From: Streptomyces sp. FIT100
GTDB taxonomy: Bacteria > Actinomycetota > Actinomycetes > Streptomycetales > Streptomycetaceae
Assembly: GCF_024584805.1 (NCBI RefSeq)
Contig: NZ_CP075715.1
Location: 124,001-188,000, forward strand
DNA length: 64,000 nt
Reading direction: 5' to 3'
Within the stretch, counting starts at the first letter, position 1; the number at the start of each line of letters is the position of its first letter. A model generated the notes under the pieces. The model was not told the origin of the DNA, made no database searches, and saw only the letters and a program-made list of their open reading frames with translations. Below, piece by piece: positions 1 through 64,000 of the stretch. The position numbers and the translations under genes were made by a program.

Positions 1-345
1 GTGTCGGACTGGGGCCTCGACGGCTGCTCGTTCACCACCGAGCTGGTGCTGAGCGAGCTGCTGACCAACGCGCTCCGGTACGGGACCGAGCCCGTCCAGG
101 CCCGTCTGCTGTACGGGCGCACGCTCGTCTGCGAGGTGTCCGACGGCAGCAACACCTCCCCGCATCTGCGCCGGGCCGCCACGACCGACGAGGGCGGCCG
201 CGGGCTGTTCCTGGTCGCCCAGTTCGCCCAGCGCTGGGGGACGCGCTATGTCAGCGGCGGGAAGATCATCTGGGCGGAGCTGACGCCGGTCCGTGAGCTC
301 CCCGACGAGCCGGTGATGGCGTTCGACGACGAGGTGGCCTGGTGA
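1..345 (+). CDS. C-terminal fragment of a regulatory HATPase (SpoIIE/RsbW-like) protein
   Basis: The window opens inside this gene; only the last 114 codons are present. They form an HATPase_c_2 (anti-sigma-factor kinase-like) domain. The N-box reads SELLTNALRYG near residues 18-28 and a G-box reads [12 protein letters not shown] near residues 63-74. The segment is very similar to the C-terminus of the SpoIIE-type phosphatase at 29339-32071, sharing [20 protein letters not shown] and GKIIWAEL. The most likely parent is therefore a multidomain PP2C/HATPase regulator of the partner-switching class, although a stand-alone kinase cannot be excluded. The GTG at position 1 is probably an internal valine codon. 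Confidence 0.85.
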   Translation: MSDWGLDGCSFTTELVLSELLTNALRYGTEPVQARLLYGRTLVCEVSDGSNTSPHLRRAATTDEGGRGLFLVAQFAQRWGTRYVSGGKIIWAELTPVRELPDEPVMAFDDEVAW

Positions 346-369
346 GCCGTGGCGGGTCGGCCCGGGGCG

Positions 370-633
370 TCACGCCACGGGCCGCGCCTCGACCCCGGCG
401 GCGGGCTGCTGGTGGCCGCCGCTGGCGAGCATCCGCACCTCGCCGCGGTCGCTGATCTCCGCCTGCACGATGCCGGTGTCGTCGGCGTACACCGGATGGC
501 CGCCGGGGCCCTTCCGCTCGGTGCGCCGTACGACGACGACGTCCTCGCCCGAGTCGTCCGCCGCGGCTCCGTTGGTGTCGCCGGCGCGCCCGAAGATCAG
601 TTCGTATGCCGCGTCCGTGTCGCCCTGGCCCAT
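370..633 (-). CDS. Small DUF6296-like protein
   Basis: An 87-aa soluble protein of unknown function. The core motifs VVVVRRTERKGPGGHPVYAD and DTGIVQAEISDRGEVRML match, from memory, a small Streptomyces family annotated as DUF6296. I see no signal peptide, membrane segment or catalytic motif. GGAGG lies 5 nt before a GTG at 636 and 8 nt before this ATG at 633; I chose the ATG, and the two differ by one codon. It converges on the HATPase gene, and its upstream side faces the decayed sigma-factor remnant. Confidence 0.7.
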   Translation of the reverse strand: MGQGDTDAAYELIFGRAGDTNGAAADDSGEDVVVVRRTERKGPGGHPVYADDTGIVQAEISDRGEVRMLASGGHQQPAAGVEARPVA

Positions 634-1363
634 CACACCGTCCTCCTATGTAGGAATATGACCCGAATGCTCATTATCAGGGAGTTCTCCGTGAGTGCGA
701 GCGTGGTGTGACGATCGCGGGACCCAGCGCGACCGCGTATGTGGGCTCGGGAGTGCTCGTCGCCGACCAGGGTCCGGCCCGGCAGACCGGCACCGCGACA
801 ACCCTGCGGGGGCAACGGGCCGGTCGAAGTAAGCCCCCCTCGCGCTCGCCCGCGCGCCGCACCAGATCCGCGTGGGCGGCGCAAAGCCCGCCCATGAGGC
901 CCCCGCCCGGCACCGCGGCCGTCGCGCTCCAGGACGCGTTCGTCCTGGCGGTCGGTCGCGACCTGGCCGCGGGAACGGGTGGCTGCCATCCGGTGCCGGA
1001 GCTGTACACCCGCGTGGCGCTCACGCTCAAGACGGTCGCAGGGCTGAGCACGGAGGAGATGGCCGCGCCTTCGTCGTCGCGGAGACCACGAAGGCCCAGC
1101 CCCTCGCGGACGCCGAGCAGAAGATCGCCGAGGCCGGGATCCCGTACCGGGTGCCCGGTGCCGACGCGCTCCCGGAGCGGCCCGGCCGCCGTTCGCCGCC
1201 ATGCGTGCCCACGCACACCGGACGGCGACGCGGACGGCGGACGGGCCGCGGACGGGTGCGCGATCGAGCTGAGCGCGGACGAGGTCGAGCGGGTCGGACC
1301 GGAGCGGCGCCGGGCGGAGCCCGGCCCGCAGGGCCGTGCCGTCGCCGGCCGGTCCGCACGGTT
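634..1363. other. 730-bp region without an intact gene
   Basis: No intact coding sequence is supported here. The only recognisable content is the degenerate ECF sigma-factor remnant at about 921-1188, annotated separately. Long open frames on both strands carry no family signature and look like high-GC shadows. The stretch just upstream of the DUF6296-like gene (about 645-690) is relatively AT-rich and probably holds its promoter, but I could not define -35/-10 boxes. Confidence 0.6.
921..1188 (+). pseudogene. Remnant of an ECF42-type RNA polymerase sigma factor
   Basis: Two neighbouring frames together spell the hallmark of ECF sigma factors of the ECF42/DUF6596 type. Frame 921-1067 gives LQDAFVLAV, then GCHPVPELYTRVALTLK and VAGLSTEEMA. 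A shift near 1066 continues as AFVVAETTKAQPLADAEQKI and IPYRVPGADALPERP. In intact relatives these blocks read roughly CCHPAL..RVALTLR..GGLTTAEIARAFLVPEATMAQR..AKRKI..IPYRVP..LPERL. The sigma-2 region, most of the spacer before CCHP and the whole C-terminal TPR-like half are missing, so deletions as well as a frameshift have occurred. The remnant is certainly non-functional as a sigma factor. Its original neighbour is unknown. Confidence 0.75.
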
Positions 1364-2434
1364 TCAGCAGATGCGGGGCAGCTGCTCCCCCAGCGGCATG
1401 TCGACGACGCGCGTCCCGCCGAGTCCGGTGCGGGCCACCACCATGCCGGGATGGGCGTCGACCGTCTCGCCGATCACCGCCGCCTCGCGGCCGAGGGGGT
1501 GCGCGCGCATGGCGGCGAGGACCGCGTCGGCGTGCTCGCGCGGGACGAAGGCCACCAGCTTGCCCTCGTTGGCCACGTACATGGGGTCGAGGCCCAGCAC
1601 GGCGCAGGCGTTGGCGACGGCCGGCGGGACCGGGACGGCGCGCTCCTGGAGGACGACACCCGTGCCGGAGGCCGCGGCGATCTCGTTCAGGGACGCGGCC
1701 AGCCCCCCGCGGGTCGGATCGCGCAGCACGTGCAGGTCGCGGGTGACGGCGAGCATCGCTTCCACGAGGCCACCGAGGGCGGCGCAGTCGCTCTCGATCT
1801 CGACGCCGAACTCCAGCCCCTCGCGCACGCTCATGATCGCCACGCCGTGGACGCCGACCGGCCCGCTGACGATGACGACGTCGCCGGGGACGACGCGCTG
1901 CGGGCGCAGGTCGACGCCGGGCGGGATCAGGCCGATGCCCGAGGTGTTGACGTAGATCCCGTCGCCGTGGCCTGCCTCCACGACCTTGGTGTCCCCGGTG
2001 GCGACCTCGACGCCCGCGGCACGGGCGGCCGCGCCGAGCGCTTCGGCGACCCGGCGGACGACGGCGGTCTCGACGCCCTCTTCGAGGATGAACGCGCAGG
2101 AGAGGTACGCGGGCCTGGCGCCACTCATCGCGAGGTCGTTGACGGTGCCGTTGACGGCGAGGTCGCCGATGCTGCCGCCGGGGAAGAACAAGGGCCGCAC
2201 GACGAACGAGTCGGTCGAGAACGCCAGGTGCGCACCGCCCAGTTCGAGCGCGGCCGAGTCGCCGAGCCCTGCCAGCAGGGGGCCGCCGAAGGCGGGTGCG
2301 AAGATCTGCTCCACCAGCTCGGCGGACATGGCGCCGCCCCCGCCGTGGCCCATCACCACCCGCGGCTGGTCGCGCAGGGGTGCCGGGCAGGTCCACGCCG
2401 TGAGGTCCGGTCGTACGTCGGTGGTCTCAGCCAA
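1364..2434 (-). CDS. hypE: Hydrogenase maturation protein HypE
   Basis: A 356-aa member of the PurM/ThiL-like ATP-binding family. HypE dehydrates the thiocarbamoyl group placed on its C-terminal cysteine by HypF to a thiocyanate, which supplies CN ligands for the NiFe active-site iron. Visible support is the N-terminal [17 protein letters not shown], the ATP-binding FSTDSFVV and [20 protein letters not shown] blocks, and the diagnostic C-terminus ending PRIC, which carries the acceptor cysteine. The length is normal. It is the last gene of the minus-strand hydrogenase set, and its ATG overlaps the end of hypD by 8 bp. Confidence 0.97.
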
Positions 2435-3551
2435 CGGGGGTGCCCTCCCGGGTCGCGGTGGTCAGGTCGAGCCGCCGGTAGAGGTAGTAGGCGGCGCACG
2501 CGCCCTCGCTGGAGACCATCGTGGCTCCGAGCGGGGTGCGCGGGGTGCAGACGGTGCCGAACGCCTCGCACTGATGGGGCTTCAGCAGCCCTTGCAGGAC
2601 CTCGCCGCTGCGGCAGGCGGCCGGTTCGCGGGTGTCGATGCCCGTCACCGAGAAGCGGTGCTCCGCGTCGTAGTCGCGGTACCGGGCGGAGAGCCGCCAG
2701 CCGCTGGCGGGGATCACACCGATGCCGCGCCAGGCCCGGTCGGTGGTCTCGAAGACGTCGTCGAGCATGGCCCGTGCGGCGGGGTTCCCCTCGGGTGTCA
2801 CGGCACGCGGGTAGGCGTTCTCCACGGTGTGCTCGCCGCGCTCCAGTTGGGCCACCGTGCGGCGTACGCCTTCGAGGATGTCGAGCGGCTCGAAGCCGGT
2901 GACCACGAGGGGGACCCGGTACCGCTCGGCGAGCTGCGGGTACTCCCCCGTGCCCATCACGCTGCACACATGGCCGGCGGCGAGGAACGCCTGCATGCGG
3001 CAGCTCGGCGACTGCATGATCGCCTCGATCGCCGGGGGCACCCGGACGTGGGAGACCAGCAGGCTGAAGTTGCGGATGCCGAGCTTGCGGGCCTGGTACA
3101 CGGTCATGGCGTTGGGCGGCGCGGTGGTCTCGAAGCCGATGCCGAAGAAGACGACCTCTCGGTCCGGGTTCTGCCGAGCGATCCGCAGCGCGTCGAGCGG
3201 CGAGTACACGACCCGCACGTCGCCGCCCTCGCCGCGCACCTGGAAGAGGTCCCGGCCGGTGCCGGGCACACGGAGCATGTCGCCGAAGGAGCAGAAGATC
3301 ACCTCGGGGCGGGAGGCGATCGCCAGCGCCTTGTCGATGACCTCCAGCGGGGTCACACAGACCGGGCAGCCGGGTCCGTGGATCAACTCGATCTCGTCCG
3401 GGAGGAGTTGGTCGATGCCGTGCCGGATGATGGTGTGGGTCTGGCCGCCGCAGACCTCCATCAGCGCCCAGGGCCGGGTCACGGTGGCGCGGATCTCGGC
3501 CAGGAGCCGCCCCGCGAGAGCGGGGTCCTGGAACTCGTCGATGTACTTCAC
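2427..3551 (-). CDS. hypD: Hydrogenase maturation protein HypD
   Basis: A 374-aa [4Fe-4S] scaffold that, with HypC, assembles the Fe(CN)2CO group. Recognisable blocks are YIDEFQDP at the N-terminus, [37 protein letters not shown] and the C-terminal [16 protein letters not shown], all cysteine-bearing HypD signatures. An open frame extends 65 codons further upstream, but it overlaps hypC and has no HypD similarity. The GTG at 3551, which overlaps the hypC stop in a GTGA, gives the family N-terminus and standard length. Confidence 0.97.
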
Positions 3552-3841
3552 GGCCGCGCCTCCAGCTCCTGGGCCTGCCACTCCTGCGCTTCGAGGGGGT
3601 CGGCGAACTCCTCCTGGAGCAGGCCGAGGTTCTCGAACAGCTCCAGCGTCCGCCGCGCGGACTCCTCGTCGAGCCGCTGGAGGGCGAAGCCGACGTGGAC
3701 GATGGCGTACTCGCCGACCTGGAGGTCCGGCAGGTACTCCAGGCACACCTCCTTCACCACCCCGCCGAAGTCGACGGTGGCCATCCGGGTGCCGTCCCGC
3801 TCCTCAACCGCCAGCACTTTGCCGGGTACCGCCAGGCACAT
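3548..3841 (-). CDS. hypC: HypC/HybG/HupF-family hydrogenase chaperone
   Basis: A 97-aa chaperone that carries the Fe(CN)2CO unit with HypD and escorts the hydrogenase large-subunit precursor. The start at 3841 is fixed by the invariant MCLAVPGKV. Cys2 becomes N-terminal after Met removal and is the metal ligand. The central [16 protein letters not shown] and [12 protein letters not shown] are typical. The C-terminal 25 residues are acidic and Glu/Gln-rich. Its start lies inside the last 38 bp of hypF, and it is joined to hypD by a 4-bp overlap. Confidence 0.97.
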
Positions 3842-6368
3842 GCGTCTCTCCTCGCTGTTGTGCTGCCACGACGAGCTGGCCGAGCGCCAGCCCCCCGTCG
3901 TTCGGAGGGATCCGGTGGTGGCGCAGCACGGTGAAGCCGTCCTCCCGCAGGCCCAGCGCACAGGCCGACGAGAGCAGGGTGTTGGCGAACACGCCGCCGG
4001 TCAGGAGCACCACGTCCAGGCCGTGGCGCTCGCGGGCCGTCCCGCAGACCGTACGGACGAGCCGGGCGACGGCGCTGTGGAAGCGCGCCGCGATCAGGGC
4101 GGCCGGGGTGCCGGCGCGTACGTCGTCGGCGGCCGCGGCGAGGAGGGGTGCGGGATCGGCGCTCAGCGGTGCATCGCCGTCCTGCCCGTGCGGGCGCAGG
4201 GCGAAGGTGTAGCGGTCGTCGTCCGCACCGGCGGCGTGGAGGGCGGCGCCTTCGAGTTCGATCGCGGCCTGTGCCTCGTATCCGGCGCGGTGGCAGACGC
4301 CCGCGAGGGAGGAGATCGCATCGAACAGCCGGCCCATGCTGGAGGTGGGAAGGCAGTTGAGGTTCCGCTCCAACTGGCGTTCCAGCAGGTCGAGTTCGCC
4401 GGGCAGGCAGGCTTCCGTGCAGGGCAGTCCGGGGGTTCGGGCGATGCCCGCCGCCCGCAGATGCGCGATGGCCATCCGGTACGGGCGCTCCACGGCCGCG
4501 TCACCGCCCGGCAGCGGCACGTACGCGAGGTGCGCGTGGCGGGTGTAGCCGGCGTAGTCGGCGAGCAGGAACTCCCCGCCCCAGACCGCCCCGTCGTCGC
4601 CGTAGCCGGTGCCGTCGAAGGCGACGCCGATCACCGGACGGCCGCCGTCCAGGCCGTGTTCGGCCATCGCGGCGGCGATGTGCGCGTGATGGTGCTGGAC
4701 GCGGACGAGCGGCCGGCCCCCGGCATGGCGCTCGGCCCAGCGGCCGGAGCGGTAGCCGGGGTGGCGGTCGGCGGCGACCAGCCCGGGGTGTACGCCGGTG
4801 ACGGCCTCCAGCTGCTCCTCGGCGCAGGCGAAGGCGTGCTGTGTGGCGAGGTCGTCCATGTCGCCGATGTGGGCCGACAGCCACGCCTTGCGGCCGTCGC
4901 CGAGGCAGAAGGTGTTCTTGAGGTCGCCGCCGACGGCGAGCGCGGGGGCCACGGGCACCGGCAGGGCGACGGGAAGCGGGGCGTGGCCGCGCGAGCGGCG
5001 CAGCGTCAGCGGTTCCCCGTCGCACACGCGGACGACCGAGTCGTCACACGGCACATGGATGGGCCGGTCGTGGGTCAGCCAGGCGTCGGCGAGATGGGCC
5101 AGCCGGTCCAGGGCCTCCGTGTCGTCGGTGACGATCGGCTCCCCGGCGTGGTTGCCGCTCGTCATGACGAGCAGCCGGGGCGCGGTGCCGTTCTCGCTGT
5201 CGAGGCCGAGCAGCAGGTGGTGGAGCGGGGTGTACGGCAGCATGACGCCGAGGTCGGGGCTGCCGGGGGCGACCGTGTCGGCGAGCGGGGCGGCGCCGGG
5301 CGCGGGCAGGGGCTCGATCCGGCGGCGCATCAGGACGATGGGCCGGACCGGACCGGTGAGCAACTCCCTTTCCACGGGGCCGATATGGACGAGGTGCTCG
5401 ATGTCGGCGATGTCCCGGGCCATCAGCGCGAACGGCTTGTGGCCGCGGTTCTTGCGCCGCCGCAGCAGCGCCACCGCGGCGGGGTCGGTGGCGTCGCAGG
5501 CGAGGTGGTAGCCGCCGAGCCCCTTGACCGCGAGGATCGCGCCGCCGGCCAGCAGTTCGCGCGCCTCGGCGATCGGGTCCGCGGCGACCGGCCCGCCGAG
5601 GCTCCGGTCGTTCGGGTCGGGCGCGAGGGTCACCCGCGGCCGCAGCCCGGGGGCGGCCGGGGCCACGATCAGCTGCGGCCGGGGCCCGCAGGCGGGACAG
5701 GCGACCGGCTGCGCGTGGAAGCGGCGGTCGGCCGGATCGGCGTACTCCCGGGCGCAGTCGGCGCACATCGGGAAGTCGGCCATCGTCGTGTGGTCGCGGT
5801 CGTAGGGCAGGCCGGTGACGATGGTGAAGCGCGGCCCGCAGTGCGTACAGGTGATGAAGGGGTGGCGGTGGCGCCGGTCCGCGGGGTCGGCGAGCTCCGC
5901 CAGGCAGTCGGCGCAGGTGGCCGTGTCGGGTGCGACGAGCGTGCGCACCGGCCCGCCGGTGAGCGAGGCGAGGATGGTGAATCCGCTGCCGCCGCGCGCG
6001 GGGAGCCCCTCGTCGTGGACCGACTCGACGACCGCCAGCGGCGGGGCGTCGTCGCCGATCCGCGCGCAGAAGCGGGCGACGGCGAGCGGCGCGCCCTCGA
6101 CCTCGGCGATCACGCCGTCACCGGTGTTGGTCACATAGCCGGTCAGTCCGAGTCCGGTGGCGAGGGCGTGGACGAACGGCCGGAAGCCGACGCCCTGGAC
6201 GACTCCGCGGACGGTGACCCGGCGGCGCTGCACGGACGGCTCGACGGGCGGTGTCACGGCGGGCACGGCGCCAGGCGCGGCGGAGGCCGGGCCCGACGCT
6301 GCGGCGGAGGCCGGGCCCGACGGTGCGGCGCCCGGGGTGAGCGCCACGTCGTGCTGCCGGGAAGTCAC
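3804..6368 (-). CDS. hypF: Carbamoyltransferase HypF
   Basis: An 854-aa protein that converts carbamoyl phosphate to carbamoyl-adenylate and transfers it to the HypE C-terminal cysteine. Domains in order: an N-terminal Ala/Pro/Ser-rich tail of about 45 residues; an acylphosphatase-like domain (VTVRGVVQGVGFRPFVHALA); two zinc fingers (CADC..CTHCGPRFT and CADC..CPACGP); a YrdC/Sua5-like domain (ILAVKGLGGYHLACDAT); and a Kae1-like domain with VQHHHAHIAAAMAEHGLDG and GVAFDGTGYGDDG. The GTG at 6368 overlaps the hypB stop as GTGA and sets the start. The Ala/Pro-rich N-terminal tail, with repeated GPASAA, makes it slightly longer than usual. Confidence 0.96.
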   Translation of the reverse strand: MTSRQHDVALTPGAAPSGPASAAASGPASAAPGAVPAVTPPVEPSVQRRRVTVRGVVQGVGFRPFVHALATGLGLTGYVTNTGDGVIAEVEGAPLAVARFCARIGDDAPPLAVVESVHDEGLPARGGSGFTILASLTGGPVRTLVAPDTATCADCLAELADPADRRHRHPFITCTHCGPRFTIVTGLPYDRDHTTMADFPMCADCAREYADPADRRFHAQPVACPACGPRPQLIVAPAAPGLRPRVTLAPDPNDRSLGGPVAADPIAEARELLAGGAILAVKGLGGYHLACDATDPAAVALLRRRKNRGHKPFALMARDIADIEHLVHIGPVERELLTGPVRPIVLMRRRIEPLPAPGAAPLADTVAPGSPDLGVMLPYTPLHHLLLGLDSENGTAPRLLVMTSGNHAGEPIVTDDTEALDRLAHLADAWLTHDRPIHVPCDDSVVRVCDGEPLTLRRSRGHAPLPVALPVPVAPALAVGGDLKNTFCLGDGRKAWLSAHIGDMDDLATQHAFACAEEQLEAVTGVHPGLVAADRHPGYRSGRWAERHAGGRPLVRVQHHHAHIAAAMAEHGLDGGRPVIGVAFDGTGYGDDGAVWGGEFLLADYAGYTRHAHLAYVPLPGGDAAVERPYRMAIAHLRAAGIARTPGLPCTEACLPGELDLLERQLERNLNCLPTSSMGRLFDAISSLAGVCHRAGYEAQAAIELEGAALHAAGADDDRYTFALRPHGQDGDAPLSADPAPLLAAAADDVRAGTPAALIAARFHSAVARLVRTVCGTARERHGLDVVLLTGGVFANTLLSSACALGLREDGFTVLRHHRIPPNDGGLALGQLVVAAQQRGETHVPGGTRQSAGG

Positions 6369-7060
6369 GACCGGGCCCGTGCCATGACGGGCGCGTGGAC
6401 CGGCGTACCGCCGGCCGCCGCCAGCGCCCGGTCCAGCAGCGCACCCGCCCCCTGCCCGGTGCGTACGGAGGTGAGCACCACGTCCACGCCGGGGTTGACC
6501 TGCTGGACATGGGCGCGGAAGGCCGTCTCGTCGAAGCCGACGGCCCCGGCGATGTCGGTCTTGGTGACGACGACCAGATGCGCGAGTCCGAAGGCCGTGG
6601 GGTACTTGAGCGGCTTGTCCTCGCCTTCGGTCACCGAGGCCAGCACGACCCGCAGCGACTCGCCGAGGTCGTAGGAGGCGGGGCAGACCAGATTGCCCAC
6701 GTTCTCCACGAACAGCAGCCGGGTGTCCGCGGGCAGCCAGCCGTCCAGGTGCCCGGCGAGCATCCCGGCCTCCAGATGGCACAGCCCGTCGGTGAGGATC
6801 TGCTTGACGGGGAGGCCGGAGCGGGCGAGGCGGCGGGCGTCGTTCTCGGTCGCCAGGTCGGCGGTGAGCGCCGCCGCGGCAACGCCCCGCTCCCGTGCGC
6901 GCAGCAGCTCGGCTTCGAGCAGCGCGGTCTTGCCGCTGCCGGGGCTGGACAGCAGATTGACCACGGTGGTGCCGCGGGCGGCCAGTTCGGCGCGGAGCGT
7001 GTCCGCGGCTGCATCGTTCCTGGCGAGCACCGCCTGCTGGAGGTCGACGACTCGGCACAT
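6365..7060 (-). CDS. hypB: Hydrogenase nickel-incorporation GTPase HypB
   Basis: A 231-aa SIMIBI-class GTPase that drives Ni insertion into the large subunit together with HypA. The P-loop is SSPGSGKTALLE near residues 38-49. Further motifs are VENVGNLVCPA (nickel/GTPase core) and VVVTKTDIAGAVGFD (base-recognition NKxD-like region). The His-rich Ni-storage stretch found at the N-terminus of many HypB proteins is absent, so this version probably acts only as a GTPase/insertase. It starts 2 bp after hypA and overlaps hypF by 4 bp. Confidence 0.97.
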   Translation of the reverse strand: MCRVVDLQQAVLARNDAAADTLRAELAARGTTVVNLLSSPGSGKTALLEAELLRARERGVAAAALTADLATENDARRLARSGLPVKQILTDGLCHLEAGMLAGHLDGWLPADTRLLFVENVGNLVCPASYDLGESLRVVLASVTEGEDKPLKYPTAFGLAHLVVVTKTDIAGAVGFDETAFRAHVQQVNPGVDVVLTSVRTGQGAGALLDRALAAAGGTPVHAPVMARARS

Positions 7061-7062
7061 GG

Positions 7063-7455
7063 TCAGCTCCCCTCGGAGATGGGTTCACGGGCGGGGGTGT
7101 GCGCGGGTCCTGTGTCCCACTCGACGGCGGCGATCCGCAGCTCGCGGCCCGTGAGCAGTTCGGCGGCGGGACCGCCGCACCGGGGGCAGGACAGCTGCGG
7201 GGGCATGCCGACCGCCCAGTCGTCCGCGCAGGCCGCGCAGCGGGCGGTGCCCGGGACGGACTCGGTGATCAGTTCCGCGCCTTCGAGCAGCGTGCCGGCG
7301 CAGGCCAGTCGGAAGCCGAAGGCGAGGGCGTCGGGGACCACTCCGGCGAGTTCGCCGATCCGGAGCCGCACGGTCCTGACCGCGGTGGCTCCGCCGGAGC
7401 GCGCCGCTTCCCCGACCTGGTCGACGACGGCCAGCGCGATGGACATCTCGTGCAT
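7063..7455 (-). CDS. hypA: Hydrogenase nickel metallochaperone HypA
   Basis: A 130-aa protein. The invariant N-terminus MHEMSIA contains His2, the Ni ligand. The zinc domain shows two CxxC pairs, RCAACADDW and LSCPRCGG. It delivers Ni(II) to the hydrogenase large subunit with HypB. It is the first gene of the hypABFCDE block, and a 7-bp hairpin separates it from the DUF6893-like micropeptide gene upstream. It ends with an extra C-terminal tail of about 25 residues (VEWDTGPAHTPAREPISEGS) that contains no Cys. Confidence 0.97.
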   Translation of the reverse strand: MHEMSIALAVVDQVGEAARSGGATAVRTVRLRIGELAGVVPDALAFGFRLACAGTLLEGAELITESVPGTARCAACADDWAVGMPPQLSCPRCGGPAAELLTGRELRIAAVEWDTGPAHTPAREPISEGS

Positions 7456-7519
7456 CGGTCTCCGTACTGCGCGGCGGGCGGCCCCTCCGGCCCATGGACG
7501 GTCCCCCGGCGCCCATTAC

Positions 7520-7540
7520 AGGGCCCGGCGGGCGGGCCCT
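7520..7540 (-). terminator. GC-rich inverted repeat between structural and hyp blocks
   Basis: A perfect 7-bp inverted repeat, agggccc at 7520-7526 and gggccct at 7534-7540, with a 7-nt loop. A second perfect 6-bp stem (tgcacc/ggtgca with loop attc) lies at 7573-7588. Both sit in the 152-bp gap between the micropeptide gene and hypA on the minus strand. They could partially terminate or process the long transcript. There is no T-tract, so a function is only inferred. Confidence 0.35.
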
Positions 7541-7607
7541 GCCGACCGGCGCGCCGACACCGGACGGTGCTGTGCACCATTCGGTGCAGCGGTCGCCGCC
7601 AGGTGTG

Positions 7608-7721
7608 TCACATCGTGCGGATGCGCAGGTACCGCATGATGTCCGGCAGGAGGTTCTTGAGGACGGCCGCGACGGCGACGGCCGCGGCGGCTCCGCCGAT
7701 GATGCCGCTGGTCTTCTTCAT
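7608..7721 (-). CDS. DUF6893-like micropeptide of the hydrogenase cluster
   Basis: A 37-aa peptide beginning MKKTSGIIGGAAAAVAVAAV and ending in a basic tail (RYLRIRTM). Residues 7-24 could form one hydrophobic helix. From memory it matches the small Streptomyces family annotated DUF6893, which recurs beside hydrogenase maturation genes. The ATG at 7721 is preceded by GGAG within a purine-rich stretch. It lies between the maturation protease and hypA. A role in hydrogenase assembly or membrane association is inferred from position only. Confidence 0.75.
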   Translation of the reverse strand: MKKTSGIIGGAAAAVAVAAVLKNLLPDIMRYLRIRTM

Positions 7722-7774
7722 GGTCTGCTCCTCGACTCGGAGTGGGGGTTCGGGACCGGGTTCGGGCCCCGGTG

Positions 7775-8290
7775 TCATCGCGCCGCTTCGTACTGGACCA
7801 GGTCCGCCACCATGCGTACGGCGGCGGGCACGGCGGCGGCCACCTGCGGGCTGAGCCCGATGCCCTCGTCGACGCAGGCGGGTTCGCAGCCCACGACGAA
7901 CGTGCGGCGGGGCGGGGCGGTGCCGGTGCCCGCGCAGAGCGTGCCCAGCAGGGCGAGCACGGCGTCGGGGGACATCCGGTGGCCGTCGAGCGGGACGCCC
8001 GCGGCGGCGTCGCCGCCCGGTGCGTCGGGCTCGATCAGGTACAGCGTTCCCGGCTCGCCGCCGCGCGCGCTCGCGTCGACGAGGACGAGCGTGTCGTATC
8101 CGTCGAGCAGTCGGTAGGCGAGGTGGACGCCGCGGATGCCGATGTCCGCGACCTCGACGTGGCCCGGCAGCGGCCGCTCCGTGAGCCGCCGTACGGTCTC
8201 GACGCCGAAGCCGTCGTCGCCGAGGAAGATGTTGCCGACGCCTGCGACGAGGGTGCGGGGGGCGGGGCCGTCCTGCGCGGGGGCGTTCAC
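7775..8290 (-). CDS. Hydrogenase maturation protease (HyaD/HybD/HoxW family)
   Basis: A 171-aa Ni-dependent endopeptidase. It removes the C-terminal peptide of the large subunit after nickel insertion. The N-terminus TLVAGVGNIFLGDDGFGVE is the family signature, with the nickel-sensing acidic residue in GDDGFG. A second signature, LVLVDASARGGEPGTLYLI, is followed by the HRMSPDAVL segment carrying the conserved His. The start is the GTG at 8290, which overlaps the upstream gene by 4 bp. Its presence agrees with the 23-residue C-terminal extension seen on HhyL. Confidence 0.93.
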   Translation of the reverse strand: MNAPAQDGPAPRTLVAGVGNIFLGDDGFGVETVRRLTERPLPGHVEVADIGIRGVHLAYRLLDGYDTLVLVDASARGGEPGTLYLIEPDAPGGDAAAGVPLDGHRMSPDAVLALLGTLCAGTGTAPPRRTFVVGCEPACVDEGIGLSPQVAAAVPAAVRMVADLVQYEAAR

Positions 8291-9699
8291 GCGTCCTCCA
8301 GGGGTGCGACCTCGTCGGGCCGGAAGTACAGGTAGCGGCCCTGCTCGCGGCGGATGTCGGCGCCGGGGTCGCCCTCGACGGTGACCGCGATGTGCACACC
8401 GCCGTCCACGTCGTGCAGGACGGCCTCGACGTGGGCGCTGCTGCCGTGCAGGAAGAGGTCCTGGGCGTCGCTGTGGCGCCGGCCGGGGCGCAGTACGACG
8501 CGGCTGCCCGCGCGCACCTCCCGGCCGTCGACCAGGACGTGGTCGCGGGCGGGGTCGACGCTCGTGTCGGCGCCGGGGTCCCACCAGGGGGTCTCGGGCC
8601 TGAGGGCGGCGGCCGGTCCGGCCGGGGCCGCGGGTGCGGGTGCGGTGGCCTCGCGCAGACCGCGTACCGCTCCGTGCAGCCGCTCCAGGACCTCGGGGGG
8701 CATCGAGTCGGCCAGGTCGATCACGGCGGCGGCCCTGGCGTCGGTGCCCCGTGCCTCGCGCTTCTCCTCGTCGGTGAGGGCCGCGGTGCGCAGGGCGAGG
8801 ATCTCGTCGATCTCGGTCGCGTCGTACAGGGCGCCGGGGCTCTCGGGCGCGATGGCCGGGTGGTCCTCCAGGATGATCGGGGAGGACAGGACGAGGTCCG
8901 CCGTGCCGGGTTCGCCCGCGAGGACGGGCCAGGTGTGCAGGTTGCGGCAGGCGGCGACCGTGCCTCTGGCCCACTCCGGCGGGTCGGTCATCGAAAGGAA
9001 CCCGCCGGAGTCCAGGCACAGCAGCAGATGGGTGGCGACCAGGGAGTGCGGCAGGGCCGCGTCACGGTCGCCGGCGGGCTCGGGCAGCCAGGTGCTGGTG
9101 TTCTCCACGACGGCGGTGAGCCGCATCGCCCGGTAGGGGCCGTCGAGTTCGGCGGTGGAGAGCCGTACGACGCCGCCGATCTCCTCGCGGCGGCGCACGA
9201 GCCGTCCGACGGTCCGCCCCGCCCCGTCGAGGACGGGTTCAATCTCCTCGTGGGCGGGCCGGGTGAACGGGACGGCCGTGCCGTCGCCGGCCACCGCGGC
9301 CACGGGGACGGCCAGGGCGACGCGTTCCTCCACGCCCTCGTCCCAGGGGACGAGGACGCGGTCGTCGAGGTGCAGTTCGCGTACGGTCTCGAACGTGCCG
9401 TCCGCACCGGTCTGCTGGACGGTGCGCCGCTGGGCGTGCAGGAAGCGCACCTCGACCGCGAGGGTGGCGCCGGGCTTCGGTTCCATCAGGCATTCGGTGT
9501 GCTGGAACTCGTGCTCGTCGCAGGCGGCGCTCCAGGCGGGCGGCACGAGGACGCCGAACTGCCAGCGCAGCCGGTTCTTGGCCGCCGACGCCCGGTACGG
9601 GTAGAGCACGTAGCCCTCGAAGAGGACGGCGTCGGCCACGTGGCGCGCCGTGGCGAGCCGGGCCTCCGTCGCCGCGGTGAACGTGGCGGTGGTGGTCAT
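8287..9699 (-). CDS. Conserved hydrogenase-cluster protein of unknown function (470 aa)
   Basis: I do not recognise a functional family. The first 230 residues look globular and mixed alpha/beta (FEGYVLYPYRASAAKNRLRW; DEHEFQHTECLM), and include a possible metal-binding HEFQHTEC. A central segment contains LEDHPAIAPESPGALYDATE. An Ala/Pro linker near residues 355-370 precedes a compact C-terminal domain (RVVLRPGRRHSDAQDLFL; GRYLYFRPDEVAPLED). There is no signal peptide or membrane helix. It is translationally coupled at both ends by 4-bp overlaps, to the DUF6084-like gene and the protease, so it very probably serves hydrogenase assembly or function. Confidence 0.9.
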   Translation of the reverse strand: MTTTATFTAATEARLATARHVADAVLFEGYVLYPYRASAAKNRLRWQFGVLVPPAWSAACDEHEFQHTECLMEPKPGATLAVEVRFLHAQRRTVQQTGADGTFETVRELHLDDRVLVPWDEGVEERVALAVPVAAVAGDGTAVPFTRPAHEEIEPVLDGAGRTVGRLVRRREEIGGVVRLSTAELDGPYRAMRLTAVVENTSTWLPEPAGDRDAALPHSLVATHLLLCLDSGGFLSMTDPPEWARGTVAACRNLHTWPVLAGEPGTADLVLSSPIILEDHPAIAPESPGALYDATEIDEILALRTAALTDEEKREARGTDARAAAVIDLADSMPPEVLERLHGAVRGLREATAPAPAAPAGPAAALRPETPWWDPGADTSVDPARDHVLVDGREVRAGSRVVLRPGRRHSDAQDLFLHGSSAHVEAVLHDVDGGVHIAVTVEGDPGADIRREQGRYLYFRPDEVAPLEDA

Positions 9700-10337
9700 G
9701 GCGCAGTCCTTTCGCCCGCCGTGTCGAGGAGTTCCTCCACGGTCGCCTCCCAGGACGGCAGCGCCCGCCGCGACCGGTAGGCGAGCAGGGTGTCCAGGGT
9801 GGCGGCGGGCAGCCGGATCCAGCCGCAGCCGGGGAAGTGCTGGTCGACCATCTCCTGCCAGACCTTCACCGGCATCCGGAACGCCGCTTCGCGGTCCCAG
9901 GGCACCGGTTCGACACGGAACCCGGCGGCGCCGGTGAACGCGGTGCCGGAGAAGAGCAGGAGCAGCGGCACCTCGCCGGCGAAGAGGGCGTGGAAGTAGC
10001 GGGTCGCGGCGACGTCCATGTCGTAGGTGCAGGGCACGACCAGGTCGGTCTCGGTCTCTCCGGTGAACCCGGGGACCATGAGCGGGACTTGGGCGAACTG
10101 CACGGGGTGGAGGGTGCTGCCCCAGCGGGAGCGCTCGCCGAAGAGGTCGGTGAGGCCGTCGGCCTCCGCCGGGTCGTAGCCGCGCCGGGCGGGCTCGATA
10201 CGGATCTGGCACCGCAGGGCGAGCGCGTGGACGGGCGTCTCGTCGGAAGCGGTGATGCGCAGCCGGAAGACGAGTGTCGGTCCCGCGGCGTAGGCGTCGG
10301 CGCGCACGCCGGTGCAGCGGAAGGTGAATTCGGTCAT
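9696..10337 (-). CDS. DUF6084-like hydrogenase-cluster protein
   Basis: A 213-aa protein that fits, from memory, the Streptomyces family DUF6084, always seen with group 1h hydrogenases. It starts MTEFTFRCTGVRADAYAAGP and contains beta-rich segments such as LVFRLRITASDETPVHALAL and a C-terminal FPGCGWIRLPAATLDTLLAY. No transmembrane helix or cofactor motif is evident. ATGA overlaps link it to the downstream 470-aa gene and the upstream DUF5947-like gene. Its role is unknown; an assembly or electron-transfer accessory is inferred from the fixed neighbourhood. Confidence 0.88.
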   Translation of the reverse strand: MTEFTFRCTGVRADAYAAGPTLVFRLRITASDETPVHALALRCQIRIEPARRGYDPAEADGLTDLFGERSRWGSTLHPVQFAQVPLMVPGFTGETETDLVVPCTYDMDVAATRYFHALFAGEVPLLLLFSGTAFTGAAGFRVEPVPWDREAAFRMPVKVWQEMVDQHFPGCGWIRLPAATLDTLLAYRSRRALPSWEATVEELLDTAGERTAP

Positions 10338-11086
10338 GGCCGGCTCCCCTGCGGCGGCCCGGCCTGCAGGCGTACGTCGTCGAAGAAGGCGTCCAGGGCG
10401 GCGCGGGCCTCGGCGCCGCCGTCGAAGCCCTGCCAGGTCTGCCGCATCCGCCCGACCAGGGCGTAGCAGATGTCGACGGGCACCAGATGGCACTCGGTGC
10501 CGCGGTCGCCTTCGGTGTCGGTGCGCCGGCCGTCTGCACGTCGGCCGTCTGCACGTCGGCCGTCTGCACGTCGGCCGTCTGCACGTCGGCCGTCGCCGCG
10601 GCGCAGCAACAGGGCCTCCACGTCGGGTTCGAGCTCTTCGGCGAGCCGCGTCGCGGCGAGGACGTTCTCCCAGTCGGACGGCTCCAGTTCGCTCTCGGTG
10701 GCCCCTGCCGGGCTCGGGTAGAGGGCGACGGGCCGGCCGAGTGCGGTGTTGCGGAAGAGGAAGGCGACGCCGACGGGGATCCGCAGGAGTTCCCAGGTGT
10801 GGTGGTCGATGCGGTGGTCGGGGTCGGACAGGTAACGGCCCGGGACGGCCCGGAAGCGGCCCCCGGACGCGCCCGGGCGGTCGAGGAGCGCCGCGCAGGG
10901 AGGGCATGCGCAGGCCAGGGCCCGCTTCTCGATGTCGACGAGGTGCCGGTGGCGTTCGTCGGGGAGGCGTACGCCGCACAGTTCGCAATGTTCCTCGGCG
11001 GCCGGGCGAGGGGTGGTGAAGCGGCGCAGTCCGCGCGGGCCCGGGGCGGGCCGCAGGTGCCCCGGGCCGGTCAGGGCGGCGCTCAC
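10334..11086 (-). CDS. DUF5947-like hydrogenase-cluster protein with an expanded pentapeptide repeat
   Basis: A 250-aa protein resembling DUF5947 family members found with actinobacterial hydrogenases. It has two Cys pairs that could bind a metal or Fe-S cluster: CELCGVRLPDERH near residues 34-46 and CACPPCAALL near residues 58-67. Other recognisable parts are PVGVAFLFRNTALGRPVALY and CHLVPVDICYALVGRMRQTW. Between them lies a low-complexity insert of four exact GRRAD units plus GRRTD, encoded by a 15-bp tandem repeat. The GTG at 11086 overlaps the NifU-like gene by 4 bp. Confidence 0.88.
   Translation of the reverse strand: MSAALTGPGHLRPAPGPRGLRRFTTPRPAAEEHCELCGVRLPDERHRHLVDIEKRALACACPPCAALLDRPGASGGRFRAVPGRYLSDPDHRIDHHTWELLRIPVGVAFLFRNTALGRPVALYPSPAGATESELEPSDWENVLAATRLAEELEPDVEALLLRRGDGRRADGRRADGRRADGRRADGRRTDTEGDRGTECHLVPVDICYALVGRMRQTWQGFDGGAEARAALDAFFDDVRLQAGPPQGSRP
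10528..10590. repeat. 15-bp tandem repeat inside the DUF5947-like gene
   Basis: Four exact copies of the 15-mer ggccgtctgcacgtc occupy 10528-10587, followed by a diverged partial copy. In the minus-strand gene each unit encodes GRRAD in frame, so copy-number change alters protein length by five residues without a frameshift. Identical copies imply recent expansion or homogenisation. Confidence 0.93.
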
Positions 11087-11739
11087 GGCGCCGCCGTGGC
11101 GGGCAACCGGCCGCCGGCGGCGGAGGCGGCGGGCGGGCCGGTGCCGATCTGGAGCAGCGCGGGTTCGCGCGAGGCGGCGGCCTCCAGCTCGACGGCGGTC
11201 ACTTCGGGTGCGAAGCAGGCCAGCGCCTCGACCGCGGCCTGACGGGCGACCTCCTGGGTGCTGGGGCAGCCGCAGCCCGTCGCGCCCGTGACCCTGAGCC
11301 GCAGCACCCCGGTGGTCTCGTCGAAGCCGGCCGACTCGACGGAGTGCCGCACGCCGTGCAGGGCGCGGGCGATGCGGGTGGGCACGTCCTCGGGGTGCAG
11401 ATCGTGCAGGACGAGCAGTCCCGCGACGAGTTCGTCACCGAGCAGGCCCGACAGCGGCTCCTGCGGCGCGGAGGCGCCGGGCTGCCGGCCGAGCAGTTCG
11501 ACGGTTCTGGCCAGTCCCGCGCCGTAGAAGTCCATGAGGACCCGCACCAGTTCCTCGGCCGTCGTGCACGCCTGCTCGTCGCCGCTCGCGGCCAGCCGGT
11601 CGAGGATCTCCTCGACCCGCCGGCCCGCCTGCTCCGCGGTGACGGTCCCGGAACCGGAACCGGAACCGGAACCGGCACCGGTCCGGGTAGTGGTGGTGGT
11701 GGTGCCGGTCCCGGTCCCGGTGCCGCCGTGGCCGCTCAT
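11083..11739 (-). CDS. NifU C-terminal-like (Fe-S scaffold) protein
   Basis: A 218-aa protein. The C-terminal part carries GATGCGCPSTQEV, a CxC(x)-type NifU/thioredoxin-like Fe-S scaffold motif, within LRLRVTGATG near residues 160-180. It is followed by AVEALACFAPEVTAVELE, typical of NifU-like domains. A helical N-terminal region (VEEILDRLAASGDEQACTTA) precedes it. The first 33 residues are a simple Gly/Thr/Ser tract from short GGNACC-type repeats. It presumably loads or repairs Fe-S clusters of the hydrogenase. It is coupled by ATGA to hhyL upstream and GTGA to the DUF5947-like gene downstream. Confidence 0.9.
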   Translation of the reverse strand: MSGHGGTGTGTGTTTTTTRTGAGSGSGSGSGTVTAEQAGRRVEEILDRLAASGDEQACTTAEELVRVLMDFYGAGLARTVELLGRQPGASAPQEPLSGLLGDELVAGLLVLHDLHPEDVPTRIARALHGVRHSVESAGFDETTGVLRLRVTGATGCGCPSTQEVARQAAVEALACFAPEVTAVELEAAASREPALLQIGTGPPAASAAGGRLPATAAP

Positions 11740-13520
11740 CCGGCGAGTCCGCTCAGTCCGGTCGGCACGTGCAGCGACTTCACTGTCCTGCCGCCGCCGA
11801 CGTACATGTGGACGCCGCACGGCAGACAGGGGTCGAAGCTGCGCACGGCGCGCATGATGTCGATGCCCTTGAAGTTCTCCGGCGGGTTCTCCTCGAAGAT
11901 CGGTGTGTTCTGCACGGCGTCCTCGTAGGGGCCGGGGGTGCCGTAGCTGTCCCGGACGCTGGCATTCCACGGAGTCGGCGGGTACGGGTGGTAGTTGGCG
12001 ATCTTGCCGTCCCTGATGACCATGTGGTGGGAGAGCACTCCTCGCACTGCCTCGGTGAAGCCGACGCCGATGGACTCGTCGGGCACGTCGAACTTCTCCC
12101 ACGTCTGGGTGCGTCCGGCGCGCACCTCCTCCAGGCCCTTCTCGGCGCAGTGCAGCGCGACGGCCGCCGCGTACGCCTGGAAGTAGGTGCGGGCGCGGTT
12201 GCGCTCCAGCGCGTTGCTCCACTGCGGGATCTTCCACTCGAAGGTGGTCTCCGGCTTGGTCAGCGTGCGCGGGAGGTTGATGACGACGCTGTGGCCCGTG
12301 GCCTTCACGTAGCCGATGTCGACGAGCCCGGACAGGGCCGTGGACCAGAGCCGGGCGATGGGGCCGCCGCCGGTGTCGAGCGCCAGGTGCTCCTTGCCGT
12401 CGAACCAGCGCGGGGACATCACCCAGCTGTACTTGTCGTCGAAGTCCCGCTTCTGGGGGGCGGGGATGGTGTGCTGGTTCCACGGGTGGCGCGGGTCGAC
12501 GGGGTTGCCGAGCGGGTCGTGGGTGACGAACTGCTCCTGGCCCTCCCAGTCCTCGTAGTACGAGCTGCCGAGCAGGATGCGGATACCGAGATTGATCTTG
12601 GTGAGGTCGTTGGTGACCAGTTTGCCGTCGACGACGATGCCGGGGGTGACGAACATCCGCCGGCCCCAGTCGGTCATGTTGGCGTAGGTGAAGTCGCAGT
12701 GGTCGGGGTCGTTCAGCGCTCCCCAGCAGCCGAGCATCACCCGTCGGCGGCCGACCTCCTCGTACCCCGGCAGGGCCTCGTAGAAGAAGTCGAAGAGGTC
12801 GTCGTGGAGCGGGACGACGCGCTTCATGAACTCGACGTAGCGCATGAGGCGGGTCAGGTAGTCCGTGAACAGCTGGACGGACGCGACCGTGCCGACGCCG
12901 CCCGGGTAGAGCGTGGAGGGGTGCACATGGCGGCCCTCCATCAGGCAGAACATCTCCCGGGTGTAGCGGCTGACCTGGAGGGCCTCGCGGTAGAACTCGC
13001 CTTCGAGCGGGTTGAGGGAGCTCATGATGTCGGCGATCGTGCGGTAGCCGTGCTCGGCGGCGTGCGGCGCCTCGGTGCGCTGAGCCTGCTCCCAGACGCC
13101 CGGGTTGGTCTCGCGGACCATCTTCTCGCAGTAGTCGACCCCGACCAGGTTCTCCTGGAAGATGTTGTGGTCGAACATGTACTCGGCGGACTCGCCGAGG
13201 TTGATGATCCACTCGCCGAGGTGCGGCGGTTTCACGCCGTACGCCATGTTCTGCGTGTAGACCGAGCAGGTGGCGTGGTTGTCCCCGCAGATGCCGCAGA
13301 TGCGGCTGGTGATGAAGTGGGCGTCGCGCGGGTCCTTGCCGCGCATGAAGACGCTGTAGCCGCGGAAGACCGACGAGGTGCTGTAGCACTCCGCGACCCG
13401 CTTCTGCTTGAAGTCGATCTTCGTGTGGATGCCGAGGCTGCCCACGATCCGGGTGATCGGATCCCAGGACATCTCGACCAGGCCGGTACCGTCGCCGGCC
13501 GTCTTCGTCTTCGGTGCCAT
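11736..13520 (-). CDS. hhyL: Group 1h NiFe hydrogenase large subunit
   Basis: A 594-aa catalytic subunit carrying the NiFe(CN)2CO centre that oxidises H2. The N-terminal ligand motif is RICGICGDNHATC, with Cys75 and Cys78. The C-terminal motif is DPCLPCGVH, with Cys565, Cys568 and His571. A 23-residue peptide follows His571 and would be removed by the protease encoded in the same operon. The sequence (FRGYSVFMRGKDPRDAHF; SYYEDWEGQEQFVTHDPLGN) is of the actinobacterial high-affinity type. There is no Tat signal, as is normal for a large subunit. The start ATG at 13520 lies 98 bp from hhyS. Confidence 0.97.
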   Translation of the reverse strand: MAPKTKTAGDGTGLVEMSWDPITRIVGSLGIHTKIDFKQKRVAECYSTSSVFRGYSVFMRGKDPRDAHFITSRICGICGDNHATCSVYTQNMAYGVKPPHLGEWIINLGESAEYMFDHNIFQENLVGVDYCEKMVRETNPGVWEQAQRTEAPHAAEHGYRTIADIMSSLNPLEGEFYREALQVSRYTREMFCLMEGRHVHPSTLYPGGVGTVASVQLFTDYLTRLMRYVEFMKRVVPLHDDLFDFFYEALPGYEEVGRRRVMLGCWGALNDPDHCDFTYANMTDWGRRMFVTPGIVVDGKLVTNDLTKINLGIRILLGSSYYEDWEGQEQFVTHDPLGNPVDPRHPWNQHTIPAPQKRDFDDKYSWVMSPRWFDGKEHLALDTGGGPIARLWSTALSGLVDIGYVKATGHSVVINLPRTLTKPETTFEWKIPQWSNALERNRARTYFQAYAAAVALHCAEKGLEEVRAGRTQTWEKFDVPDESIGVGFTEAVRGVLSHHMVIRDGKIANYHPYPPTPWNASVRDSYGTPGPYEDAVQNTPIFEENPPENFKGIDIMRAVRSFDPCLPCGVHMYVGGGRTVKSLHVPTGLSGLAG

Positions 13521-13618
13521 CGTGTGTGCGGTGCCCTTCTTCTCTTCACGTCGTCAAGCTGCGGGCGGGGCGAGGCCCCGGTGTCGGTGCGGGTGGTGTC
13601 GTGGTCGATGGGGGTGCG

Positions 13619-14692
13619 TCACCACGGGGGGCGGTAGCCGGTGGTGATCTTCTTGCCGGTGTGCCGCCACTTCGGCTCCTTGTCCACGGTCCTGGCCGTG
13701 ATCGAGCGGAGCCTGCGGACGACGGCCCCGTACGCGCCGCTGGACGTGGTGGAGATCCGGGCGCCGGGCGGTTCGTCCATGAACGGCATGAACTTGTCGG
13801 GGAACCCCGGCATGGTGCAGGCGATGCAGATGCCGCCGACGTTCGGGCAGCCGCCGATGCCGTTCATCCAGCCGCGCTTGGGCACGTTGCACTTGACGAC
13901 CGGTCCCCAGCAGCCGATCTTCACCAGGCACTTGGGCGAGTCGTAGGTCTCGGCGAACTGGCCCTGCTCGTAGTAGCCGGCCCGGTCGCAGCCCTCGTGC
14001 ACGGTCGCGCCGAACAGCCAGGTCGGGCGCAGCTTGTCGTCGAGCGGGATCATCGGGGCCGACCCGGCCGCCTGGTACAGCAGATAGGTCAGGGTCTCGG
14101 CGAAGTTGTCGGGCTGGATCGGGCAGCCGGGCACGCAGACGATCGGGATCCCGGCCTTCGACTTCCAGTCCCAGCCCAGATAGTCGGGCACGCCCATGGC
14201 GCCGGTCGGGTTGCCCGCCATCGCGTGGATGCCGCCGTACGTGGCGCAGGTGCCGATCGCGACGACGGCGAGGGCCTTGGGCGCGAGCCGGTCGATCCAC
14301 TCGCTGGTGGTGATGGGCTGGCCGGTCTCCGGGTCGTCGCCGAAGCCGCACCAGTAACCCTCGCGCTTGATCGACTCGTTGGGGACGGAGCCCTCGACGA
14401 CGAGCACGAACGGGTCGATCTCGCCGCGCTCCCCCTTGAAGAACCACTCGATGAAGGTGTCGGCACCGCCGACCGGGCCGCACTCGAAGTCGATCAGCGG
14501 CCAGTGGACCTGGATCTTCGGCAGGCCGGGGAGCCCGGCGAGCGCGATCTCCTCGATGCTGGGCTGCATGGCGGCGGTCAGCGCGACCGAGTCGCCGTCG
14601 CAGCTGAGCCCCGCGTTGATCCAGAGGATATGGATCGGCCGCTGGTCCGTACCGGCCGCGGCGTCGGCCGCGGCCGGCGATGCTGCATCCAT
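13619..14692 (-). CDS. hhyS: Group 1h NiFe hydrogenase small subunit
   Basis: A 357-aa electron-transfer subunit expected to hold three Fe-S clusters. Cluster-binding regions are LSCDGDSVALT (residues 29-39), VAIGTCATYGG, VPGCPIQPDN, HEGCDRAGYY, CLVKIGCWGPVVKCNV and GGCPNVGGICIACTMPGFP. The first site reads C-x-x-D (Cys31, Asp34) where most hydrogenases have C-x-x-C, the known Asp-ligand variant of group 1h enzymes. No twin-arginine signal is present, so the enzyme faces the cytoplasm. GGAGG lies 7 nt before the ATG at 14692; the longer open frame would start upstream of this ribosome-binding site. Confidence 0.96.
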   Translation of the reverse strand: MDAASPAAADAAAGTDQRPIHILWINAGLSCDGDSVALTAAMQPSIEEIALAGLPGLPKIQVHWPLIDFECGPVGGADTFIEWFFKGERGEIDPFVLVVEGSVPNESIKREGYWCGFGDDPETGQPITTSEWIDRLAPKALAVVAIGTCATYGGIHAMAGNPTGAMGVPDYLGWDWKSKAGIPIVCVPGCPIQPDNFAETLTYLLYQAAGSAPMIPLDDKLRPTWLFGATVHEGCDRAGYYEQGQFAETYDSPKCLVKIGCWGPVVKCNVPKRGWMNGIGGCPNVGGICIACTMPGFPDKFMPFMDEPPGARISTTSSGAYGAVVRRLRSITARTVDKEPKWRHTGKKITTGYRPPW

Positions 14693-14752
14693 GGGGACGC
14701 CTCCAAGGGGGAGGTAACACGACAAAGACCCTTTTCCGGGCCTTCTCTCTTG

Positions 14753-16696
14753 CTAACAGGCGGTCGGCCCCGCTGCCACCGCGCGAGCCGCGGACGGAGC
14801 ATCGGACGCGGTATGCGAAGGCGCGGCGGACGACGTACCGGGCGGCGCGCCGGGCGGAGGACCCGGCAGAGGACCGGGCGGTGCGCCCGGCGGCGGTTCC
14901 TTGCGGACGAAGGCGCGGCGCAGGGCGTGGTAGGGGGCGGTCGGGTCCGAGAAGGTGCGCCGCATCCGGGCGAGTTCCCGCTCCCGGTGGGCGGCGAGCG
15001 GTTCGACCGCCTCGCGGCGGTCGCTCTCCGCCTTCTTCGCGGCGATGCGCGAGCGGGTCGCCGCCGCGGTCGCGAGCCGTGCCGCCAGTGCGGTGACCTC
15101 CGCGGTGAACCGACCGGGGGCGCAGTCGATGACCCGGTCCGCCAGTCCGGTCCGCAGCGCGGCGGTCGCGGTCATCGGCAGCGCCTCGCGGGTGAGGCGT
15201 TCGGCCGTCGGCAGGCCCACGCGGCGGGGCAGGGAGTACGTCCAGTACTCCGAGCCGTACAGGCCCATGCGCCGGTAGTGCGGGTTGAGCACGACGCCCG
15301 ACCGGCACCAGACCTCGTCGGCGGCGAGGGCGAGCATCACCCCGCCGGCCGCCGCGTTGCCACCGAGCGCGGCGACGGTGAGCCGGTCGGTGGTGGTGAG
15401 GACGGCCTCCACCAGGTCGTTCATGGCGTCGAGGTTGGCCGAGGACTCCGCTCCGGGGTCGGCCGCCGCCTCGATCACCTTGAGGTGGATGCCGTTGGAG
15501 AAGAGATCCCTGTCCCCGCCGACGACCAGGACCGAGGTGGGCCGGGTGCAGGCCGCCCGGTAGGCGTCCAGCAGCCGCCGGCAGTGGTCCGTGCTCATGG
15601 CACCGCCGGGGAACGAGAACGACAGGAATCCGGCGTCCCCTTTCTCCCGGTAGCGGATGTCGCTCCAGGTGACGTACTGCGCGGTGGGGTGCTGCGCGGT
15701 CCCGTGCTCCTCTTCCGCGAGGAGCTGCGCGGGGAGCGGCGCGGGGAGCTCGGGCAGGGCGGGCAGCCGGCCGGCCAGGGCGAGGGTGGCGGGGAGGGCG
15801 AAGGCGGCGGGCGCGCCCGGGCGCCGCCGCGGCCGCAGTTCGGGGATCCACACCGCGCCGTCGGCCGTCGCGCGGCAGACCGCGCCCGCCCTGGTGGCCA
15901 GCAGGTCTCCGGGGCGCCCACGCAGCCCGTACTCCGGGTGGCCGCCGTGCAGGTACCACTCGCCGCCGAGCAGCTCGTCGAGCACGCCCGGCTGCGAGTC
16001 GGCGGCGCGCAGGATGCGCACGACCCGCTCGGTGGAGTCGTCCTCCCAGGAGATGCGCCGGAACTCCTGGCGGAAGTACGGCCGGATGCGGATCGCGCCG
16101 GACCCGCCGGACGCGCCGGGCGTGCCGGACGCGCCGGGCGTGCCGGTCTGCGGCTGCGGCTGCGGCTGCGGCTGCGGCTGCGGCTGCGGCTGCGGCTGCG
16201 GCTGCGGCTGCGGCTGCGGGGCGTACGTACCGGACGCGAAGCGCTCGACGGCCAGCAGGACCGCGGTCGTCGCGGCGTCGGAGACCTCGTTGCGATAGAG
16301 GTCGCTCTTGCCGACGGGTGGCACGACGTCAGGTACGGGAAAGGTCACCGCGGCCCACACGTCCCCGGCGTCCATCTCCTCGTCGGCCTGGAGGACCGTG
16401 ACGCCCCAGGTGGCGGCGTTCTCGTGGACCGCCCAGTCGAGCGAGGACGGTCCGCGGTCGCCGGGCGGCCCGGGGTGGACGATGAGACAGGTGTGCGCGG
16501 ACCACACATCCCGTGGGATCGCGGTCTTCAGCATGGGCGCGAGCACCAGGTCCGGCCGGTGGCGGCGGACGGCGTCGCGGACGGCGTCACCGTCCGGGGT
16601 CTGCTCCACGGCGACGCGGTGTCCGCGGTCCCGCAGTTCGGCGTGGACGCGCTGGGTGAGGCTGTTGTAGGCGCTGGCGACGAGCAGGAGGTGCAT
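14753..16696 (-). CDS. hypX: HypX/HoxX hydrogenase maturation protein
   Basis: A 647-aa fusion that produces the CO ligand of the NiFe centre from formyl-tetrahydrofolate under oxic conditions (established for HypX). Residues 1 to about 175 are formyltransferase-like (MHLLLVASAYNSLTQRVHAE; LIVHPGPPGDRGPSSLDWA). The second half, from about residue 290, is enoyl-CoA-hydratase-like (FSFPGGAMSTDHCRRLLDAY; VAALGGNAAAGGVMLALAAD; NPHYRRMGLYGSEYW). The linker contains twelve PQ dipeptides and two GTPGAS units. The C-terminal 50 residues are Pro-rich. The ATG at 16696 gives the family N-terminus; the 36 upstream codons are unsupported. It lies immediately upstream of hhyS. Confidence 0.95.
   Translation of the reverse strand: MHLLLVASAYNSLTQRVHAELRDRGHRVAVEQTPDGDAVRDAVRRHRPDLVLAPMLKTAIPRDVWSAHTCLIVHPGPPGDRGPSSLDWAVHENAATWGVTVLQADEEMDAGDVWAAVTFPVPDVVPPVGKSDLYRNEVSDAATTAVLLAVERFASGTYAPQPQPQPQPQPQPQPQPQPQPQPQTGTPGASGTPGASGGSGAIRIRPYFRQEFRRISWEDDSTERVVRILRAADSQPGVLDELLGGEWYLHGGHPEYGLRGRPGDLLATRAGAVCRATADGAVWIPELRPRRRPGAPAAFALPATLALAGRLPALPELPAPLPAQLLAEEEHGTAQHPTAQYVTWSDIRYREKGDAGFLSFSFPGGAMSTDHCRRLLDAYRAACTRPTSVLVVGGDRDLFSNGIHLKVIEAAADPGAESSANLDAMNDLVEAVLTTTDRLTVAALGGNAAAGGVMLALAADEVWCRSGVVLNPHYRRMGLYGSEYWTYSLPRRVGLPTAERLTREALPMTATAALRTGLADRVIDCAPGRFTAEVTALAARLATAAATRSRIAAKKAESDRREAVEPLAAHRERELARMRRTFSDPTAPYHALRRAFVRKEPPPGAPPGPLPGPPPGAPPGTSSAAPSHTASDAPSAARAVAAGPTAC
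16148..16219. repeat. (CTGCGG)12 hexanucleotide tract in hypX
   Basis: Twelve perfect head-to-tail copies of ctgcgg (CCGCAG on the coding strand) encode (Pro-Gln)12 in the interdomain linker of HypX. Two copies of a ggcgtgccggacgcgcc-like unit lie just beside it, encoding GTPGAS. Each unit is 6 bp, so gains or losses keep the frame. Confidence 0.97.
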
Positions 16697-16909
16697 GGCG
16701 GCCTTCCACCGGATCCGGCGGCTCACGGCCGGTGACGGGTCCGGCCGCCTGTGATCGTTGGCCGCGGCGGGCCCCGCCGGCCCCGCACACGGCCGTGGTG
16801 TCACCCGAAAGCGACCGCGGCGGCGACCGATCGGCGGCAGCCCCGCCGGCCTGCGGCGCTGTGCCGCGGATGGCGCTCAGCAGGCCCTCGGGAAGGGCTG
16901 AGCCGGCCC

Positions 16910-17200
16910 TCAGAAGGCGGTGTACCGCTCGGGCATGGGCTGTTCCACGCCGTCCAGTTCCAGCGTGCAGCCGGGTTTCATCCGTACCAGGTGGGGCTGG
17001 TGCACCCGCACCAGGAAGCTGCGCACGGGGTCGTCCGGCAGTTCACCGCTGAGCACGGTCGTGCCCTTGCCGTGCTCACGCCGGTACGCGACCACTTTGC
17101 CGTCGACCAGGAGTTCGATGCCGCCGGTCCTGCCGGGGCCGACGTTCACGGTGATCGAGTGCGGCCCGTGGTCGATGTGGAAGTGGTGGTTACGCGACAT
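16910..17200 (-). CDS. Small beta-rich protein of unknown function at the head of the hydrogenase set
   Basis: A 96-aa soluble protein that I do not recognise. The N-terminus is His-rich (MSRNHHFHIDHGPHSITVNV). The rest alternates hydrophobic and polar residues in a beta-sandwich-like pattern (GGIELLVDGKVVAYRRE; FLVRVHQPHLVRMKPGCTLE; LDGVEQPMP). The pattern loosely recalls FAIM1-like folds, but this is only an impression. The histidines could bind nickel or another metal. A 213-bp gap separates it from hypX on the same strand, so it may be the first gene of the operon or an independent unit. Confidence 0.8.
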   Translation of the reverse strand: MSRNHHFHIDHGPHSITVNVGPGRTGGIELLVDGKVVAYRREHGKGTTVLSGELPDDPVRSFLVRVHQPHLVRMKPGCTLELDGVEQPMPERYTAF

Positions 17201-17450
17201 GGCACACACACCTCCGCAGTGCAGCCGCTCCGCTTGCAGCCGGCCCTCCGGTCGGCACTTCAGACTAAGTCCGCCCCGCGCCCGCGCGCAGGTCGCGAGG
17301 GCCGTCCGGGGAGGGTGGAGGAGCATGCCCACGACGTGGACCTGAGGGTGCCGGGCCGGGAACCGGATGCGGCGGAGATGTGTCTGTCCTGGGGACAGCA
17401 TCCCGGGCCCGCGCCGGACGGCCGGGCCCGGCTGCCGACGGGGGGGCGGG

Positions 17451-19100
17451 ATGAACGCGTGGTCGGTTCCGGGATACACGGAGACCAGGGAACTCGGTTC
17501 GGGCGGCAGCGGACGTGTCGTCCTCGCCGTCCATGACGCGACGGGCACTGCGGTGGCCGTCAAGTATCTGGCCGAGCGGCTGCGCGGGGACGGGGCCTTC
17601 GTGCGGGAGTTCAGGTCCGAGGCGCGGCTGCTCGGCGGGCTGGACACGCCCCACGTGGTGCGGCTGTACGAGTACGTCGAGGCGCCGGATGGCGCCGCGA
17701 TCGTGATGGAGCTGGTCGACGGCGTCGCCCTGCGCGCGCTGCTCGTGAGGGAGGGGCGGACGGGGCCCGAGAGCGCGCTCGTGGTCCTGAAGGGTTCGCT
17801 GCTGGGGCTGGCGGCAGCGCACCGGGCCGGAGTGGTGCACCGGGACTACAAGCCGGAGAACGTGCTGGTGGCGGCTGACGGTTCGTCCAAGCTGGCCGAT
17901 TTCGGCATCGCGGCGCGCAGCGGCACGATGCCCGGCGTCGCGGGCACACCCGCGTACATGGCGCCGGAGCAGTGGAGCGGGGAGCCGGCGTCGCCCGCGG
18001 CCGACGTGTACGCCGCGACGGCGACGTTCTTCGAATGCCTGACGGGCCGGAAGCCGTTCTCCGGACAGAACATCGCCGAACTGGCGCTCCAGCACACCAC
18101 CGTGCCCGTATCGGTGGAGGACGTTCCGGAGGGGGTGCGTCCGCTGGTCCTGGGCGGCCTCGCCAAGTCCCCCGGGGAACGGCCCGCGAACGCCGAGGCG
18201 TTCGTGGCGGAGCTGGAGCGGGTCGCCCTGGCGGCGTACGGCCCGGACTGGGAGGAGCGCGGGCAGCGCAGGCTGGCCGCACTGGCGGCGCTGCTGCCGC
18301 TGCTGTTCCCCTCGGCGGGTGGTGCGCCACCGGCGGGGATCGCGGCACGGGCGAGCACCTCACTGGGGCGCGGCCACCGGCTCGGCGGTCTGCGGCCGGA
18401 CGGGCAGGGGCTGTTCGCGGGGGCCCTCGCACTCGTCCTGGGGCTCGTCCTGGTGCTGGCGGCGCGCTCGGGCGACGAGGCTACGGGCCGGGCGGCGGCC
18501 GAGGCGGTGGCGACGACCAGCGCCGTACCGGGTGCGGACGCGGCGGCACCACCGGGCGCGGAGAGCGCCTCGCCCACAGCCTCGGCATCCCCCTCCCCCT
18601 CGGCGTCCACGAGTCCGCCGGAGCCGACAGCCACAACGACGCCCACGCCGACGCCGACGCCCGCGACAACCGGTCCCTCCGCGCCGGGCACGCCGTCGCC
18701 TCCGCCGTCCGCGACCCTCTCCGCTTCCCCGTCGAGCGTCTCCGAACCGTCCGTGACACCGGAGCCGCCCGCCCCGGTCTCCGTCGTGTCCGTCTCCGTC
18801 GGCTCGCTGCGGCAGACGGGCACGTCGACCGCCGCCGCGACCGTCGACGTCGTCACCGACGGGACCGGCCCGGTGACGATCGTCCTCGACTGGGCCACGG
18901 GTGACGCCAAGGGCGGCCCCAGGACGGCGGACGGCACCGACGCCTTCGAGCGCCGCGGCGCCACGCGGTACACGCTCGCGGTCGACCACACGTTCCAGGG
19001 CCGTGGCTGCTACTGGAGCGTGCGGGCCGACACCTCACCGGCCGCCGCCAACGGCAGTTCCCGGCAGGAGATCCTCACCAGGCGGTGCACAGTCTCATGA
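17451..19100 (+). CDS. Membrane Ser/Thr protein kinase with extracellular domain
   Basis: A 549-aa PknB-family kinase. Residues 1-270 form the kinase domain, with glycine loop GSGGSGRV, catalytic Lys in VAVKYL, catalytic loop HRDYKPEN (Tyr where Leu is usual), DFG in LADFGIAARSG, and activation segment GTPAYMAPEQW. A basic linker leads to one membrane helix near residues 320-342 (LALVLGLVLVLAA). A long Ser/Thr/Pro/Ala linker follows, then a beta-rich outer domain ending QEILTRRCTVS. The ATG at 17451 gives the usual N-terminus; upstream codons lack similarity. Its stop overlaps the next start (ATGA). Confidence 0.95.
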   Translation: MNAWSVPGYTETRELGSGGSGRVVLAVHDATGTAVAVKYLAERLRGDGAFVREFRSEARLLGGLDTPHVVRLYEYVEAPDGAAIVMELVDGVALRALLVREGRTGPESALVVLKGSLLGLAAAHRAGVVHRDYKPENVLVAADGSSKLADFGIAARSGTMPGVAGTPAYMAPEQWSGEPASPAADVYAATATFFECLTGRKPFSGQNIAELALQHTTVPVSVEDVPEGVRPLVLGGLAKSPGERPANAEAFVAELERVALAAYGPDWEERGQRRLAALAALLPLLFPSAGGAPPAGIAARASTSLGRGHRLGGLRPDGQGLFAGALALVLGLVLVLAARSGDEATGRAAAEAVATTSAVPGADAAAPPGAESASPTASASPSPSASTSPPEPTATTTPTPTPTPATTGPSAPGTPSPPPSATLSASPSSVSEPSVTPEPPAPVSVVSVSVGSLRQTGTSTAAATVDVVTDGTGPVTIVLDWATGDAKGGPRTADGTDAFERRGATRYTLAVDHTFQGRGCYWSVRADTSPAAANGSSRQEILTRRCTVS

Positions 19101-19759
19101 GCGGACGGATCGAGGACGACGACGCCTACAGCGCAACAGCGCTGGCCAGCCACTGGGTCGAACGGCCGGCCCCGCCCGAGGGCCACCCTGCCGCCCCCGA
19201 CCGCGTGGAGGGCGCGGTCCTCCGCTTCGGCCCGGGCGTCACGGCCGCCGTCCGCACCCGCCAGGGACACGGGCACGGCGCCGCGGCCGCCGTCCCGCAC
19301 CGCACGCTCCCCGGCCCTACTCCCGCGCCGCCGCGGGCCCCCGCGCGCCGGGCCGCCTCGCGCCTCGGGGGCCCCCGCCGCTACACCCTCGCCGCCGTCG
19401 TCCTGCTGGCCGTGCTCGGCATTCTCGCCTGGGACCGGTACGGGCCGGGCGTCGGCGTCCGGAGCGTGTCCGTACGCACCGACCCCGCGGGGCCGGGCTG
19501 CGACGGCACCGCGGAGATCACCGCGCTCGTGGCCACGGACGGGCGGCCGGGCACGCTGACGTACCACTGGGTGCGCAACGACGGCACCGCGTCGGAGGAG
19601 TTCACCGAGCGGCTGGCGCGCGGGCAGCGGCAGGCGCGGCTGAGGCTGCTGTGGACGTTCCGCGGCGAGGGCGCGTACGAGGCGAGGGCCGAGCTCCGGA
19701 TCACCGCACCGACCCGCCACCGCGCGGCGGCCGGGTTCACGTACACCTGCCCCCGCTGA
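19097..19759 (+). CDS. Single-pass membrane protein coupled to the kinase
   Basis: A 220-aa protein of unknown function. The cytoplasmic part, about 95 residues, begins MSGRIEDDDAYSATALASHW and is Ala/Pro-rich. One helix (LAAVVLLAVLGILAW, near 96-112) is followed by an outer beta-rich domain with SVSVRTDPAGPGCDGTAEIT, LTYHWVRNDGT and a final Cys. The outer domain resembles in layout the C-terminal domain of the preceding kinase (SVSV start, paired cysteines). The ATG overlaps the kinase stop by 4 bp, so the two are probably made stoichiometrically. The N-terminal segment has several Ser/Thr that could be kinase targets (inference). Confidence 0.85.
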   Translation: MSGRIEDDDAYSATALASHWVERPAPPEGHPAAPDRVEGAVLRFGPGVTAAVRTRQGHGHGAAAAVPHRTLPGPTPAPPRAPARRAASRLGGPRRYTLAAVVLLAVLGILAWDRYGPGVGVRSVSVRTDPAGPGCDGTAEITALVATDGRPGTLTYHWVRNDGTASEEFTERLARGQRQARLRLLWTFRGEGAYEARAELRITAPTRHRAAAGFTYTCPR

Positions 19760-19863
19760 TGTCCCGGGCCCGGGCCCGCCTCCGCGCTCCGTGGCCCGAA
19801 CACAGCGGATCGTGGCCCTTCCAGGACTGGCCGGAGGATCACGGCTCGCCGAAGCTGGCCACC

Positions 19864-21360
19864 ATGAGCGAGAGCACAGCACGCATACGCGACGCACTGC
19901 GGGGACCGGGACCGCTCGACGTGGGCACGGAGGAGGGCGCCCGGCTGCTCGCCGAGGCCGCCGGGCTCGTGGTGCGGCACGCCGAGGAGGTGTCCGGCGG
20001 ACCGGTGGCTCCCGACGAGCCGGGGACCGCGCGGATCCGCAAGTGGCTGGACGGCTACGACTTCCACGGGCCGCGCCCGGCCGGTGAGGTGCTGCCCGAT
20101 GTGGTGGCGGCGCTGCGCCGGTGGGGGGTGCACACGACGCATCCGCGTTACATGGGCCTCTTCAACCCCACGCCCACCTGGTGGGGGGTGGCGGGCGAGT
20201 TGATCGCCGCCGGGGTCAACCCGCAGCTCGCCGCCCAGAGTCACGCTCCGGCGGCCGTGGAGATGGAACGGCACGTGCTGCGCTACCTCGCGGCCCGGCT
20301 GGGGCTTCCGGAACGGTCGGCGGGCAGTTTCACGATCGGCGGCTCGGAGGCCAATCTGACGGCTGTCGTCGTCGCCCTGACACGCCGTCACCCCGGCTAC
20401 GCCGACGCGGGGCTCGCCGGGCTGCCGCGGCAGCCGGTGCTGTACGCGTCGGAGGAGAGCCATCACGCCTGGTTGAAGATCGCCCATCTCACCGGACTCG
20501 GGCGGGACGCGGTGCGGCTCGTACCGGCCGATGCGGCCTACCGGTTCGACGTGGTCCGGCTGCGCGGGCTGCTCGACGCCGACCTCGCCGCGGGCCGCGA
20601 GCCGTTCCTGCTGATCGGTACGGCGGGCACGACGGGCGGCGGCGTGCTCGATCCGCTCCCCGAACTCGCCGATGTCGCGGACGAGTTCGGAATGCACTTC
20701 CATGTCGACGCGGCATGGGCGGGTGCCGTGGCCCTGTCCGACCGGCTGCGGCCGCTGCTCGCCGGGGTCGAACGGGCCGACAGCGTCACGGTGGACGCGC
20801 ACAAGTGGCTCTCGGCGCCGATGGGTGCCGGGATGTTCCTCACCGCGCATCCCGAGGCCCTCGCGGAGAGCTTCCGGGTGAGCACCTCGTACATGCCGCC
20901 GGACAGCGAGACGACAGCGGACCCCTATGTGGCGAGTGTGCAGTGGTCGCGCCGCTTCGCCGGTCTGAAGGTGTTCCTCGCGCTGGCGGCCGTCGGACGT
21001 CAGGGCTACGCGGAACAGCTGGAGCGGGACACCGCGCTCGGTGAGCTGCTCGCCGGCCGGCTGGCCGAGGAGGGCTGGCTCCGGATCAACGACACCCCGC
21101 TGCCGGTGGTGTGCGTGGTCGATCCGGACACCGACGCGGCGGGCCCGGAGCGCAGTTGGGCATGGCACTCGGCGGTCGCGGACCGCGTCGTACGACGCGG
21201 CGAGGCGTGGCTCAGTCCGGTACGCCTCGCCGGGCGCCCCGCCATCCGGATCTGTCTCACCAGCCACCGGACTCGCGCCGAGGACGTCGAGGCCGTGGTG
21301 TCGGCGCTCGGAGCGGCGCGGGTGGCGACCGGGAGCGCCCGGGCCGCGTCCGACGCATAG
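19864..21360 (+). CDS. PLP-dependent (group II) decarboxylase family protein
   Basis: A 498-aa fold-type I pyridoxal-phosphate enzyme. The cofactor lysine is Lys314 in VDAHKWLSAPMGAG. Other motifs are FTIGGSEANLTAVVVAL, ESHHAWLKIAHLTGLG and HVDAAWAGAVALS, where the Asp binds the pyridine nitrogen. This fits aromatic-amino-acid/glutamate-type decarboxylases or related aminotransferase-like enzymes; the substrate cannot be told from sequence. The start ATG at 19864 follows an in-frame extension without similarity. It is a monocistronic gene between the kinase pair and an aldo/keto reductase. Confidence 0.93.
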   Translation: MSESTARIRDALRGPGPLDVGTEEGARLLAEAAGLVVRHAEEVSGGPVAPDEPGTARIRKWLDGYDFHGPRPAGEVLPDVVAALRRWGVHTTHPRYMGLFNPTPTWWGVAGELIAAGVNPQLAAQSHAPAAVEMERHVLRYLAARLGLPERSAGSFTIGGSEANLTAVVVALTRRHPGYADAGLAGLPRQPVLYASEESHHAWLKIAHLTGLGRDAVRLVPADAAYRFDVVRLRGLLDADLAAGREPFLLIGTAGTTGGGVLDPLPELADVADEFGMHFHVDAAWAGAVALSDRLRPLLAGVERADSVTVDAHKWLSAPMGAGMFLTAHPEALAESFRVSTSYMPPDSETTADPYVASVQWSRRFAGLKVFLALAAVGRQGYAEQLERDTALGELLAGRLAEEGWLRINDTPLPVVCVVDPDTDAAGPERSWAWHSAVADRVVRRGEAWLSPVRLAGRPAIRICLTSHRTRAEDVEAVVSALGAARVATGSARAASDA

Positions 21361-21388
21361 CCCGGTCGCCCAGGGGGACACCGCACGC

Positions 21389-21430
21389 CGGGCGGCACAT
21401 GTCGGGCGGAACGTGTCGGGCGGGACGTGT
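21389..21430. repeat. 14-bp tandem repeat, three copies
   Basis: Three near-identical 14-mers (cgggcgg(c/a/g)ac(a/g)tgt) sit in the 145-bp gap before the aldo/keto reductase, upstream of its likely ribosome-binding region. No function is evident. They could be operator-like direct repeats or neutral slippage products. Confidence 0.8.
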
Positions 21431-21505
21431 CGGACACGGCCCGGGGCCCGGAGGGGCCGGGACCCTGGGCGCGGGCGGCACGTTCGCTGCTCGTAGGGTG
21501 GCGCC

Positions 21506-22462
21506 GTGACGACGAACACGAATGCGAGCATCGGGCGCCTGATCTACGGGTGCATGGGACTGGGCGGGTCCTGGGCACCCGAACCCTACGGGGCGGCGGA
21601 CATCGCCGCGGCCGAGGCGGCGGTCGTCGCGGCGCTGGAGATCGGCGTCACCACCTTCGACCACGCAGACATCTACCGCCACGGGAAGGCCGAGGCGGTG
21701 TTCGGCGAGATCCTCGCCCGCACGCCGGGGCTCCGCGAGCGCGTCGTCCTGCAGACCAAGTGCGGTATCCGCCTTGCCGAGGGCGACCGCCCCGGCATCT
21801 ACGACCTGCGCGGAAGCAGCATTCTGCGCCGCGTGGAGGAGAGCCTGACCCGGCTGCGCACCGATGTCATCGACGTGCTCCTGCTGCACCGGCCGGATCC
21901 CCTGGCCGACCCCGACGACGTGGCGGAGGCGCTGACGTCCCTGCACCGGCAGGGCCTGGTGCGGCGGTTCGGCGTGTCGAACATGGCGGGCGAGCAGATA
22001 GCACCACTGCTGGCCCGTCTCGACGTGCCGCTGGTGGCCAACCAGCTGGAGATGAGTCTCGACCGCCGCGACTGGCTCGAAGCGGGTGTCCTCGTGAACA
22101 CTCCCGCCGCGGCCGGAGTCGGCCACCCGATGGGGACCGTCGAGTACTGCCGCGCGAACGGCATCGAGCTCCAGGCGTGGGGCGCGCTGGCGCAGGGCCG
22201 CTTCACGGGGCGCGAGGAGACCCCGCAGGAGCGGGCCACCGCAGAGCTGCTCGCCACACTGGCCGAGAAGAAGGGCACCACCCCGGAATCGGTCCTGCTG
22301 TGGTGGCTGCGGCGCCACCCCGCCGGCATCGTCCCGGTCATCGGCAGCTCCGGCCCGGAGCGCATCCGTGCCTGCGGCGACGCGGCCATGCGGGAGCCGG
22401 AGCTGAGCCACGAGGAGTGGTACGACCTCTGGCTGGCCGCGCGCGGAGCGCCGCTGCCGTAG
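21506..22462 (+). CDS. Aldo/keto reductase
   Basis: A 318-aa NADPH-dependent oxidoreductase of the AKR superfamily. The catalytic region shows TTFDHADIYRHGKAEAVFGE with the Asp/Tyr pair, a Lys in LQTKCGIRL, and LLLHRPDPLADPDDV carrying the active-site His. The coenzyme-binding end reads IVPVIGSSGPERIRA. It begins with the GTG at 21506. It resembles the YdhF-type subgroup. It converges with the molybdate transporter gene; the gap between them (22463-22540) holds 9-bp accggcgtg repeats. Confidence 0.95.
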   Translation: MTTNTNASIGRLIYGCMGLGGSWAPEPYGAADIAAAEAAVVAALEIGVTTFDHADIYRHGKAEAVFGEILARTPGLRERVVLQTKCGIRLAEGDRPGIYDLRGSSILRRVEESLTRLRTDVIDVLLLHRPDPLADPDDVAEALTSLHRQGLVRRFGVSNMAGEQIAPLLARLDVPLVANQLEMSLDRRDWLEAGVLVNTPAAAGVGHPMGTVEYCRANGIELQAWGALAQGRFTGREETPQERATAELLATLAEKKGTTPESVLLWWLRRHPAGIVPVIGSSGPERIRACGDAAMREPELSHEEWYDLWLAARGAPLP

Positions 22463-22540
22463 CCGGCGCGACCGGCGTGACCGGCGTGACCGGAAGCGGA
22501 GGCGGAGGCGGAGCCATGGCCGTGGTCGCCGCTGCCGGTG

Positions 22541-24610
22541 TCAGACGGCCACGAGGGTGGTCTCCGTCGCCTTGACGCTGGTCCATACGGGAGTCCCGTC
22601 CGCGAGGCCGAGTTCGGCGGCGGCCTGCGGGGTGATCTCGGCGACCAGATCCGGGGCGTCGTCCGAGGTGATCAGGATCCGCAGTCTGCTGCCGCTCGCG
22701 GTGATCTCGCGCACCGTGCCGGACCAGACGTTGCGCGGGCTGCCGCTCGGCCGGTCCCGGTGGACGGAGACCGCCTCGGGAGCGATGATCGCGAGCCCTT
22801 CGGTGCCCGTGGGAAGCGGGTCCGCGACGACGAGCGTGCCGCCGCCCGGGAGCCGGAGGCCGTCGGCGGTGGCGGTCCCGGGCCAGGCGTTGCGGCCGAG
22901 CATGCGCGCGACCCACGGGGAGCGGGGGTGCCGGGTGACCTCGGCGGGCGGCGCGTCCTGGAGGGCGCGGCCGTCGTCCAGTACGAGGACCCGGTCGGCG
23001 AGCGAAACGGCCTCCACCGGGTCGTGGGTGACGATCAGACAGACCCCGCCGAACCCCGCGAGATGGCTCCGCAGGGTGTGCCGGACATGGGCACGGGTGG
23101 TCTGGTCGAGGGCGGCGAGCGGCTCGTCGAGCAGCAGCAGCCGGGGGCGAGCGGCGAGGGCACGGGCGAGGGCGACGCGGCCCGCCTGCCCGCCCGACAG
23201 CTGCGCCGGCCTGCGGTGGGCGAGATGGCCGACCCCCAGCCGGTCCAGCCACTCCTGGGCGGCGCGGCGCGCCTCGGCACGGGGGGTGCCGTGGGCCCGG
23301 AGTCCGTACGCGGTGTTGGCGAGGGCCGTGAGGTGCGGGAAGAGCGCGCCGTCCTGGGGGACCCATGCCACACCCCTGCGGTGCGGCGGGAGCCCGGTGA
23401 CGTCCGCGTCTCCGAGCCTGAGGACGGCCCGGGAACGCGGTGTGAGCCCCAGGAGGGCGCGCAGCAGGGTCGTCTTGCCCGCGCCGTTGGGACCGACGAC
23501 GGCGATGGTGGTGCCCGGTCCGGCGGTGAGCGTGAGCCGGTTGAAGCCGGTGACCTCGGCGTGCAGCGGCCAGGACTCGCGCGGGCGAACGCCCGCGGAG
23601 GCGGACGGGGGGACAAGGCCCCCGGCGGCCGGAGCGGGCTCCTCCGCCACCGGCGCCGGTGCCCGGGGCCGCTCGCCGGGCGCGCCGGTGAAGCGGCCGC
23701 GCAGGGCGATCAGCACGCCCATGGCGATCGCCAGCAGCAGGAGCGAGACGGATGTCGCGGCCTCCGGCTGCTCCTGGAGCAGGAGATAGACCTGGAGCGG
23801 CAGCGTCTGGGTGGTACCGGGGAGGTTGCCCGCGAAGGTGATGGTGGCGCCGAACTCGCCCAGTGCGCGGGCCCAGGTGAGCGCCGCCCCGGCGATCAGG
23901 CCGGGCGCCACCATCGGCAGGGTGACGGTACGGAACACGCGCAGCGGCGAGGCGCCCAGGGACGCGGCGGTCTCCTCGTACCGCGGACGCAGCCCGGCGA
24001 GCGCGCCTTCGAGGCTGATGACGAGGAACGGCATCGCGACGAAGGTCGCCGCGAGGACGGCGCCCGAGGTGTGGAACGGCAGGGTGAGCCCGAACCAGCT
24101 CTCCAGCCACGGCCCGAGCAGTCCCCGCCGGCCGAAGGCGAGCAGCAGGGCGACTCCCCCGACCGTGGGCGGCAGCACCATCGGCAGCAGCACGAGGGAG
24201 CGGACGAGCGCCTTGCCGGGGAAGTCCACCCGGGCCAGCAGCCAGGCCAGAGGGACGCCGAGGAGGAGGGAGAGGCCGAGCGACCAGAAGGACACGAGGA
24301 GCGAGAGCCGCAGCGCCTCGACGGCGGCGGGGCCGGTGAGGTGGGCGCCGAGCTCGCCCCAGTCGGTGCGGGCGATGATCCCGACGAGCGGCAGCAGCAG
24401 GAACGCGACGGCGAGCAGCGCGGGGACGGCCAGGGCCGGCGGGGTGCGGGGACCCGGGGAGCCGGGACCCCGGTTCGCGCCCGGGCCCGGCGTGGTGCCG
24501 GGACCGGGGGTGGCATCGGCCCCGGGGGTGGCTGCGGGACCCGGGGTGGCGCCGGGACCAGGAGGGCGCGTGCCCGCCGCCTCGTGGATGCGATTGCCTG
24601 CTCGCTTCAT
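22541..24610 (-). CDS. modBC: Fused molybdate ABC transporter permease-ATPase (ModB-ModC)
   Basis: A 689-aa fusion. A Gly/Pro/Thr-rich cytoplasmic head (residues 1-55) is followed by a permease with about six helices (55-320) containing the EAA-like AASLGASPLRVFRTVTLPM and ALGEFGATITFAGN, a molybdate/tungstate permease hallmark. After a Pro/Ala linker comes an ATPase (about 350-560) with Walker A GPNGAGKTT, signature LSGGQ, Walker B LLLLDEP and H-loop VTHD. The C-terminal 70 residues form a TOBE/Mop-like domain (VREITASGSRLRILI; VWTSVKATETTLVAV). It imports molybdate with ModA, encoded immediately upstream on the same strand. Confidence 0.95.
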   Translation of the reverse strand: MKRAGNRIHEAAGTRPPGPGATPGPAATPGADATPGPGTTPGPGANRGPGSPGPRTPPALAVPALLAVAFLLLPLVGIIARTDWGELGAHLTGPAAVEALRLSLLVSFWSLGLSLLLGVPLAWLLARVDFPGKALVRSLVLLPMVLPPTVGGVALLLAFGRRGLLGPWLESWFGLTLPFHTSGAVLAATFVAMPFLVISLEGALAGLRPRYEETAASLGASPLRVFRTVTLPMVAPGLIAGAALTWARALGEFGATITFAGNLPGTTQTLPLQVYLLLQEQPEAATSVSLLLLAIAMGVLIALRGRFTGAPGERPRAPAPVAEEPAPAAGGLVPPSASAGVRPRESWPLHAEVTGFNRLTLTAGPGTTIAVVGPNGAGKTTLLRALLGLTPRSRAVLRLGDADVTGLPPHRRGVAWVPQDGALFPHLTALANTAYGLRAHGTPRAEARRAAQEWLDRLGVGHLAHRRPAQLSGGQAGRVALARALAARPRLLLLDEPLAALDQTTRAHVRHTLRSHLAGFGGVCLIVTHDPVEAVSLADRVLVLDDGRALQDAPPAEVTRHPRSPWVARMLGRNAWPGTATADGLRLPGGGTLVVADPLPTGTEGLAIIAPEAVSVHRDRPSGSPRNVWSGTVREITASGSRLRILITSDDAPDLVAEITPQAAAELGLADGTPVWTSVKATETTLVAV

Positions 24611-24638
24611 CGGACGTCCCGTCCCCGGGTCGGTCTCG

Positions 24639-25478
24639 TCACGGCTTCTGGAAGCCCGCGTCCTGGAGGATCCTCTGCGCCTCGGGACCGCTCAGCCAGG
24701 CCACGAACGCCGCGGCCGCCTCCGCGTTCCCCGACTGCTTCAGCGTGGCCGCCGGGTACTGGGCGACGGCGTTCTGCGCGTCGGGGATCTCGACCGCGTC
24801 GACCTTGTCCGCGGCGCTCGCGGCGTCCGTCCGGTAGACGAGGCCGGCATCGGCCTCGCCGAGCTCGACCTTGCTGAGCACCGCGCGGACGCTGGGCTCC
24901 TGGGAGACCGGCCGCACGGTGAGGTGCTGCGCGTCGAGGATCTGCTTGCTGTAGCGGCCGACGGGCACTTCGGGCGCCGCGAGGACGACCTTGAGGCCGC
25001 TGTCCGCGAGGTCCTTCAGCTCGTCGACGTGCTTCGGGTTTCCCTCACCCGTGGCGATGACGAGCCGGTTCCTTGCGATGACCGCCGGCGTGCCGGTGTC
25101 GTCCTTCAGCCCGTCCATCGTCCTGGTGTCGGCGGTGACCAGCGCGTCGGCGGGGGCGCCCTGCCTGACCTGGGCGGCCAGTTCCTGCGACCCGGCGAAG
25201 GAGAAGGTGATCCTGGTGCCGGGGTGGGACTTCTCGTACGCCGCACCCGCTGTCCTGAAGACATCGGTCAGGGACGCGGCGGCGAGCACCGTGAGGCGGG
25301 CGGCAGGGGCTCCGGAGCCCTTCACCGCCTCGTCACCGGTGGCGTCGCCGCTGCCGCAGGCGGCGGCGAGCGGGACGAGCAGTGCGGCCGTGAGGACGGC
25401 GGCGGCTCGGCGGCGGGTGGCGCGGAGGCGGGTGACGCGGAGGGCTGTGGCACTGCGGGCTGTGGCGCTGCGGGACAT
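24639..25478 (-). CDS. modA: Molybdate-binding lipoprotein ModA
   Basis: A 279-aa periplasmic-binding-type protein. The signal peptide has an Arg-rich start and the lipobox LAAAC, so Cys41 is the likely lipidated residue. The mature part begins [17 protein letters not shown], the usual ModA opening. It contains [12 protein letters not shown] and [10 protein letters not shown], with oxyanion-binding Ser residues, and ends [19 protein letters not shown]. The N-terminal region before the hydrophobic core contains [16 protein letters not shown] repeats and may start further in. It lies 28 bp upstream of modBC, clearly the same operon. Confidence 0.96.
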
Positions 25479-25568
25479 CGGAGGTGAGCTCCTTGTGACT
25501 GCGGCCGGCGGATGCCGACCGAGCGGATGGTGAGAGCTGCGCCGGTGACGGACGACGCCGCGCGAGGG

Positions 25569-25964
25569 TCAGCTGCGGTCGATGTGCACGTTGGTCGACT
25601 TCACACGGGCGGTCGCCCGCATGCCGACCTCCAGCCCGAGCTCCTCCACGGCCTCCCGGGTCAGCAACGACACGAGCCGGTGCGGACCGGCCTGGATCTC
25701 GACCTGGGCGGCGACGTCGCCGAGCTTGACCGCCGTGACGATGCCGGGGAAGGCGTTGCGGGCCGATGTGTACGAGGTCTCCTCCTCGCCGGTGCCGGTC
25801 TGGGCCACCTCGATGGAGAAGGCGGCCAGATCGCGGCCGTCGACCAGACGGCGGCCGGTCTCGTCGCGATGGGTGGCGACCCGGCCGGCGTCCGCCCAGC
25901 GGCGGGCGGTGTCCGGGCTGACGCCCAGCAGGCGTGCCGCCTGTCCGATGGTGTAGGACTGCAT
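25569..25964 (-). CDS. MerR-type HTH plus molybdate-binding TOBE domain regulator
   Basis: A 131-aa protein. Residues 1-50 form an excisionase/MerR-like helix-turn-helix (MQSYTIGQAARLLGVSPDTA; RRWADAGRVATHRDETGRRL). Residues 62-131 form one TOBE/Mop domain (RNAFPGIVTAVKLGDVAAQV; ARVKSTNVHIDRS) that binds molybdate. It probably senses molybdate and regulates modA-modBC downstream and the divergent double-Mop gene, functionally replacing ModE. The ATG at 25964 is the only start that begins with the HTH. Confidence 0.93.
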   Translation of the reverse strand: MQSYTIGQAARLLGVSPDTARRWADAGRVATHRDETGRRLVDGRDLAAFSIEVAQTGTGEEETSYTSARNAFPGIVTAVKLGDVAAQVEIQAGPHRLVSLLTREAVEELGLEVGMRATARVKSTNVHIDRS

Positions 25965-26068
25965 ACGCCACACGCTAGAGCGATCAGGTCCGCATATGCA
26001 ATGCCTCAGGATGTTTCTCCATGGCAGCTGCGAGGTGGCGGGAGGAAGGTACGAAGCGGACGCCGCAC

Positions 26069-26083
26069 GTACGCGGTGCGTAC
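26069..26083. promoter_or_regulatory. Perfect inverted repeat in the divergent mod promoter region
   Basis: GTACGC-GGT-GCGTAC is a perfect 6-bp inverted repeat with a 3-bp spacer. It lies in the 206-bp gap between the MerR/TOBE regulator and the double-Mop gene, 88 bp upstream of the latter's ATG. The palindrome gcatatgc occurs at 25992-25999, close to the regulator start. Either could be the operator of the MerR/TOBE protein; this assignment is inferred from position. Confidence 0.45.
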
Positions 26084-26170
26084 CGGCACGGATACGGAGG
26101 GTGTGCCTACAGTGCTGGGGCAACCACCGGCAAGGAACCGGCGTTCCGTTCGACGATCAAGGCGCAGCCC

Positions 26171-26590
26171 ATGAGTCTCAGCATCCGCAACCAGCTCCGC
26201 GGCACGGTCACCTCCGTCACCTCCGGCGAGGCCATGGCCACGGTGCGGGTCCGTCTCGAAGGGGGCGAGGACATCACCGCGGCCGTCACCGCGGACTCCG
26301 TCAGGGAGCTGGGCATCGCCGAGGGCTCCGCCGTCCGTGCCCTGGTCAAGTCGACCGAGGTGGCGGTGGCGACCGGGCCGGTCGAGGGCGTGAGCATCCG
26401 CAACCAGATCCCCGGCAAGATCATGGCCATCGCCATGGGCGTGGCCATGGCGAGCCTCAGACTCGAGGTGGAGGGCGGCGAACTGACGGCCGCGATCACC
26501 AAGGAGGCCGTCGACGAGCTGGGGCTCTTCGTCGGCTCGTCCGTGATCGCCCTGATCAAGTCCACGGAGGTCGCGCTCGCGACCGACTGA
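26171..26590 (+). CDS. Double-Mop molybdate-binding protein (ModG/Mop type)
   Basis: A 139-aa cytoplasmic protein made of two tandem Mop/TOBE domains. Domain 1 runs SIRNQLRGTVTSVTSGEAMA to VKSTEVAVATG (residues 3-74). Domain 2 runs SIRNQIPGKIMAIAMGVAMA to IKSTEVALATD (residues 75-139). Such proteins assemble into oligomers that store or buffer molybdate. The ATG at 26171 is chosen because it starts domain 1 directly; the upstream in-frame codons cross the divergent promoter region. It is transcribed divergently from the mod operon regulator. Confidence 0.95.
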   Translation: MSLSIRNQLRGTVTSVTSGEAMATVRVRLEGGEDITAAVTADSVRELGIAEGSAVRALVKSTEVAVATGPVEGVSIRNQIPGKIMAIAMGVAMASLRLEVEGGELTAAITKEAVDELGLFVGSSVIALIKSTEVALATD

Positions 26591-26689
26591 CCGGCGGCCT
26601 GTCCCGAGCCCGGCCCGGGTGTCCGGGACCGCTGGGCGTCCGGGGCCGTCCGGAGCCCGGCCCGGGAAGCCGGGGCGCGGAACCCGGCG

Positions 26690-27053
26690 CCCGGCTTCGC
26701 CGTGTACCTGCTGGGGCACGAGCCGCCCGCCGTCGCCTGGGACTCCCTCCCCCGTAGCCTCCGGCACGGGAGGTGCCCCCCATGCTGCGCCGACCCTACT
26801 TCCGGCTCCCGTCCGGCCGCGCGGCGGCGCGGCCGCGGACACGGTGCTGCGCGAGGCGTGGGAGAGGGCCGCGACGGAGCGCGTCGAGATCGCCTGCGGC
26901 GGGGGGTACGGGCGCACGGGCACCGCCCTGGCGTGTCCGGCGGTGCTGGACGGGCTGCGGGGCGCCGAGGCGGTCGCGTACGTCCGCGAGTACTATGCGC
27001 GGCGCGCGGTCGAGACACCGTGGCAGCGGAGGTACGCGGCGCACTTCGGGTGA
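26690..27053 (+). pseudogene. Decayed protein-tyrosine-phosphatase family gene carrying an inserted short element
   Basis: Three frames together spell a small actinobacterial phosphatase. 26690-26743 gives APGFAVYLLGHEPPAVAWD. 26791-26830 gives RPYFRLPSGRAAA. 26831-27053 gives ADTVLREAWERAATERVEIA, CGGGYGRTGTALACPAVLDG (the P-loop, here C-x5-R) and VETPWQRRYAAHFG, then the stop. Directly after AWD lies a 47-bp segment that matches the short element in the array downstream, so insertion of that element plus a one-base indel in the GC run near 26825 broke the frame. The N-terminal start of the gene is not recognisable. Confidence 0.8.
26744..26790. repeat. Short interspersed palindromic element (copy A)
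   Basis: The sequence from ctccctcccccgtagcc to gggaggtgcccccc matches the core ctcccccgcagcc..cggcacccgaggcgcccccatgc found three times in the array downstream. The motif is partly palindromic (ggcac/gtgcc and ctccc/gggag). Its position interrupts the phosphatase reading frame precisely, suggesting it moved there. Confidence 0.7.
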
Positions 27054-27136
27054 CCGGCCCGGGGTCCGCGCCCCGGCTTTCCGGGCGCCGGGCCCGCCGG
27101 GAGCGGCCGACGCAGACCTCGGCCGCGCACCAGCCG

Positions 27137-27671
27137 CCCCGAGGGCAGCCGTACGACTCCGGGGCCCTGTTCCTGCCTTGTGGCGGTCACCGCGCCGGCC
27201 TGACCCGTTTCCGGAACCCGGCAGATCCCGCCCGGCGTCGCGACGCCCGCAGACCCTCCCCCGCAGCCCTTCGGCACCCGAGGCGCCCCCATGCCGCATT
27301 GGCGCAATCGTCCGAGTACGTCCGCCCGAGGGGCAGCCGCACGACTCCGGGGCCCTGTTCCTGCCATGTGGCGGTCACCGCGCCGGCCCAGGCCGCTCCC
27401 GGAACCCCCGGCAGATCCCGCCCGGCGCCACGACGCCCGCAGACCCTCCCCCGCAGCCCTTCGGCACCCGAGGCGCCCCCATGCCGCATTGGCGCAGTCG
27501 TCCGAGTACGTCGGCCCCGAGGGCGGCCTAGGCTGGCGCGGTAACCGCCACATGGCAGGAATCGGCACCGCCCGGCGTCGCGACGCCCGCAGACCCTCCC
27601 CCGCAGCCCTGCGGCACCCGAGGCGCCCCCATGCCGCATTGGCGCAGTCGTCCGAGTACGTCCGCCACGAG
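27137..27671. repeat. Mosaic array of three about 190-bp repeats with an inverted module
   Basis: Two full units (about 27137-27326 and 27327-27512) run in direct orientation. Each contains module M1 (acgactccggggccctgttcc..tgtggcggtcaccgcgccgg) and module M2 (gaccctcccccgcagcc..cgaggcgcccccatgccgcattggcgca(a/g)tcgtccgagtacgtc). The third unit (27513-27671) keeps M2, but its M1 core is present as the reverse complement (ggcgcggtaaccgccacatggcagga). M2 is related to the element in the phosphatase pseudogene. The spacers differ in length, so this is not a CRISPR array. The region looks like a landing zone for REP/MITE-like elements. Confidence 0.88.
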
Positions 27672-27849
27672 GGCGATCCTCCGCCTTGCGACGGCACGCA
27701 CCCGAGCCGCGCACCCGACGCCGCGCACCCGACGCCGCGCACCCGGCGCCGGGCGCCCGGCCCTGTCGGCGGACGGCGCCAGGCACCGGACACGGCCCGG
27801 CCCTGGGCGCTCTTGTCCCCGGGGGCGGACTGCCCCGACAGTGGCGTGC

Positions 27850-29121
27850 ATGGCGATCGTTGTGCTGCTGGGAACACTGGACACCAAGGGCGAGGAGTAC
27901 GGCTGGCTGCGGGAGCGGCTGCTGCGGCGCGGAGTCGACGTCCTCGTGGTCGACACCGGAGTGATCGGCGAGCCTCGCATCTCCGCGGATGTCCCGCGCG
28001 CCGACGTGGCCCGCGCTGCGGGCGTCGAGCTCGCGCGGTTACGTGCCGAGGGCGACCGCGGCGCCGCCGTGACCGCGATGGCGCACGGCGCCGCCGAGAC
28101 CCTGCTGCGGCTCCTCGGGGAGGGGCGGCTGCACGGGGTGCTGGCCATCGGCGGCAGCGGCGGGACGTCCATCGCGACCCGGGCGATGCGGGCCCTGCCG
28201 CTCGGCGTGCCCAAGCTGATGGTGTCGTCCATGGCTTCGGGCGACGTCGCGCCGTACGTCGGGTCCGCCGACATCACGATGATGTACAGCGTCGTCGACA
28301 TCGCGGGGATCAACTCCGTCTCGGCTCCGATCCTGGCCAACGCCGCCGACGCCGCGGCCGGCATGGCGCAGGGCTACGCCGCAGCGGCCCGTGCGCTGCG
28401 CCCGGCCGACCTCGGGGCGGGCGGCAGACCGCTGGTCGCGGCGAGCATGGCGGGGGTGACGACGCCGGGGGTCGACGCCGCCCGGGAGCGGCTGACCGAG
28501 CTCGGCTACGAGGTGCTGGTGTTCCACACCAGTGGCGCCGGCGGCCGCACGCTCGAATCGCTGGCCGGGCAGGGGCTCTTCGCGGGCGTGCTCGACCTGA
28601 CCCTGAGCGAGCTCGCCGACGACCTGGTCGGCGGCATCCTCTCCGCGGGCCCGGACCGGCTCACGGCCGCCGCGCGCCACGGGGTGCCGCAGGTGGTGAG
28701 CCTGGGCGCGCTGGACATGGTGAAGTTCGGACCCCTGGCCACCGTGCCGCCGCAGCATCTGCGGGACCGCCATGTGCGAGTCCACAATCCGTCGATCACC
28801 GTCATCCGCACGACGGAGCCGGAGTGCGCCGAGCTCGGCCGGCGCGTGGCCGCCAAGCTCCGCGAGGCCACCGGCCCGGCGGCGGTGTGCATCCCGCTGC
28901 GCGGTCTGTCGACGCTCGGCGCCCCGGACGGCCCCTACCACGATCCGGCCGCCGACGAGGCGTTGTTCGCCGCGCTGCGGGACGGGCTGCGGGGCAGTGG
29001 TGTCGAGGTGCGGGAGGTCGGGACGCACATCAACGACCCCTCGTTCGGCCGCGCTGCCGCGGATCTCCTCCACGGACTGATCGGCGCGGCCGGGGGCGCA
29101 CCCGCGGCCGCCTGCGCATGA
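27850..29121 (+). CDS. Tm-1-like ATP-binding domain (UPF0261) protein
   Basis: A 423-aa cytosolic protein. The N-terminal half begins MAIVVLLGTLDTKGEEYGWL and contains GVLAIGGSGGTSIATRAMRA, an ATP-binding glycine loop. The C-terminal half contains VVSLGALDMVKFGP, VHNPSITVIRTTEPE and the closing HINDPSFGRAAADLLHGL. This is the family of the tomato Tm-1 N-terminal domain and bacterial UPF0261. The bacterial function is not established to my knowledge; it is often called an ATP-binding or catabolic protein. ATG 27850 gives the conserved N-terminus. Nothing in the neighbouring genes suggests an operon partner. Confidence 0.93.
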   Translation: MAIVVLLGTLDTKGEEYGWLRERLLRRGVDVLVVDTGVIGEPRISADVPRADVARAAGVELARLRAEGDRGAAVTAMAHGAAETLLRLLGEGRLHGVLAIGGSGGTSIATRAMRALPLGVPKLMVSSMASGDVAPYVGSADITMMYSVVDIAGINSVSAPILANAADAAAGMAQGYAAAARALRPADLGAGGRPLVAASMAGVTTPGVDAARERLTELGYEVLVFHTSGAGGRTLESLAGQGLFAGVLDLTLSELADDLVGGILSAGPDRLTAAARHGVPQVVSLGALDMVKFGPLATVPPQHLRDRHVRVHNPSITVIRTTEPECAELGRRVAAKLREATGPAAVCIPLRGLSTLGAPDGPYHDPAADEALFAALRDGLRGSGVEVREVGTHINDPSFGRAAADLLHGLIGAAGGAPAAACA

Positions 29122-29338
29122 CCCCGTGGATCCCGGCGTCGGCAGGGGCGCGGGCCGTGCCCCACCGGCGTCCTACGGCCTCGTCCGGTGTCCGGCGCGG
29201 AGCGGGAGGGAGGGTCGGCGCCCCGCCCGGTCCCGGTGCCGTACGGCCCGCTCCGACCCCCTTCCGTCGCGTACCTCCTCACCGGGGACTTTCGTCCCGT
29301 ATGGCCCCACCGGGCACAGCGGTGCTAGAAAGAACACC

Positions 29339-32071
29339 GTGATCAGGCGCTTCGACCGATTGCGGGGCGTGTCCTTTCGGCGACTGATCGGCAAGCGCCC
29401 CAGGAGCGTCGCCGGGCAGGTTTTCGTCCTCCAGGCGGCGGTTGTGGTCCTGCTCGTGCTCGGGGCGATCTTCGCCCTGGTACTGCAGACCCGGCACGAC
29501 ACCGACCGTGCGGCCCGCAACCGCTCGATCGCCGTCGCGGAAACGTTCGCGCACTCCCCTGGGCTGCTGGCCACGCTGCGGCTGCCCGATCCCAGCCGGG
29601 TGCTCCAGCCCATCACGGAAGAGACCCGCAAGAGCGCGGGCGTGGACTTCATCGTGGTGATGGACACCAAGGGGATCCGCTACACGCATCCGCAGCCGGA
29701 CCGGATCGGGAAACGCTTCGTCGGGACGATAGAGCCCTCCCTCGCGGGCAAGGTGCACGTGGAGAGCGTCCAGGGCCCGCTCGGCCACGAGGTCCAGGCG
29801 GTGGTCCCCGTGACCGCGCGGGACGGCAAGGTGGTCGCTCTCGTCTCCGCGGGCCTCACCGTGCAGAATGTGACCGGCACCGTGAACCGGCAGCTGCCGG
29901 TGATCCTCGGCGCCGGCGCGGCGGGACTGGCGCTCGCCACGGCCGGCACCGCGCTGGTCACCAGACGGCTGAAACGGCAGACGCACGGTCTCGGCCCGGC
30001 CGAGATGACCCGTATGTACGAACACCACGACGCCGTTCTGCACGCCGTGCGGGAAGGGGTCGTCATCGTCAGCGGCGACGGCCGGCTGATGCTGGCGAAC
30101 GACGAGGCCAGACGCCTGCTGATGCTGGGGCCCAACGGGGAGGGGCGGCCCGTTTCGGAGCTGCCGGGCCTGTCGCCCACCACCGCCGCGCTGCTGTCGT
30201 CGGGCCGCGAGGCGACCGACGAGATCCACATCGCCGGAGAGCGGCTGCTTGTGGTGAACCAGCGGCCCACCGACGGCCCCGGCGGCACCATGGGCACGGT
30301 CGCGACCGTGCGCGACTCCACGGAGCTCCAGGCGCTGACCGGACGGGCGGAGGTGGCCCGCACCCGGCTCCAGCTGCTCTACGACGCCGGGGTCGGCATC
30401 GGCACCACGCTCGACGTCGCGCGCACGGCCCAGGAGCTCGCCGACGTCGCCGTCCCGCGCTTCGCGGACTTCGCGACCGTGGATCTCGCCGACCCGGTCC
30501 TGAACGGCGACGAGCCGAACGGCTCCGGCTCCGACATGCGCCGCACGGCCGTCAGCGGCATCCGTGACGACCACCCGCTGTACGAGCGCGGCAGGCTGAT
30601 CGACTTCCTGCCGTCGACCCCGCAGGCCCGCGGGCTGGGCACCGGGCGGGCGGAGCTGGTCAGGGACCTCTCCGCCGCGCCGGGGTGGCAGGCGCAGGAC
30701 CCGCGGCGGACGCGGGCGATCGTCGAGTACGGAATCCACTCGCTGATCACCGTCCCGTTGCAGGCCAGGGGCGTCGTCCTGGGCCTGGCGAACTTCTGGC
30801 GCTCGGAGAAGCCCGGGCCCTTCGAGGAGGAGGACGTCTCCCTCGCCGAGGAGCTGGTCGCGCGCGCCGCCGTATCCGTCGACAACGCCCGCCGCTACAC
30901 CCGTGAGCACGCCCTTGCCGTGACGCTCCAGCGGAGCCTGCTGCCGCGCGCCCTGCCCGAGCAGAGCGCGGTCGAGGTGGCGCACCGCTATCTGCCCGCG
31001 CAGTCGGGGGTGGGCGGCGACTGGTTCGACGTGATCCCGCTGCCCGGCAGCAGGGTGGCGCTGGTGGTCGGCGATGTCGTCGGGCACGGGCTGCACGCGG
31101 CCGCGACGATGGGCCGGCTGCGCACCGCGGTGCACAACTTCTCCACCCTCGACCTGCCGCCCGACGAGCTGCTCGGCCATCTCGACGACCTGGTGGGGCG
31201 CATCGACCAGGACGAGCCGGGCGGTGACGGCGGCCCCTCGATGACGGGCGCCACCTGTCTGTACGCGGTCTACGACCCCGTCTCGCGCAGATGTGCGATG
31301 GCCAGGGCGGGGCATCCACTGCCCGCGCTGGTCCATCCGGACGGCACGGTCGAGTTCCCGGAGCTGCCGGCCGGGCCGCCGCTGGGGCTCGGCGGCATGC
31401 CGTTCGAGACGGCGGAGCTCGAGCTCGCCGAGGGCAGCCGGCTGGTCTTCTACACGGACGGCCTGATCGAGGACCGCCACCGGGACATCGACGTGGGGAT
31501 CGAGCTGCTGCGCGAGACGCTCGCCCACGCCGACCGGACTCCTGAGGAGACCTGCGAGGACGTGATGAGCGCCCTCCTGCCCGCCCGTCCGAAGGACGAC
31601 GTGGCCCTGCTCATCGCCCGCAGCCGGGCTCTCGGCGCCGACCGGGTGGCGGACTGGGACGTGCCGCCCGATCCCAGCGCGGTCGCCGGCATGCGCGCGA
31701 AGGCGGTCGAGACGCTGGAGGGCTGGGGCCTGTCCGAACAGTCCTTCGCCATCGAACTGATCCTCAGCGAACTCCTCACCAACGCCATCCGCTACGGAAC
31801 GGCGCCGATCCGGGTGCGGCTGCTCCACGACCAGACGGTGACCTGCGAGGTGGCCGACGGCAGCAGCACCTCACCGCATCTGCGGTACGCGGCGACGACG
31901 GACGAGGGCGGCCGCGGGCTGTTCCTGGTGGCGCAGATGGCCGAGCGCTGGGGCACGCGGTACACGCCGGACGGGAAGATCATCTGGGCCGAACTGCCGC
32001 CGCAGGGCGCGGAGCCGCACCCGGACGCCGCGGCGGCGATGTTCGGTTTCACGGACGAAGACCTGCTCTGA
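29339..32071 (+). CDS. SpoIIE-type sensor phosphatase with CACHE-like, PAS, GAF and HATPase domains
   Basis: A 910-aa membrane regulator. A helix near residues 25-47 ([18 protein letters not shown]) and another near 180-200 flank an extracytoplasmic sensor. Then come a PAS domain (about 225-335), a GAF domain (about 345-525), a PP2C/SpoIIE phosphatase and a C-terminal HATPase (about 775-895). The phosphatase metal residues are intact: VGGDWFDV near residue 558, [17 protein letters not shown] and RPKDDVALL. The HATPase N-box is [11 protein letters not shown]. It combines anti-anti-sigma phosphatase and anti-sigma-like kinase modules in one protein. The GTG at 29339 is chosen because the basic N-terminus and first helix follow directly. 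Confidence 0.95.
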
Positions 32072-32375
32072 CGCCGCCCGCCGGCGCGGGTGGACACCAG
32101 GTCCGGGGCCGGACCCGTCGGCCCCAGGTCACCGCTGCGGCTCGGGCGGTACGCGGCACACCTCGTCGGCGCCCGGGCGCCCGCGGCGACCACGTCGTCC
32201 GCCGCTCCCGACGCGCCGCACGCCACCGCACGCCCGCGGACCTCGTCACCGGCCTCGAAGGCCGCGGCCCCGCACGGGCCGAAGGCGAGGCCGACGAGGC
32301 CGACGAGGGCGTGCGACACACTCGTGCGGAGTAGGTTTCACGGCCGATCACGGCTTCGCGCGGTCCACTGGAGAC
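32072..32375. other. 304-bp intergenic region with no supported gene
   Basis: Open frames cross this gap on both strands but show no recognisable similarity. The last 70 bp before the glycosyltransferase are less GC-rich (cggagtaggtttcacggccgatcacgg) and probably contain its promoter; I could not assign boxes. No hairpin resembling a terminator was found after the SpoIIE-type gene. Confidence 0.5.
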
Positions 32376-33365
32376 ATGCCAGAGGTCGGGATCTCCGTCG
32401 TCGTACCGTGCTTCAACGAGAGCGAGGTGCTCGGCTCCTTCCACACCGCGCTGACGGCGGCGCTGGAGCCGACCGGCGAGCACTTCGAGATCTGCTACGT
32501 CGACGACGGCAGCGGTGACGGGACCGTCGAGCGGCTGCGGGAGCTGGCCGCGTGCGCTCCCGAGGTGCGCTACACCTCCTTCAGCCGGAACTTCGGCAAG
32601 GAGGCGGCCATGCTCGCCGGGATGCGGATGTCCCGGGGCGCCGCGGTCGTCCTCATGGACGCCGACCTCCAGCATCCGCCCGAACTCCTGCCCCGGATGC
32701 TGGAGCTGCACCGGCACGGCTACGACCAGGTCGTGGCCCGGCGCGACCGCACCGGCGAAGGCACCCTGCGCACCGCCGCCAGCAGGGCGTACTACCGGCT
32801 GGTGCGCCACTTCATGGACGTCGAGATCGCCGACGGGGCGGGTGACTTCCGGCTGCTGTCGCGCAGGGCGGTGAACGCCGTGCTGTCCCTCCCGGAGAAC
32901 AACCGCTTCTCCAAGGGGCTGTTCTCCTGGGTCGGCTTCGACACGGTCGGCTTCACCTACCGCGGCGTCCCGCGCGCCGCCGGGCGCTCCAAATGGGGCG
33001 GCCGGCGGCTGATCGAGTACGGCATCGACGGGCTGCTCTCCTTCAACAGCCGTCCGCTGCGGCTCGCCGTCCACGCCGGGCTCTGGCTCTTCCTGTCCGC
33101 CCTGGGCTATGCGCTGTGGATCGTCGCCAACGTCGCGCTCAACGGTGTCGAGACGCCCGGCTACGCGACCCTCATCACGGCCGTCGTCGCGCTCAGCGGG
33201 ATCCAGCTCGCCACGCTCGGCGTCATCGGGGAGTACGTGGGACGGATCTACCACGAGGCGAAGCGGCGACCGCACTACGTGGTGCGCGAGACGGACGAGC
33301 GGGGCCCGCACCTCGCCCCCGGCCGCCCGCCGGCGGCCGCGGCGCGCGCCCGCCCCGAGCGATGA
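32376..33365 (+). CDS. GtrB/DPM1-like family 2 glycosyltransferase
   Basis: A 329-aa enzyme that transfers a sugar from a nucleotide donor to polyprenyl phosphate. The GT2 catalytic part has [14 protein letters not shown]-type opening ([14 protein letters not shown]), [10 protein letters not shown], the DAD metal motif in [12 protein letters not shown] and the acceptor-site RDRTGEGT. Two C-terminal helices ([20 protein letters not shown] and [20 protein letters not shown]) anchor it, as in bactoprenol glucosyltransferases. It overlaps the GtrA gene by ATGA. Together with GtrA and the DUF6056-like protein it suggests sugar decoration of a surface polymer. Confidence 0.95.
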
Positions 33366-33811
33366 GGCCGCCGCGGCCCTTCAGGCCGCGCCCGGCCGGG
33401 CCGAGCGTCTCGGGCCTGCGGCAGTTCGCCCTCTTCGCCGCGATCGGGGTCGTCAACACGGGCGTGTACTACGCCGTGTACACCGTGCTGAACATCTGGC
33501 TGCCCTATCTCGCCGCCCACGCGGGCGGGTACGCGGTCGGCGTCACCGGTTCGTTCCTGCTCAACTCGGCCATCACGCTCCGGACGAGGCCGACCTGGCG
33601 CGGCTTCGTCCGCTATCCCCTGTCGGGCGTGGTCAGCCTCGTGTGCAGCGGGGTGCTGCTCCATCTCGCCGTCACCCGGCTGCGGATGGACGAGCACCTC
33701 GCCGCGATCGCGGCCGGAGCGCTCGTCACACCGCTGTCGTTCCTGCTCGCCCGATGGGCCATCATCTCCGGGGTGCGGGACCCCGTCACGGAAGGCGCGT
33801 CGAGTAGGTGA
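33362..33811 (+). CDS. GtrA-family membrane protein (putative lipid-linked sugar flippase)
   Basis: A 149-aa protein with four predicted helices ([73 protein letters not shown]). GtrA proteins are thought to flip or guide polyprenyl-phosphate sugars made by GtrB. The Pro/Arg-rich first 17 residues are typical of actinobacterial members. ATGA overlap with the upstream GtrB gene argues for co-translation. The last 26 bp overlap the convergent DUF6056-like gene. Confidence 0.92.
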
Positions 33812-35288
33812 CCCGCTCCAGCCGGTAGTAGGTGGCGACGCACTGGGCGGGCCACGCGTCGCGGCCCTCGCGGCGGAAGGGCTCCACCATGCCGCCCACC
33901 GACAGGGGCGTGTACGGCAGGACGCCGGCGCCCTCCGCCGCACGGGCGCGCAGCCACGCGTCCTGCCGGTCCCACCGCTCGGCGCGTACGCGCATGTCCT
34001 GGCCCAACTGGTGGAGCGGGCCCGCGAGTCCGACGGCGGTGCCCGCGTACACCGCCACGGCGGCGGCCGCCGCCCATCCCGTCCACGGCCGGGGCGCACG
34101 GGTGCGCAGCGCCCGGCCCAGCAGGACACCGGCGGCCACCAGCACCAGGACGTACAGCAGGAGGTAGTCGTTCCATGTGCGGGCGGCGGACACCACGCGC
34201 GGGCCGAAGACCGGGTAGGTGACCACGGTGCAGAGATAGCCGGAGACGAGGAAGGTGAGCGCGCCGAGCGAGGTCCCCAGCGCCGGGCCGCCGGGCCGCA
34301 GGACCGGGGGCGCCTCCGGCCTGCGGCGCACGAGCACCCCAAGGAGCACTCCGGCGGCGACGGCACCCGCGTACTGCCAGGTCGTGAACACGGTCTCCAG
34401 GATCGTCAGATACCCGCGAGCCGCCGCGGTCAGCGTGTCGGGGGAGGTCATCGATGCCGCCTCCGCCCCGAACCGTTCGCGGCGGCGGCGGGAGCCCGGG
34501 GACGTCACCAGCAGGACCGTGCCGATGGCGACGCCCGCCATGGCGACCAGGGTCCAGCGGCGGACGTGGACGCGCACCCGCTCGGCGAACAGCCGGTGGC
34601 CGAGCAGGAGGAGGCCGGCGAGCACCACCAGGGCGACCACCGAGGTCTCCTCGGAGAGCGTGCCCAGGAACACCCCGGCGACCAGGACGACGGCCAGGGC
34701 GGCGATGCGCCCCCGGCGGCCGCGGGCGCACAGGGCGGGGAGTACGGCCGCGCAGGCGAGCACGGGAGCGAGGGTGTGCGAGACGGAGGCCGCGGGCCAG
34801 TAGAAGGTCTTGTAGGTGTTGGGGGTGGCGAGGAGGAAGACCGCGGTGACCATGGCGGCCACGAGCAGCGGCACCCCGGGCGGCACGGCGCGGCCCGACC
34901 CCCGCACGAGGAGCGCGGCGAGGGCCCACAGCACGCCGAGCGTGAGCACCACGCTGACCAGCCCGAACCATTGGTGCCCGGCGACGGGGAACTGGGCGTA
35001 GAGCCCGACGAGCAGGCCGTTGCCGATCCGGCCGTTGTCGGTGACGTAGAACTTCCCGACCAGCCCCGCGATGCCGTGGTCGCGCACCACGGGCAGGAAG
35101 CACCACTCGTCCGCACTGGGCCGGACGTGGCGGCCGAACCACGCGGCGGCCGCCAGGAGGCCGAGGGGCAGCAGGGACAGCAAGGTCAGCAGGCACAGCG
35201 CCAGGGTCCGGGCCCGCCGGTGCCTGCCCGGCCGGTCCGGACCCGTCGGGTCTCGCTGGACGGTGACACCCGACGCGCGGACGGCCAT
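33786..35288 (-). CDS. DUF6056-like polytopic membrane protein (GT-C-like)
   Basis: A 500-aa protein with roughly 10-11 helices. A large first outside loop has the acidic FGRHVRPSADEWCFLPVV and YVTDNGRIGNGLLVGLYAQF, as in GT-C glycosyltransferases and DUF6056 proteins. SEETSVVALVVLAG and NTYKTFYWPAASVSHTLAP are further family-like blocks. The soluble C-terminal tail ends EPFRREGRDAWPAQCVATYY. It probably uses a polyprenyl-phosphate sugar, possibly made by the convergent GtrB/GtrA pair (inference). The ATG at 35288 removes an unsupported 44-codon extension. Confidence 0.88.
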   Translation of the reverse strand: MAVRASGVTVQRDPTGPDRPGRHRRARTLALCLLTLLSLLPLGLLAAAAWFGRHVRPSADEWCFLPVVRDHGIAGLVGKFYVTDNGRIGNGLLVGLYAQFPVAGHQWFGLVSVVLTLGVLWALAALLVRGSGRAVPPGVPLLVAAMVTAVFLLATPNTYKTFYWPAASVSHTLAPVLACAAVLPALCARGRRGRIAALAVVLVAGVFLGTLSEETSVVALVVLAGLLLLGHRLFAERVRVHVRRWTLVAMAGVAIGTVLLVTSPGSRRRRERFGAEAASMTSPDTLTAAARGYLTILETVFTTWQYAGAVAAGVLLGVLVRRRPEAPPVLRPGGPALGTSLGALTFLVSGYLCTVVTYPVFGPRVVSAARTWNDYLLLYVLVLVAAGVLLGRALRTRAPRPWTGWAAAAAVAVYAGTAVGLAGPLHQLGQDMRVRAERWDRQDAWLRARAAEGAGVLPYTPLSVGGMVEPFRREGRDAWPAQCVATYYRLERVTYSTRLP

Positions 35289-35456
35289 GTGCGCAACTGC
35301 CTTTCGTGGACTCCCTTGTCGCCGGCTGCCCGGCGGGCTCTCCCCACTCGAGGACAGCCCGGCCCAGCGCGCAACCGGCGGTGATCGATTGGAGCAACGC
35401 GGGCGGAGCGCGCGGGACACGGTGGCCTCGGGGGCGTGAATCCGCGGGCGGGGGCT

Positions 35457-37499
35457 TCAGGGCAGCGCCTGCTCCGTCCAGATCGTCTTGCCGCCCGATG
35501 TGCGGCGGGTGCCCCAGCGGCGCGTGTAGTGGGCGACCAGGTCCAGTCCGCGGCCGCCCTCGTCGTCGTAGTCGGCGTGCCGCAGATGCGGGGCGGCGCC
35601 GCTGGTGTCGGAGACCTCGCAGGTGAGCACCGTGTCGCGGATCAGCCGTAGCCCGATCGGCCCGTCCGAGTAGCGCACCGCGTTGGTCACCAGCTCGCTG
35701 GCGATGAGCCGGGTGCTGAAACCGAGCGCGCCGAGGTCCCACTCCGTGAGCCTGCCGCCGACGAGGCGGCGGGCCGCGGCGGCGCTCTCCGGCTCGTTCG
35801 GCAGGGTCCAGGAGCCGAGTTGCTCGGGGCCGAGCACGCGGGTGCGGGCGAGCAGGAGCAGTGCGTCGTCGGCGGGTGCCTCGGGCAGCAGCGCGGAGAC
35901 GAGGGCGTCGCACTTGTCCTGGAGCGGGCCCGCAGGCCCGCCCAGCGCCTCCCGGTAGAGCGGCAGCCGGCTGTCCGCGGTGCCCCGGAGAAGTCCCGCG
36001 TTCTGCAGGGCGAGGATGCTGCCTTCCGGGAGATCGAGCTCGCTCGCGGTGTACGCGGAGATGCCGCGGCCGAGGCTCGGGCCGTCCGGGCAGTCGGCGG
36101 CCTCGACACGGCCGTCGGGCAGGACGACCACGGGCGGCGGGTGGCCCGCCCGGGCGAGGACGCAGCGGCGGGTGGCGGGGTCGTAGACGACGTACAGGCA
36201 GGCCGCCGTCATGGGCGGCTCGTCGGGGTCCTCCCCCGGCGGGTACTCCTGGGCGAGCCGGCCGGTCACGTCGTGGAGGCGTTCGAGGAGTTCGTCGGGC
36301 CGGAGCTCCATGGCGGCGAAGGCGCTGACGGCCGTGCGCAGCCGGCCCATCGTGGTCACCGCCTGCATGCCGCGCCCGGACACGTCGCCCGCCACGAGGG
36401 CGATCCGCGCGCCGGACAGCGGGAGGACGTCGTACCAGACGCCGCTGGAGGCCACCGGCAGGTACGAGTACGCCGTCTCCACCGCGGCGTGCGCGGGCAG
36501 CCGGGCGGGTACCAGGGTGCGCTGGGTGAGCCGGGCCAGGGTGTGCTCGCGGGTGTAGCGGCGGGCGTTGTCGACGCAGACCGCGGCGCGGGCCGCCAGG
36601 TCGCGGGCGAGTTCGAGGTCCTCGTCCTCGAAGGGTCTGGAGCCCTTCGTGCGGTAGAAGGCCGCCATGCCGAGCACCACGCCGCGGGCGGCGAGGGGGA
36701 CGGCGATGAGCGAGTGCGCGCCGGCCTCCCGCAGCACCTCGGCCCAGGCCGGGTCCCGGGCGGTCCACGCCTCCTCCTGGCCCAGGCTGCGCACGAGCCG
36801 GGGCCGCAGGTCGGCCACGGCCCGCGCGTACGGGGTGCCGAACCGCATGACGCGCACGTCCCCGCTCACGTAGGCGTCGCGCACCGCGCGCTCGGCGCTC
36901 GCACGGAAGCCCGCCCTGCGCACCGTGACCTGGTCGAGCAGCGGACCGGGGGCGGGTGCCTCGCCGTGCAGGACGGAGTCCAGGACGTCGACGGCCGCGA
37001 TGCCGGCCAGCTCGGGCGTGGCGGCGTCGGCGAGTTCCTGCGCCGTGCGGAAGACGTCCAGGGTGGTGCCGATGGTCTCGCCGGCCCGGTAGAGCAGTTC
37101 CAGGCGCCGCTCGGCGCAGTCCCGTTCGGTGACGTCGACCGCCGTGACGCCGAGGCCCAGGGGGCTGCCTTCGGCGTCCTGGATGCGGAAGGCGGAGAGC
37201 GACAGGACCCGCTCCTCGTCCCCCGTCCGGGCGACCCGTCCCCGGTGCCGGTGGTCGACGACCGGCACCCCGGTCTCCAGCACGCCGCGGAGCATGCGCT
37301 CCGCCTCCTCGTCGAGGAGGCCCAGCTCCCGCGCCGTCCGCCCCACGCGGCCGGCCGCCTCGCCCGCGTCGATCCCGCGTACGCCCGGCCCTTCGGCGTT
37401 GAACTCCACGATCCGCAGATCGCTGTCGAGCACGTGCAGGCCGATCGGCGGCTCGCTGAAGAGGGCCTTGAGCAGTGCCACGGAGAAGTCGGGATCCAT
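35457..37499 (-). CDS. SpoIIE-type PAS-GAF-PP2C-HATPase protein with degenerate phosphatase site
   Basis: A 680-aa cytosolic paralogue of the 29339-32071 protein without membrane helices. A PAS domain (about 10-125, IGLHVLDSDLRIVEFNAEGP), a GAF domain (about 140-320), a PP2C domain (about 325-540) and a HATPase (about 565-675; N-box SELVTNAVRYS) are all recognisable. In the phosphatase the first metal motif reads SSGVWYDV instead of GGDWFDV, and YTDG is replaced by LQNAG, while AGDVSGRG and PADDALLL persist. Two metal-binding aspartates therefore appear lost and catalysis is doubtful. The HATPase looks intact, so the protein may act as a kinase or scaffold. The start is the ATG at 37499. Confidence 0.93.
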   Translation of the reverse strand: MDPDFSVALLKALFSEPPIGLHVLDSDLRIVEFNAEGPGVRGIDAGEAAGRVGRTARELGLLDEEAERMLRGVLETGVPVVDHRHRGRVARTGDEERVLSLSAFRIQDAEGSPLGLGVTAVDVTERDCAERRLELLYRAGETIGTTLDVFRTAQELADAATPELAGIAAVDVLDSVLHGEAPAPGPLLDQVTVRRAGFRASAERAVRDAYVSGDVRVMRFGTPYARAVADLRPRLVRSLGQEEAWTARDPAWAEVLREAGAHSLIAVPLAARGVVLGMAAFYRTKGSRPFEDEDLELARDLAARAAVCVDNARRYTREHTLARLTQRTLVPARLPAHAAVETAYSYLPVASSGVWYDVLPLSGARIALVAGDVSGRGMQAVTTMGRLRTAVSAFAAMELRPDELLERLHDVTGRLAQEYPPGEDPDEPPMTAACLYVVYDPATRRCVLARAGHPPPVVVLPDGRVEAADCPDGPSLGRGISAYTASELDLPEGSILALQNAGLLRGTADSRLPLYREALGGPAGPLQDKCDALVSALLPEAPADDALLLLARTRVLGPEQLGSWTLPNEPESAAAARRLVGGRLTEWDLGALGFSTRLIASELVTNAVRYSDGPIGLRLIRDTVLTCEVSDTSGAAPHLRHADYDDEGGRGLDLVAHYTRRWGTRRTSGGKTIWTEQALP

Positions 37500-37838
37500 G
37501 CCGTACGCGCCTCCTTAGTCGTACGGCGCCATGTGCTGCCCCTCGGCCTCCATTGACCCGCAGTCCGCTGAGTGCCGCATCCCGGCCGGGGGTGCCCGGC
37601 CCTGGCCGAAAAGCGCTCACCGACGCGTAAGCGTTTACCCTCCGCGCCCGCTTGATCCCGCACTGTAAGGGCGGCCTCCGCCTCACCCCGACACCTGCAC
37701 TTTTCCGTCAATTTTCACCACAGGCGCACAGAACGCACACGCAGCCTCCACCATGTGACACGTCAGGGCACGACGGCCCCGCTCCCCGAACGCGCGGGCG
37801 CCGTCGTGCCGGGGGGACACGGGGAGGGACCTCACCGC
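37500..37838. other. 339-bp divergent upstream region of the exopolysaccharide cluster
   Basis: No gene is supported. The region separates the SpoIIE-like gene (minus) from the deacetylase gene (plus) and must hold both promoters. Its centre (about 37625-37740) is the least GC-rich stretch nearby (ttttccgtcaattttcacc). It ends in a strong hairpin (37767-37810) and a ribosome-binding site (ggggaggg, 37821-37828). I looked for c-di-GMP (GEMM) and c-di-AMP riboswitch signatures and found none. Confidence 0.65.
37767..37810 (+). promoter_or_regulatory. Leader hairpin before the exopolysaccharide deacetylase gene
   Basis: Perfect 11-bp arms ggcacgacggc (37767-37777) and gccgtcgtgcc (37800-37810) enclose a second 5-bp stem (cccgc 37778-37782 with gcggg 37794-37798). 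The whole forms a 16-bp interrupted helix with a small apical loop and one bulged C. It ends 28 nt before the ATG and 10 nt before the ribosome-binding site. It could be an attenuator, a protein-binding leader or an mRNA stabiliser. Confidence 0.7.
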
Positions 37839-39908
37839 ATGGAGCGGAGCCGCACGAAGCGGACATTACGCATGGCCGCGCTCGCCGCAGGCGCGCTCGC
37901 GCTCTCGGTCGGCGGGCTGCCGGCGGCACCGGTGGCGGCGGACGAGCTGCCCCCGCGGATCGATCTGCGGGTGCTCGTCGTGTCGGACGGCGGACCGGCG
38001 GCGGAGGCCGTCGCCGCCGAGCTCGACAGCGCGGGCACGCCGTACACGGTCGTCGAACTCGCCCGTGCGGACCGCCCGTTGATCGACGCGGACTTCCTCG
38101 CCGACACGGTCGACGGCCGCCCGCGCGCCAGGTTCCAGGCCGTGGTGCTGCCGGACGACGACCCGTTCCCGGCCGGCTCCGCGGAGATGGCCGCGCTCGT
38201 GTCGTACGAGCGGACGTACGCGATCCCGCAGGTCGACGCGTACACGTACGCCAGGCCCGAGACAGGGCTGGAGTACCCCGTCGACGGGGGCTACGCGGGG
38301 CCGGTCGACGGCATGCGCGCCGCGGTGACCGCCGCGGGCGCGGCAGGACCGTTCGGCTATCTCGACGGCCCGTTCTCCTTCGAGGACAACGACCCGTCCG
38401 TCGCGGAGAGCTGGGGCTTCCTCTCCCGGCCGCGCGCGGGGGCCCCGTTCACGACCTATGTGGACGCGCCGATACCCGGCACGGCGGAGCGGGGCGCGCT
38501 CGTCGGCGAGTACCGGCACGACGGACGCAGGGAGCTCGTGGTCACCTTCGTGGCCAACCGGCACCAGCGGCAGTTCAGGGTGCTCGCCCGCGGCATCGTC
38601 GACTGGATGACCCAGGGCGTGCGGCTCGGCTCCGCGCGCAACTACTTCAGCGTGCACGTCGACGATGTCCTCGCCGCCGACGACCGCTGGGACACGGAGC
38701 TCGACTGCACGCCCGGCGACGTGGACTGCCGGCCGGGCCAGGGCACGCCGGATCCGATCCGGATGACGCCCGACGACGTCGACCGCGCCGTCCGGTGGTC
38801 ACGCACGCGCGGTTTCACGCTCGATCTGGCGTTCAACGGCGGCGGCAGCGTGGAGCACCGCGAGGAGCACGGCGGCGCCGACCCGCTGGCGGACCGGCTG
38901 ACCGCGGAGCGGGACACGTTCCGGTGGATCAACCACACCTACGACCACCCGTATCTGGGCTGCGAGCAGGACGTCGCCACCGTCCCGTGGAAGTGCGCGA
39001 CGAACCCCGACGGCAGCACGCGCTATGTGGGCCGGGCCGAGATATCCCGGCAGATCGCGGACAACCAGGAGTGGGCGCTGCGCGCGGGGCTGCCGCTGGA
39101 GAGCGGTGAGCTGGTGACCGGGGAGCACTCCGGGCTCAAGCTCCTGCCCCAGCAGCCCGAGGACAACCCCCACCTCGCGCCGGCGCTCGCGGACAACGGC
39201 GTCGCCTGGCTGGGTTCCGACAACTCCCGGGAGCCGGTGCAGCGGCGGGTCGGCCCCGCGCTCACCGTCTCCCGCCACCCGATGAACGTGTTCTACAACG
39301 CGGGCCGGGCCGCCGAGCAGGTCGACGAGTACAACTGGATCTACACCAGCAGGGCGCAGGGCGGCAGCGGCATCTGCGAGGGCTCGGCGACCACCAGCTG
39401 CCTCGACGCGCCGCTCCCCACCGCGACGGGCTTCGCGGACCATATCGTGCCGCTGGAGGCGCGGATCGCGCTGGGCCACGTCCTCGCGAACGACCCGCGT
39501 CCGCACTTCATCCACCAGTCGAACCTGGCCGAGGACCGGATCGCCTATCCGGTACTGGACAGGATCCTCGACGAGTACGCGGCGCTGTACGCCGACAGCG
39601 CCCCGCTGGTGAACCTGCGGATGCGCGACATCGGCGCCGAACTGCGCGAACGCGCCGCCTGGGACGGCGCGGTGAAGTCCGGCCAGGTCACCGGCCACCG
39701 GATCGGGGACACGGTCACCGTCACGGCCCCGGACGGAGTCGCGGTGAGCGCGACCATGCCCACGGGCACCGCGCAGAGGCTGCCCGACGGGTCCACGGCC
39801 GCCTTCGGGCAGCCGTACGCGGGCACGGTCTCCGGCCGGGTGGCCCCGGCGGCGGGCCAGGACGGCGTGGTGCTCGCGCTGCCGCGGGCACCCGGCGCCG
39901 ACCGCTGA
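37839..39908 (+). CDS. Secreted CE18/Agd3-like polysaccharide deacetylase
   Basis: A 689-aa exported protein. A signal peptide (MERSRTKRTLRMAALAAGAL, cleaved near AAPVAADE) is followed by a Rossmann-like N-terminal domain (LRVLVVSDGGPAAEAV). A deacetylase core contains NYFSVHVDDVLAADDRW (Asp275/Asp276), NHTYDHPYLGC (His366 and His370, an H-x3-H metal pair) and MNVFYNAGRAAEQ. A C-terminal beta-rich domain (VTVTAPDGVAVSATMP) follows. The layout and motifs resemble Agd3, the fungal galactosaminogalactan deacetylase (CE18), and not short CE4 enzymes. It probably removes acetyl groups from a secreted aminosugar polymer. It is the first gene of the exopolysaccharide cluster. Confidence 0.85.
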   Translation: MERSRTKRTLRMAALAAGALALSVGGLPAAPVAADELPPRIDLRVLVVSDGGPAAEAVAAELDSAGTPYTVVELARADRPLIDADFLADTVDGRPRARFQAVVLPDDDPFPAGSAEMAALVSYERTYAIPQVDAYTYARPETGLEYPVDGGYAGPVDGMRAAVTAAGAAGPFGYLDGPFSFEDNDPSVAESWGFLSRPRAGAPFTTYVDAPIPGTAERGALVGEYRHDGRRELVVTFVANRHQRQFRVLARGIVDWMTQGVRLGSARNYFSVHVDDVLAADDRWDTELDCTPGDVDCRPGQGTPDPIRMTPDDVDRAVRWSRTRGFTLDLAFNGGGSVEHREEHGGADPLADRLTAERDTFRWINHTYDHPYLGCEQDVATVPWKCATNPDGSTRYVGRAEISRQIADNQEWALRAGLPLESGELVTGEHSGLKLLPQQPEDNPHLAPALADNGVAWLGSDNSREPVQRRVGPALTVSRHPMNVFYNAGRAAEQVDEYNWIYTSRAQGGSGICEGSATTSCLDAPLPTATGFADHIVPLEARIALGHVLANDPRPHFIHQSNLAEDRIAYPVLDRILDEYAALYADSAPLVNLRMRDIGAELRERAAWDGAVKSGQVTGHRIGDTVTVTAPDGVAVSATMPTGTAQRLPDGSTAAFGQPYAGTVSGRVAPAAGQDGVVLALPRAPGADR

Positions 39909-39915
39909 CCGCCGC

Positions 39916-40024
39916 CCCTCCGACTGCGGACCGCGGACCGACCCGCGGACCGCGAACCTACCCTCCGACTGCGGACCGCCGACCGACCCGCGGACCGCGG
40001 AGCGCCGACCGACCCGCTGAGCGC
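39916..40024. repeat. 45-bp tandem repeat between deacetylase and pelF
   Basis: Two and a third copies of a 45-bp unit (ccctccgactgcggaccgc(g/c)gaccgacccgcggaccgcg..) start at 39916 and 39961. The unit itself contains sub-repeats of cggaccg. The array fills most of the 174-bp gap between the first two exopolysaccharide genes. No promoter or terminator signal is obvious inside it. Confidence 0.85.
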
Positions 40025-40082
40025 TGACCCGAGACGCGAGCACGCCCTCGCACCACTTCACCTCCTGCCGTGGAGTCCGTGA

Positions 40083-41660
40083 ATGCACGCCATGCACACC
40101 ATGCACGCCCGTCCCCCTGCGCCCCCCGCGTCCCGCCGGGGCGCCGCGCGGGTCACCCTCCTCACCGAAGGCACCTATCCGCACAGTCACGGCGGTGTGA
40201 GCGTCTGGTGCGACCAGCTCGTACGCGGCATGCCCGACGTCGACTTCGACGTCATCGCCGTTACGGGCACCGGCCGCGAGCCCGTGGTCTGGGAGCTGCC
40301 GCCGCATGTGAGCGAGCCCGTCACGGTCCCTATGTGGGGCCCGGCTCCCGCCGGTTCGCGCCCGCGCGGCCGCCGGGAGCGGCAGCTGACGGCCGCGTAC
40401 GAACGCTTCCTCACCGCGCTGCTCGACCCGTCCGCCGAGGACGGCTTCGGTCCGGCGCTGTACGAGCTGGCGCGCGCCGCCCGCGACGGGCTGCTCGGCC
40501 CAGTCCTGCGCGGCGACCGCGCGCTGCGGGTGCTGACGGGGGTGTGGAACCGGCCGGGCCTGACCGTACGGGAGGCCCGGCCGACGCTGCACGACGCCGT
40601 CACCGCCACCGGGCTGCTGGAGCACGCGCTGCGGCCGCTGGGCGCACGCCCGCCCGAGCAGGGGGTGGCGCACGCCGTCAGCGGGGGCATCGCCGTGCTC
40701 CCCGGGCTCGCCGCGCTCGAACTCCACGGCGTGCCGCTGCTCCTGACCGAGCACGGGGTCTATCTGCGCGAGCGCTGTCTGGGGTACCGGACGGCGCCGT
40801 ACCGCTGGCCGGTCAAGGCCGTGCTGCTCGGCTTCTTCCGGCTGCTCGCGCAGGAGTCCTACCGGCGGGCGGCGCTGATCACGCCCGGCAACCGCTACAA
40901 CCGGCTGTGGGAGGAGCAGGGCGGAGCCGACCCCCGGCTGATACGCACCGTCTACAACGGCGTCGATCCGGCGGCGTTCCCGCCCGCCGGCCCGGAGCCC
41001 GGCAGCCCGACGCTGAGCTGGGCGGGACGGGTCGACCCGATCAAGGACCTGGAGACCCTGATCCGCGCCTTCGACGGGGTCAGGGGCGCGCTCCCGCAGG
41101 CGACGCTGCGGCTGTTCGGCGGTACGCCGCGCGGCGGGGAGGCGTACCGCGAGCGCTGCGAGGCGCTCGCCGCCTCGCTCGGGCACAGGGACGCGGTCTC
41201 CTTCGAGGGCCGGGTCGAGGACATCAGGGACGCGTACGCGGCGGGGAACGTGGTGATGCTGTCCAGCATCAGCGAGGGCTTCCCCTTCACGCTGATCGAG
41301 GCGATGTCGTGCGGCCGGGCGACGGTCTCCACCGATGTGGGCGGGGTGCGGGAGGCGGTCGGCGGGACCGGGCTCGTCGTGCCGCCGCGCGATCCGGCCG
41401 CGATGGCGGCGGCCGCGCTGGAGCTGCTCGCCGATCCGGTGCGCCGGGCGGCGATGGGCGAGGCGGCCCGGTTGCGGGTGATCGAGCAGTTCACGCTCCG
41501 GCAGACCGTGGAGACCTTCCGGTCCATCTACCTCGAACTGTCCGTGCGGGGCGCCTGCCGGCTCGCCGACCCCTGGGGCCCGTCCGCCGAGTCCGGACCG
41601 ACCTGCGACGGCAGCCCGTTCCCCGGCGCCGGTGCGGCGCTGCGGAGCGTGGCGGGATGA
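40083..41660 (+). CDS. pelF: PelF-type GT4 glycosyltransferase
   Basis: A 525-aa GT-B retaining glycosyltransferase. The N-terminal domain opens with VTLLTEGTYPHSHGGVSVWC and contains LLLTEHGVYLRER, both PelF signatures. The C-terminal domain has VYNGVDPAAFPP, WAGRVDPIKDLETLIRAF and the E-x7-E-like SEGFPFTLIEAMSCG. PelF polymerises an aminosugar-rich chain at the inner face of the membrane with PelG in Pel systems, and the fungal counterpart Gtb3 is also GT4. Three ATGs lie within the first seven codons; the first is used. Its stop overlaps the next gene by ATGA, pointing to a synthase complex with that membrane protein. Confidence 0.93.
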   Translation: MHAMHTMHARPPAPPASRRGAARVTLLTEGTYPHSHGGVSVWCDQLVRGMPDVDFDVIAVTGTGREPVVWELPPHVSEPVTVPMWGPAPAGSRPRGRRERQLTAAYERFLTALLDPSAEDGFGPALYELARAARDGLLGPVLRGDRALRVLTGVWNRPGLTVREARPTLHDAVTATGLLEHALRPLGARPPEQGVAHAVSGGIAVLPGLAALELHGVPLLLTEHGVYLRERCLGYRTAPYRWPVKAVLLGFFRLLAQESYRRAALITPGNRYNRLWEEQGGADPRLIRTVYNGVDPAAFPPAGPEPGSPTLSWAGRVDPIKDLETLIRAFDGVRGALPQATLRLFGGTPRGGEAYRERCEALAASLGHRDAVSFEGRVEDIRDAYAAGNVVMLSSISEGFPFTLIEAMSCGRATVSTDVGGVREAVGGTGLVVPPRDPAAMAAAALELLADPVRRAAMGEAARLRVIEQFTLRQTVETFRSIYLELSVRGACRLADPWGPSAESGPTCDGSPFPGAGAALRSVAG

Positions 41661-43036
41661 GCGGCCCCATGGCGCTCGAACCGGACGGCGGCGGGGGCGA
41701 CACGCTCTCGCTGCGGCTGGCCCGCGCCGACACCACGCTCGCCCTGCGGTCGCCGGTGGCCGGCGACGACCCGGTGGACCTGCTGGCGGCCGAACTGTCC
41801 GACCGGATAGGGCCCGCCGTCCATCCGTACGAGGTCGCCGCCCTGCTCGAGTCGGAGGGGCTGACCGGCGAGCGGATCACGGAGCGCTACGGCCACCCCG
41901 ACCTCTTCTCGCTTGCCGCCGATCTCCACGGCCGGGTGCCCCGCAGCTTCCCCGAGCCCCCGCCCGCGGCCGACCCCTGGGCGCCCGACCATGTCCGCTG
42001 CGCGCTGCGCGGGGCGCTCTTCGCGCTGCCCGGTCTCGCGTATCTGCTGACCGGGCGGCTGTGGCACACCGAGCGGGGGGTGTACGCACTGGTCGCGGCG
42101 GGGCTGCTGTCCTGGGCCTGGGGGCAGGCGCTCAGCCATCGCGCCGCGCTGCGGCTGACCGCTGGGCGCAGGGAGGCGGGCGGCACGCTGCTCGTCGGCG
42201 CGCCGTTGGGGGCGCTCGCCGCGTCCCTCGCGGGCTTCGCCGTCGCGGGACCGGGCCCCGCGGCGCTCTTCGCCGCCGGGCAGTCGCTGTATCTCGCGGC
42301 GGCCGGGGTGCTGCTGGTGTGCGGCAGGGAGCGCCTGCTGCTCGCGGCGCTCGCCCCGCTGACGGCGGGTGCGGCTGCACTGCCGTGGTGGGATCCGGGT
42401 CCGCTGTCGCGCATCGCACTTCCGGCGCTGACGGTCGTGCTGTCCGTCGCCGCCGCGGGGCACGTGATCCGGGAGCTGCTCGGTGCGGACGCCGCGTCCG
42501 GTGCCGGGCGCCCGGGGCTCGCCACCTCGCTCCCGTACGGGCTGTTCGGGCTCTCCGCCGCTGTGCTGGTCGCGCTCGTGGGGCAGCGGCAGCCGCTCGC
42601 CGTGGTCGCGCTGACGCTGAGCATGGGGCCGGCGGAATGGCTGCTCTACCGCTACCGGGGGCTGTCGGTGGCGGCGCTTCGGGCGACCGTGGACGAGAGG
42701 GCCTTCCGGCTGCGGTCCGCGGCGGTGCTGGCGGTCTGCCTGGGCGGCTATCTCCTCCCGCTGGTCCCCGCGGCCCTGCTGACGCGGGCGGCCCCCGGCC
42801 CGCTGCTCGCCGTGGCGGCGCTGCTGTGGTGCGCGCTGCTGCTCCAGGCGTTCGGGATCGCCTGGCTGCCTGCCGCGGTCACGCTCGCGACCGCGGCCGC
42901 GGCGGGCACGGCGGCCGTCGCGCTCGGCGGCGGCCCGCCGGGCTCCACATCGCTGCTGCTGTGCTGCGGCATCGCGGCCGTGGTGCTCATGGCCGGCGTC
43001 CTGTTGCTGCTCGGCAGGCCGGCCGCGCACGCCTGA
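41657..43036 (+). CDS. Polytopic membrane protein, putative PelG-like partner of PelF
   Basis: A 459-aa protein. About 110 soluble N-terminal residues (AVHPYEVAALLESEGLTGER; RYGHPDLFSLAADLHGRVP) precede 10-12 hydrophobic helices from about residue 115 to the end. I do not recognise the family with certainty. Helix count, size and the ATGA coupling to pelF make it a candidate for the membrane transporter that PelG provides in Pel systems (inference). The sequence is Leu/Ala-rich with few charged residues inside the helices. It is followed by a gap containing a 15-bp tandem repeat. Confidence 0.85.
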   Translation: MSGPMALEPDGGGGDTLSLRLARADTTLALRSPVAGDDPVDLLAAELSDRIGPAVHPYEVAALLESEGLTGERITERYGHPDLFSLAADLHGRVPRSFPEPPPAADPWAPDHVRCALRGALFALPGLAYLLTGRLWHTERGVYALVAAGLLSWAWGQALSHRAALRLTAGRREAGGTLLVGAPLGALAASLAGFAVAGPGPAALFAAGQSLYLAAAGVLLVCGRERLLLAALAPLTAGAAALPWWDPGPLSRIALPALTVVLSVAAAGHVIRELLGADAASGAGRPGLATSLPYGLFGLSAAVLVALVGQRQPLAVVALTLSMGPAEWLLYRYRGLSVAALRATVDERAFRLRSAAVLAVCLGGYLLPLVPAALLTRAAPGPLLAVAALLWCALLLQAFGIAWLPAAVTLATAAAAGTAAVALGGGPPGSTSLLLCCGIAAVVLMAGVLLLLGRPAAHA

Positions 43037-43045
43037 CCTCGCGGT

Positions 43046-43105
43046 TCCCCGTGGACAGGCTCCCCATGGACCGGCTTCCCGCGGACCGACTCCCCGTGGA
43101 CCGAC
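43046..43105. repeat. 15-bp tandem repeat between membrane protein and dehydratase genes
   Basis: Four units of tcccc(g/a)tggac(c/a)g(g/a)c-type sequence begin at 43046, 43061, 43076 and 43091. In one plus-strand frame they read as xDRLP pentads, but that frame is not part of either neighbouring gene. The array ends about 40 bp before the TTG start of the dehydratase gene. Confidence 0.88.
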
Positions 43106-43146
43106 TCCTCCGTATGCCAACTCCTGCGACCTGAAAGGAACACGCG

Positions 43147-44148
43147 TTGACATCCGCACCGCTCGCCGCCGTGACCGGAGCCGAGGGCTTCATCGGCTCG
43201 CACCTCACCGAGGCGCTGGTCGCCTCGGGCCACCGGGTCCGCGCCATGGCCCAGTACAACTCCTTCTCCTCCTACGGCTGGCTGGAGACCCTGCCGGCCG
43301 AGGTGCTCGACCACGTCGAGATCGTGCTGGGCGACGTCCGCGACCCGGGCTCGGTGCGCGCCCTGGCCGAGGGCGCCGACACGGTCTACCACCTGGCCGC
43401 GCTGATCGCGATCCCGTACTCGTACCAGGCGCCGCACAGTTACGTGGAGACGAACGTCACCGGCACCCTCAATGTGCTGGAGGCGGTCCGGGCACTGGAC
43501 GTCCCGCGGCTCGTGCACACCTCCACGAGTGAGACGTACGGGACCGCGCGGACGGTGCCCATCACCGAGGACCACCCCATCCACACCCAGTCCCCGTACG
43601 CGGCCTCGAAGGCCGGCGCGGACCGGCTGGCCGACAGCTACCACGCGAGCTTCGAGACACCGGTGGTGACGCTGCGTCCGTTCAACACCTACGGCCCCCG
43701 GCAGTCGATGCGGGCGGTGATCCCGACCGTCATCGGCCAGGTCGCCTCCGGGGCCGGCACCATCACCCTCGGCGATCTGCGGCCCACCCGCGACTTCACC
43801 TTCGTCGAGGACACCGCGAGGGCCTTCCTCGCGGTCGGCACCGCTCCGGCCGACGCCGTCGTGGGCCGGACCTTCAACGCCGGTACGGGAGGCGAGATCT
43901 CGGTGGGCGAGCTCGTCCGGCTCATCGCCAAGGTCATGGACGCCGACCTCGACGTCCGGGAGGACGCTCAGCGCGTCCGGCCGGCCGGCTCGGAGGTGAT
44001 GCGGCTGGTCGCGGACGCGAGCCGGCTGCGCGCGGCGACCGGCTGGGCACCCCGGACGGATCTGGAGCAGGGCCTCGCCAGGACCGCGGAGTTCTTCCGC
44101 GACCCCGCCCATCTCGCCCGCTACAAGACCGGCATCTACAACGTCTGA
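43147..44148 (+). CDS. LegB-like NAD-dependent sugar 4,6-dehydratase/epimerase
   Basis: A 333-aa extended SDR. The NAD loop is VTGAEGFIGSHL, the catalytic triad shows TSTSETYG and SPYAASK, and YNSFSSYGWLETLP is characteristic of LegB-type UDP-GlcNAc 4,6-dehydratases. It therefore probably makes a 4-keto-6-deoxy aminosugar nucleotide, although 4-epimerase activity cannot be excluded. Translation starts at the TTG at 43147, with gaaagga about 8 nt upstream. The protein ends RYKTGIYNV. It supplies an activated sugar for the neighbouring PelF-type enzyme (inference). Confidence 0.9.
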   Translation: MTSAPLAAVTGAEGFIGSHLTEALVASGHRVRAMAQYNSFSSYGWLETLPAEVLDHVEIVLGDVRDPGSVRALAEGADTVYHLAALIAIPYSYQAPHSYVETNVTGTLNVLEAVRALDVPRLVHTSTSETYGTARTVPITEDHPIHTQSPYAASKAGADRLADSYHASFETPVVTLRPFNTYGPRQSMRAVIPTVIGQVASGAGTITLGDLRPTRDFTFVEDTARAFLAVGTAPADAVVGRTFNAGTGGEISVGELVRLIAKVMDADLDVREDAQRVRPAGSEVMRLVADASRLRAATGWAPRTDLEQGLARTAEFFRDPAHLARYKTGIYNV

Positions 44149-44190
44149 CCGGCTCCGTCCCAACCGCCGCCCGACGACCACCGACCGAAC

Positions 44191-44295
44191 CATCGACCAC
44201 CGCACCACCGCACGCTGCATCACCGACCGCCGCACCACCGACCACCGCACCACCGCACGCTGAATCACCGACCGCCGCACCATCGACCGCCGCAC
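44191..44295. repeat. 45-bp tandem repeat between dehydratase and nucleotidyltransferase genes
   Basis: Two full 45-bp units (44191-44235, 44236-44280) and a 15-bp partial unit (44281-44295) of ca(t/c)cgaccaccgcaccacc gcacgctg(c/a)atcaccgacc..-type sequence fill the gap. Each 45-bp unit is three diverged 15-mers, as shown by the repeating ccgac/ccgcac pattern. The array stops 17 bp before the ATG of the nucleotidyltransferase; the ribosome-binding site (aggggggat) lies immediately after it. Confidence 0.87.
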
Positions 44296-44312
44296 CCACA
44301 GGGGGGATCCTC

Positions 44313-45026
44313 ATGCACGCAGTGATACTCGCCGGAGGCAAGGGCATCCGGCTGCGTCCGTACACCACCGCGCTGCCGAAGCCGCTCGTCCCGATCGGCG
44401 ACCGGCACGCCATCCTGGAGATCGTCCTGCGCCAGCTCGCCGCCTGCGGCTTCACCGGCTGCACGATCGCCGTCGGGCATCTCGGCCAGATCATCCGCGC
44501 CTACGTCGGCAGCGGTTCACGCTGGGGGCTGAGCATCGACTACGCGACCGAGGAGAACCCGCTCGGCACCATGGGCCCGCTGCTGACCATGCGGGACCGG
44601 CTGCCGGAGACCTTCCTGGTGATGAACGGCGACATCCTCACCGACCTCGACTACGCCGATGTGCTGCGGCGCCACCGCACCACCGGCGCCGGGCTGACGA
44701 TCGCCACCTACGCCCGCAAGGTGCACATCGACTTCGGGGTGCTGACCACGGACGCCGGAAAGGTCGTGGACTTCACGGAGAAGCCCAGCATGGACTACCG
44801 GGTGTCGATGGGCGTGTACGGGCTCTCCCGCACCACCCTGGACGGCTACACTCCCGGGCTGCCGCTCGGCTTCGACGAGCTCGTCCTCGATCTGCTGAAG
44901 GCCGGGGACGCACCGCACGCCTACGAGTTCGACGGTTACTGGCTGGACATCGGCCGCCCCGACGACTACGACCGGGCCAACGCCGAGTTCACCACCCAGA
45001 AGTCACTGCTGCTCAAGGGAGCCTGA
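44313..45026 (+). CDS. Sugar-1-phosphate nucleotidyltransferase
   Basis: A 237-aa NTP_transferase. The signature AVILAGGKGIRLRPYT is followed by LPKPLVPIGDRHAILEI. VMNGDILTDLDY carries the metal-binding Asp, and VDFTEKPSMDYRVSMGVYGL carries the EKP sugar-phosphate site. C-terminal WLDIGRPDDYDRAN is typical of glucose-1-phosphate/mannose-1-phosphate-type enzymes. No acyltransferase or hexapeptide repeat domain is attached. It makes a nucleotide sugar for the cluster, upstream of the two SDR enzymes in the pathway (inference). Only 7 bp separate it from the next gene. Confidence 0.94.
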   Translation: MHAVILAGGKGIRLRPYTTALPKPLVPIGDRHAILEIVLRQLAACGFTGCTIAVGHLGQIIRAYVGSGSRWGLSIDYATEENPLGTMGPLLTMRDRLPETFLVMNGDILTDLDYADVLRRHRTTGAGLTIATYARKVHIDFGVLTTDAGKVVDFTEKPSMDYRVSMGVYGLSRTTLDGYTPGLPLGFDELVLDLLKAGDAPHAYEFDGYWLDIGRPDDYDRANAEFTTQKSLLLKGA

Positions 45027-45033
45027 CCACGAC

Positions 45034-45957
45034 ATGCGCATCCTCGTCCTGGGCTTCAACGGATACCTGGGCGGCCACATCGCCGGACAGCTGCGCGCCC
45101 TCGGGGGCGTGCGGCTGTTCGGCGCGGGCCGCGCCCCGACCGCCGATCTGCACATCGACCTCGCCACGGCCACGACGGAGCAGCTGGCCGACGCGCTCGC
45201 CGACTTCTCACCCGACGCGGTCGTCAACTGCGCGGGGGCACTGGGCAGCGATCCGGTGTCGGACGCCGAGGTCAACGCGCGCGGGCCCGCCGTGCTGTGC
45301 GGGGCGCTGCGGCTGGCCGCGCCGGCCGCCCGGCTGGTGCACCTGGGTTCGGCCGCCGAGTACGGAGCGGCCGGCCACGGCGTGCGGGTCACCGAGTCGT
45401 CCTCCACCCGGCCGGCCGGCACGTACGGCGCGACCAAGCTCGCGGGCACGGTCGCGGTCGCCTCGTCGGGGCTCGACGCGGTCGTGCTGCGGGTCGGCAA
45501 CCCGGTCGGGCCGGGCGCACCGCCCATGAGCCTGCCGGGCCGCACCGCGCTGCGGCTCCTCCGGGCCGGCACGGACCCGGACGCGGTCCTCCGCCTCGGC
45601 GAGCTGTCCGCGTACCGGGACTTCGTCGACGTACGGGACGTGGCCCGGGCGGCCGTGCTGGCCACGACCGTGCCCGGGCCGCTGCCCCGCATCCTCAACA
45701 TCGGCGGCGGTCACGCCGTCCCGATCAGGGAGCTGGTGCGGACGCTGGCGGACGTGGCGGGGTTCCGGGGGCGGATCGACGAGACCGCCGACGCCGAGGC
45801 CGGATCGGTCCGCTCCGCCGGGGTCGGCTGGCAGTGCTCCGACATCACCGCGGCCCGCGAGGCGCTCGGCTGGGAGCCCCGGTTCACCCTGGCGGACTCG
45901 CTCGCCGCGCTGTGGGCGTCGGAGACGTCCCGGCCGCGTCTGGAAGCGATGCCATGA
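45034..45957 (+). CDS. NAD(P)-dependent sugar epimerase/reductase (extended SDR)
   Basis: A 307-aa Rossmann protein (MRILVLGFNGYLGGHIAGQL). It resembles RmlD/epimerase-type SDRs, with LVHLGSAAEYGAAG at the Ser position, TYGATKLAGTVAV as the YxxxK catalytic pair, and a C-terminal substrate domain (ILNIGGGHAVPIRELVRTLA). The product is probably a modified nucleotide sugar reduced or epimerised after the LegB-like step (inference). Its stop overlaps the ATG of the GH135 gene (ATGA). Confidence 0.9.
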   Translation: MRILVLGFNGYLGGHIAGQLRALGGVRLFGAGRAPTADLHIDLATATTEQLADALADFSPDAVVNCAGALGSDPVSDAEVNARGPAVLCGALRLAAPAARLVHLGSAAEYGAAGHGVRVTESSSTRPAGTYGATKLAGTVAVASSGLDAVVLRVGNPVGPGAPPMSLPGRTALRLLRAGTDPDAVLRLGELSAYRDFVDVRDVARAAVLATTVPGPLPRILNIGGGHAVPIRELVRTLADVAGFRGRIDETADAEAGSVRSAGVGWQCSDITAAREALGWEPRFTLADSLAALWASETSRPRLEAMP

Positions 45958-46622
45958 CGCTGCTCGTTCCGCTCTATGTCCATCCCGCCCAGGACCCGGG
46001 AGCCTGGCGGCTGCTCACGCGGGCCGCGGCAGCGCACCGGCTCTACGGAGTGGTGCTGAACGCGGCGGACGGCCCCGGCGCCGCGCCCGACCCGGCGTTC
46101 GCCGCCGCCTCCCGCGCCCTGCGGGCGGCGGGCACCCGCGTCCTCGGCTACGTCGACCTGGACTACGGCGTGCGCCCGGACTCCGCCGTCCTCGACGACG
46201 TCGACCGCCACCGCGACTGGTACGGCGCCGACGGCTGCTTCTTCGACCAGGTGCCGGCCGACGCGTCGGCGCTGCCCGTGTGCCGCCGGCTGGTGCGTGC
46301 GGCGCGGCAGCGGGGCGCGGCGACGGTCGTCCTCAACCCCGGGGTGCATCCGGCGCCCGGCTACGCCCGGATCGCGGATCTGCTCGTGACGTTCGAGGGA
46401 CCGTGGACGGCGTACCTGTCGTCCTTCACCCTCCCGCGCTGGACCGCCCGCCATCCACCGCAGCGGTTCTGCCATCTCGTGTACGGGGTGCCGGCCGCGC
46501 TGGCCCAGGTCGCCGAGCGGGCGGCCGAGGAGCGCGGCGCGGCGGTGTCGTGCGCGGTCGCGGACACGCTGCCCAATCCCTGGGCGGCCCCGCCGCCCGC
46601 CCTGCTCGGGGAGGCGCCGTGA
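45954..46622 (+). CDS. Spherulin-4/GH135-like protein
   Basis: A 222-aa TIM-barrel-like protein of the spherulation-specific family 4, to which the fungal galactosaminogalactan hydrolase Sph3 (GH135) belongs. Support: LLVPLYVHPAQDPGAWRLL, VLNAADGPG, VLGYVDLDYGVR, GADGCFFDQVPAD (Asp98-Gln99) and ADLLVTFEGPWTAY. The barrel strand that often reads FFDE carries Gln here. There is no signal peptide or lipobox, so as encoded it would stay in the cytoplasm, unlike Sph3. It is coupled by ATGA to the SDR upstream and by a stop/start relay to the GH114 gene downstream. Confidence 0.86.
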   Translation: MTLLVPLYVHPAQDPGAWRLLTRAAAAHRLYGVVLNAADGPGAAPDPAFAAASRALRAAGTRVLGYVDLDYGVRPDSAVLDDVDRHRDWYGADGCFFDQVPADASALPVCRRLVRAARQRGAATVVLNPGVHPAPGYARIADLLVTFEGPWTAYLSSFTLPRWTARHPPQRFCHLVYGVPAALAQVAERAAEERGAAVSCAVADTLPNPWAAPPPALLGEAP

Positions 46623-46657
46623 GCCACCCCACCGCCCTGCTCGGGGAGGCGCCGTGA
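46597..46657 (+). repeat. 35-bp tandem duplication creating a 12-codon relay ORF
   Basis: An identical 26-nt segment (ccgccctgctcggggaggcgccgtga) occurs at 46597-46622 and 46632-46657, period 35 bp. It contains the ribosome-binding site ggggagg and a gtga stop/start overlap. The first copy ends GH135 and starts a 12-codon ORF (GTG 46619, peptide VSHPTALLGEAP). The second copy ends that ORF and starts the GH114 gene at GTG 46654. Confidence 0.9.
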
Positions 46658-47451
46658 CCCGCCGGATCCGGGGGCCGCTGGCCGTGGCCCTTGTTGTCCT
46701 ACTGGTGCTGTCCGCGGGCTGTAGCTCCGGCGGCCCCGCCCCTGAGGAGGCGCGCTGGCAGCCCCGCCCCGGCACGCCCTGGCAGTGGCAGCTCGACGGC
46801 CGCGCCGACCCGGCGGCCGCCGACGTGCCCGTCTACGACATCGACGGCTTCGAGAACTCCGCGGCCGATGTCGCCCGGCTGCACCGGGACGGCCGCAGGG
46901 TCATCTGCTACATCAACGCCGGTGCCTGGGAGGACTTCCGCCCCGATCAGGCGCGCTTCCCGGCCTCCGTGCGCGGCGGACCGAACGGCTGGGACGGCGA
47001 GCGCTGGCTGGACATCCGGCGGACGGAGGTCCTGCGGCCGCTGCTGGAGCGGCGTTTCGACATGTGCCGGGACAAGGGCTTCGACGCGGTCGAGCCGGAC
47101 CTCATGGACGGCTACCTGCACGACACGGGCTTCCCGCTGACCGCAGCCCACCAGCTCGCCTACAACCGCATGATCGCCCGTATCGCCCATGAACGCGGCC
47201 TGTCCGTGGGCCTCAAGAACGATCTGCCGCAGATCCCGGAGCTCGCGGGGGACTTCGACTTCGCGGTCAACGAGGAGTGCGCCCAGTACGGCGAATGCGC
47301 CCGGCTCACGCCCTTCGTCGAGGCGGGGAAGGCCGTCTTCCATGTCGAGTACGCCCTGACCGTACGGGAGTTCTGCGCCGAGGCCCGCCGTCTCGGGCTG
47401 TCCTCGATGCGCAAGAAGCCGGCGCTGGACCGCTGGCGCCAGCCCTGCTGA
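46654..47451 (+). CDS. GH114 endo-alpha-1,4-polygalactosaminidase-like lipoprotein
   Basis: A 265-aa secreted lipoprotein. The signal peptide ends with lipobox LSAGC (Cys at about residue 25). The (beta/alpha)8 domain carries WQWQLDG, PVYDIDGFENSAADVARLH, VICYINAGAWEDFRPDQ, GFDAVEPDLMDGY (Asp149) and FAVNEECAQYGEC (Glu207). These match the catalytic acid/base region of GH114 enzymes such as Ega3, which cut alpha-1,4-galactosamine chains. It probably trims or releases the polymer made by the cluster at the outer membrane face. The GTG at 46654 overlaps the stop of a relay mini-ORF. It ends at the convergent polX. Confidence 0.92.
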   Translation: MTRRIRGPLAVALVVLLVLSAGCSSGGPAPEEARWQPRPGTPWQWQLDGRADPAAADVPVYDIDGFENSAADVARLHRDGRRVICYINAGAWEDFRPDQARFPASVRGGPNGWDGERWLDIRRTEVLRPLLERRFDMCRDKGFDAVEPDLMDGYLHDTGFPLTAAHQLAYNRMIARIAHERGLSVGLKNDLPQIPELAGDFDFAVNEECAQYGECARLTPFVEAGKAVFHVEYALTVREFCAEARRLGLSSMRKKPALDRWRQPC

Positions 47452-47460
47452 TGGATGCGG

Positions 47461-49182
47461 TCAGGTCCTCGGGCGCAGGAAGGCACGCAGCTTCGTCAGC
47501 GTCCAGGTGTTGATGATGTCGTCCTTCGTCAGCCAGCCGCGCTGCGCCGTGGCCACTCCGTAGCGCATGTACGGCAGATGGGTGGTCGAGTGGGAGTCGG
47601 AGTTCACCGCGAACTTCACCCCGTAGCGCTTCGCCCGCAGGATGTCCTCGTCGCACAGGTCCAGCCGCTCGGGGTGGGCGTTGATCTCCAGGGCGGTGCC
47701 GGTGCGGGCGCAGGCTTCGAAGACGGCGTCGAAGTCGGCGTCGATGCCGGGGCGTTTGCCGATTCGGCGGGTGGTGGGATGGCCGATGACGGCGACGTGC
47801 GGGTTCTCGCAGGCGCGGATGAGGCGGCGGGTGAGCGCCCGGCGGCTCTGGTTGAAGTGGGAGTGGACCGAGGCGACGCAGATGTCGAACCCGGCGAGGA
47901 AGTCGGCGGGCCAGTCGACGTCGCCCTCCGGCCCGATGTTGAGCTCGGTGCCGTGCAGCAGCCGCATTCCGCGGTGCTTTCGGTCGAGTGCGCGGACCCG
48001 CTCGCGCTGGGCGAGCATCTTCTCCTTGGTCATGCGCTGCATGGCGAGGTCCGGGGCGTGGTCGGTGATCGCGTAGTAGGCGTATCCGAGGGCGGCGGCC
48101 GCGGCGATCATGTCCTCCAGCGGGGCGAGGCCGTCGGTGAGGTCGGTGTGGGTGTGCAGGTCTCCGCGGATGTCCTTCTCGGTGACCAGGTCGGGGAGTT
48201 CGCCGCGCAGCCCGGCCGCGATCTCGCCGCGGTCCTCGCGCAGGGTCGGCGGGATCCAGGGCAGTCCGAGCCGCTCGTAGATCTCCTCCTCGGTCGCCGA
48301 GGTGATCTTCTTGCCGCTCTCGACGTCGAAGAGGCCGTACTCGGACAGCTTGAGCTTGTGGCGCACGGCGATCTCGCGGGTGCGGATGTTGTGCGCCTTG
48401 GAGCCGGTGAAGTACTGGAGCCCCGCGCCCCAGGAGTCGGGCGGCAGGACCCGCAGATCGACCTGGAGGCCCCGGGTGGTGCGGATCGAGGTCTTCTTGT
48501 CGCCGTGGGCGATCGTCTCGGCGGTGTACGGGAGTCCGGCGAGCGCCTCCATGAAGGGCGCCGACTTCTCGGCGGCGACCAGGATGTCGACGTCCCCGAT
48601 GGTCTCGCGCATCCGCCGCAGCGACCCGGCGTAGGTGCATCCCTCGCAGCCCTTGATCCGGGACAGTTCGGCGACGATCTGCTCGGCGGAGTCCATGGCG
48701 GCGTTGAGGAGGATGCGGTTGCCGGCCTTCTCCATGAGGGAGATGCCGTGGAGGAGGTTCTCCTCCGTCTTCTCGCCGAAGCCCTTCAGGTCGCGCAGCC
48801 GCTCGTGGTGGATGGCGTCGAGGAGCTGGTCGACGGAGACGATGCCCAGCTCCTCGTGGAGCAGCATGGCCTTCTTCGGTCCGAGCATCGGGATCGTCAT
48901 CAGCTCGCGGACTCCGGCCGGGACGGAGCGTCGGCGCTCCTCCACGACGGAGATCTGCCCGGTCGTCAGATACTCGGTGATCTTGTCGGCGATGGACTTG
49001 CCGACGTTGGGGATCTCCTGGAGGCCCTTGGCGTCGAGCTTGGCCACATCGGCGTGGTAGCCGCCGATGGCGCGGGCCGCCTTCTCGTAGGACCGGGCGC
49101 GGAAGGCGTCGCCGCCGGTGATCGCGATGAGGTCGGCGTACTCCTGGAGGAGCGCCTCGATCTCTTCGTTGGCCCTGGCCAT
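47461..49182 (-). CDS. polX: DNA polymerase/3'-5' exonuclease PolX
   Basis: A 573-aa bacterial family X polymerase for DNA repair. Two helix-hairpin-helix segments (LQEIPNVGKSIADKI; IPMLGPKKAMLL; LKGFGEKTEENLL) precede the polymerase palm with GSLRRMRETIGDVDILV and VDLRVLPP carrying the metal Asp residues. The C-terminal PHP exonuclease domain has DLHTHTDLTDG, YAITDHAPDL and GTELNIGPEGDVD, and ends with SDSHSTTHLPYMRYG. It appears full length and intact. It is a housekeeping gene convergent with the exopolysaccharide cluster and marks its right boundary. Confidence 0.97.
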   Translation of the reverse strand: MARANEEIEALLQEYADLIAITGGDAFRARSYEKAARAIGGYHADVAKLDAKGLQEIPNVGKSIADKITEYLTTGQISVVEERRRSVPAGVRELMTIPMLGPKKAMLLHEELGIVSVDQLLDAIHHERLRDLKGFGEKTEENLLHGISLMEKAGNRILLNAAMDSAEQIVAELSRIKGCEGCTYAGSLRRMRETIGDVDILVAAEKSAPFMEALAGLPYTAETIAHGDKKTSIRTTRGLQVDLRVLPPDSWGAGLQYFTGSKAHNIRTREIAVRHKLKLSEYGLFDVESGKKITSATEEEIYERLGLPWIPPTLREDRGEIAAGLRGELPDLVTEKDIRGDLHTHTDLTDGLAPLEDMIAAAAALGYAYYAITDHAPDLAMQRMTKEKMLAQRERVRALDRKHRGMRLLHGTELNIGPEGDVDWPADFLAGFDICVASVHSHFNQSRRALTRRLIRACENPHVAVIGHPTTRRIGKRPGIDADFDAVFEACARTGTALEINAHPERLDLCDEDILRAKRYGVKFAVNSDSHSTTHLPYMRYGVATAQRGWLTKDDIINTWTLTKLRAFLRPRT

Positions 49183-49306
49183 GTGTCCAGCGTCACACGG
49201 TGCCGGGCCGGATGCTCACCTGCCGTGGCATGCTGGTGGCCGGGGCGGCGGCCGCCGTTGCACGGCGCCCGGCACGCCCCCGGCACACCCCCCCTCCCGG
49301 AGATCC

Positions 49307-50035
49307 ATGGCCCGTTCCCGAGCTGTTCCCGCCGCGCTGGCCTGCGCCGTCGCCATGGTGCTCGCCGGCTGCTCGGCGGCGGTCGGCCCCGGAACGCAGG
49401 ACAAGCCTCCGGGCTCCCCGGCCGCCGCGTCCGTCCCCGCGTCCGCCGGGTCCGTCCCCGTGTCCGTGCGGGCACCGTCGGGGACGCCGACCCCCGCCCC
49501 GAGCACACCGGACGCACGGACCGAGGCCGCCTCGCTGTCCATCCCGGCCATCGGCCTCGACGGGCTGCGCGTCGTCCCGTACGAGGGCACGACCGACGAC
49601 TGGCCGGGCACCCGGATCCAGAACCGCGGCGACGGAGCCAGTCCGTACGGCGACCGGGGCGGTGCCGGCCCGGGCGAAATCGGCAACTACCTCGTCACGG
49701 CGCACCGGCTCACCGCCGGCGGGCCGCTGCGCGAGCTCCCGTCGCTCGACGCCGGCGACAAGGTGCTGGTCGCGCTGGGCGGCACGGTGTACGAGTACAC
49801 GATCACCGAGAGCAGGAAGACCTCCTTCCGCTCCGAGCGCTCGCTCGCCGAGCAGCGGGCGGCGGTCCCCGGCTTCCCCGGCAAGCGGCCCACGCAGGCG
49901 ATGATCACGCTCTCCACGTGTGCGACCCCGGAGGACAACGCGGCGGGCAACTTCTGGCGCGACGACCGCCACAATCCGGAGCACCGCATCGACAAGGTCG
50001 GCGCCCTGACGGCGGTCCGCCCCGGCGGCGGCTAG
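49307..50035 (+). CDS. Class E-like sortase with lipobox
   Basis: A 242-aa transpeptidase-family protein. The N-terminal signal has lipobox VLAGC, then a Ser/Pro/Ala-rich linker of about 50 residues. The catalytic domain begins LSIPAIGLDGLRVVPYEGT. The active site is seen as NYLVTAHRL (His) and ITLSTCATPED (Cys), with a downstream Arg in FWRDDRHN. The TLSTC motif suits class E/F sortases. A lipid anchor instead of a transmembrane helix is unusual for sortases. No LAxTG-type substrate is encoded nearby. The ATG at 49307 follows a ggag ribosome-binding site. Confidence 0.9.
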   Translation: MARSRAVPAALACAVAMVLAGCSAAVGPGTQDKPPGSPAAASVPASAGSVPVSVRAPSGTPTPAPSTPDARTEAASLSIPAIGLDGLRVVPYEGTTDDWPGTRIQNRGDGASPYGDRGGAGPGEIGNYLVTAHRLTAGGPLRELPSLDAGDKVLVALGGTVYEYTITESRKTSFRSERSLAEQRAAVPGFPGKRPTQAMITLSTCATPEDNAAGNFWRDDRHNPEHRIDKVGALTAVRPGGG

Positions 50036-50211
50036 GGCCTGTTGTTCGGATCAGGCCGGATCAGCAGTGGACACGGGGTTCATCGAGGCTGCGGCCGGCT
50101 TCCCCGAATGGCGTAGCCGTCGACCACGGGTGACGCTGGGAGCAGAGTCGTCCACTTCGAGGAAGACGTATCCCGGAGATTGCCCCCGAAGCAACTTCCC
50201 TGGAGGAGACC

Positions 50212-50775
50212 GTGCTCGTACCGATACGGCACCTCGCCCTGGCAGTCACCCTCTGCTGCGCCCTCGTCGTCGGCCCAACGGCCTACGCCGACAGCCGCAG
50301 CGCTCCCCAGGACACCCGTACCGCCTCCCAGCCGAGTCCCAGCCCCAGTCCCACCGAAGAGGAACGACGCCTGGCCAAGACCCGCTTCGTGGTGGACGCG
50401 GGGCTTGCCGCGGGTGCCACGCATGAGTGGATCGTGAAACCCTTCAAGGCGGGCAAGTTCGCGAAAGGCCATCACGGTCGCACGATGGCCCTCGTGAAGG
50501 CCGGTCTCGCGGGCGCGTTCGCGTACAACCGGCTCAAGGCGGCGGTCGCCGACGCCGAGGCCGACCCCGCCCTCTCCAAGGCGCTCGCGCCGCTCACCGC
50601 GAGTATCGAGGACCTGAAGGACCTGCCCCACGAATTCCACAAGAGTGACTCCCCCGACGCGACGGTGAACAGGTACCAGGACGTCGTCGACAAGGTGAAG
50701 GCCGCGGGAGCGAGCGCGGGTGCCCAGGTACAGGATCAGGTGCCCTCGCCCCAGCAGCTGTTGAGCTCCCCGTAG
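50212..50775 (+). CDS. Small secreted helical protein of unknown function
   Basis: A 187-aa exported protein. The signal peptide (MLVPIRHLALAVTLCCALVV, cleavage near TAYADS) is followed by a Ser/Pro linker and a helical domain (FVVDAGLAAGATHEWIVKPF; ALVKAGLAGAFAYNRLKAAV; ASIEDLKDLPHEFHKSD). I do not recognise the family. It starts at the GTG at 50212 with an ideal ggaggag ribosome-binding site. The mature protein has no Cys. It is monocistronic between the sortase and a bidirectional hairpin region; no sorting signal is seen at its C-terminus. Confidence 0.87.
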   Translation: MLVPIRHLALAVTLCCALVVGPTAYADSRSAPQDTRTASQPSPSPSPTEEERRLAKTRFVVDAGLAAGATHEWIVKPFKAGKFAKGHHGRTMALVKAGLAGAFAYNRLKAAVADAEADPALSKALAPLTASIEDLKDLPHEFHKSDSPDATVNRYQDVVDKVKAAGASAGAQVQDQVPSPQQLLSSP

Positions 50776-50787
50776 ACCCGCGTATCC

Positions 50788-50861
50788 CGACCCCGACCCG
50801 GACCCGGACCCGACCGGCCCGATCCGGGTCGGCTCGGGCCGGATCGGATCCGGGTCGGGTC
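50788..50861. terminator. Bidirectional inverted-repeat terminator region
   Basis: The gap between two convergent genes consists of gacccg/cgggtc-type sequence. The left arm (gaccccgacccggacccggacccgaccggcc) and right arm (ggccggatcggatccgggtcgggtc) are imperfectly complementary and can form a long GC hairpin with subsidiary stems. It very probably stops transcription from both the secreted-protein gene and copA. No T-tract is present, as is common in Streptomyces. Confidence 0.65.
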
Positions 50862-53139
50862 AGGCCGCGGCCCGGAAGCCGCGCAGCCGCAGGCTGTTGG
50901 CCACCACGAAGACCGAACTGAAGGCCATCGCCGCGCCCGCGATCATGGGGTTGAGCAGACCGGCGGCGGCCAGCGGCAGTGCGGCGACGTTGTAGGCGAA
51001 GGCCCAGAACAGATTGGACCTGATCGTGCCGAGGGTCCTGCGGGAGAGCCGGATCGCGTCGGCCGCGACCCGCAGGTCGCCGCGGACCAGGGTCACGTCG
51101 CCCGCCTCGATCGCCGCGTCGGTGCCGGTGCCCATGGCCAGCCCCAGGTCGGCCTGGGCGAGGGCCGCGGCGTCGTTCACGCCGTCCCCGACCATCGCGA
51201 CCCGGCGGCCCTGTGCCTGAAGGCGCTTGACGACGGCGACCTTGTCCTCGGGCATGACCTCGGCGATCACCTCGTCGATACCGGCCTCCGCGGCGACCGC
51301 CCGGGCGACCGTCTCGTTGTCGCCCGTCAGCAGGATCGGGGAGAGTCCGAGGGCACGCAGCCTCCGGATCGCCTCGGGGCTGGTGTCCTTGACCGCGTCG
51401 GCCACGACGAGGACCGCCCGCGCCGCGCCGTCCCAGGCGACGGTGATCGCGGTCCGCCCGGCCTCCTCGGCCGCGGCCCTGGCCCGCTCCAGCTCCTCTG
51501 GCAGCTCCGCCCCCGACTCGTCCACCAGCCTGACGCGGCCGACGACGACCTCGTGTCCGTCGACGACGCCCCTGACCCCGAGCCCGGCCAGGCCGGTGAA
51601 CTCCTCCGGGACGGGCAGCGGCCCGACGCGCTCTGCGGCACCGGCGGCGACGGCCCGCGCGACGGGGTGCTCGGACATGTGCTCCAGGGCTCCGGCCAGC
51701 CGCAGGACCTCGCGCTCATCGGCCGACGCCGCGGTGTGCACCTCCAGCAGGGTCATCCTCCCGGTGGTCACGGTGCCGGTCTTGTCGAGCACCACGGTGT
51801 CGACCGTCCGGGTGGTCTCCAGCGCTTCAGGGCCCTTGATGAGGATGCCGAGCCGGGCACCGCGGCCGGTACCGACCATGAGCGCCATGGGGGTGGCAAG
51901 ACCGAGGGCGCAGGGGCAGGCGATGATCAGTACGGCGACGGCGGCCGTGAACGCGGCCGGGAGGGGTGATCCGCCCGCGAGCCAGACGCCGAGCGTGCCG
52001 AGCGCGAGCGCGATGACGGCGGGGACGAAGACCGCGGAGATCCGGTCGGCCAGCCGCTGGGCGGCGGCCTTTCCGTTCTGGGCGTCCTCGACCAGCTTCG
52101 CCATCCTGGCCAGCTGGGTGCCGGCGCCGACGCGGGTGGCCTCGACGACGAGTCGGCCGCCCGCGTTGAGCGTCGCACCGGTGACCGTGTCGCCTACCGC
52201 GACCTCGACGGGCACGGACTCGCCGGTCAGCATGGACGCGTCCACCGCCGATGCGCCCTCGACGACGACGCCGTCGGTGGCGATCTTCTCCCCCGGACGG
52301 ACCAGGAAGAGGTCGCCCGCCTTGAGCTCGGCCACGGGCACCGGGTGCTCCCTGCCGTCGCGCAGCAGGGTCACGTCCTTCGCGCCGAGTTCGAGCAGGG
52401 CCCGCAGCGCGGCGCCCGCCCTGCGCTTGGACCGGGCCTCGAAGTACCGGCCGGCGAGGATGAAGGCGGTGACTCCGGCGGCGGTCTCCAGGTAGATGTT
52501 CTCGCCGCCGTCGCCGCGGGCGACGGTCAGCTCGAAGGCATGGGTCATGCCCGGCATCCCGGCGTGGCCGAAGAACAGCGCCCACAGCGACCACAGGAAC
52601 GCGGCCGAGACCCCGAGGGAGATCAGCGTGTCCATCGTGGCGGCGCCGTGTCTGGCGTTGACCAGCGCGGCCCGGTGGAAGGGCCAGGCCGCGTAGGTGG
52701 CGACGGGGGCGGCCAGGGTGAGCGAGAGCCACTGCCAGTACGTGAACTGGAGGGCCGGGGCCATGGCCATCGCGACGACCGGCACGGCGAGGGCCACGGC
52801 GGTGATCAGGCGGTGGCGCAGGTCGCGCAGCCCGTCCCCGTCCCCCTCCCCGCCGCCGTCGGACACCGGGGCGCCGCCGGCCTGCGGAACGGAGGCGGGG
52901 GCGGGGACAGGGGCGGGCTCGGTGGCGGTGTACCCCGTCGCCTCGACGGTGGCGATCAGCTCCCGGACGGCTATGCCCTCCCGGTAGCTGACCCGGGCCT
53001 TCTCCGTCGCGTAGTTGACGGTGGCCTCGACCCCGTCGATGCGGTTGAGCTTCCGCTCGATCCGGGCTGCGCAGGAGGCGCAGGTCATGCCGCCGATGGC
53101 GAGCTCGACCTCGCGCGCTTCGGGGACCGTGGTGGTCAT
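50860..53139 (-). CDS. copA: Copper-exporting P1B-type ATPase
   Basis: A 759-aa P-type ATPase. One N-terminal heavy-metal-associated domain has [18 protein letters not shown]. Eight helices follow, with the transmembrane copper site [10 protein letters not shown] and TGES in the actuator ([13 protein letters not shown]). The phosphorylation motif is [10 protein letters not shown], the nucleotide domain has [11 protein letters not shown], and the hinge is [20 protein letters not shown]. It pumps Cu(I) out of the cytosol. The ATG at 53139 starts just before the HMA domain; an upstream in-frame extension crosses the operator. No copZ or csoR gene lies beside it in this window. Confidence 0.96.
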
Positions 53140-53185
53140 CGCCGCTCCTCGGGCTGGGGGCTCGGTGCCTTCACACCACCCATGT

Positions 53186-53202
53186 ATACCCCTAGGGGGT
53201 AT
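53186..53202. promoter_or_regulatory. CsoR-type copper operator
   Basis: ATACCCC-TAG-GGGGTAT has 7-bp complementary arms around a 3-bp centre. It lies 47 bp upstream of the copA ATG. This G-tract palindrome is the established recognition sequence of the Cu(I)-sensing repressor CsoR, so copA should be induced by copper. The regulator itself is not encoded nearby. Confidence 0.88.
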
Positions 53203-53294
53203 CACGAAGCAAACATCGGCCACCGCCGCGCAGCACACCGCCCCGCCGGTTCCTCCTCTGCGGGGAGCACCGGCGGGGCGGGCGGGCCGGGAGG

Positions 53295-54935
53295 TCAGTA
53301 GCGCTGGAGCAGCGCCTCCATGGCCGCGGTGAGCGTCGCCTCGGGGTCGCCTGCCCGCCCGGGCGAGCGCCAGGCCACGAACCCGTCCGGACGGACCACC
53401 ACCGCGCCCTCGTCCGTCGTGCCGTGCAGCTCGGCCCAGTCGGCACCCGCTTCGGGGACCAGGTCGGTGTCGCCCCCGTCGCCGATCCGGTAGGCGGCGA
53501 GCCTGATCGAGAGCCGCTCGGCGACGACCGGCGCCGCCGTGTGCCATGCCTTGCCGCCGGCCCCGGTCAGCAGCACGAACGACCGCTCGTACAGGTCCAG
53601 GGTGGACAGCCGGCGCGCCTCGTCGGGCCGGTGCAGCCACATGTGCGGGGCCCGGCTGCCGGGCTCGCCGCGCAGGTCCATCCGATCGGGTACGACGGGC
53701 ATGTCCGGGTCCGCGTCCAGCACGGCACCGCGCGGGTAGCGGTAGCCCATGGCGACGGTGAGCATTCCGCCCTGGCGCCCGCCGAGGACGCCGGGGGCCG
53801 GGGCGTAGCCGGGGTGGCTGTGCTCCGCCGAGCGGGCCGAGGCGCGTGCGCTGGTGGCCGCCGCCACGGGGAGCCGTTCCAGTTCGTACGTCTTGAGCAG
53901 CCCGGGACCGGCGGAGCCGTCCAGGACCAGGGCCAGCTTCCAGGCGAGGTTGTGCGCGTCCTGGATCCCGGTGTTGGATCCGAACGCCCCGGTCGGGGAC
54001 ATCTCATGGGCGGAGTCGCCCGCGAGGAAGACCCGGCCTGCGCCGTACCGCTCCGCGACCCGTTCGGCGGCGTGCCAGGGCGCCTTGCCGGTGATCTCGA
54101 CGTCGATGTCGGGGGCGCCGGTGGCCCTGCGGATGTGGGCGATGCAGCGCTCGTCGGTGAAGTCCTCCAGCGTCTCCCCGCGGTCGGGGTGCCAGGGGGC
54201 GTGGAAGACCCAGCTCTCGACGTTGTCCACGGGCAGCAGGGCGCCGTCCGCCTCGGGGTCGGTCAGATAGCAGACGATGAAGCGCCGGCCGCCGACGACG
54301 TCCGCGAGGCGGCGCGAGCGGAAGGTGATGCTGACGTTGTGGAAGAGCTCGCCGGGGCCCGTCTGGCCGATGCCGAGCTTCTCGCGCACCGGGCTGCGGG
54401 GCCCGTCGGCGGCGACCAGGTAGTCCGCGCGGACCGTGCTGAGCCGGCCGGTCGCCCGGTCCTCGATCACGGCGGTGACGCCCTCCGGGTCCTGCTCGAA
54501 GGACTTGAGCTCGGTGGAGTAGCGCAGATCGCCGCCGAGACTCCTGGCGCAGTCCAGCAGCACCGGCTCCAGGTCGTTCTGGCTGCACACGCACCAGGCG
54601 GTCGGGCTGAAGCGGGAGAGCCCGCCCCCCGGGTCGATCTCCTTGAACAGCCACTCGCCCTGGTCGCCGACGAGCGTGGGCGTCTGCAGGATGCCGTGGT
54701 TGCCTGCGAGCACGGACGAGGCGTCGTGGATGAGCTGTTCGGCGCCGGCGCCCCGGAACAGCTCCATGGTCCGCACGTTGTTGCCGCGTCCGCGCGGATG
54801 TCTCGAGGTGCTCGCGTGACGCTCGACGAGCATGTGCCCGACACCGAGCCGGCCCAGGAACAGCGACGTGGAAAGACCCACCAGGGATCCGCCCACGATG
54901 AGGACCGGTACGCGGTCGTCTGCGTGTTCTTCCAT
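53295..54935 (-). CDS. FAD-dependent polyketide hydroxylase (WhiE ORFVIII type)
   Basis: A 546-aa aromatic-polyketide monooxygenase. The FAD-binding loop is [18 protein letters not shown], the second FAD region is [20 protein letters not shown] followed by [18 protein letters not shown], and the DG motif is [14 protein letters not shown]. The C-terminal thioredoxin-like tail is typical of this group. It is divergent from the minimal PKS set, which is the arrangement of whiE ORFVIII in S. coelicolor, where it tailors the spore pigment. The ATG at 54935 removes an unsupported 58-codon extension into the divergent promoter region. Confidence 0.93.
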
Positions 54936-55197
54936 CAGTAGCTCCAGATCCAGCCGCCGGTAGGGGGAATGGAGTTTCCATGCCCTGGCGGGAGGGCCTC
55001 GATCGCCCCCTTCACCCGCTTGGTTCACACATCTCGCGCCACCCGTGGTACCGGCACAGGATCGAAGCCGGACCCCGCCATCGCGGCAGCGGTGAACGGC
55101 AGTCCGCACCTGTCGGATCTCTCATCCGGAATACCGGAGACCGGCTCCGTGCCACAGGAGTGGCACGGCTTCACTGTCTCGAAGGAGATGCGTGGAA
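54936..55197. promoter_or_regulatory. Divergent whiE promoter region
   Basis: A 262-bp gap between the hydroxylase (minus) and ORFI (plus). It contains tccgg-aata-ccgga at 55125-55138 and ccgtgcca-caggag-tggcacgg at 55147-55168, both perfect inverted repeats, and atgga-gtt-tccat near the hydroxylase start. In S. coelicolor the divergent whiE promoters are developmentally regulated, one by SigF (established knowledge). I could not assign -10/-35 boxes here with confidence. Confidence 0.6.
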
Positions 55198-56319
55198 ATG
55201 ACTACGCTGTCCGAACGTATATCTCAGTCGGCCTTCGACGGCTCCAGGCTGCGGGTCGTACTCCTGCTGGACCTTCACGACGGCGCCCAGCAGCGCTTTC
55301 TCCAGGCGTACGAGCACATGCGCAACCAGGTGGCGTCGGTTCCCGGCCACATCAGCGACCAGCTGTGCCAGTCGATCGAGAACCCCTCGCAGTGGCTGAT
55401 CACCAGCGAGTGGGAGAGCGCTCCGCCGTTCCTCGACTGGGTGAACAGCGAGGAGCACGTGGAGACGGTCCGGCCGCTGCACAACTGCGTACGGGACACC
55501 CGCTCGCTGCGTTTCAGTGTTCTGCGCGAGACGGGCAAGCTGCACACCTCTGCCGAGGCGGCACAGATCGGCGGCGGCCTTCAGCCCTTCCCCCGGGTGG
55601 GCGACGGCGTGGTGCGCCATGCCCTCACCTTCACCGTCAAGCCGGGCAGCGAGGCCGTCGTCGCGGAGATCCTCGCCGGCTACGACTCGCCCGAATCCAA
55701 GGTCGACGAGCACACCCGGCTGCGCCGCACCTCCCTCTTCATGCACGGCAACCGGGTCGTGCGGGCCGTGGAGGTGCAGGGCGACCTGCTCGCGGCGCTG
55801 CGCCATGTCGCCCGGCAGCCCGAGGTCCGGGCCGTCGAGGAGGCCATCAACCCTTATCTGGAGCAGGACCGGGACCTCAACGACCCGGACTCCGCACGGG
55901 TGTTCTTCACCCGGGCGGCGCTCCCGGCGGTGCACCACCTGGCCACCGCCGGCGAGGGGCATCCGGACGTCAAGCGGCACGCGCTGCTCTACCCGGCCAA
56001 GCCGGGCTGCGGCATGGCGCTCGCCCGGCTGCTCGCCCAGCAGGACGAGTCGGCGGCCGACGACCCGTCGGCCTGCGTCGACAGCAGCACGATCTTCCAG
56101 CGGGACGACATCGTCGTGCGCCTGGTCGATGTGCGCGGATCGATCGACTGCGACCCGCTGCTCGCGCTCGGCGCGCACGGCCCCCGCAAGGCGGCCATGC
56201 TCGCGCGGCTGCTCGACGACGACGCGGTCGGCGGCGGTTCGTCGGCGTCTGAGGAGGACATGGCGCTCTTCCTCAAGAAGGCCGACATGCGCCTGATCAC
56301 CGACCGCCGGGCCCGCTGA
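55198..56319 (+). CDS. WhiE ORFI/SchA-CurD-like spore-pigment protein
   Basis: A 373-aa protein of the SchA/CurD-like family found as the first gene of spore-pigment PKS loci. It contains repeated TcmI/DABB-like alpha+beta units: VVLLLDLHDGAQQRFLQAYE (about 15-100), HALTFTVKPGSEAVVAEILA (about 140-230) and HALLYPAKPGCGMALARLLA (about 260-330). This suggests three ferredoxin-like domains that could act as cyclase or binding modules. The exact reaction is unknown. The ATG at 55198 (10 nt after gaaggag) is preferred; a GTG at 55192 is an alternative two codons earlier. Confidence 0.92.
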   Translation: MTTLSERISQSAFDGSRLRVVLLLDLHDGAQQRFLQAYEHMRNQVASVPGHISDQLCQSIENPSQWLITSEWESAPPFLDWVNSEEHVETVRPLHNCVRDTRSLRFSVLRETGKLHTSAEAAQIGGGLQPFPRVGDGVVRHALTFTVKPGSEAVVAEILAGYDSPESKVDEHTRLRRTSLFMHGNRVVRAVEVQGDLLAALRHVARQPEVRAVEEAINPYLEQDRDLNDPDSARVFFTRAALPAVHHLATAGEGHPDVKRHALLYPAKPGCGMALARLLAQQDESAADDPSACVDSSTIFQRDDIVVRLVDVRGSIDCDPLLALGAHGPRKAAMLARLLDDDAVGGGSSASEEDMALFLKKADMRLITDRRAR

Positions 56320-56469
56320 ACCGCGACCTCCGGGCTCTTCAACCGTCCGTCAGGTCCCGAGCGGTGCGGTGTGCACCACCGCCGCACCGCCGGGCCCGCA
56401 CCGCACCCGCACAGCCGGCCCGCACCGCCCGCCGGCACCACGCCACAAGGCCATGTGGAGGAACCAGTC

Positions 56470-56910
56470 ATGACCACACCTCATCGCATCGTCGACCTCA
56501 GCGAGACCCAGCCCAACCGCAGGCGCGGAGGCGATCTGCGCGCCATGCTCACGCCCACCTCCGTGGGCGCCACGAGCGGCTTCATGGGCCTGGCGATCGT
56601 GGAGCCCGGCGACCGCATCGGTGAGCACTACCACCCGTACTCCGAGGAGTTCGTGTACGTCGTCAGCGGCGCGCTCGAAGTGGACCTGGACGACGAGACG
56701 TTCGCGATCCGGCCGGACCAGGGCCTGCTGATCCCGCCGTACGTACGGCACCGGTTCCGCAACGTGGGCAGCACGGAGGCCCGGATGGTCTTCCACCTCG
56801 GCCCGCTGGCACCGCGCCCGGAGCTCGGCCACGTCGACACCGAGGAGACCCCCGCCGAGGAGGCCGCCGGCGAACGCCGGCCGCCCGAACGGACAGGGAC
56901 GCGTTCATGA
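56470..56910 (+). CDS. WhiE ORFII-like cupin protein
   Basis: A 146-aa single-domain cupin of the spore-pigment cluster. Metal-site residues are visible in [20 protein letters not shown] (His-x-His and Glu) and [13 protein letters not shown] (second His motif). It is thought to assist pigment cyclisation or oxidation; the precise step is not established. The start ATG at 56470 has gtggagg upstream. The stop overlaps the KS-alpha start (ATGA). The last 25 residues are Glu/Pro/Arg-rich and probably disordered. Confidence 0.93.
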
Positions 56911-58175
56911 CCCGGCGGGTAGCGGTCACCGGAGTCGGCATAGTGGCGCCGGGGGGTGTGGGCATACCGGCGTTCTGGGACCTCCTGTCCAGCGGCCGCA
57001 CGGCCACACGCGGCATCACCCTCTTCGATCCGACGGGGTTCCGCTCGCGCATCGCCGCCGAGTGCGACTTCGATCCGGCCGCCCACGGCCTCGGCTCCGA
57101 GGAGATCCAGCGCGCCGACCGGTACGTGCAGTTCGCCATGGTCGCCGCACGGGAGGCGCTGCGGGACGCGGGGCTCGACCCGGAGCAGGAGGACCCCTGG
57201 CGGATCGGGGTGTCCCTGGGCACCGCGGTCGGCGGCACCACCCGGCTGGAGCACGACTACGTCAAGGTCAGCAGTTCGGGCCGGCGCTGGGACGTGGATC
57301 CCAGCGAGGCGGAGCCGCATCTGCACCGGGCCTTCTCGCCCAGCGCCCTCGCCTCCGAGGTCGCCGAGCAGACCGGTGCCCACGGCCCGGTGCAGACCGT
57401 CTCGACGGGCTGCACCTCGGGTCTTGACGCCATCGGGTACGCCTTCCACGCGATAGAGGAGGGCCGGGTCGACGTCTGCATCGCCGGTGCGTCGGACTCC
57501 CCGATATCACCGATCACGGTGGCCTGCTTCGACGCGATCAAGGCGACGTCGCCGAACAACGACGACCCCGCCCACGCCTCCCGCCCCTTCGACGCGAACC
57601 GGGACGGGTTCGTGATGGGCGAGGGCGGAGCCGTCCTCGTGCTGGAGGAGCTGGAACACGCCCGCGCCCGCGGGGCCACCGTGTACTGCGAGATCGGCGG
57701 CTACGCGACCTTCGGGAACGCGTACCACATGACCGGTCTCACCCGTGAGGGCCTGGAGATGGCCCGCGCGATCAACAGCGCGCTCGACCATGCCGGCGTC
57801 GACGGGTCGGACATCGACTACGTCAACGCGCACGGCTCGGGCACCCAGCAGAACGACCGCCACGAGACCGCGGCGGTGAAGGAGTCGCTCGGTTCGCACG
57901 CGTACGAGGTGCCGATGAGTTCCATCAAGTCCATGGTGGGTCACTCGCTCGGCGCCATCGGGGCGATCGAGGTCGTCGCCTGTGTGCTGGCACTCGCCCA
58001 CCAGGTGGTGCCGCCCACGGCGAACTACGAGACCCCCGACCCCGAGTGCGACCTCGACTACGTGCCACGCACGGCGCGCGCCCTCAAGCTGCGCAACGTG
58101 CTCTCGGTCGGCAGCGGATTCGGCGGATTCCAGTCCGCCGTGGTCCTGACCCGGCCAGGAGGGAGGACACCATGA
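56907..58175 (+). CDS. Type II PKS ketosynthase KS-alpha (WhiE ORFIII)
   Basis: A 422-aa condensing enzyme of the minimal type II PKS. The nucleophile is Cys169 in [15 protein letters not shown]. The catalytic histidines are in [15 protein letters not shown] and [20 protein letters not shown]. It opens with [20 protein letters not shown]. It pairs with the adjacent KS-beta to build the polyketide chain on the ACP. It is coupled by ATGA to both neighbours. Confidence 0.97.
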
Positions 58176-59422
58176 GTCCTCGGCAGGACCGGCGTCCGGT
58201 CGTCACCGGAATCGGCGTCGTCGCCCCCAACGGGATCGGCACCGATGCCTTCTGGAAGTCCACGCGCGAGGGCGCGAGCGTCCTCGGCCACATCACCCGA
58301 GAAGGCTGCGACCACATGCCGGTCCGTGTCGCCGGCGAGGTCCGGGGCTTCGACCCCCAGGCCCTGGTCGAGGAGCGTTACCTCGTCCAGACCGACCGGT
58401 TCACGCACTTCGCGATGGCCGCGGCCGACATGGCGCTGGTCGACGCGGGGATAGCACCCGGCGAATTCGGCGATTCACCGTTCGCGGTGGGAGTGGTCAC
58501 GGCGGCGGGTTCGGGCGGTGGCGAGTTCGGCCAGCGCGAGCTGCAGCGGCTGTGGGGGCAGGGCTCGCGCTATGTGGGCCCGTATCAGTCCATCGCCTGG
58601 TTCTACGCGGCGAGCACCGGCCAGATCTCGATCCGCGGCGGGTTCAAGGGCCCGTGCGGTGTCGTGGCCAGTGACGAGGCGGGCGGTCTGGACGCGCTGG
58701 CGCACGCCGGCCGGGTCATCGGCCGGGGCACCGACGCCGTCGTCATCGGCGCAGCCGAGGCGCCGCTCGCGCCGTACTCGCTCGTCTGCCAGCTCGGCTA
58801 CCGGGAACTCAGCACCATCGACGAACCGGAGCGCGCCTACCGGCCGTTCACCTCGGACGCCTGCGGATTCGTCCCCGCGGAGGGCGGCGCGATGCTGGTC
58901 GTCGAGGACGAGGCCGCGGCCCTGCGCCGCGGTGTCCCGGTGCGGGCCTACGTGGCCGGGCACGCCGCGACGTTCACCGGGGCCTCCCGGTGGGAGCAGT
59001 CCCGCGAGGGGCTGGCCCATGCGATCCGCGGTGCTCTGGCCGAGGCCGGCTGCGCCCCCGAGGAGGTCGACGTCGTCTTCGCGGACGCGCTCGGCATCCC
59101 GGAGGCGGACCGGGCCGAGGCGCTGGCCATCGCCGACGCCCTGGGTCCGCACTGCAAGCGGGTGCCGGTGACGGCCCCCAAGACCGGCACCGGCCGGGCG
59201 TACTGCGGAGCGCCGCTCCTCGACACGGCCGCCGCGGTGCTCGCCCTGCAGGACGGTCTCGTGCCGCCCACGCCCCATGTGTCCGACGTCTGCCACGACC
59301 TTGAGGTCGTGACCGGCCGGGCCCGCCCCGCCGAGCTGCGTACGGCCCTGGTGCTGAGCCGGGGACTGATGGGCTCGAACGCGGCGCTCGTGCTGCGGCA
59401 CGGCGCCGACGCCCCCTGTTGA
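58172..59422 (+). CDS. Type II PKS chain-length factor KS-beta (WhiE ORFIV)
   Basis: A 416-aa KS homologue without the nucleophilic Cys. It forms the heterodimer with KS-alpha, sets chain length and helps prime by malonyl decarboxylation. At the aligned position the sequence reads [18 protein letters not shown], so residue 169 is Glu where the KS-alpha has Cys and most KS-beta proteins have Gln. Other motifs: [20 protein letters not shown] and [20 protein letters not shown]. Start ATG 58172 overlaps the KS-alpha stop. Confidence 0.96.
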
Positions 59423-59449
59423 GAACGTGCGAGAAGGAGGAACTCCCTC

Positions 59450-60197
<748 letters not shown>

Positions 60198-60225
60198 CCC
60201 GCACCGAGCGAAGGGATTCCCCCCG

Positions 60226-60555
60226 ATGCACCACCAGGCTCTGATCGTCGCCCGCATGGCACCGGGCTCGGCCCCGGACATCGCGAAGGTGTTCGAGGAC
60301 TCGGACCGGGGTGAACTGCCGGGTCTCGTCGGGGTGACCCGGCGCACCCTGTTCCAGTTCGGCGATGTGTACATGCATCTGATCGAGGCGGACCGGCCGC
60401 CGGGACCCGCCGTCGCCAAGGTGGCGGACCACCCGGCGTTCCGGGACGTCAGCGACAAGCTCTCCGCGTACGTGAGCGCGTACGACCCGGCGACGTGGCG
60501 GAGCCCGAAGGACGCCATGGCCCTCGAGTTCTACCGCTGGGAGAGCGGCGCTTAG
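60226..60555 (+). CDS. TcmI-family polyketide cyclase (WhiE ORFVII type)
   Basis: A 109-aa ferredoxin-like (DABB) cyclase. The sequence HHQALIVARMAPGSAPDIAK, TLFQFGDVYMHLIEADRPPG and FYRWESG match the TcmI family, which closes later rings of the aromatic polyketide. It is the last gene of the co-directional pigment operon and is followed by two hairpins. gaaggga lies before the ATG. Confidence 0.95.
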   Translation: MHHQALIVARMAPGSAPDIAKVFEDSDRGELPGLVGVTRRTLFQFGDVYMHLIEADRPPGPAVAKVADHPAFRDVSDKLSAYVSAYDPATWRSPKDAMALEFYRWESGA

Positions 60556-60571
60556 GGTCCCCGCAACGAGT

Positions 60572-60636
60572 CGCCGGCCCCGCGCGGGAAACGCGGAGCC
60601 GGCGAGGGGAAGAACGCCCCCGCCGCAAGGCGGGGG
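60572..60636. terminator. Double hairpin terminator at the end of the pigment operon
   Basis: Stem 1: cgccggccccgcg (60572-60584) with cgcggagccggcg (60592-60604), one mismatch, loop cgggaaa. Stem 2: cccccgcc (60617-60624) with ggcggggg (60629-60636), perfect, closed by a gcaa (GNRA) tetraloop. They follow the cyclase stop by 17 and 61 bp and face the convergent methyltransferase, so they probably work in both directions. Confidence 0.85.
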
Positions 60637-60663
60637 TTCAGGGGGTTTCGGGGGTTTCAGGGG
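60632..60663 (+). other. G-quadruplex-like motif between convergent genes
   Basis: Four G-runs with short loops occur on the plus strand: ggggg (60632-60636), loop ttca; ggggg (60641-60645), loop tttc; ggggg (60650-60654), loop tttca; gggg (60660-60663). This matches the consensus for a stable intramolecular G-quadruplex. It overlaps the second terminator stem and ends at the stop codon of the methyltransferase gene on the other strand. Confidence 0.75.
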
Positions 60664-60665
60664 TT

Positions 60666-61712
60666 TCAGGCGGGGGTGATGCTCTCGAACGCGTGGAGGT
60701 ACGCGTTCACGGGACGGACGTCGCCGACGATGAGACCGGCGTCCGCCATCCTGCTGATCATGCTCTCCTTGGTGTGCTTGGCGCCTCCGACGTTGAGGAG
60801 CAGCAGCAGGTCCATGGCGGTGGTGAACTTCATCGAAGGGGTGTCGTCGACGAGGTTCTCGATGACCACCACCCTGGCCCCCGGACGGGCCGCGCCGATG
60901 ACGTTCCGCAGGGTCCTGCGGGTGCTCTCGTCGTCCCACTCCAGGATGTTCTTGATGATGTAGAGGTCGACGTCGACGGGGATGGCCTCCCGGCAGTCGC
61001 CGGGGAGGACGGTGGTGCGCTCGGCGAGCGGGCCGCCGCCGCGCAGCCTGGGGTCGGCGTTCGCCACCACGCGCGGCAGGTCCAGCAGGGTTCCGCGCAG
61101 ATGGGGGTGCTTCTCCAGCAGGCTTGCCAGGACGTGCCCCTGGCCGCCGCCGATGTCCGCGACCGTCGATACGCCGGTGAGGTCGAGGAGTTCCGCGACG
61201 TCCCGGGCCGACTGCATGCTGGAGGTGGTCATGGCCTGGTTGAAGACGTGCGCCGACTCGTGGGCGTCCTCGTGCAGGTGGTCGAAGAACCCCTTTCCGT
61301 ACAGCCGGTCGAAGACGCTGCTGCCGGAGCGCACCGCCTCGTCGAGGAGCGGCCAGGCGTCCCAGGTCCAGGGCTCGGTGCACCACAGGGAGATGTACTT
61401 CAGGCTGTGCGGGTCGTTCTCGCGCAGCATGCGGGACATGTCGGTGTGGGCGAACCGCCCGTCGGCGGTCTCTTCGAAGATCTCGTAGCAGGACAGGGCG
61501 CGCAGCAGCCGCCGCAGCGCCCGCGGGTCGGTCCGCACCGAGGCCGCCAGTTCCTCCGCGGTGGCGGGGGAGTCCCCCAGCGCGTCGGCGACCCCGAGTC
61601 TTGCGGCGGCGCGCACGGCGGCGGCGCAGGCCGCGCCGAAGACGAGCTCGCGCAGCCGCATGGAGGACGGGGTGCCGGCCTCCTGCGCAGTGGTGGTGTT
61701 CACGGTCGTCAT
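60666..61712 (-). CDS. SAM-dependent O-methyltransferase associated with the pigment locus
   Basis: A 348-aa class I methyltransferase of the TcmN/DmpM (acetylserotonin-type) family. An N-terminal helical dimerisation domain (MRLRELVFGAACAAAVRAAA; LLRALSCYEIFEETADGRFA) precedes the SAM-binding DIGGGQGHVLASLLEKHP and LDLPRVV. The catalytic-like region is YIIKNILEWDDESTRRTLRN. It converges on the cyclase gene and is not one of the eight S. coelicolor whiE ORFs. It could methylate the spore pigment here (inference). ATG 61712 is the best start. Confidence 0.92.
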   Translation of the reverse strand: MTTVNTTTAQEAGTPSSMRLRELVFGAACAAAVRAAARLGVADALGDSPATAEELAASVRTDPRALRRLLRALSCYEIFEETADGRFAHTDMSRMLRENDPHSLKYISLWCTEPWTWDAWPLLDEAVRSGSSVFDRLYGKGFFDHLHEDAHESAHVFNQAMTTSSMQSARDVAELLDLTGVSTVADIGGGQGHVLASLLEKHPHLRGTLLDLPRVVANADPRLRGGGPLAERTTVLPGDCREAIPVDVDLYIIKNILEWDDESTRRTLRNVIGAARPGARVVVIENLVDDTPSMKFTTAMDLLLLLNVGGAKHTKESMISRMADAGLIVGDVRPVNAYLHAFESITPA

Positions 61713-61756
61713 ACCGTCTCGTTTCTCATGAAGGGGCGACGGGCGCGAACGGCCTG

Positions 61757-62845
61757 TCAGCAGATGCCCGCAGGCTCGGACTTGCGGCAGAAGTTGCCGC
61801 CGAACGAGTTGCCCTGGCCGGTGTCCCGGTTGGCGATGTCGGGCGTGGAGTTGCCCACCAGCACGTTGTCCCGGATGGTGTTGTCGCTGCTCGGGGAGCC
61901 CACGATGCTCTTGAAGAGCACGACCCCGCCGGAGAACGGGGACGCGGGCTTCGACGCCCTGTGCCCCCAGATCACGTTGCGGTCGACGGTCGTCTTCTCG
62001 ACGCCGGTGAGGACGACGCCCGCACCCTGGATCGCCGGCAGCCGCTTCGTCTTCGGGCAGAACTTGTTGTTCTGACCGACCTCGTTGAACCGTACGAGCA
62101 GAGCGCCGGCGCGCGGACGGCCCTCGTCGCCGACGAGGAAGACGCCGGCGCAGTTGCCGCTGATCCGGTTGCCCTCCACGACGACGTCGCGCAACCGCCG
62201 GATGGTGAGGCCGATCCGGTTCCCCGCCAGGTGGTTGCCGGAGACAAGGGTGCGCCTGGCGTCCAGGGCACCGGCCTCCGTGTCGGTGGTGTTCGACAGG
62301 AAGATGCCGGACTCCGCGTTGGCCCGGGCGACATTGCCCTGGAACACGCCCCGCACGGAGCGCTCCACGGCGATGCCCCAGTTGCCGTTCATCTCGACCG
62401 TCACGCCCGAGACGCGCAGCAGGTCGGTGCGTGAGGCCCAGATGCCGTTCTTCTTGAACGACGTCACCTTCAGCGAACGGATCCGTACGTCCCGCAGGGG
62501 CCGCGCGTCCTTGCCGAGCACGCAGATGCCGTTGCCGGCCCTGGCGCATGCGTCCTTGCTGACGCCGGCGGCCGGGGTGATGACGGTCCTGTCACCCGCC
62601 CCGCGCAGGGTCAGACCGGAGGTCGTGATCGTCACGCTCTCGCGGTACGTGCCCCGTGCGATGTCGATGACGTCACCGGGTCTCGCGGCGTTGATCGCGG
62701 CCTGGATCGACTGTCCGGGGAGTACGCGGTGCACGGCCGCGGCATGGGAAGGGGCGGCGGCCACGGAAGAAGGGGCGACCGCTCCGATACCGGAGGCCAC
62801 CAGGAGACCGACGCAACCGAGGTAGTTGATCTGTCGTTTCGTCAT
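61757..62845 (-). CDS. Secreted right-handed beta-helix (PbH1) protein
   Basis: A 362-aa exported protein. The signal peptide (MTKRQINYLGCVGLLVASGI, cleavage near SVAAAPS) is followed by AVHRVLPGQSIQAAINAARP and repeated beta-helix coils such as VVVEGNRISGNCAG, TTVDRNVIWGHRA and NTIRDNVLVGNSTPDIAN. These are NosD/pectate-lyase-like parallel beta-helix repeats. Four cysteines near the end (FCPKTK, FCRKSEPAGIC) may form disulfides. The substrate is unknown; polysaccharide binding or cleavage is possible. The start ATG at 62845 is supported by the signal peptide. Confidence 0.92.
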   Translation of the reverse strand: MTKRQINYLGCVGLLVASGIGAVAPSSVAAAPSHAAAVHRVLPGQSIQAAINAARPGDVIDIARGTYRESVTITTSGLTLRGAGDRTVITPAAGVSKDACARAGNGICVLGKDARPLRDVRIRSLKVTSFKKNGIWASRTDLLRVSGVTVEMNGNWGIAVERSVRGVFQGNVARANAESGIFLSNTTDTEAGALDARRTLVSGNHLAGNRIGLTIRRLRDVVVEGNRISGNCAGVFLVGDEGRPRAGALLVRFNEVGQNNKFCPKTKRLPAIQGAGVVLTGVEKTTVDRNVIWGHRASKPASPFSGGVVLFKSIVGSPSSDNTIRDNVLVGNSTPDIANRDTGQGNSFGGNFCRKSEPAGIC

Positions 62846-62988
62846 GAACTGAAGGTATGACCGATGCTGACGAATCGCCACAAACCAGGCGCAAAGGGGA
62901 ACCGCGTGTCGTGGACGACCCGCGGCTCCCCTCCCCCGACGGCTCCCCGAGCCCGGTCACGGCGCGGTCCGGTCACAGCGGGGTCCGG

Positions 62989-63393
62989 TCACGGCGTGCC
63001 GGTGATCCAGCGCTGGACGGTCGCGTTCGTCGTGTCGTCGAGCAGGCAGAGCGCGTCGATGGCGGCGAGATCACCCGGCAGCGGCGCGATGCCGGCGGTG
63101 GTCAGGGCGGCGTGCAGTTCCAGGCGCCGCCGGTCCGACGCGCTCAGCGCGACCGACAGGCGCGCGTCCGGGTCCGGGGCGGGCAGCAGGAAGTCACCCG
63201 AGGGGAAGTCGTCCGTACGGAGGTCCCCGGCGCCGAAGTCGTCACCGCGGAGATCTTCCGCACGGAAGCCGTCCGCGTGGAAGCCTTCCGTGCAGAAGCC
63301 GTCCGCGTGGAAGTCGTCCGCCTGGATGACGCCCGTGTCACCGACCCGGCCGAAGGTGTCGGCTCCGGGAAAACGGTAGGGATCAACAGCCAT
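62989..63393 (-). CDS. Pentad-repeat acidic protein of unknown function
   Basis: A 134-aa protein that I do not recognise. Residues 1-22 (MAVDPYRFPGADTFGRVGDT) lead into nine consecutive five-residue units of the pattern small-acidic-(D/G)-(F/L)-x: ADDFH, ADGFC, TEGFH, ADGFR, AEDLR, GDDFG, AGDLR, TDDFP, SGDFL. The C-terminal 65 residues are helical (RLSVALSASDRRRLELHAAL; LAAIDALCLLDDTTNATVQR). The phase differs from the classical A(D/N)Lxx pentapeptide-repeat fold. A ribosome-binding site (ggagga) precedes ATG 63393. Confidence 0.85.
   Translation of the reverse strand: MAVDPYRFPGADTFGRVGDTGVIQADDFHADGFCTEGFHADGFRAEDLRGDDFGAGDLRTDDFPSGDFLLPAPDPDARLSVALSASDRRRLELHAALTTAGIAPLPGDLAAIDALCLLDDTTNATVQRWITGTP
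63190..63326. repeat. 15-bp repeat encoding the pentad units
   Basis: About nine diverged copies of a 15-mer (gaag(c/t)cgtccgcgtg and relatives) are recognisable. The copies at 63263-63322 are most alike (gaagccgtccgcgtg twice, gaagtcgtccgcctg once). The period equals exactly five codons and stays in frame with the minus-strand gene, so the array can expand or contract without breaking the protein. Confidence 0.8.
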
Positions 63394-63587
63394 GAGGTCC
63401 TCCTCGGTGGTGTCTGTGACAGCCAGGAGTCCTGCGTGGAGGCGTCCGGTTGCGGGCAGCGCCCACCGCCACCCGGACGGCCCCAATGGCTTCTCCTCGG
63501 ATAGGGTTATTTCATAGGAAACGCTCTCAATATCTACGGTGGAGAACAGGCGCAGCGCCCCATGCCCCCGGGGTTAGGTCGTTTGCA

Positions 63588-64000
63588 TTGGACATACACG
63601 AGTCGACGAGCGGTGTGCCCGCTCCGCCCGTGTCGGCGGTCGGGTACGCGGGTGTGCTCAGTGAGCTGCTCCCCATCGCACTGTGGCGGGCCGACGCCGA
63701 GGGGCGCATCGTCGAGTGGTCGCTCGCCGCCCAGGACCTGCTCGGCTATCTGCCGGAGCAGGTCGTCGGGCGCTGCGCGACCCCGCTGCTCGTCCCCGAG
63801 GCCAACTGGGAGCTCGCCGACGATCTGGAGCGGCGGGTCCAGGCGGGCGAGGCGGTGATGGGGACCCTGCCGGCCCGCCACCGCGACGGGCACCTCGTGC
63901 CGATGGAGATGTGGATCTGCCCCACCGCCGACCCGCACGGCGAGACGGGGATCCTGGTCATCGCCGTGGAGACCTCCGCCGTGCTGCGCATGAGGGACTC
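63588..64000 (+). CDS. N-terminal part of a PAS-domain regulatory protein (runs off the window)
   Basis: An open frame of at least 137 codons without stop reaches the window end. It encodes a PAS domain: LPIALWRADAEGRIVEWSLA, AQDLLGYLPEQVVGR, LPARHRDGHLVPMEMWICPT and ETGILVIAVETSAV. In Streptomyces such starts commonly belong to SpoIIE-type phosphatases or sensor kinases, as elsewhere in this window. The start is uncertain: the TTG at 63588 lacks a clear ribosome-binding site, and GTG codons at about 63617 and 63659 are alternatives. The 194-bp gap upstream contains an AT-rich stretch (ttatttcataggaaacgctctcaatatc). Confidence 0.8.
   Translation, partial: MDIHESTSGVPAPPVSAVGYAGVLSELLPIALWRADAEGRIVEWSLAAQDLLGYLPEQVVGRCATPLLVPEANWELADDLERRVQAGEAVMGTLPARHRDGHLVPMEMWICPTADPHGETGILVIAVETSAVLRMRD

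Follow-up and report, generated by a model that had tools for sequence, protein, structure and literature searches.

The regulator gene at 35457-37499 of Streptomyces sp. FIT100 raises the question of whether its SpoIIE-type PP2C domain still acts as a phosphatase or has been kept for another role. The gene was studied within the window, the whole stretch of 64,000 nucleotides analysed here (124001-188000 of a genome of 7.97 Mb in a single contig), and all positions are those of the window. In the partner switch to which such proteins belong, the sigma factor is kept bound by an RsbW-type kinase, which also phosphorylates a STAS protein, and this phosphorylation is undone by an RsbU-type phosphatase (PMC8346170; papers given by PMC number are cited from excerpts). 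For Streptomyces coelicolor the same source reports 44 phosphatases of the RsbU/RsbP type, together with 45 anti-sigma factors of the RsbW type and 17 partners of the RsbV type. The protein encoded at 35457-37499 is probably a working regulator, named for an enzyme activity that it has possibly lost.

Gene and Domain Organization

The positions of the gene, of its domains and key codons, and of two neighbouring genes are shown in Table 1. A coding GC pattern was observed across all four domains. The PAS, GAF and HATPase domains, which had been described as intact in a sequence-only reading made earlier without database searches, were each recognised by Pfam, the HATPase_c_2 match (28.3 bits) lying barely over the cut-off of 27.4. 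The GGD motif (aa 352-357) is located just N-terminal of the SpoIIE match (aa 363-553), and the protein ends 6 residues past the HATPase match. Neither a STAS (RsbV) domain nor a response-regulator receiver was detected in the protein by Pfam at E up to 0.001, PAS and GAF being present instead of a receiver, and NCBIfam gave a PAS-box match alone. The DUF6056 gene downstream is possibly co-transcribed with the regulator; a homologue of it was matched without the regulator in three other regions (L141, L142 and L143).

Table 1. Features of the regulator gene and of two neighbouring genes, with their positions in the window.
Feature	Position	Strand	Basis and remarks
PAS-GAF-pseudoPP2C-HATPase regulator (putative pseudophosphatase)	35457..37499	-	ATG start, 680 aa, ORF read from sequence
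AAGGAGG Shine-Dalgarno-like run	37510..37516	-	10 nt 5' of ATG; read from sequence
PAS_4, aa 18-126	37122..37448	-	Pfam E 2.6e-14
GAF, aa 218-308	36576..36848	-	Pfam E 1.9e-10
SpoIIE/PP2C PF07228, aa 363-553	35841..36413	-	Pfam E 7.1e-35; PP2C fold by model
HATPase_c_2 (RsbW-like), aa 567-674	35478..35801	-	Pfam E 1.9e-6, 28.3 bits
Codon 354, Val of SGVW; intact paralogue GGDW	36438..36440	-	Alignment
Codon 372, D kept, GDVSGRG, SpoIIE D628 position	36384..36386	-	Alignment
Codon 501, Ala of QNAG at SpoIIE D746 position; intact paralogue YTDG	35997..35999	-	Alignment
Codon 544, D kept, SpoIIE D795 position	35868..35870	-	Alignment
Intact paralogue, sCache-PAS-GAF-SpoIIE-HATPase, four aspartates D	29339..32071	+	Pfam and alignment
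DUF6056 protein, 36 bp downstream of regulator	33786..35420	-	Same strand

Metal-Site Residues of the PP2C Domain

When aligned with the intact paralogue of the window, residues 352-357 of the regulator read SGVWYD against GGDWFD (D to V at 354), and residues 498-502 read LQNAG against FYTDG; this second alignment is gap-free, so that TDG reads NAG, with D to A at 501. The replacement of two PP2C aspartates and the complete set of the paralogue, both claimed from the letters alone, were thus borne out. D372, in GDVSGRG, and D544/D545, the DD of PADDAL, are retained, and two of the four members of the acidic metal-site set (GGD, GD, TDG and DD) are therefore present. The GGD aspartate, D610 of SpoIIE, was taken by us to be a further metal ligand, beside those described as follows. 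The ligands of SpoIIE are D628, D746, D795 and the G629 carbonyl (PMC5468089; PMC8080068); the D746 equivalent is A501 in the regulator and the equivalents of D628 and D795 are kept, so one metal could still bind its PP2C domain.

Among the 50 rows outside the clade described below, the GGD aspartate is missing in none and the TDG aspartate in five, always as N, and judged against these rows the losses in the regulator appear to exceed chance expectation.

Distribution and Phylogeny of the Degenerate Relatives

Streptomyces sp. NBC_01483 and NBC_01717 each carry a full-length orthologue on a linear plasmid, with 65.6% and 64.3% identity, as found in the two plasmid records read out of 59 matched. 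Written in the order GGD, GD, TDG and DD, both of them (L175 and L176) have V-D-A-D, with the same V and A as the regulator of the window, and the orthologue L031 has A-D-A-D, that is, both losses with A in place of V. In a tree without the motif columns the window gene was grouped with the two plasmid genes at 99/94, and these three with L031 at 100/99. Single-gene degeneration or a sequencing error was considered and rejected, since the plasmid orthologues bear the same two replacements. One plasmid orthologue, WP_329167229.1, is labelled 'SpoIIE family protein phosphatase'.

Of 392 genomes searched in the genus, 24 contained a match at E up to 1e-175, and at none of these 24 places was the matched stretch interrupted by a stop. 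Beyond the window gene itself, 15 of the other 23 matches (L031-L045) are missing one aspartate or more and eight (L046-L053) have all four. With a profile built from 18 degenerate members, at least 17 places, in 16 of the 392 genomes, scored 980 bits or more, the next scores being 914 and then 883 and below; this count is a lower bound, because three candidates were scored per genome and the lower scorers include more degenerate members.

Forty extra regions were fetched and read, and a tree of 84 rows was constructed with the motif columns excluded, clade membership being read by eye. The regulator is contained in a clade of 34 rows (SH-aLRT 96), of which 32 are without at least one aspartate and 30 without at least two; rows were picked by similarity to the regulator, and these counts are no gauge of prevalence. 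The TDG aspartate is absent in 31 of the 34 clade rows and in all 20 core rows around the regulator. Outside the clade, 44 of the 50 rows are intact and six have one change, which in five is D to N at TDG. The clade is also marked by a short loop before GGDW, though the loop columns are absent from the tree: the loop has 10 residues in 30 of the 34 rows (11, 11, 12 and 15 in the remaining ones), versus 14 residues in 47 of the 50 rows outside and 12 in the other three. By these counts the loss of aspartates belongs to a clade and not to one gene, a point that the earlier sequence-only reading did not contain.

Two members of the clade, L083 and L119, are intact at all four positions and L111 is without one, so the aspartates were probably lost in more than one event. 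The 84-row tree required at least 4 intact/lost changes (4 to 7 when positions were taken singly), and a more careful tree of 65 rows required at least 6; in the latter, support was 96/99 for the clade (38 rows) and 100/100 for the core (24 rows). For the 65-row tree, 24 close comparison rows were omitted (22 with four aspartates, and L100 and L112 with N at TDG) and five rows were added. Twelve rows had been left out of the 84-row tree, eight having no aligned HATPase (L010, L011, L014, L020, L021, L023, L027 and L028) and four being distant (L016, L017, L019 and L022); all 12 have D at the four places. Removed earlier were L001 and L004, which are the same genes as the two window proteins, 18 repeat loci among L055-L080, and L018, L024, L025, L026, L029 and L030, which are fragments, HATPase-only genes or second frames.

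At wider range, a search of the order (245 genomes, E up to 1e-225) gave matches in a further genus within the family (G566) and in a genus belonging to another family (G400 and G402). The sole one of these that was read, L177 of G402, from another family of the order, has A-D-D-R and the short loop and is thus degenerate; it is not included in the tree. In a search of 199 relatives from 55 genera (E up to 1e-182) five genomes matched, all of the own genus, and a scan of further genome contigs for close relatives gave one intact relative.

Selection and Fold

Values of dN/dS were calculated by NG86 with the Jukes-Cantor correction, which is rough on GC-rich DNA, from other clade pairs, the plasmid pair and pairs with the window gene, the last being rather distant. 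For the PP2C domain they ranged from 0.16 to 0.42 in eight clade pairs, versus 0.07 to 0.28 in 11 comparison pairs. One of these 11 pairs, L100/L112, has N at TDG. In the plasmid pair the PP2C value, 0.31, was the lowest among the four domains. Against L175, L176 and L031 the regulator of the window gave 0.47, 0.51 and 0.62, while the HATPase domain gave lower values in these pairs (0.37, 0.34 and 0.38), and L031 gave 0.69 and 0.64 against the plasmid genes; these higher values point to a looser constraint on this branch than elsewhere. The PP2C value was below 1 in every pair computed, with a range of 0.16-0.69 in the pairs of the clade. The mean ratio of PP2C to HATPase divergence was 1.26 in the clade (98 pairs, 31 rows) versus 1.03 in intact rows (718 pairs, 41 rows), which together with the values below 1 indicates a domain that is relaxed yet kept.

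A gene in decay, in which the PP2C domain or the whole protein is functionless, would agree with the raised divergence and the high values of the window gene, with the many different replacements found at the four places across the clade, and with a syntenic copy in G290 that is reduced to a remnant. It is a very improbable account, as the matched stretches are free of stops, PP2C dN/dS is below 1 throughout, the coding GC pattern extends over the four domains, the ribosome-binding site is good and the kinase boxes are invariant.

The model of aa 311-556 (pLDDT 68.4, pTM 0.68) was used for the fold and not for ligand geometry; a model of the whole protein from three sequences was poor (pLDDT 45.5) and was not used. 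The matches by Foldseek were the RsbU-RsbW part of Rv1364c (3ke6, Z 19.7), SpoIIE (5ucg, Z 18.0) and RssB (3eq2, Z 15.7), with RsbX also among them, and the first was likewise the best solved match by sequence (E 1.3e-7). The model thus suggests that the PP2C fold is retained, and with its SpoIIE domain the protein falls among the SpoIIE/RsbU-type proteins. A loss of ligands that is inherited by orthologues, in a domain under selection, is one mark of a PPM pseudophosphatase, and the proposal that the regulator is such a protein is well supported at the level of sequence by its orthologues, its clade and the purifying selection, with two acidic positions remaining.

Those two positions bear on the idea that the protein is still an enzyme, a weak or altered-metal phosphatase working through D372, D544 or other ligands. 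The equivalents of D628 and D795 are kept not only in the regulator of the window but also in L031 and both plasmid orthologues, all 84 rows share D357, the neighbour of the lost GGD aspartate, and the domain is under purifying selection. Such an activity is nevertheless quite improbable: the closest relatives have V or A at one lost place and A at the other, neither of them a metal ligand, and elsewhere in the clade the D628 position is changed in 16 of the 34 rows and the D795 position in 25.

Putative Kinase Domain and Paralogues of the Genome

The segments that we take to be the N-box (SELVTNA), G1 (D631) and G2 (GGRG) of the HATPase domain are intact, and with the HATPase_c_2 match they suggest that this half of the protein belongs to the RsbW-like (GHKL) anti-sigma factors/serine kinases. 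Residues E602, N606, D631, G649, R650 and G651 are invariant in all 34 clade rows and all 50 other rows, a count biased toward intact kinase boxes by the dropping of rows without an aligned HATPase and by the choice of rows by similarity. The earlier suggestion that the protein may have turned to binding an anti-anti-sigma factor or to acting only as a kinase is supported in so far as the checked RsbW-like catalytic-box residues are invariant.

Thirty-two SpoIIE-domain genes were found and read in the genome, and four of them are degenerate: the regulator of the window, L002 (D-S-P-E), L008 (A-E-K-G) and L161 (E-S-D, with a last position that aligns as E or as a gap). L161 has no aligned HATPase, shares 30% identity and falls outside the clade by similarity. 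The sequence of another gene of the genome, L167, ends before the last position.

Neither a STAS nor a sigma gene was detected among the window genes scanned (27631-49182). Among 21 neighbourhoods, counting that of the window, eight have an intact SpoIIE-type gene in the same region as the degenerate one; five of these eight (L128 and L131-L134) are one lineage, and in L138 the two genes, degenerate and intact, lie on one strand with an overlap of 4 bp. A recurring partner gene common to the relatives was also sought and rejected, as apart from SpoIIE-type genes no group was present in more than five of the 21 regions. That number was reached by a loose group of short-chain-dehydrogenase type; four other groups recurred in four regions and three in three, and five of these seven are confined to L128 and L131-L134.

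Proposed Function and Comparison with Known Systems

The reading that we favour, and consider reasonably probable, is that of a retained pseudophosphatase-kinase fusion, that is, a sensor-gated anti-sigma factor/kinase with a docking, dimerising or structural PP2C domain. The HATPase domain would bind a sigma factor of the SigB family and phosphorylate a STAS anti-anti-sigma protein, and the pseudo-PP2C domain would be a structural, dimerising or phospho-STAS-docking module that passes on the PAS/GAF signal. In an intact relative a single protein could catalyse both phosphorylation and its reversal; with the removal arm gone in the regulator, reversal would need another phosphatase, for example the intact paralogue of the window. 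A docking role may be compared with the PP2C domains of SpoIIE and RsbU, by which the STAS fold is recognised via three surface loops (PMC11418112; PMC12143880).

RsbU becomes active when its PP2C domains dimerise, and the authors of that work predict the same for other members (PMC12143880). The regulator might be a dominant partner, whose PP2C domain would pair with that of an active RsbU-type paralogue across the dimer interface, thereby inactivating or retuning it; the intact SpoIIE-type genes in eight of the 21 neighbourhoods, and the overlapping pair in L138, would fit. We consider this unlikely, as five of the eight neighbourhoods are one lineage, the figure of eight in 21 is a raw count, and the kept kinase boxes would be left unexplained.

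A wider conjecture, which we put forward at low confidence, is that Streptomyces and the order hold a large set of phospho-STAS readers that lost PP2C chemistry on more than one occasion, kept docking and are fused to live anti-sigma kinases. These would bind phospho-STAS, or dimerise with intact RsbU-type paralogues, and would thereby protect it from phosphatases; the reversible switch would become a latch, to be released solely by another, intact paralogue. Some of the genes, being borne by linear plasmids, would be interchangeable modulators of the sigma network.

Among known systems, Rv1364c of M. tuberculosis (PAS-RsbU-RsbW-RsbV, 3ke6) likewise has a PP2C domain followed by an RsbW-like kinase in one chain. 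It carries a C-terminal anti-anti-sigma domain (PMC12143880), which the regulator does not have. Its matched stretch has GGDWFD, GDVVGHG and YTDG, where the regulator has SGVWYD and QNAG at the first and last of these. SpoIIE and RsbU of B. subtilis share the PP2C fold and the Pfam family, but they are active phosphatases, and the D746 ligand of SpoIIE is replaced by A in the regulator.

Two further proteins were likened to the regulator by description: OsaC of S. coelicolor (SCO5747), which also carries an RsbW-like domain, and SypE of Vibrio fischeri, which joins an RsbW-like and a PP2C domain. OsaC has GAF, PAS and PP2C domains and acts on SigB (PMC8346170; PMC12143880), but unlike the regulator it is counted among the documented stress-response phosphatases (PMC12143880). 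SypE is a multi-domain regulator of biofilm polysaccharide (PMC3610818), but has a response-regulator architecture.

RssB of E. coli, a relative of the same family, has lost the chemistry and become an adaptor; its loss came through C-terminal truncation, and it has a receiver, no kinase domain and a role in the degradation of sigma-S (PMC12143880). Among animal proteins, PHLPP2 and TAB1 are PPM pseudophosphatases with inactive PPM domains, but they are eukaryotic and have unrelated domain partners, and PHLPP2 is reported to bind zinc (PMC12002173). By analogy, RssB may serve as a precedent for function kept after such a loss and PHLPP2 for an inactive PPM domain. A description of degenerate SpoIIE domains in Streptomyces was not found in the open-access literature searched, which was covered in part through the best 20 of 214 and the best 20 of 138 matching papers.

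If the clade is catalytically dead yet kinase-competent, phosphatases have been miscounted, a label like that of the plasmid orthologue is misleading, and the sigma network would have a built-in class of one-way regulators. The clade would also make the evolution of PPM pseudophosphatases accessible to genetics in a bacterium, with the four-aspartate members L083 and L119 for direct comparison.

Relation to the Exopolysaccharide Cluster

The regulator is adjoined, in divergent orientation, by an exopolysaccharide cluster at 37755-47451 with DUF3492/GT4, GH114 and spherulin-4 genes, similar to Actinobacterial operons that have been compared with the fungal galactosaminogalactan cluster (PMC7229062). 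No match bearing on a relationship of the 37755 gene to Agd3 was obtained among solved structures. At E up to 1e-90, a threshold loose enough to let paralogues in, the glycosyltransferase of the cluster had a match in 195 of 295 genomes.

Control of this cluster by the regulator, suggested earlier from the position of the gene, found little support. An intact regulator orthologue was present beside none of the homologous clusters in 20 regions; in 19 of these the upstream side of the 37755 homologue was covered for 2.0 to 8.7 kb (the other, L155, being without a 37755 match). The orthologues L031, L175 and L176 are located in other neighbourhoods, and the region of L031 matched none of the cluster. 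Together these results suggest that the link between regulator and cluster is mostly local. The arrangement is not wholly private to the window, as G290 (L144) has at the syntenic place a remnant with aa 1-96, then 539-578 and then 670-679; the regulator is therefore dispensable there. Besides the adjacent and divergent position in the window, degenerate relatives near two other clusters would favour such control: in L156 the 37755 homologue is preceded, 4.6 kb upstream, by a different degenerate paralogue (T-E-P-H, 42% identity), and in G230 the clade member L111 (D-D-N-D, one change) lies about 1.5 kb past the PolX end of the cluster. Given the 20 regions and the places of the orthologues, we consider a controlling role highly unlikely. 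In the gap at L141, the genes were read by eye as those of an ABC transporter, with an ATPase and a solute-binding protein.

Genomic Context of the Regulator and Its Relatives

Relatives of the regulator, the 680-aa PAS-GAF-SpoIIE(PP2C)-HATPase protein of the window, were found close to homologous exopolysaccharide clusters in other genomes. A regulator remnant lacking most of GAF, PP2C and HATPase occupies the syntenic place in genome G290 (locus L144, 7484-8461, minus strand), and the match of the adjoining homologue of the 37755 gene, which starts the window cluster divergently from the regulator, covers only 134 aa (39%). A degenerate family member, with T-E-P-H at the four acidic positions (D-D-D-D when intact), lies 4.6 kb upstream of a homologous cluster (L156, 37-2076, plus strand), and L111 (D-D-N-D) lies about 1.5 kb past the PolX end of another (genome G230, locus L178, near 6915264-6917648).

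The exopolysaccharide cluster of the window also contains two epimerases, an NTP transferase and genes for spherulin-4 and GH114 proteins, and it is similar to Actinobacterial operons set against the fungal galactosaminogalactan cluster in PMC7229062. The 37755 gene, for which no match was obtained in either the Pfam scan or the search of solved structures, could be the deacetylase.

Features of the window and of its own genome (G000)
Feature	Position	Strand	Basis
Exopolysaccharide cluster	37755-47451	+	Gene content, Pfam
DUF3492/GT4 gene of the cluster	40083-41660	+	
Membrane-like protein of the cluster, without match	41632-43134	+	
Six SpoIIE-type genes (G000 positions)	122627, 154263, 159460, 187999, 190126, 193553		Search of own genome

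The six SpoIIE-type genes are located within about 75 kb, close to one contig end (122-196 kb). The DNA at about 26.7-27.9 kb of the window may be non-coding and hold an imperfect repeat: the same peptides recur several times in its overlapping ORF translations.

Degenerate SpoIIE Proteins in Other Arrangements

YTDG or FTDG is changed to TNG in L098, L100, L109, L111, L112, L113 and L171, members otherwise intact; D to N at this one ligand is a recurrent single change. A degenerate relative from beyond the genus, L177 (A-D-D-R; G402, a different family of the same order), has intact kinase boxes (RsbW-like HATPase residues) and a short loop. Outside the clade of mostly degenerate relatives, the SpoIIE-domain protein L161 (own genome, 3873853-3876014) carries E-S-D at the first three positions and a glycine/alanine/histidine-rich run before the fourth; no HATPase aligned in it.

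Near 426-430 kb of the own genome (L138, 4595-9069, minus strand), a degenerate PP2C-HATPase gene is followed on the same strand, with a 4-bp overlap, by an intact SpoIIE gene, a putative natural pairing of live and dead-looking phosphatase. At L130, a degenerate PP2C-HATPase gene is preceded, at a distance of 10 bp, by a short HATPase-only (RsbW-like) frame (6055-6483, plus strand).
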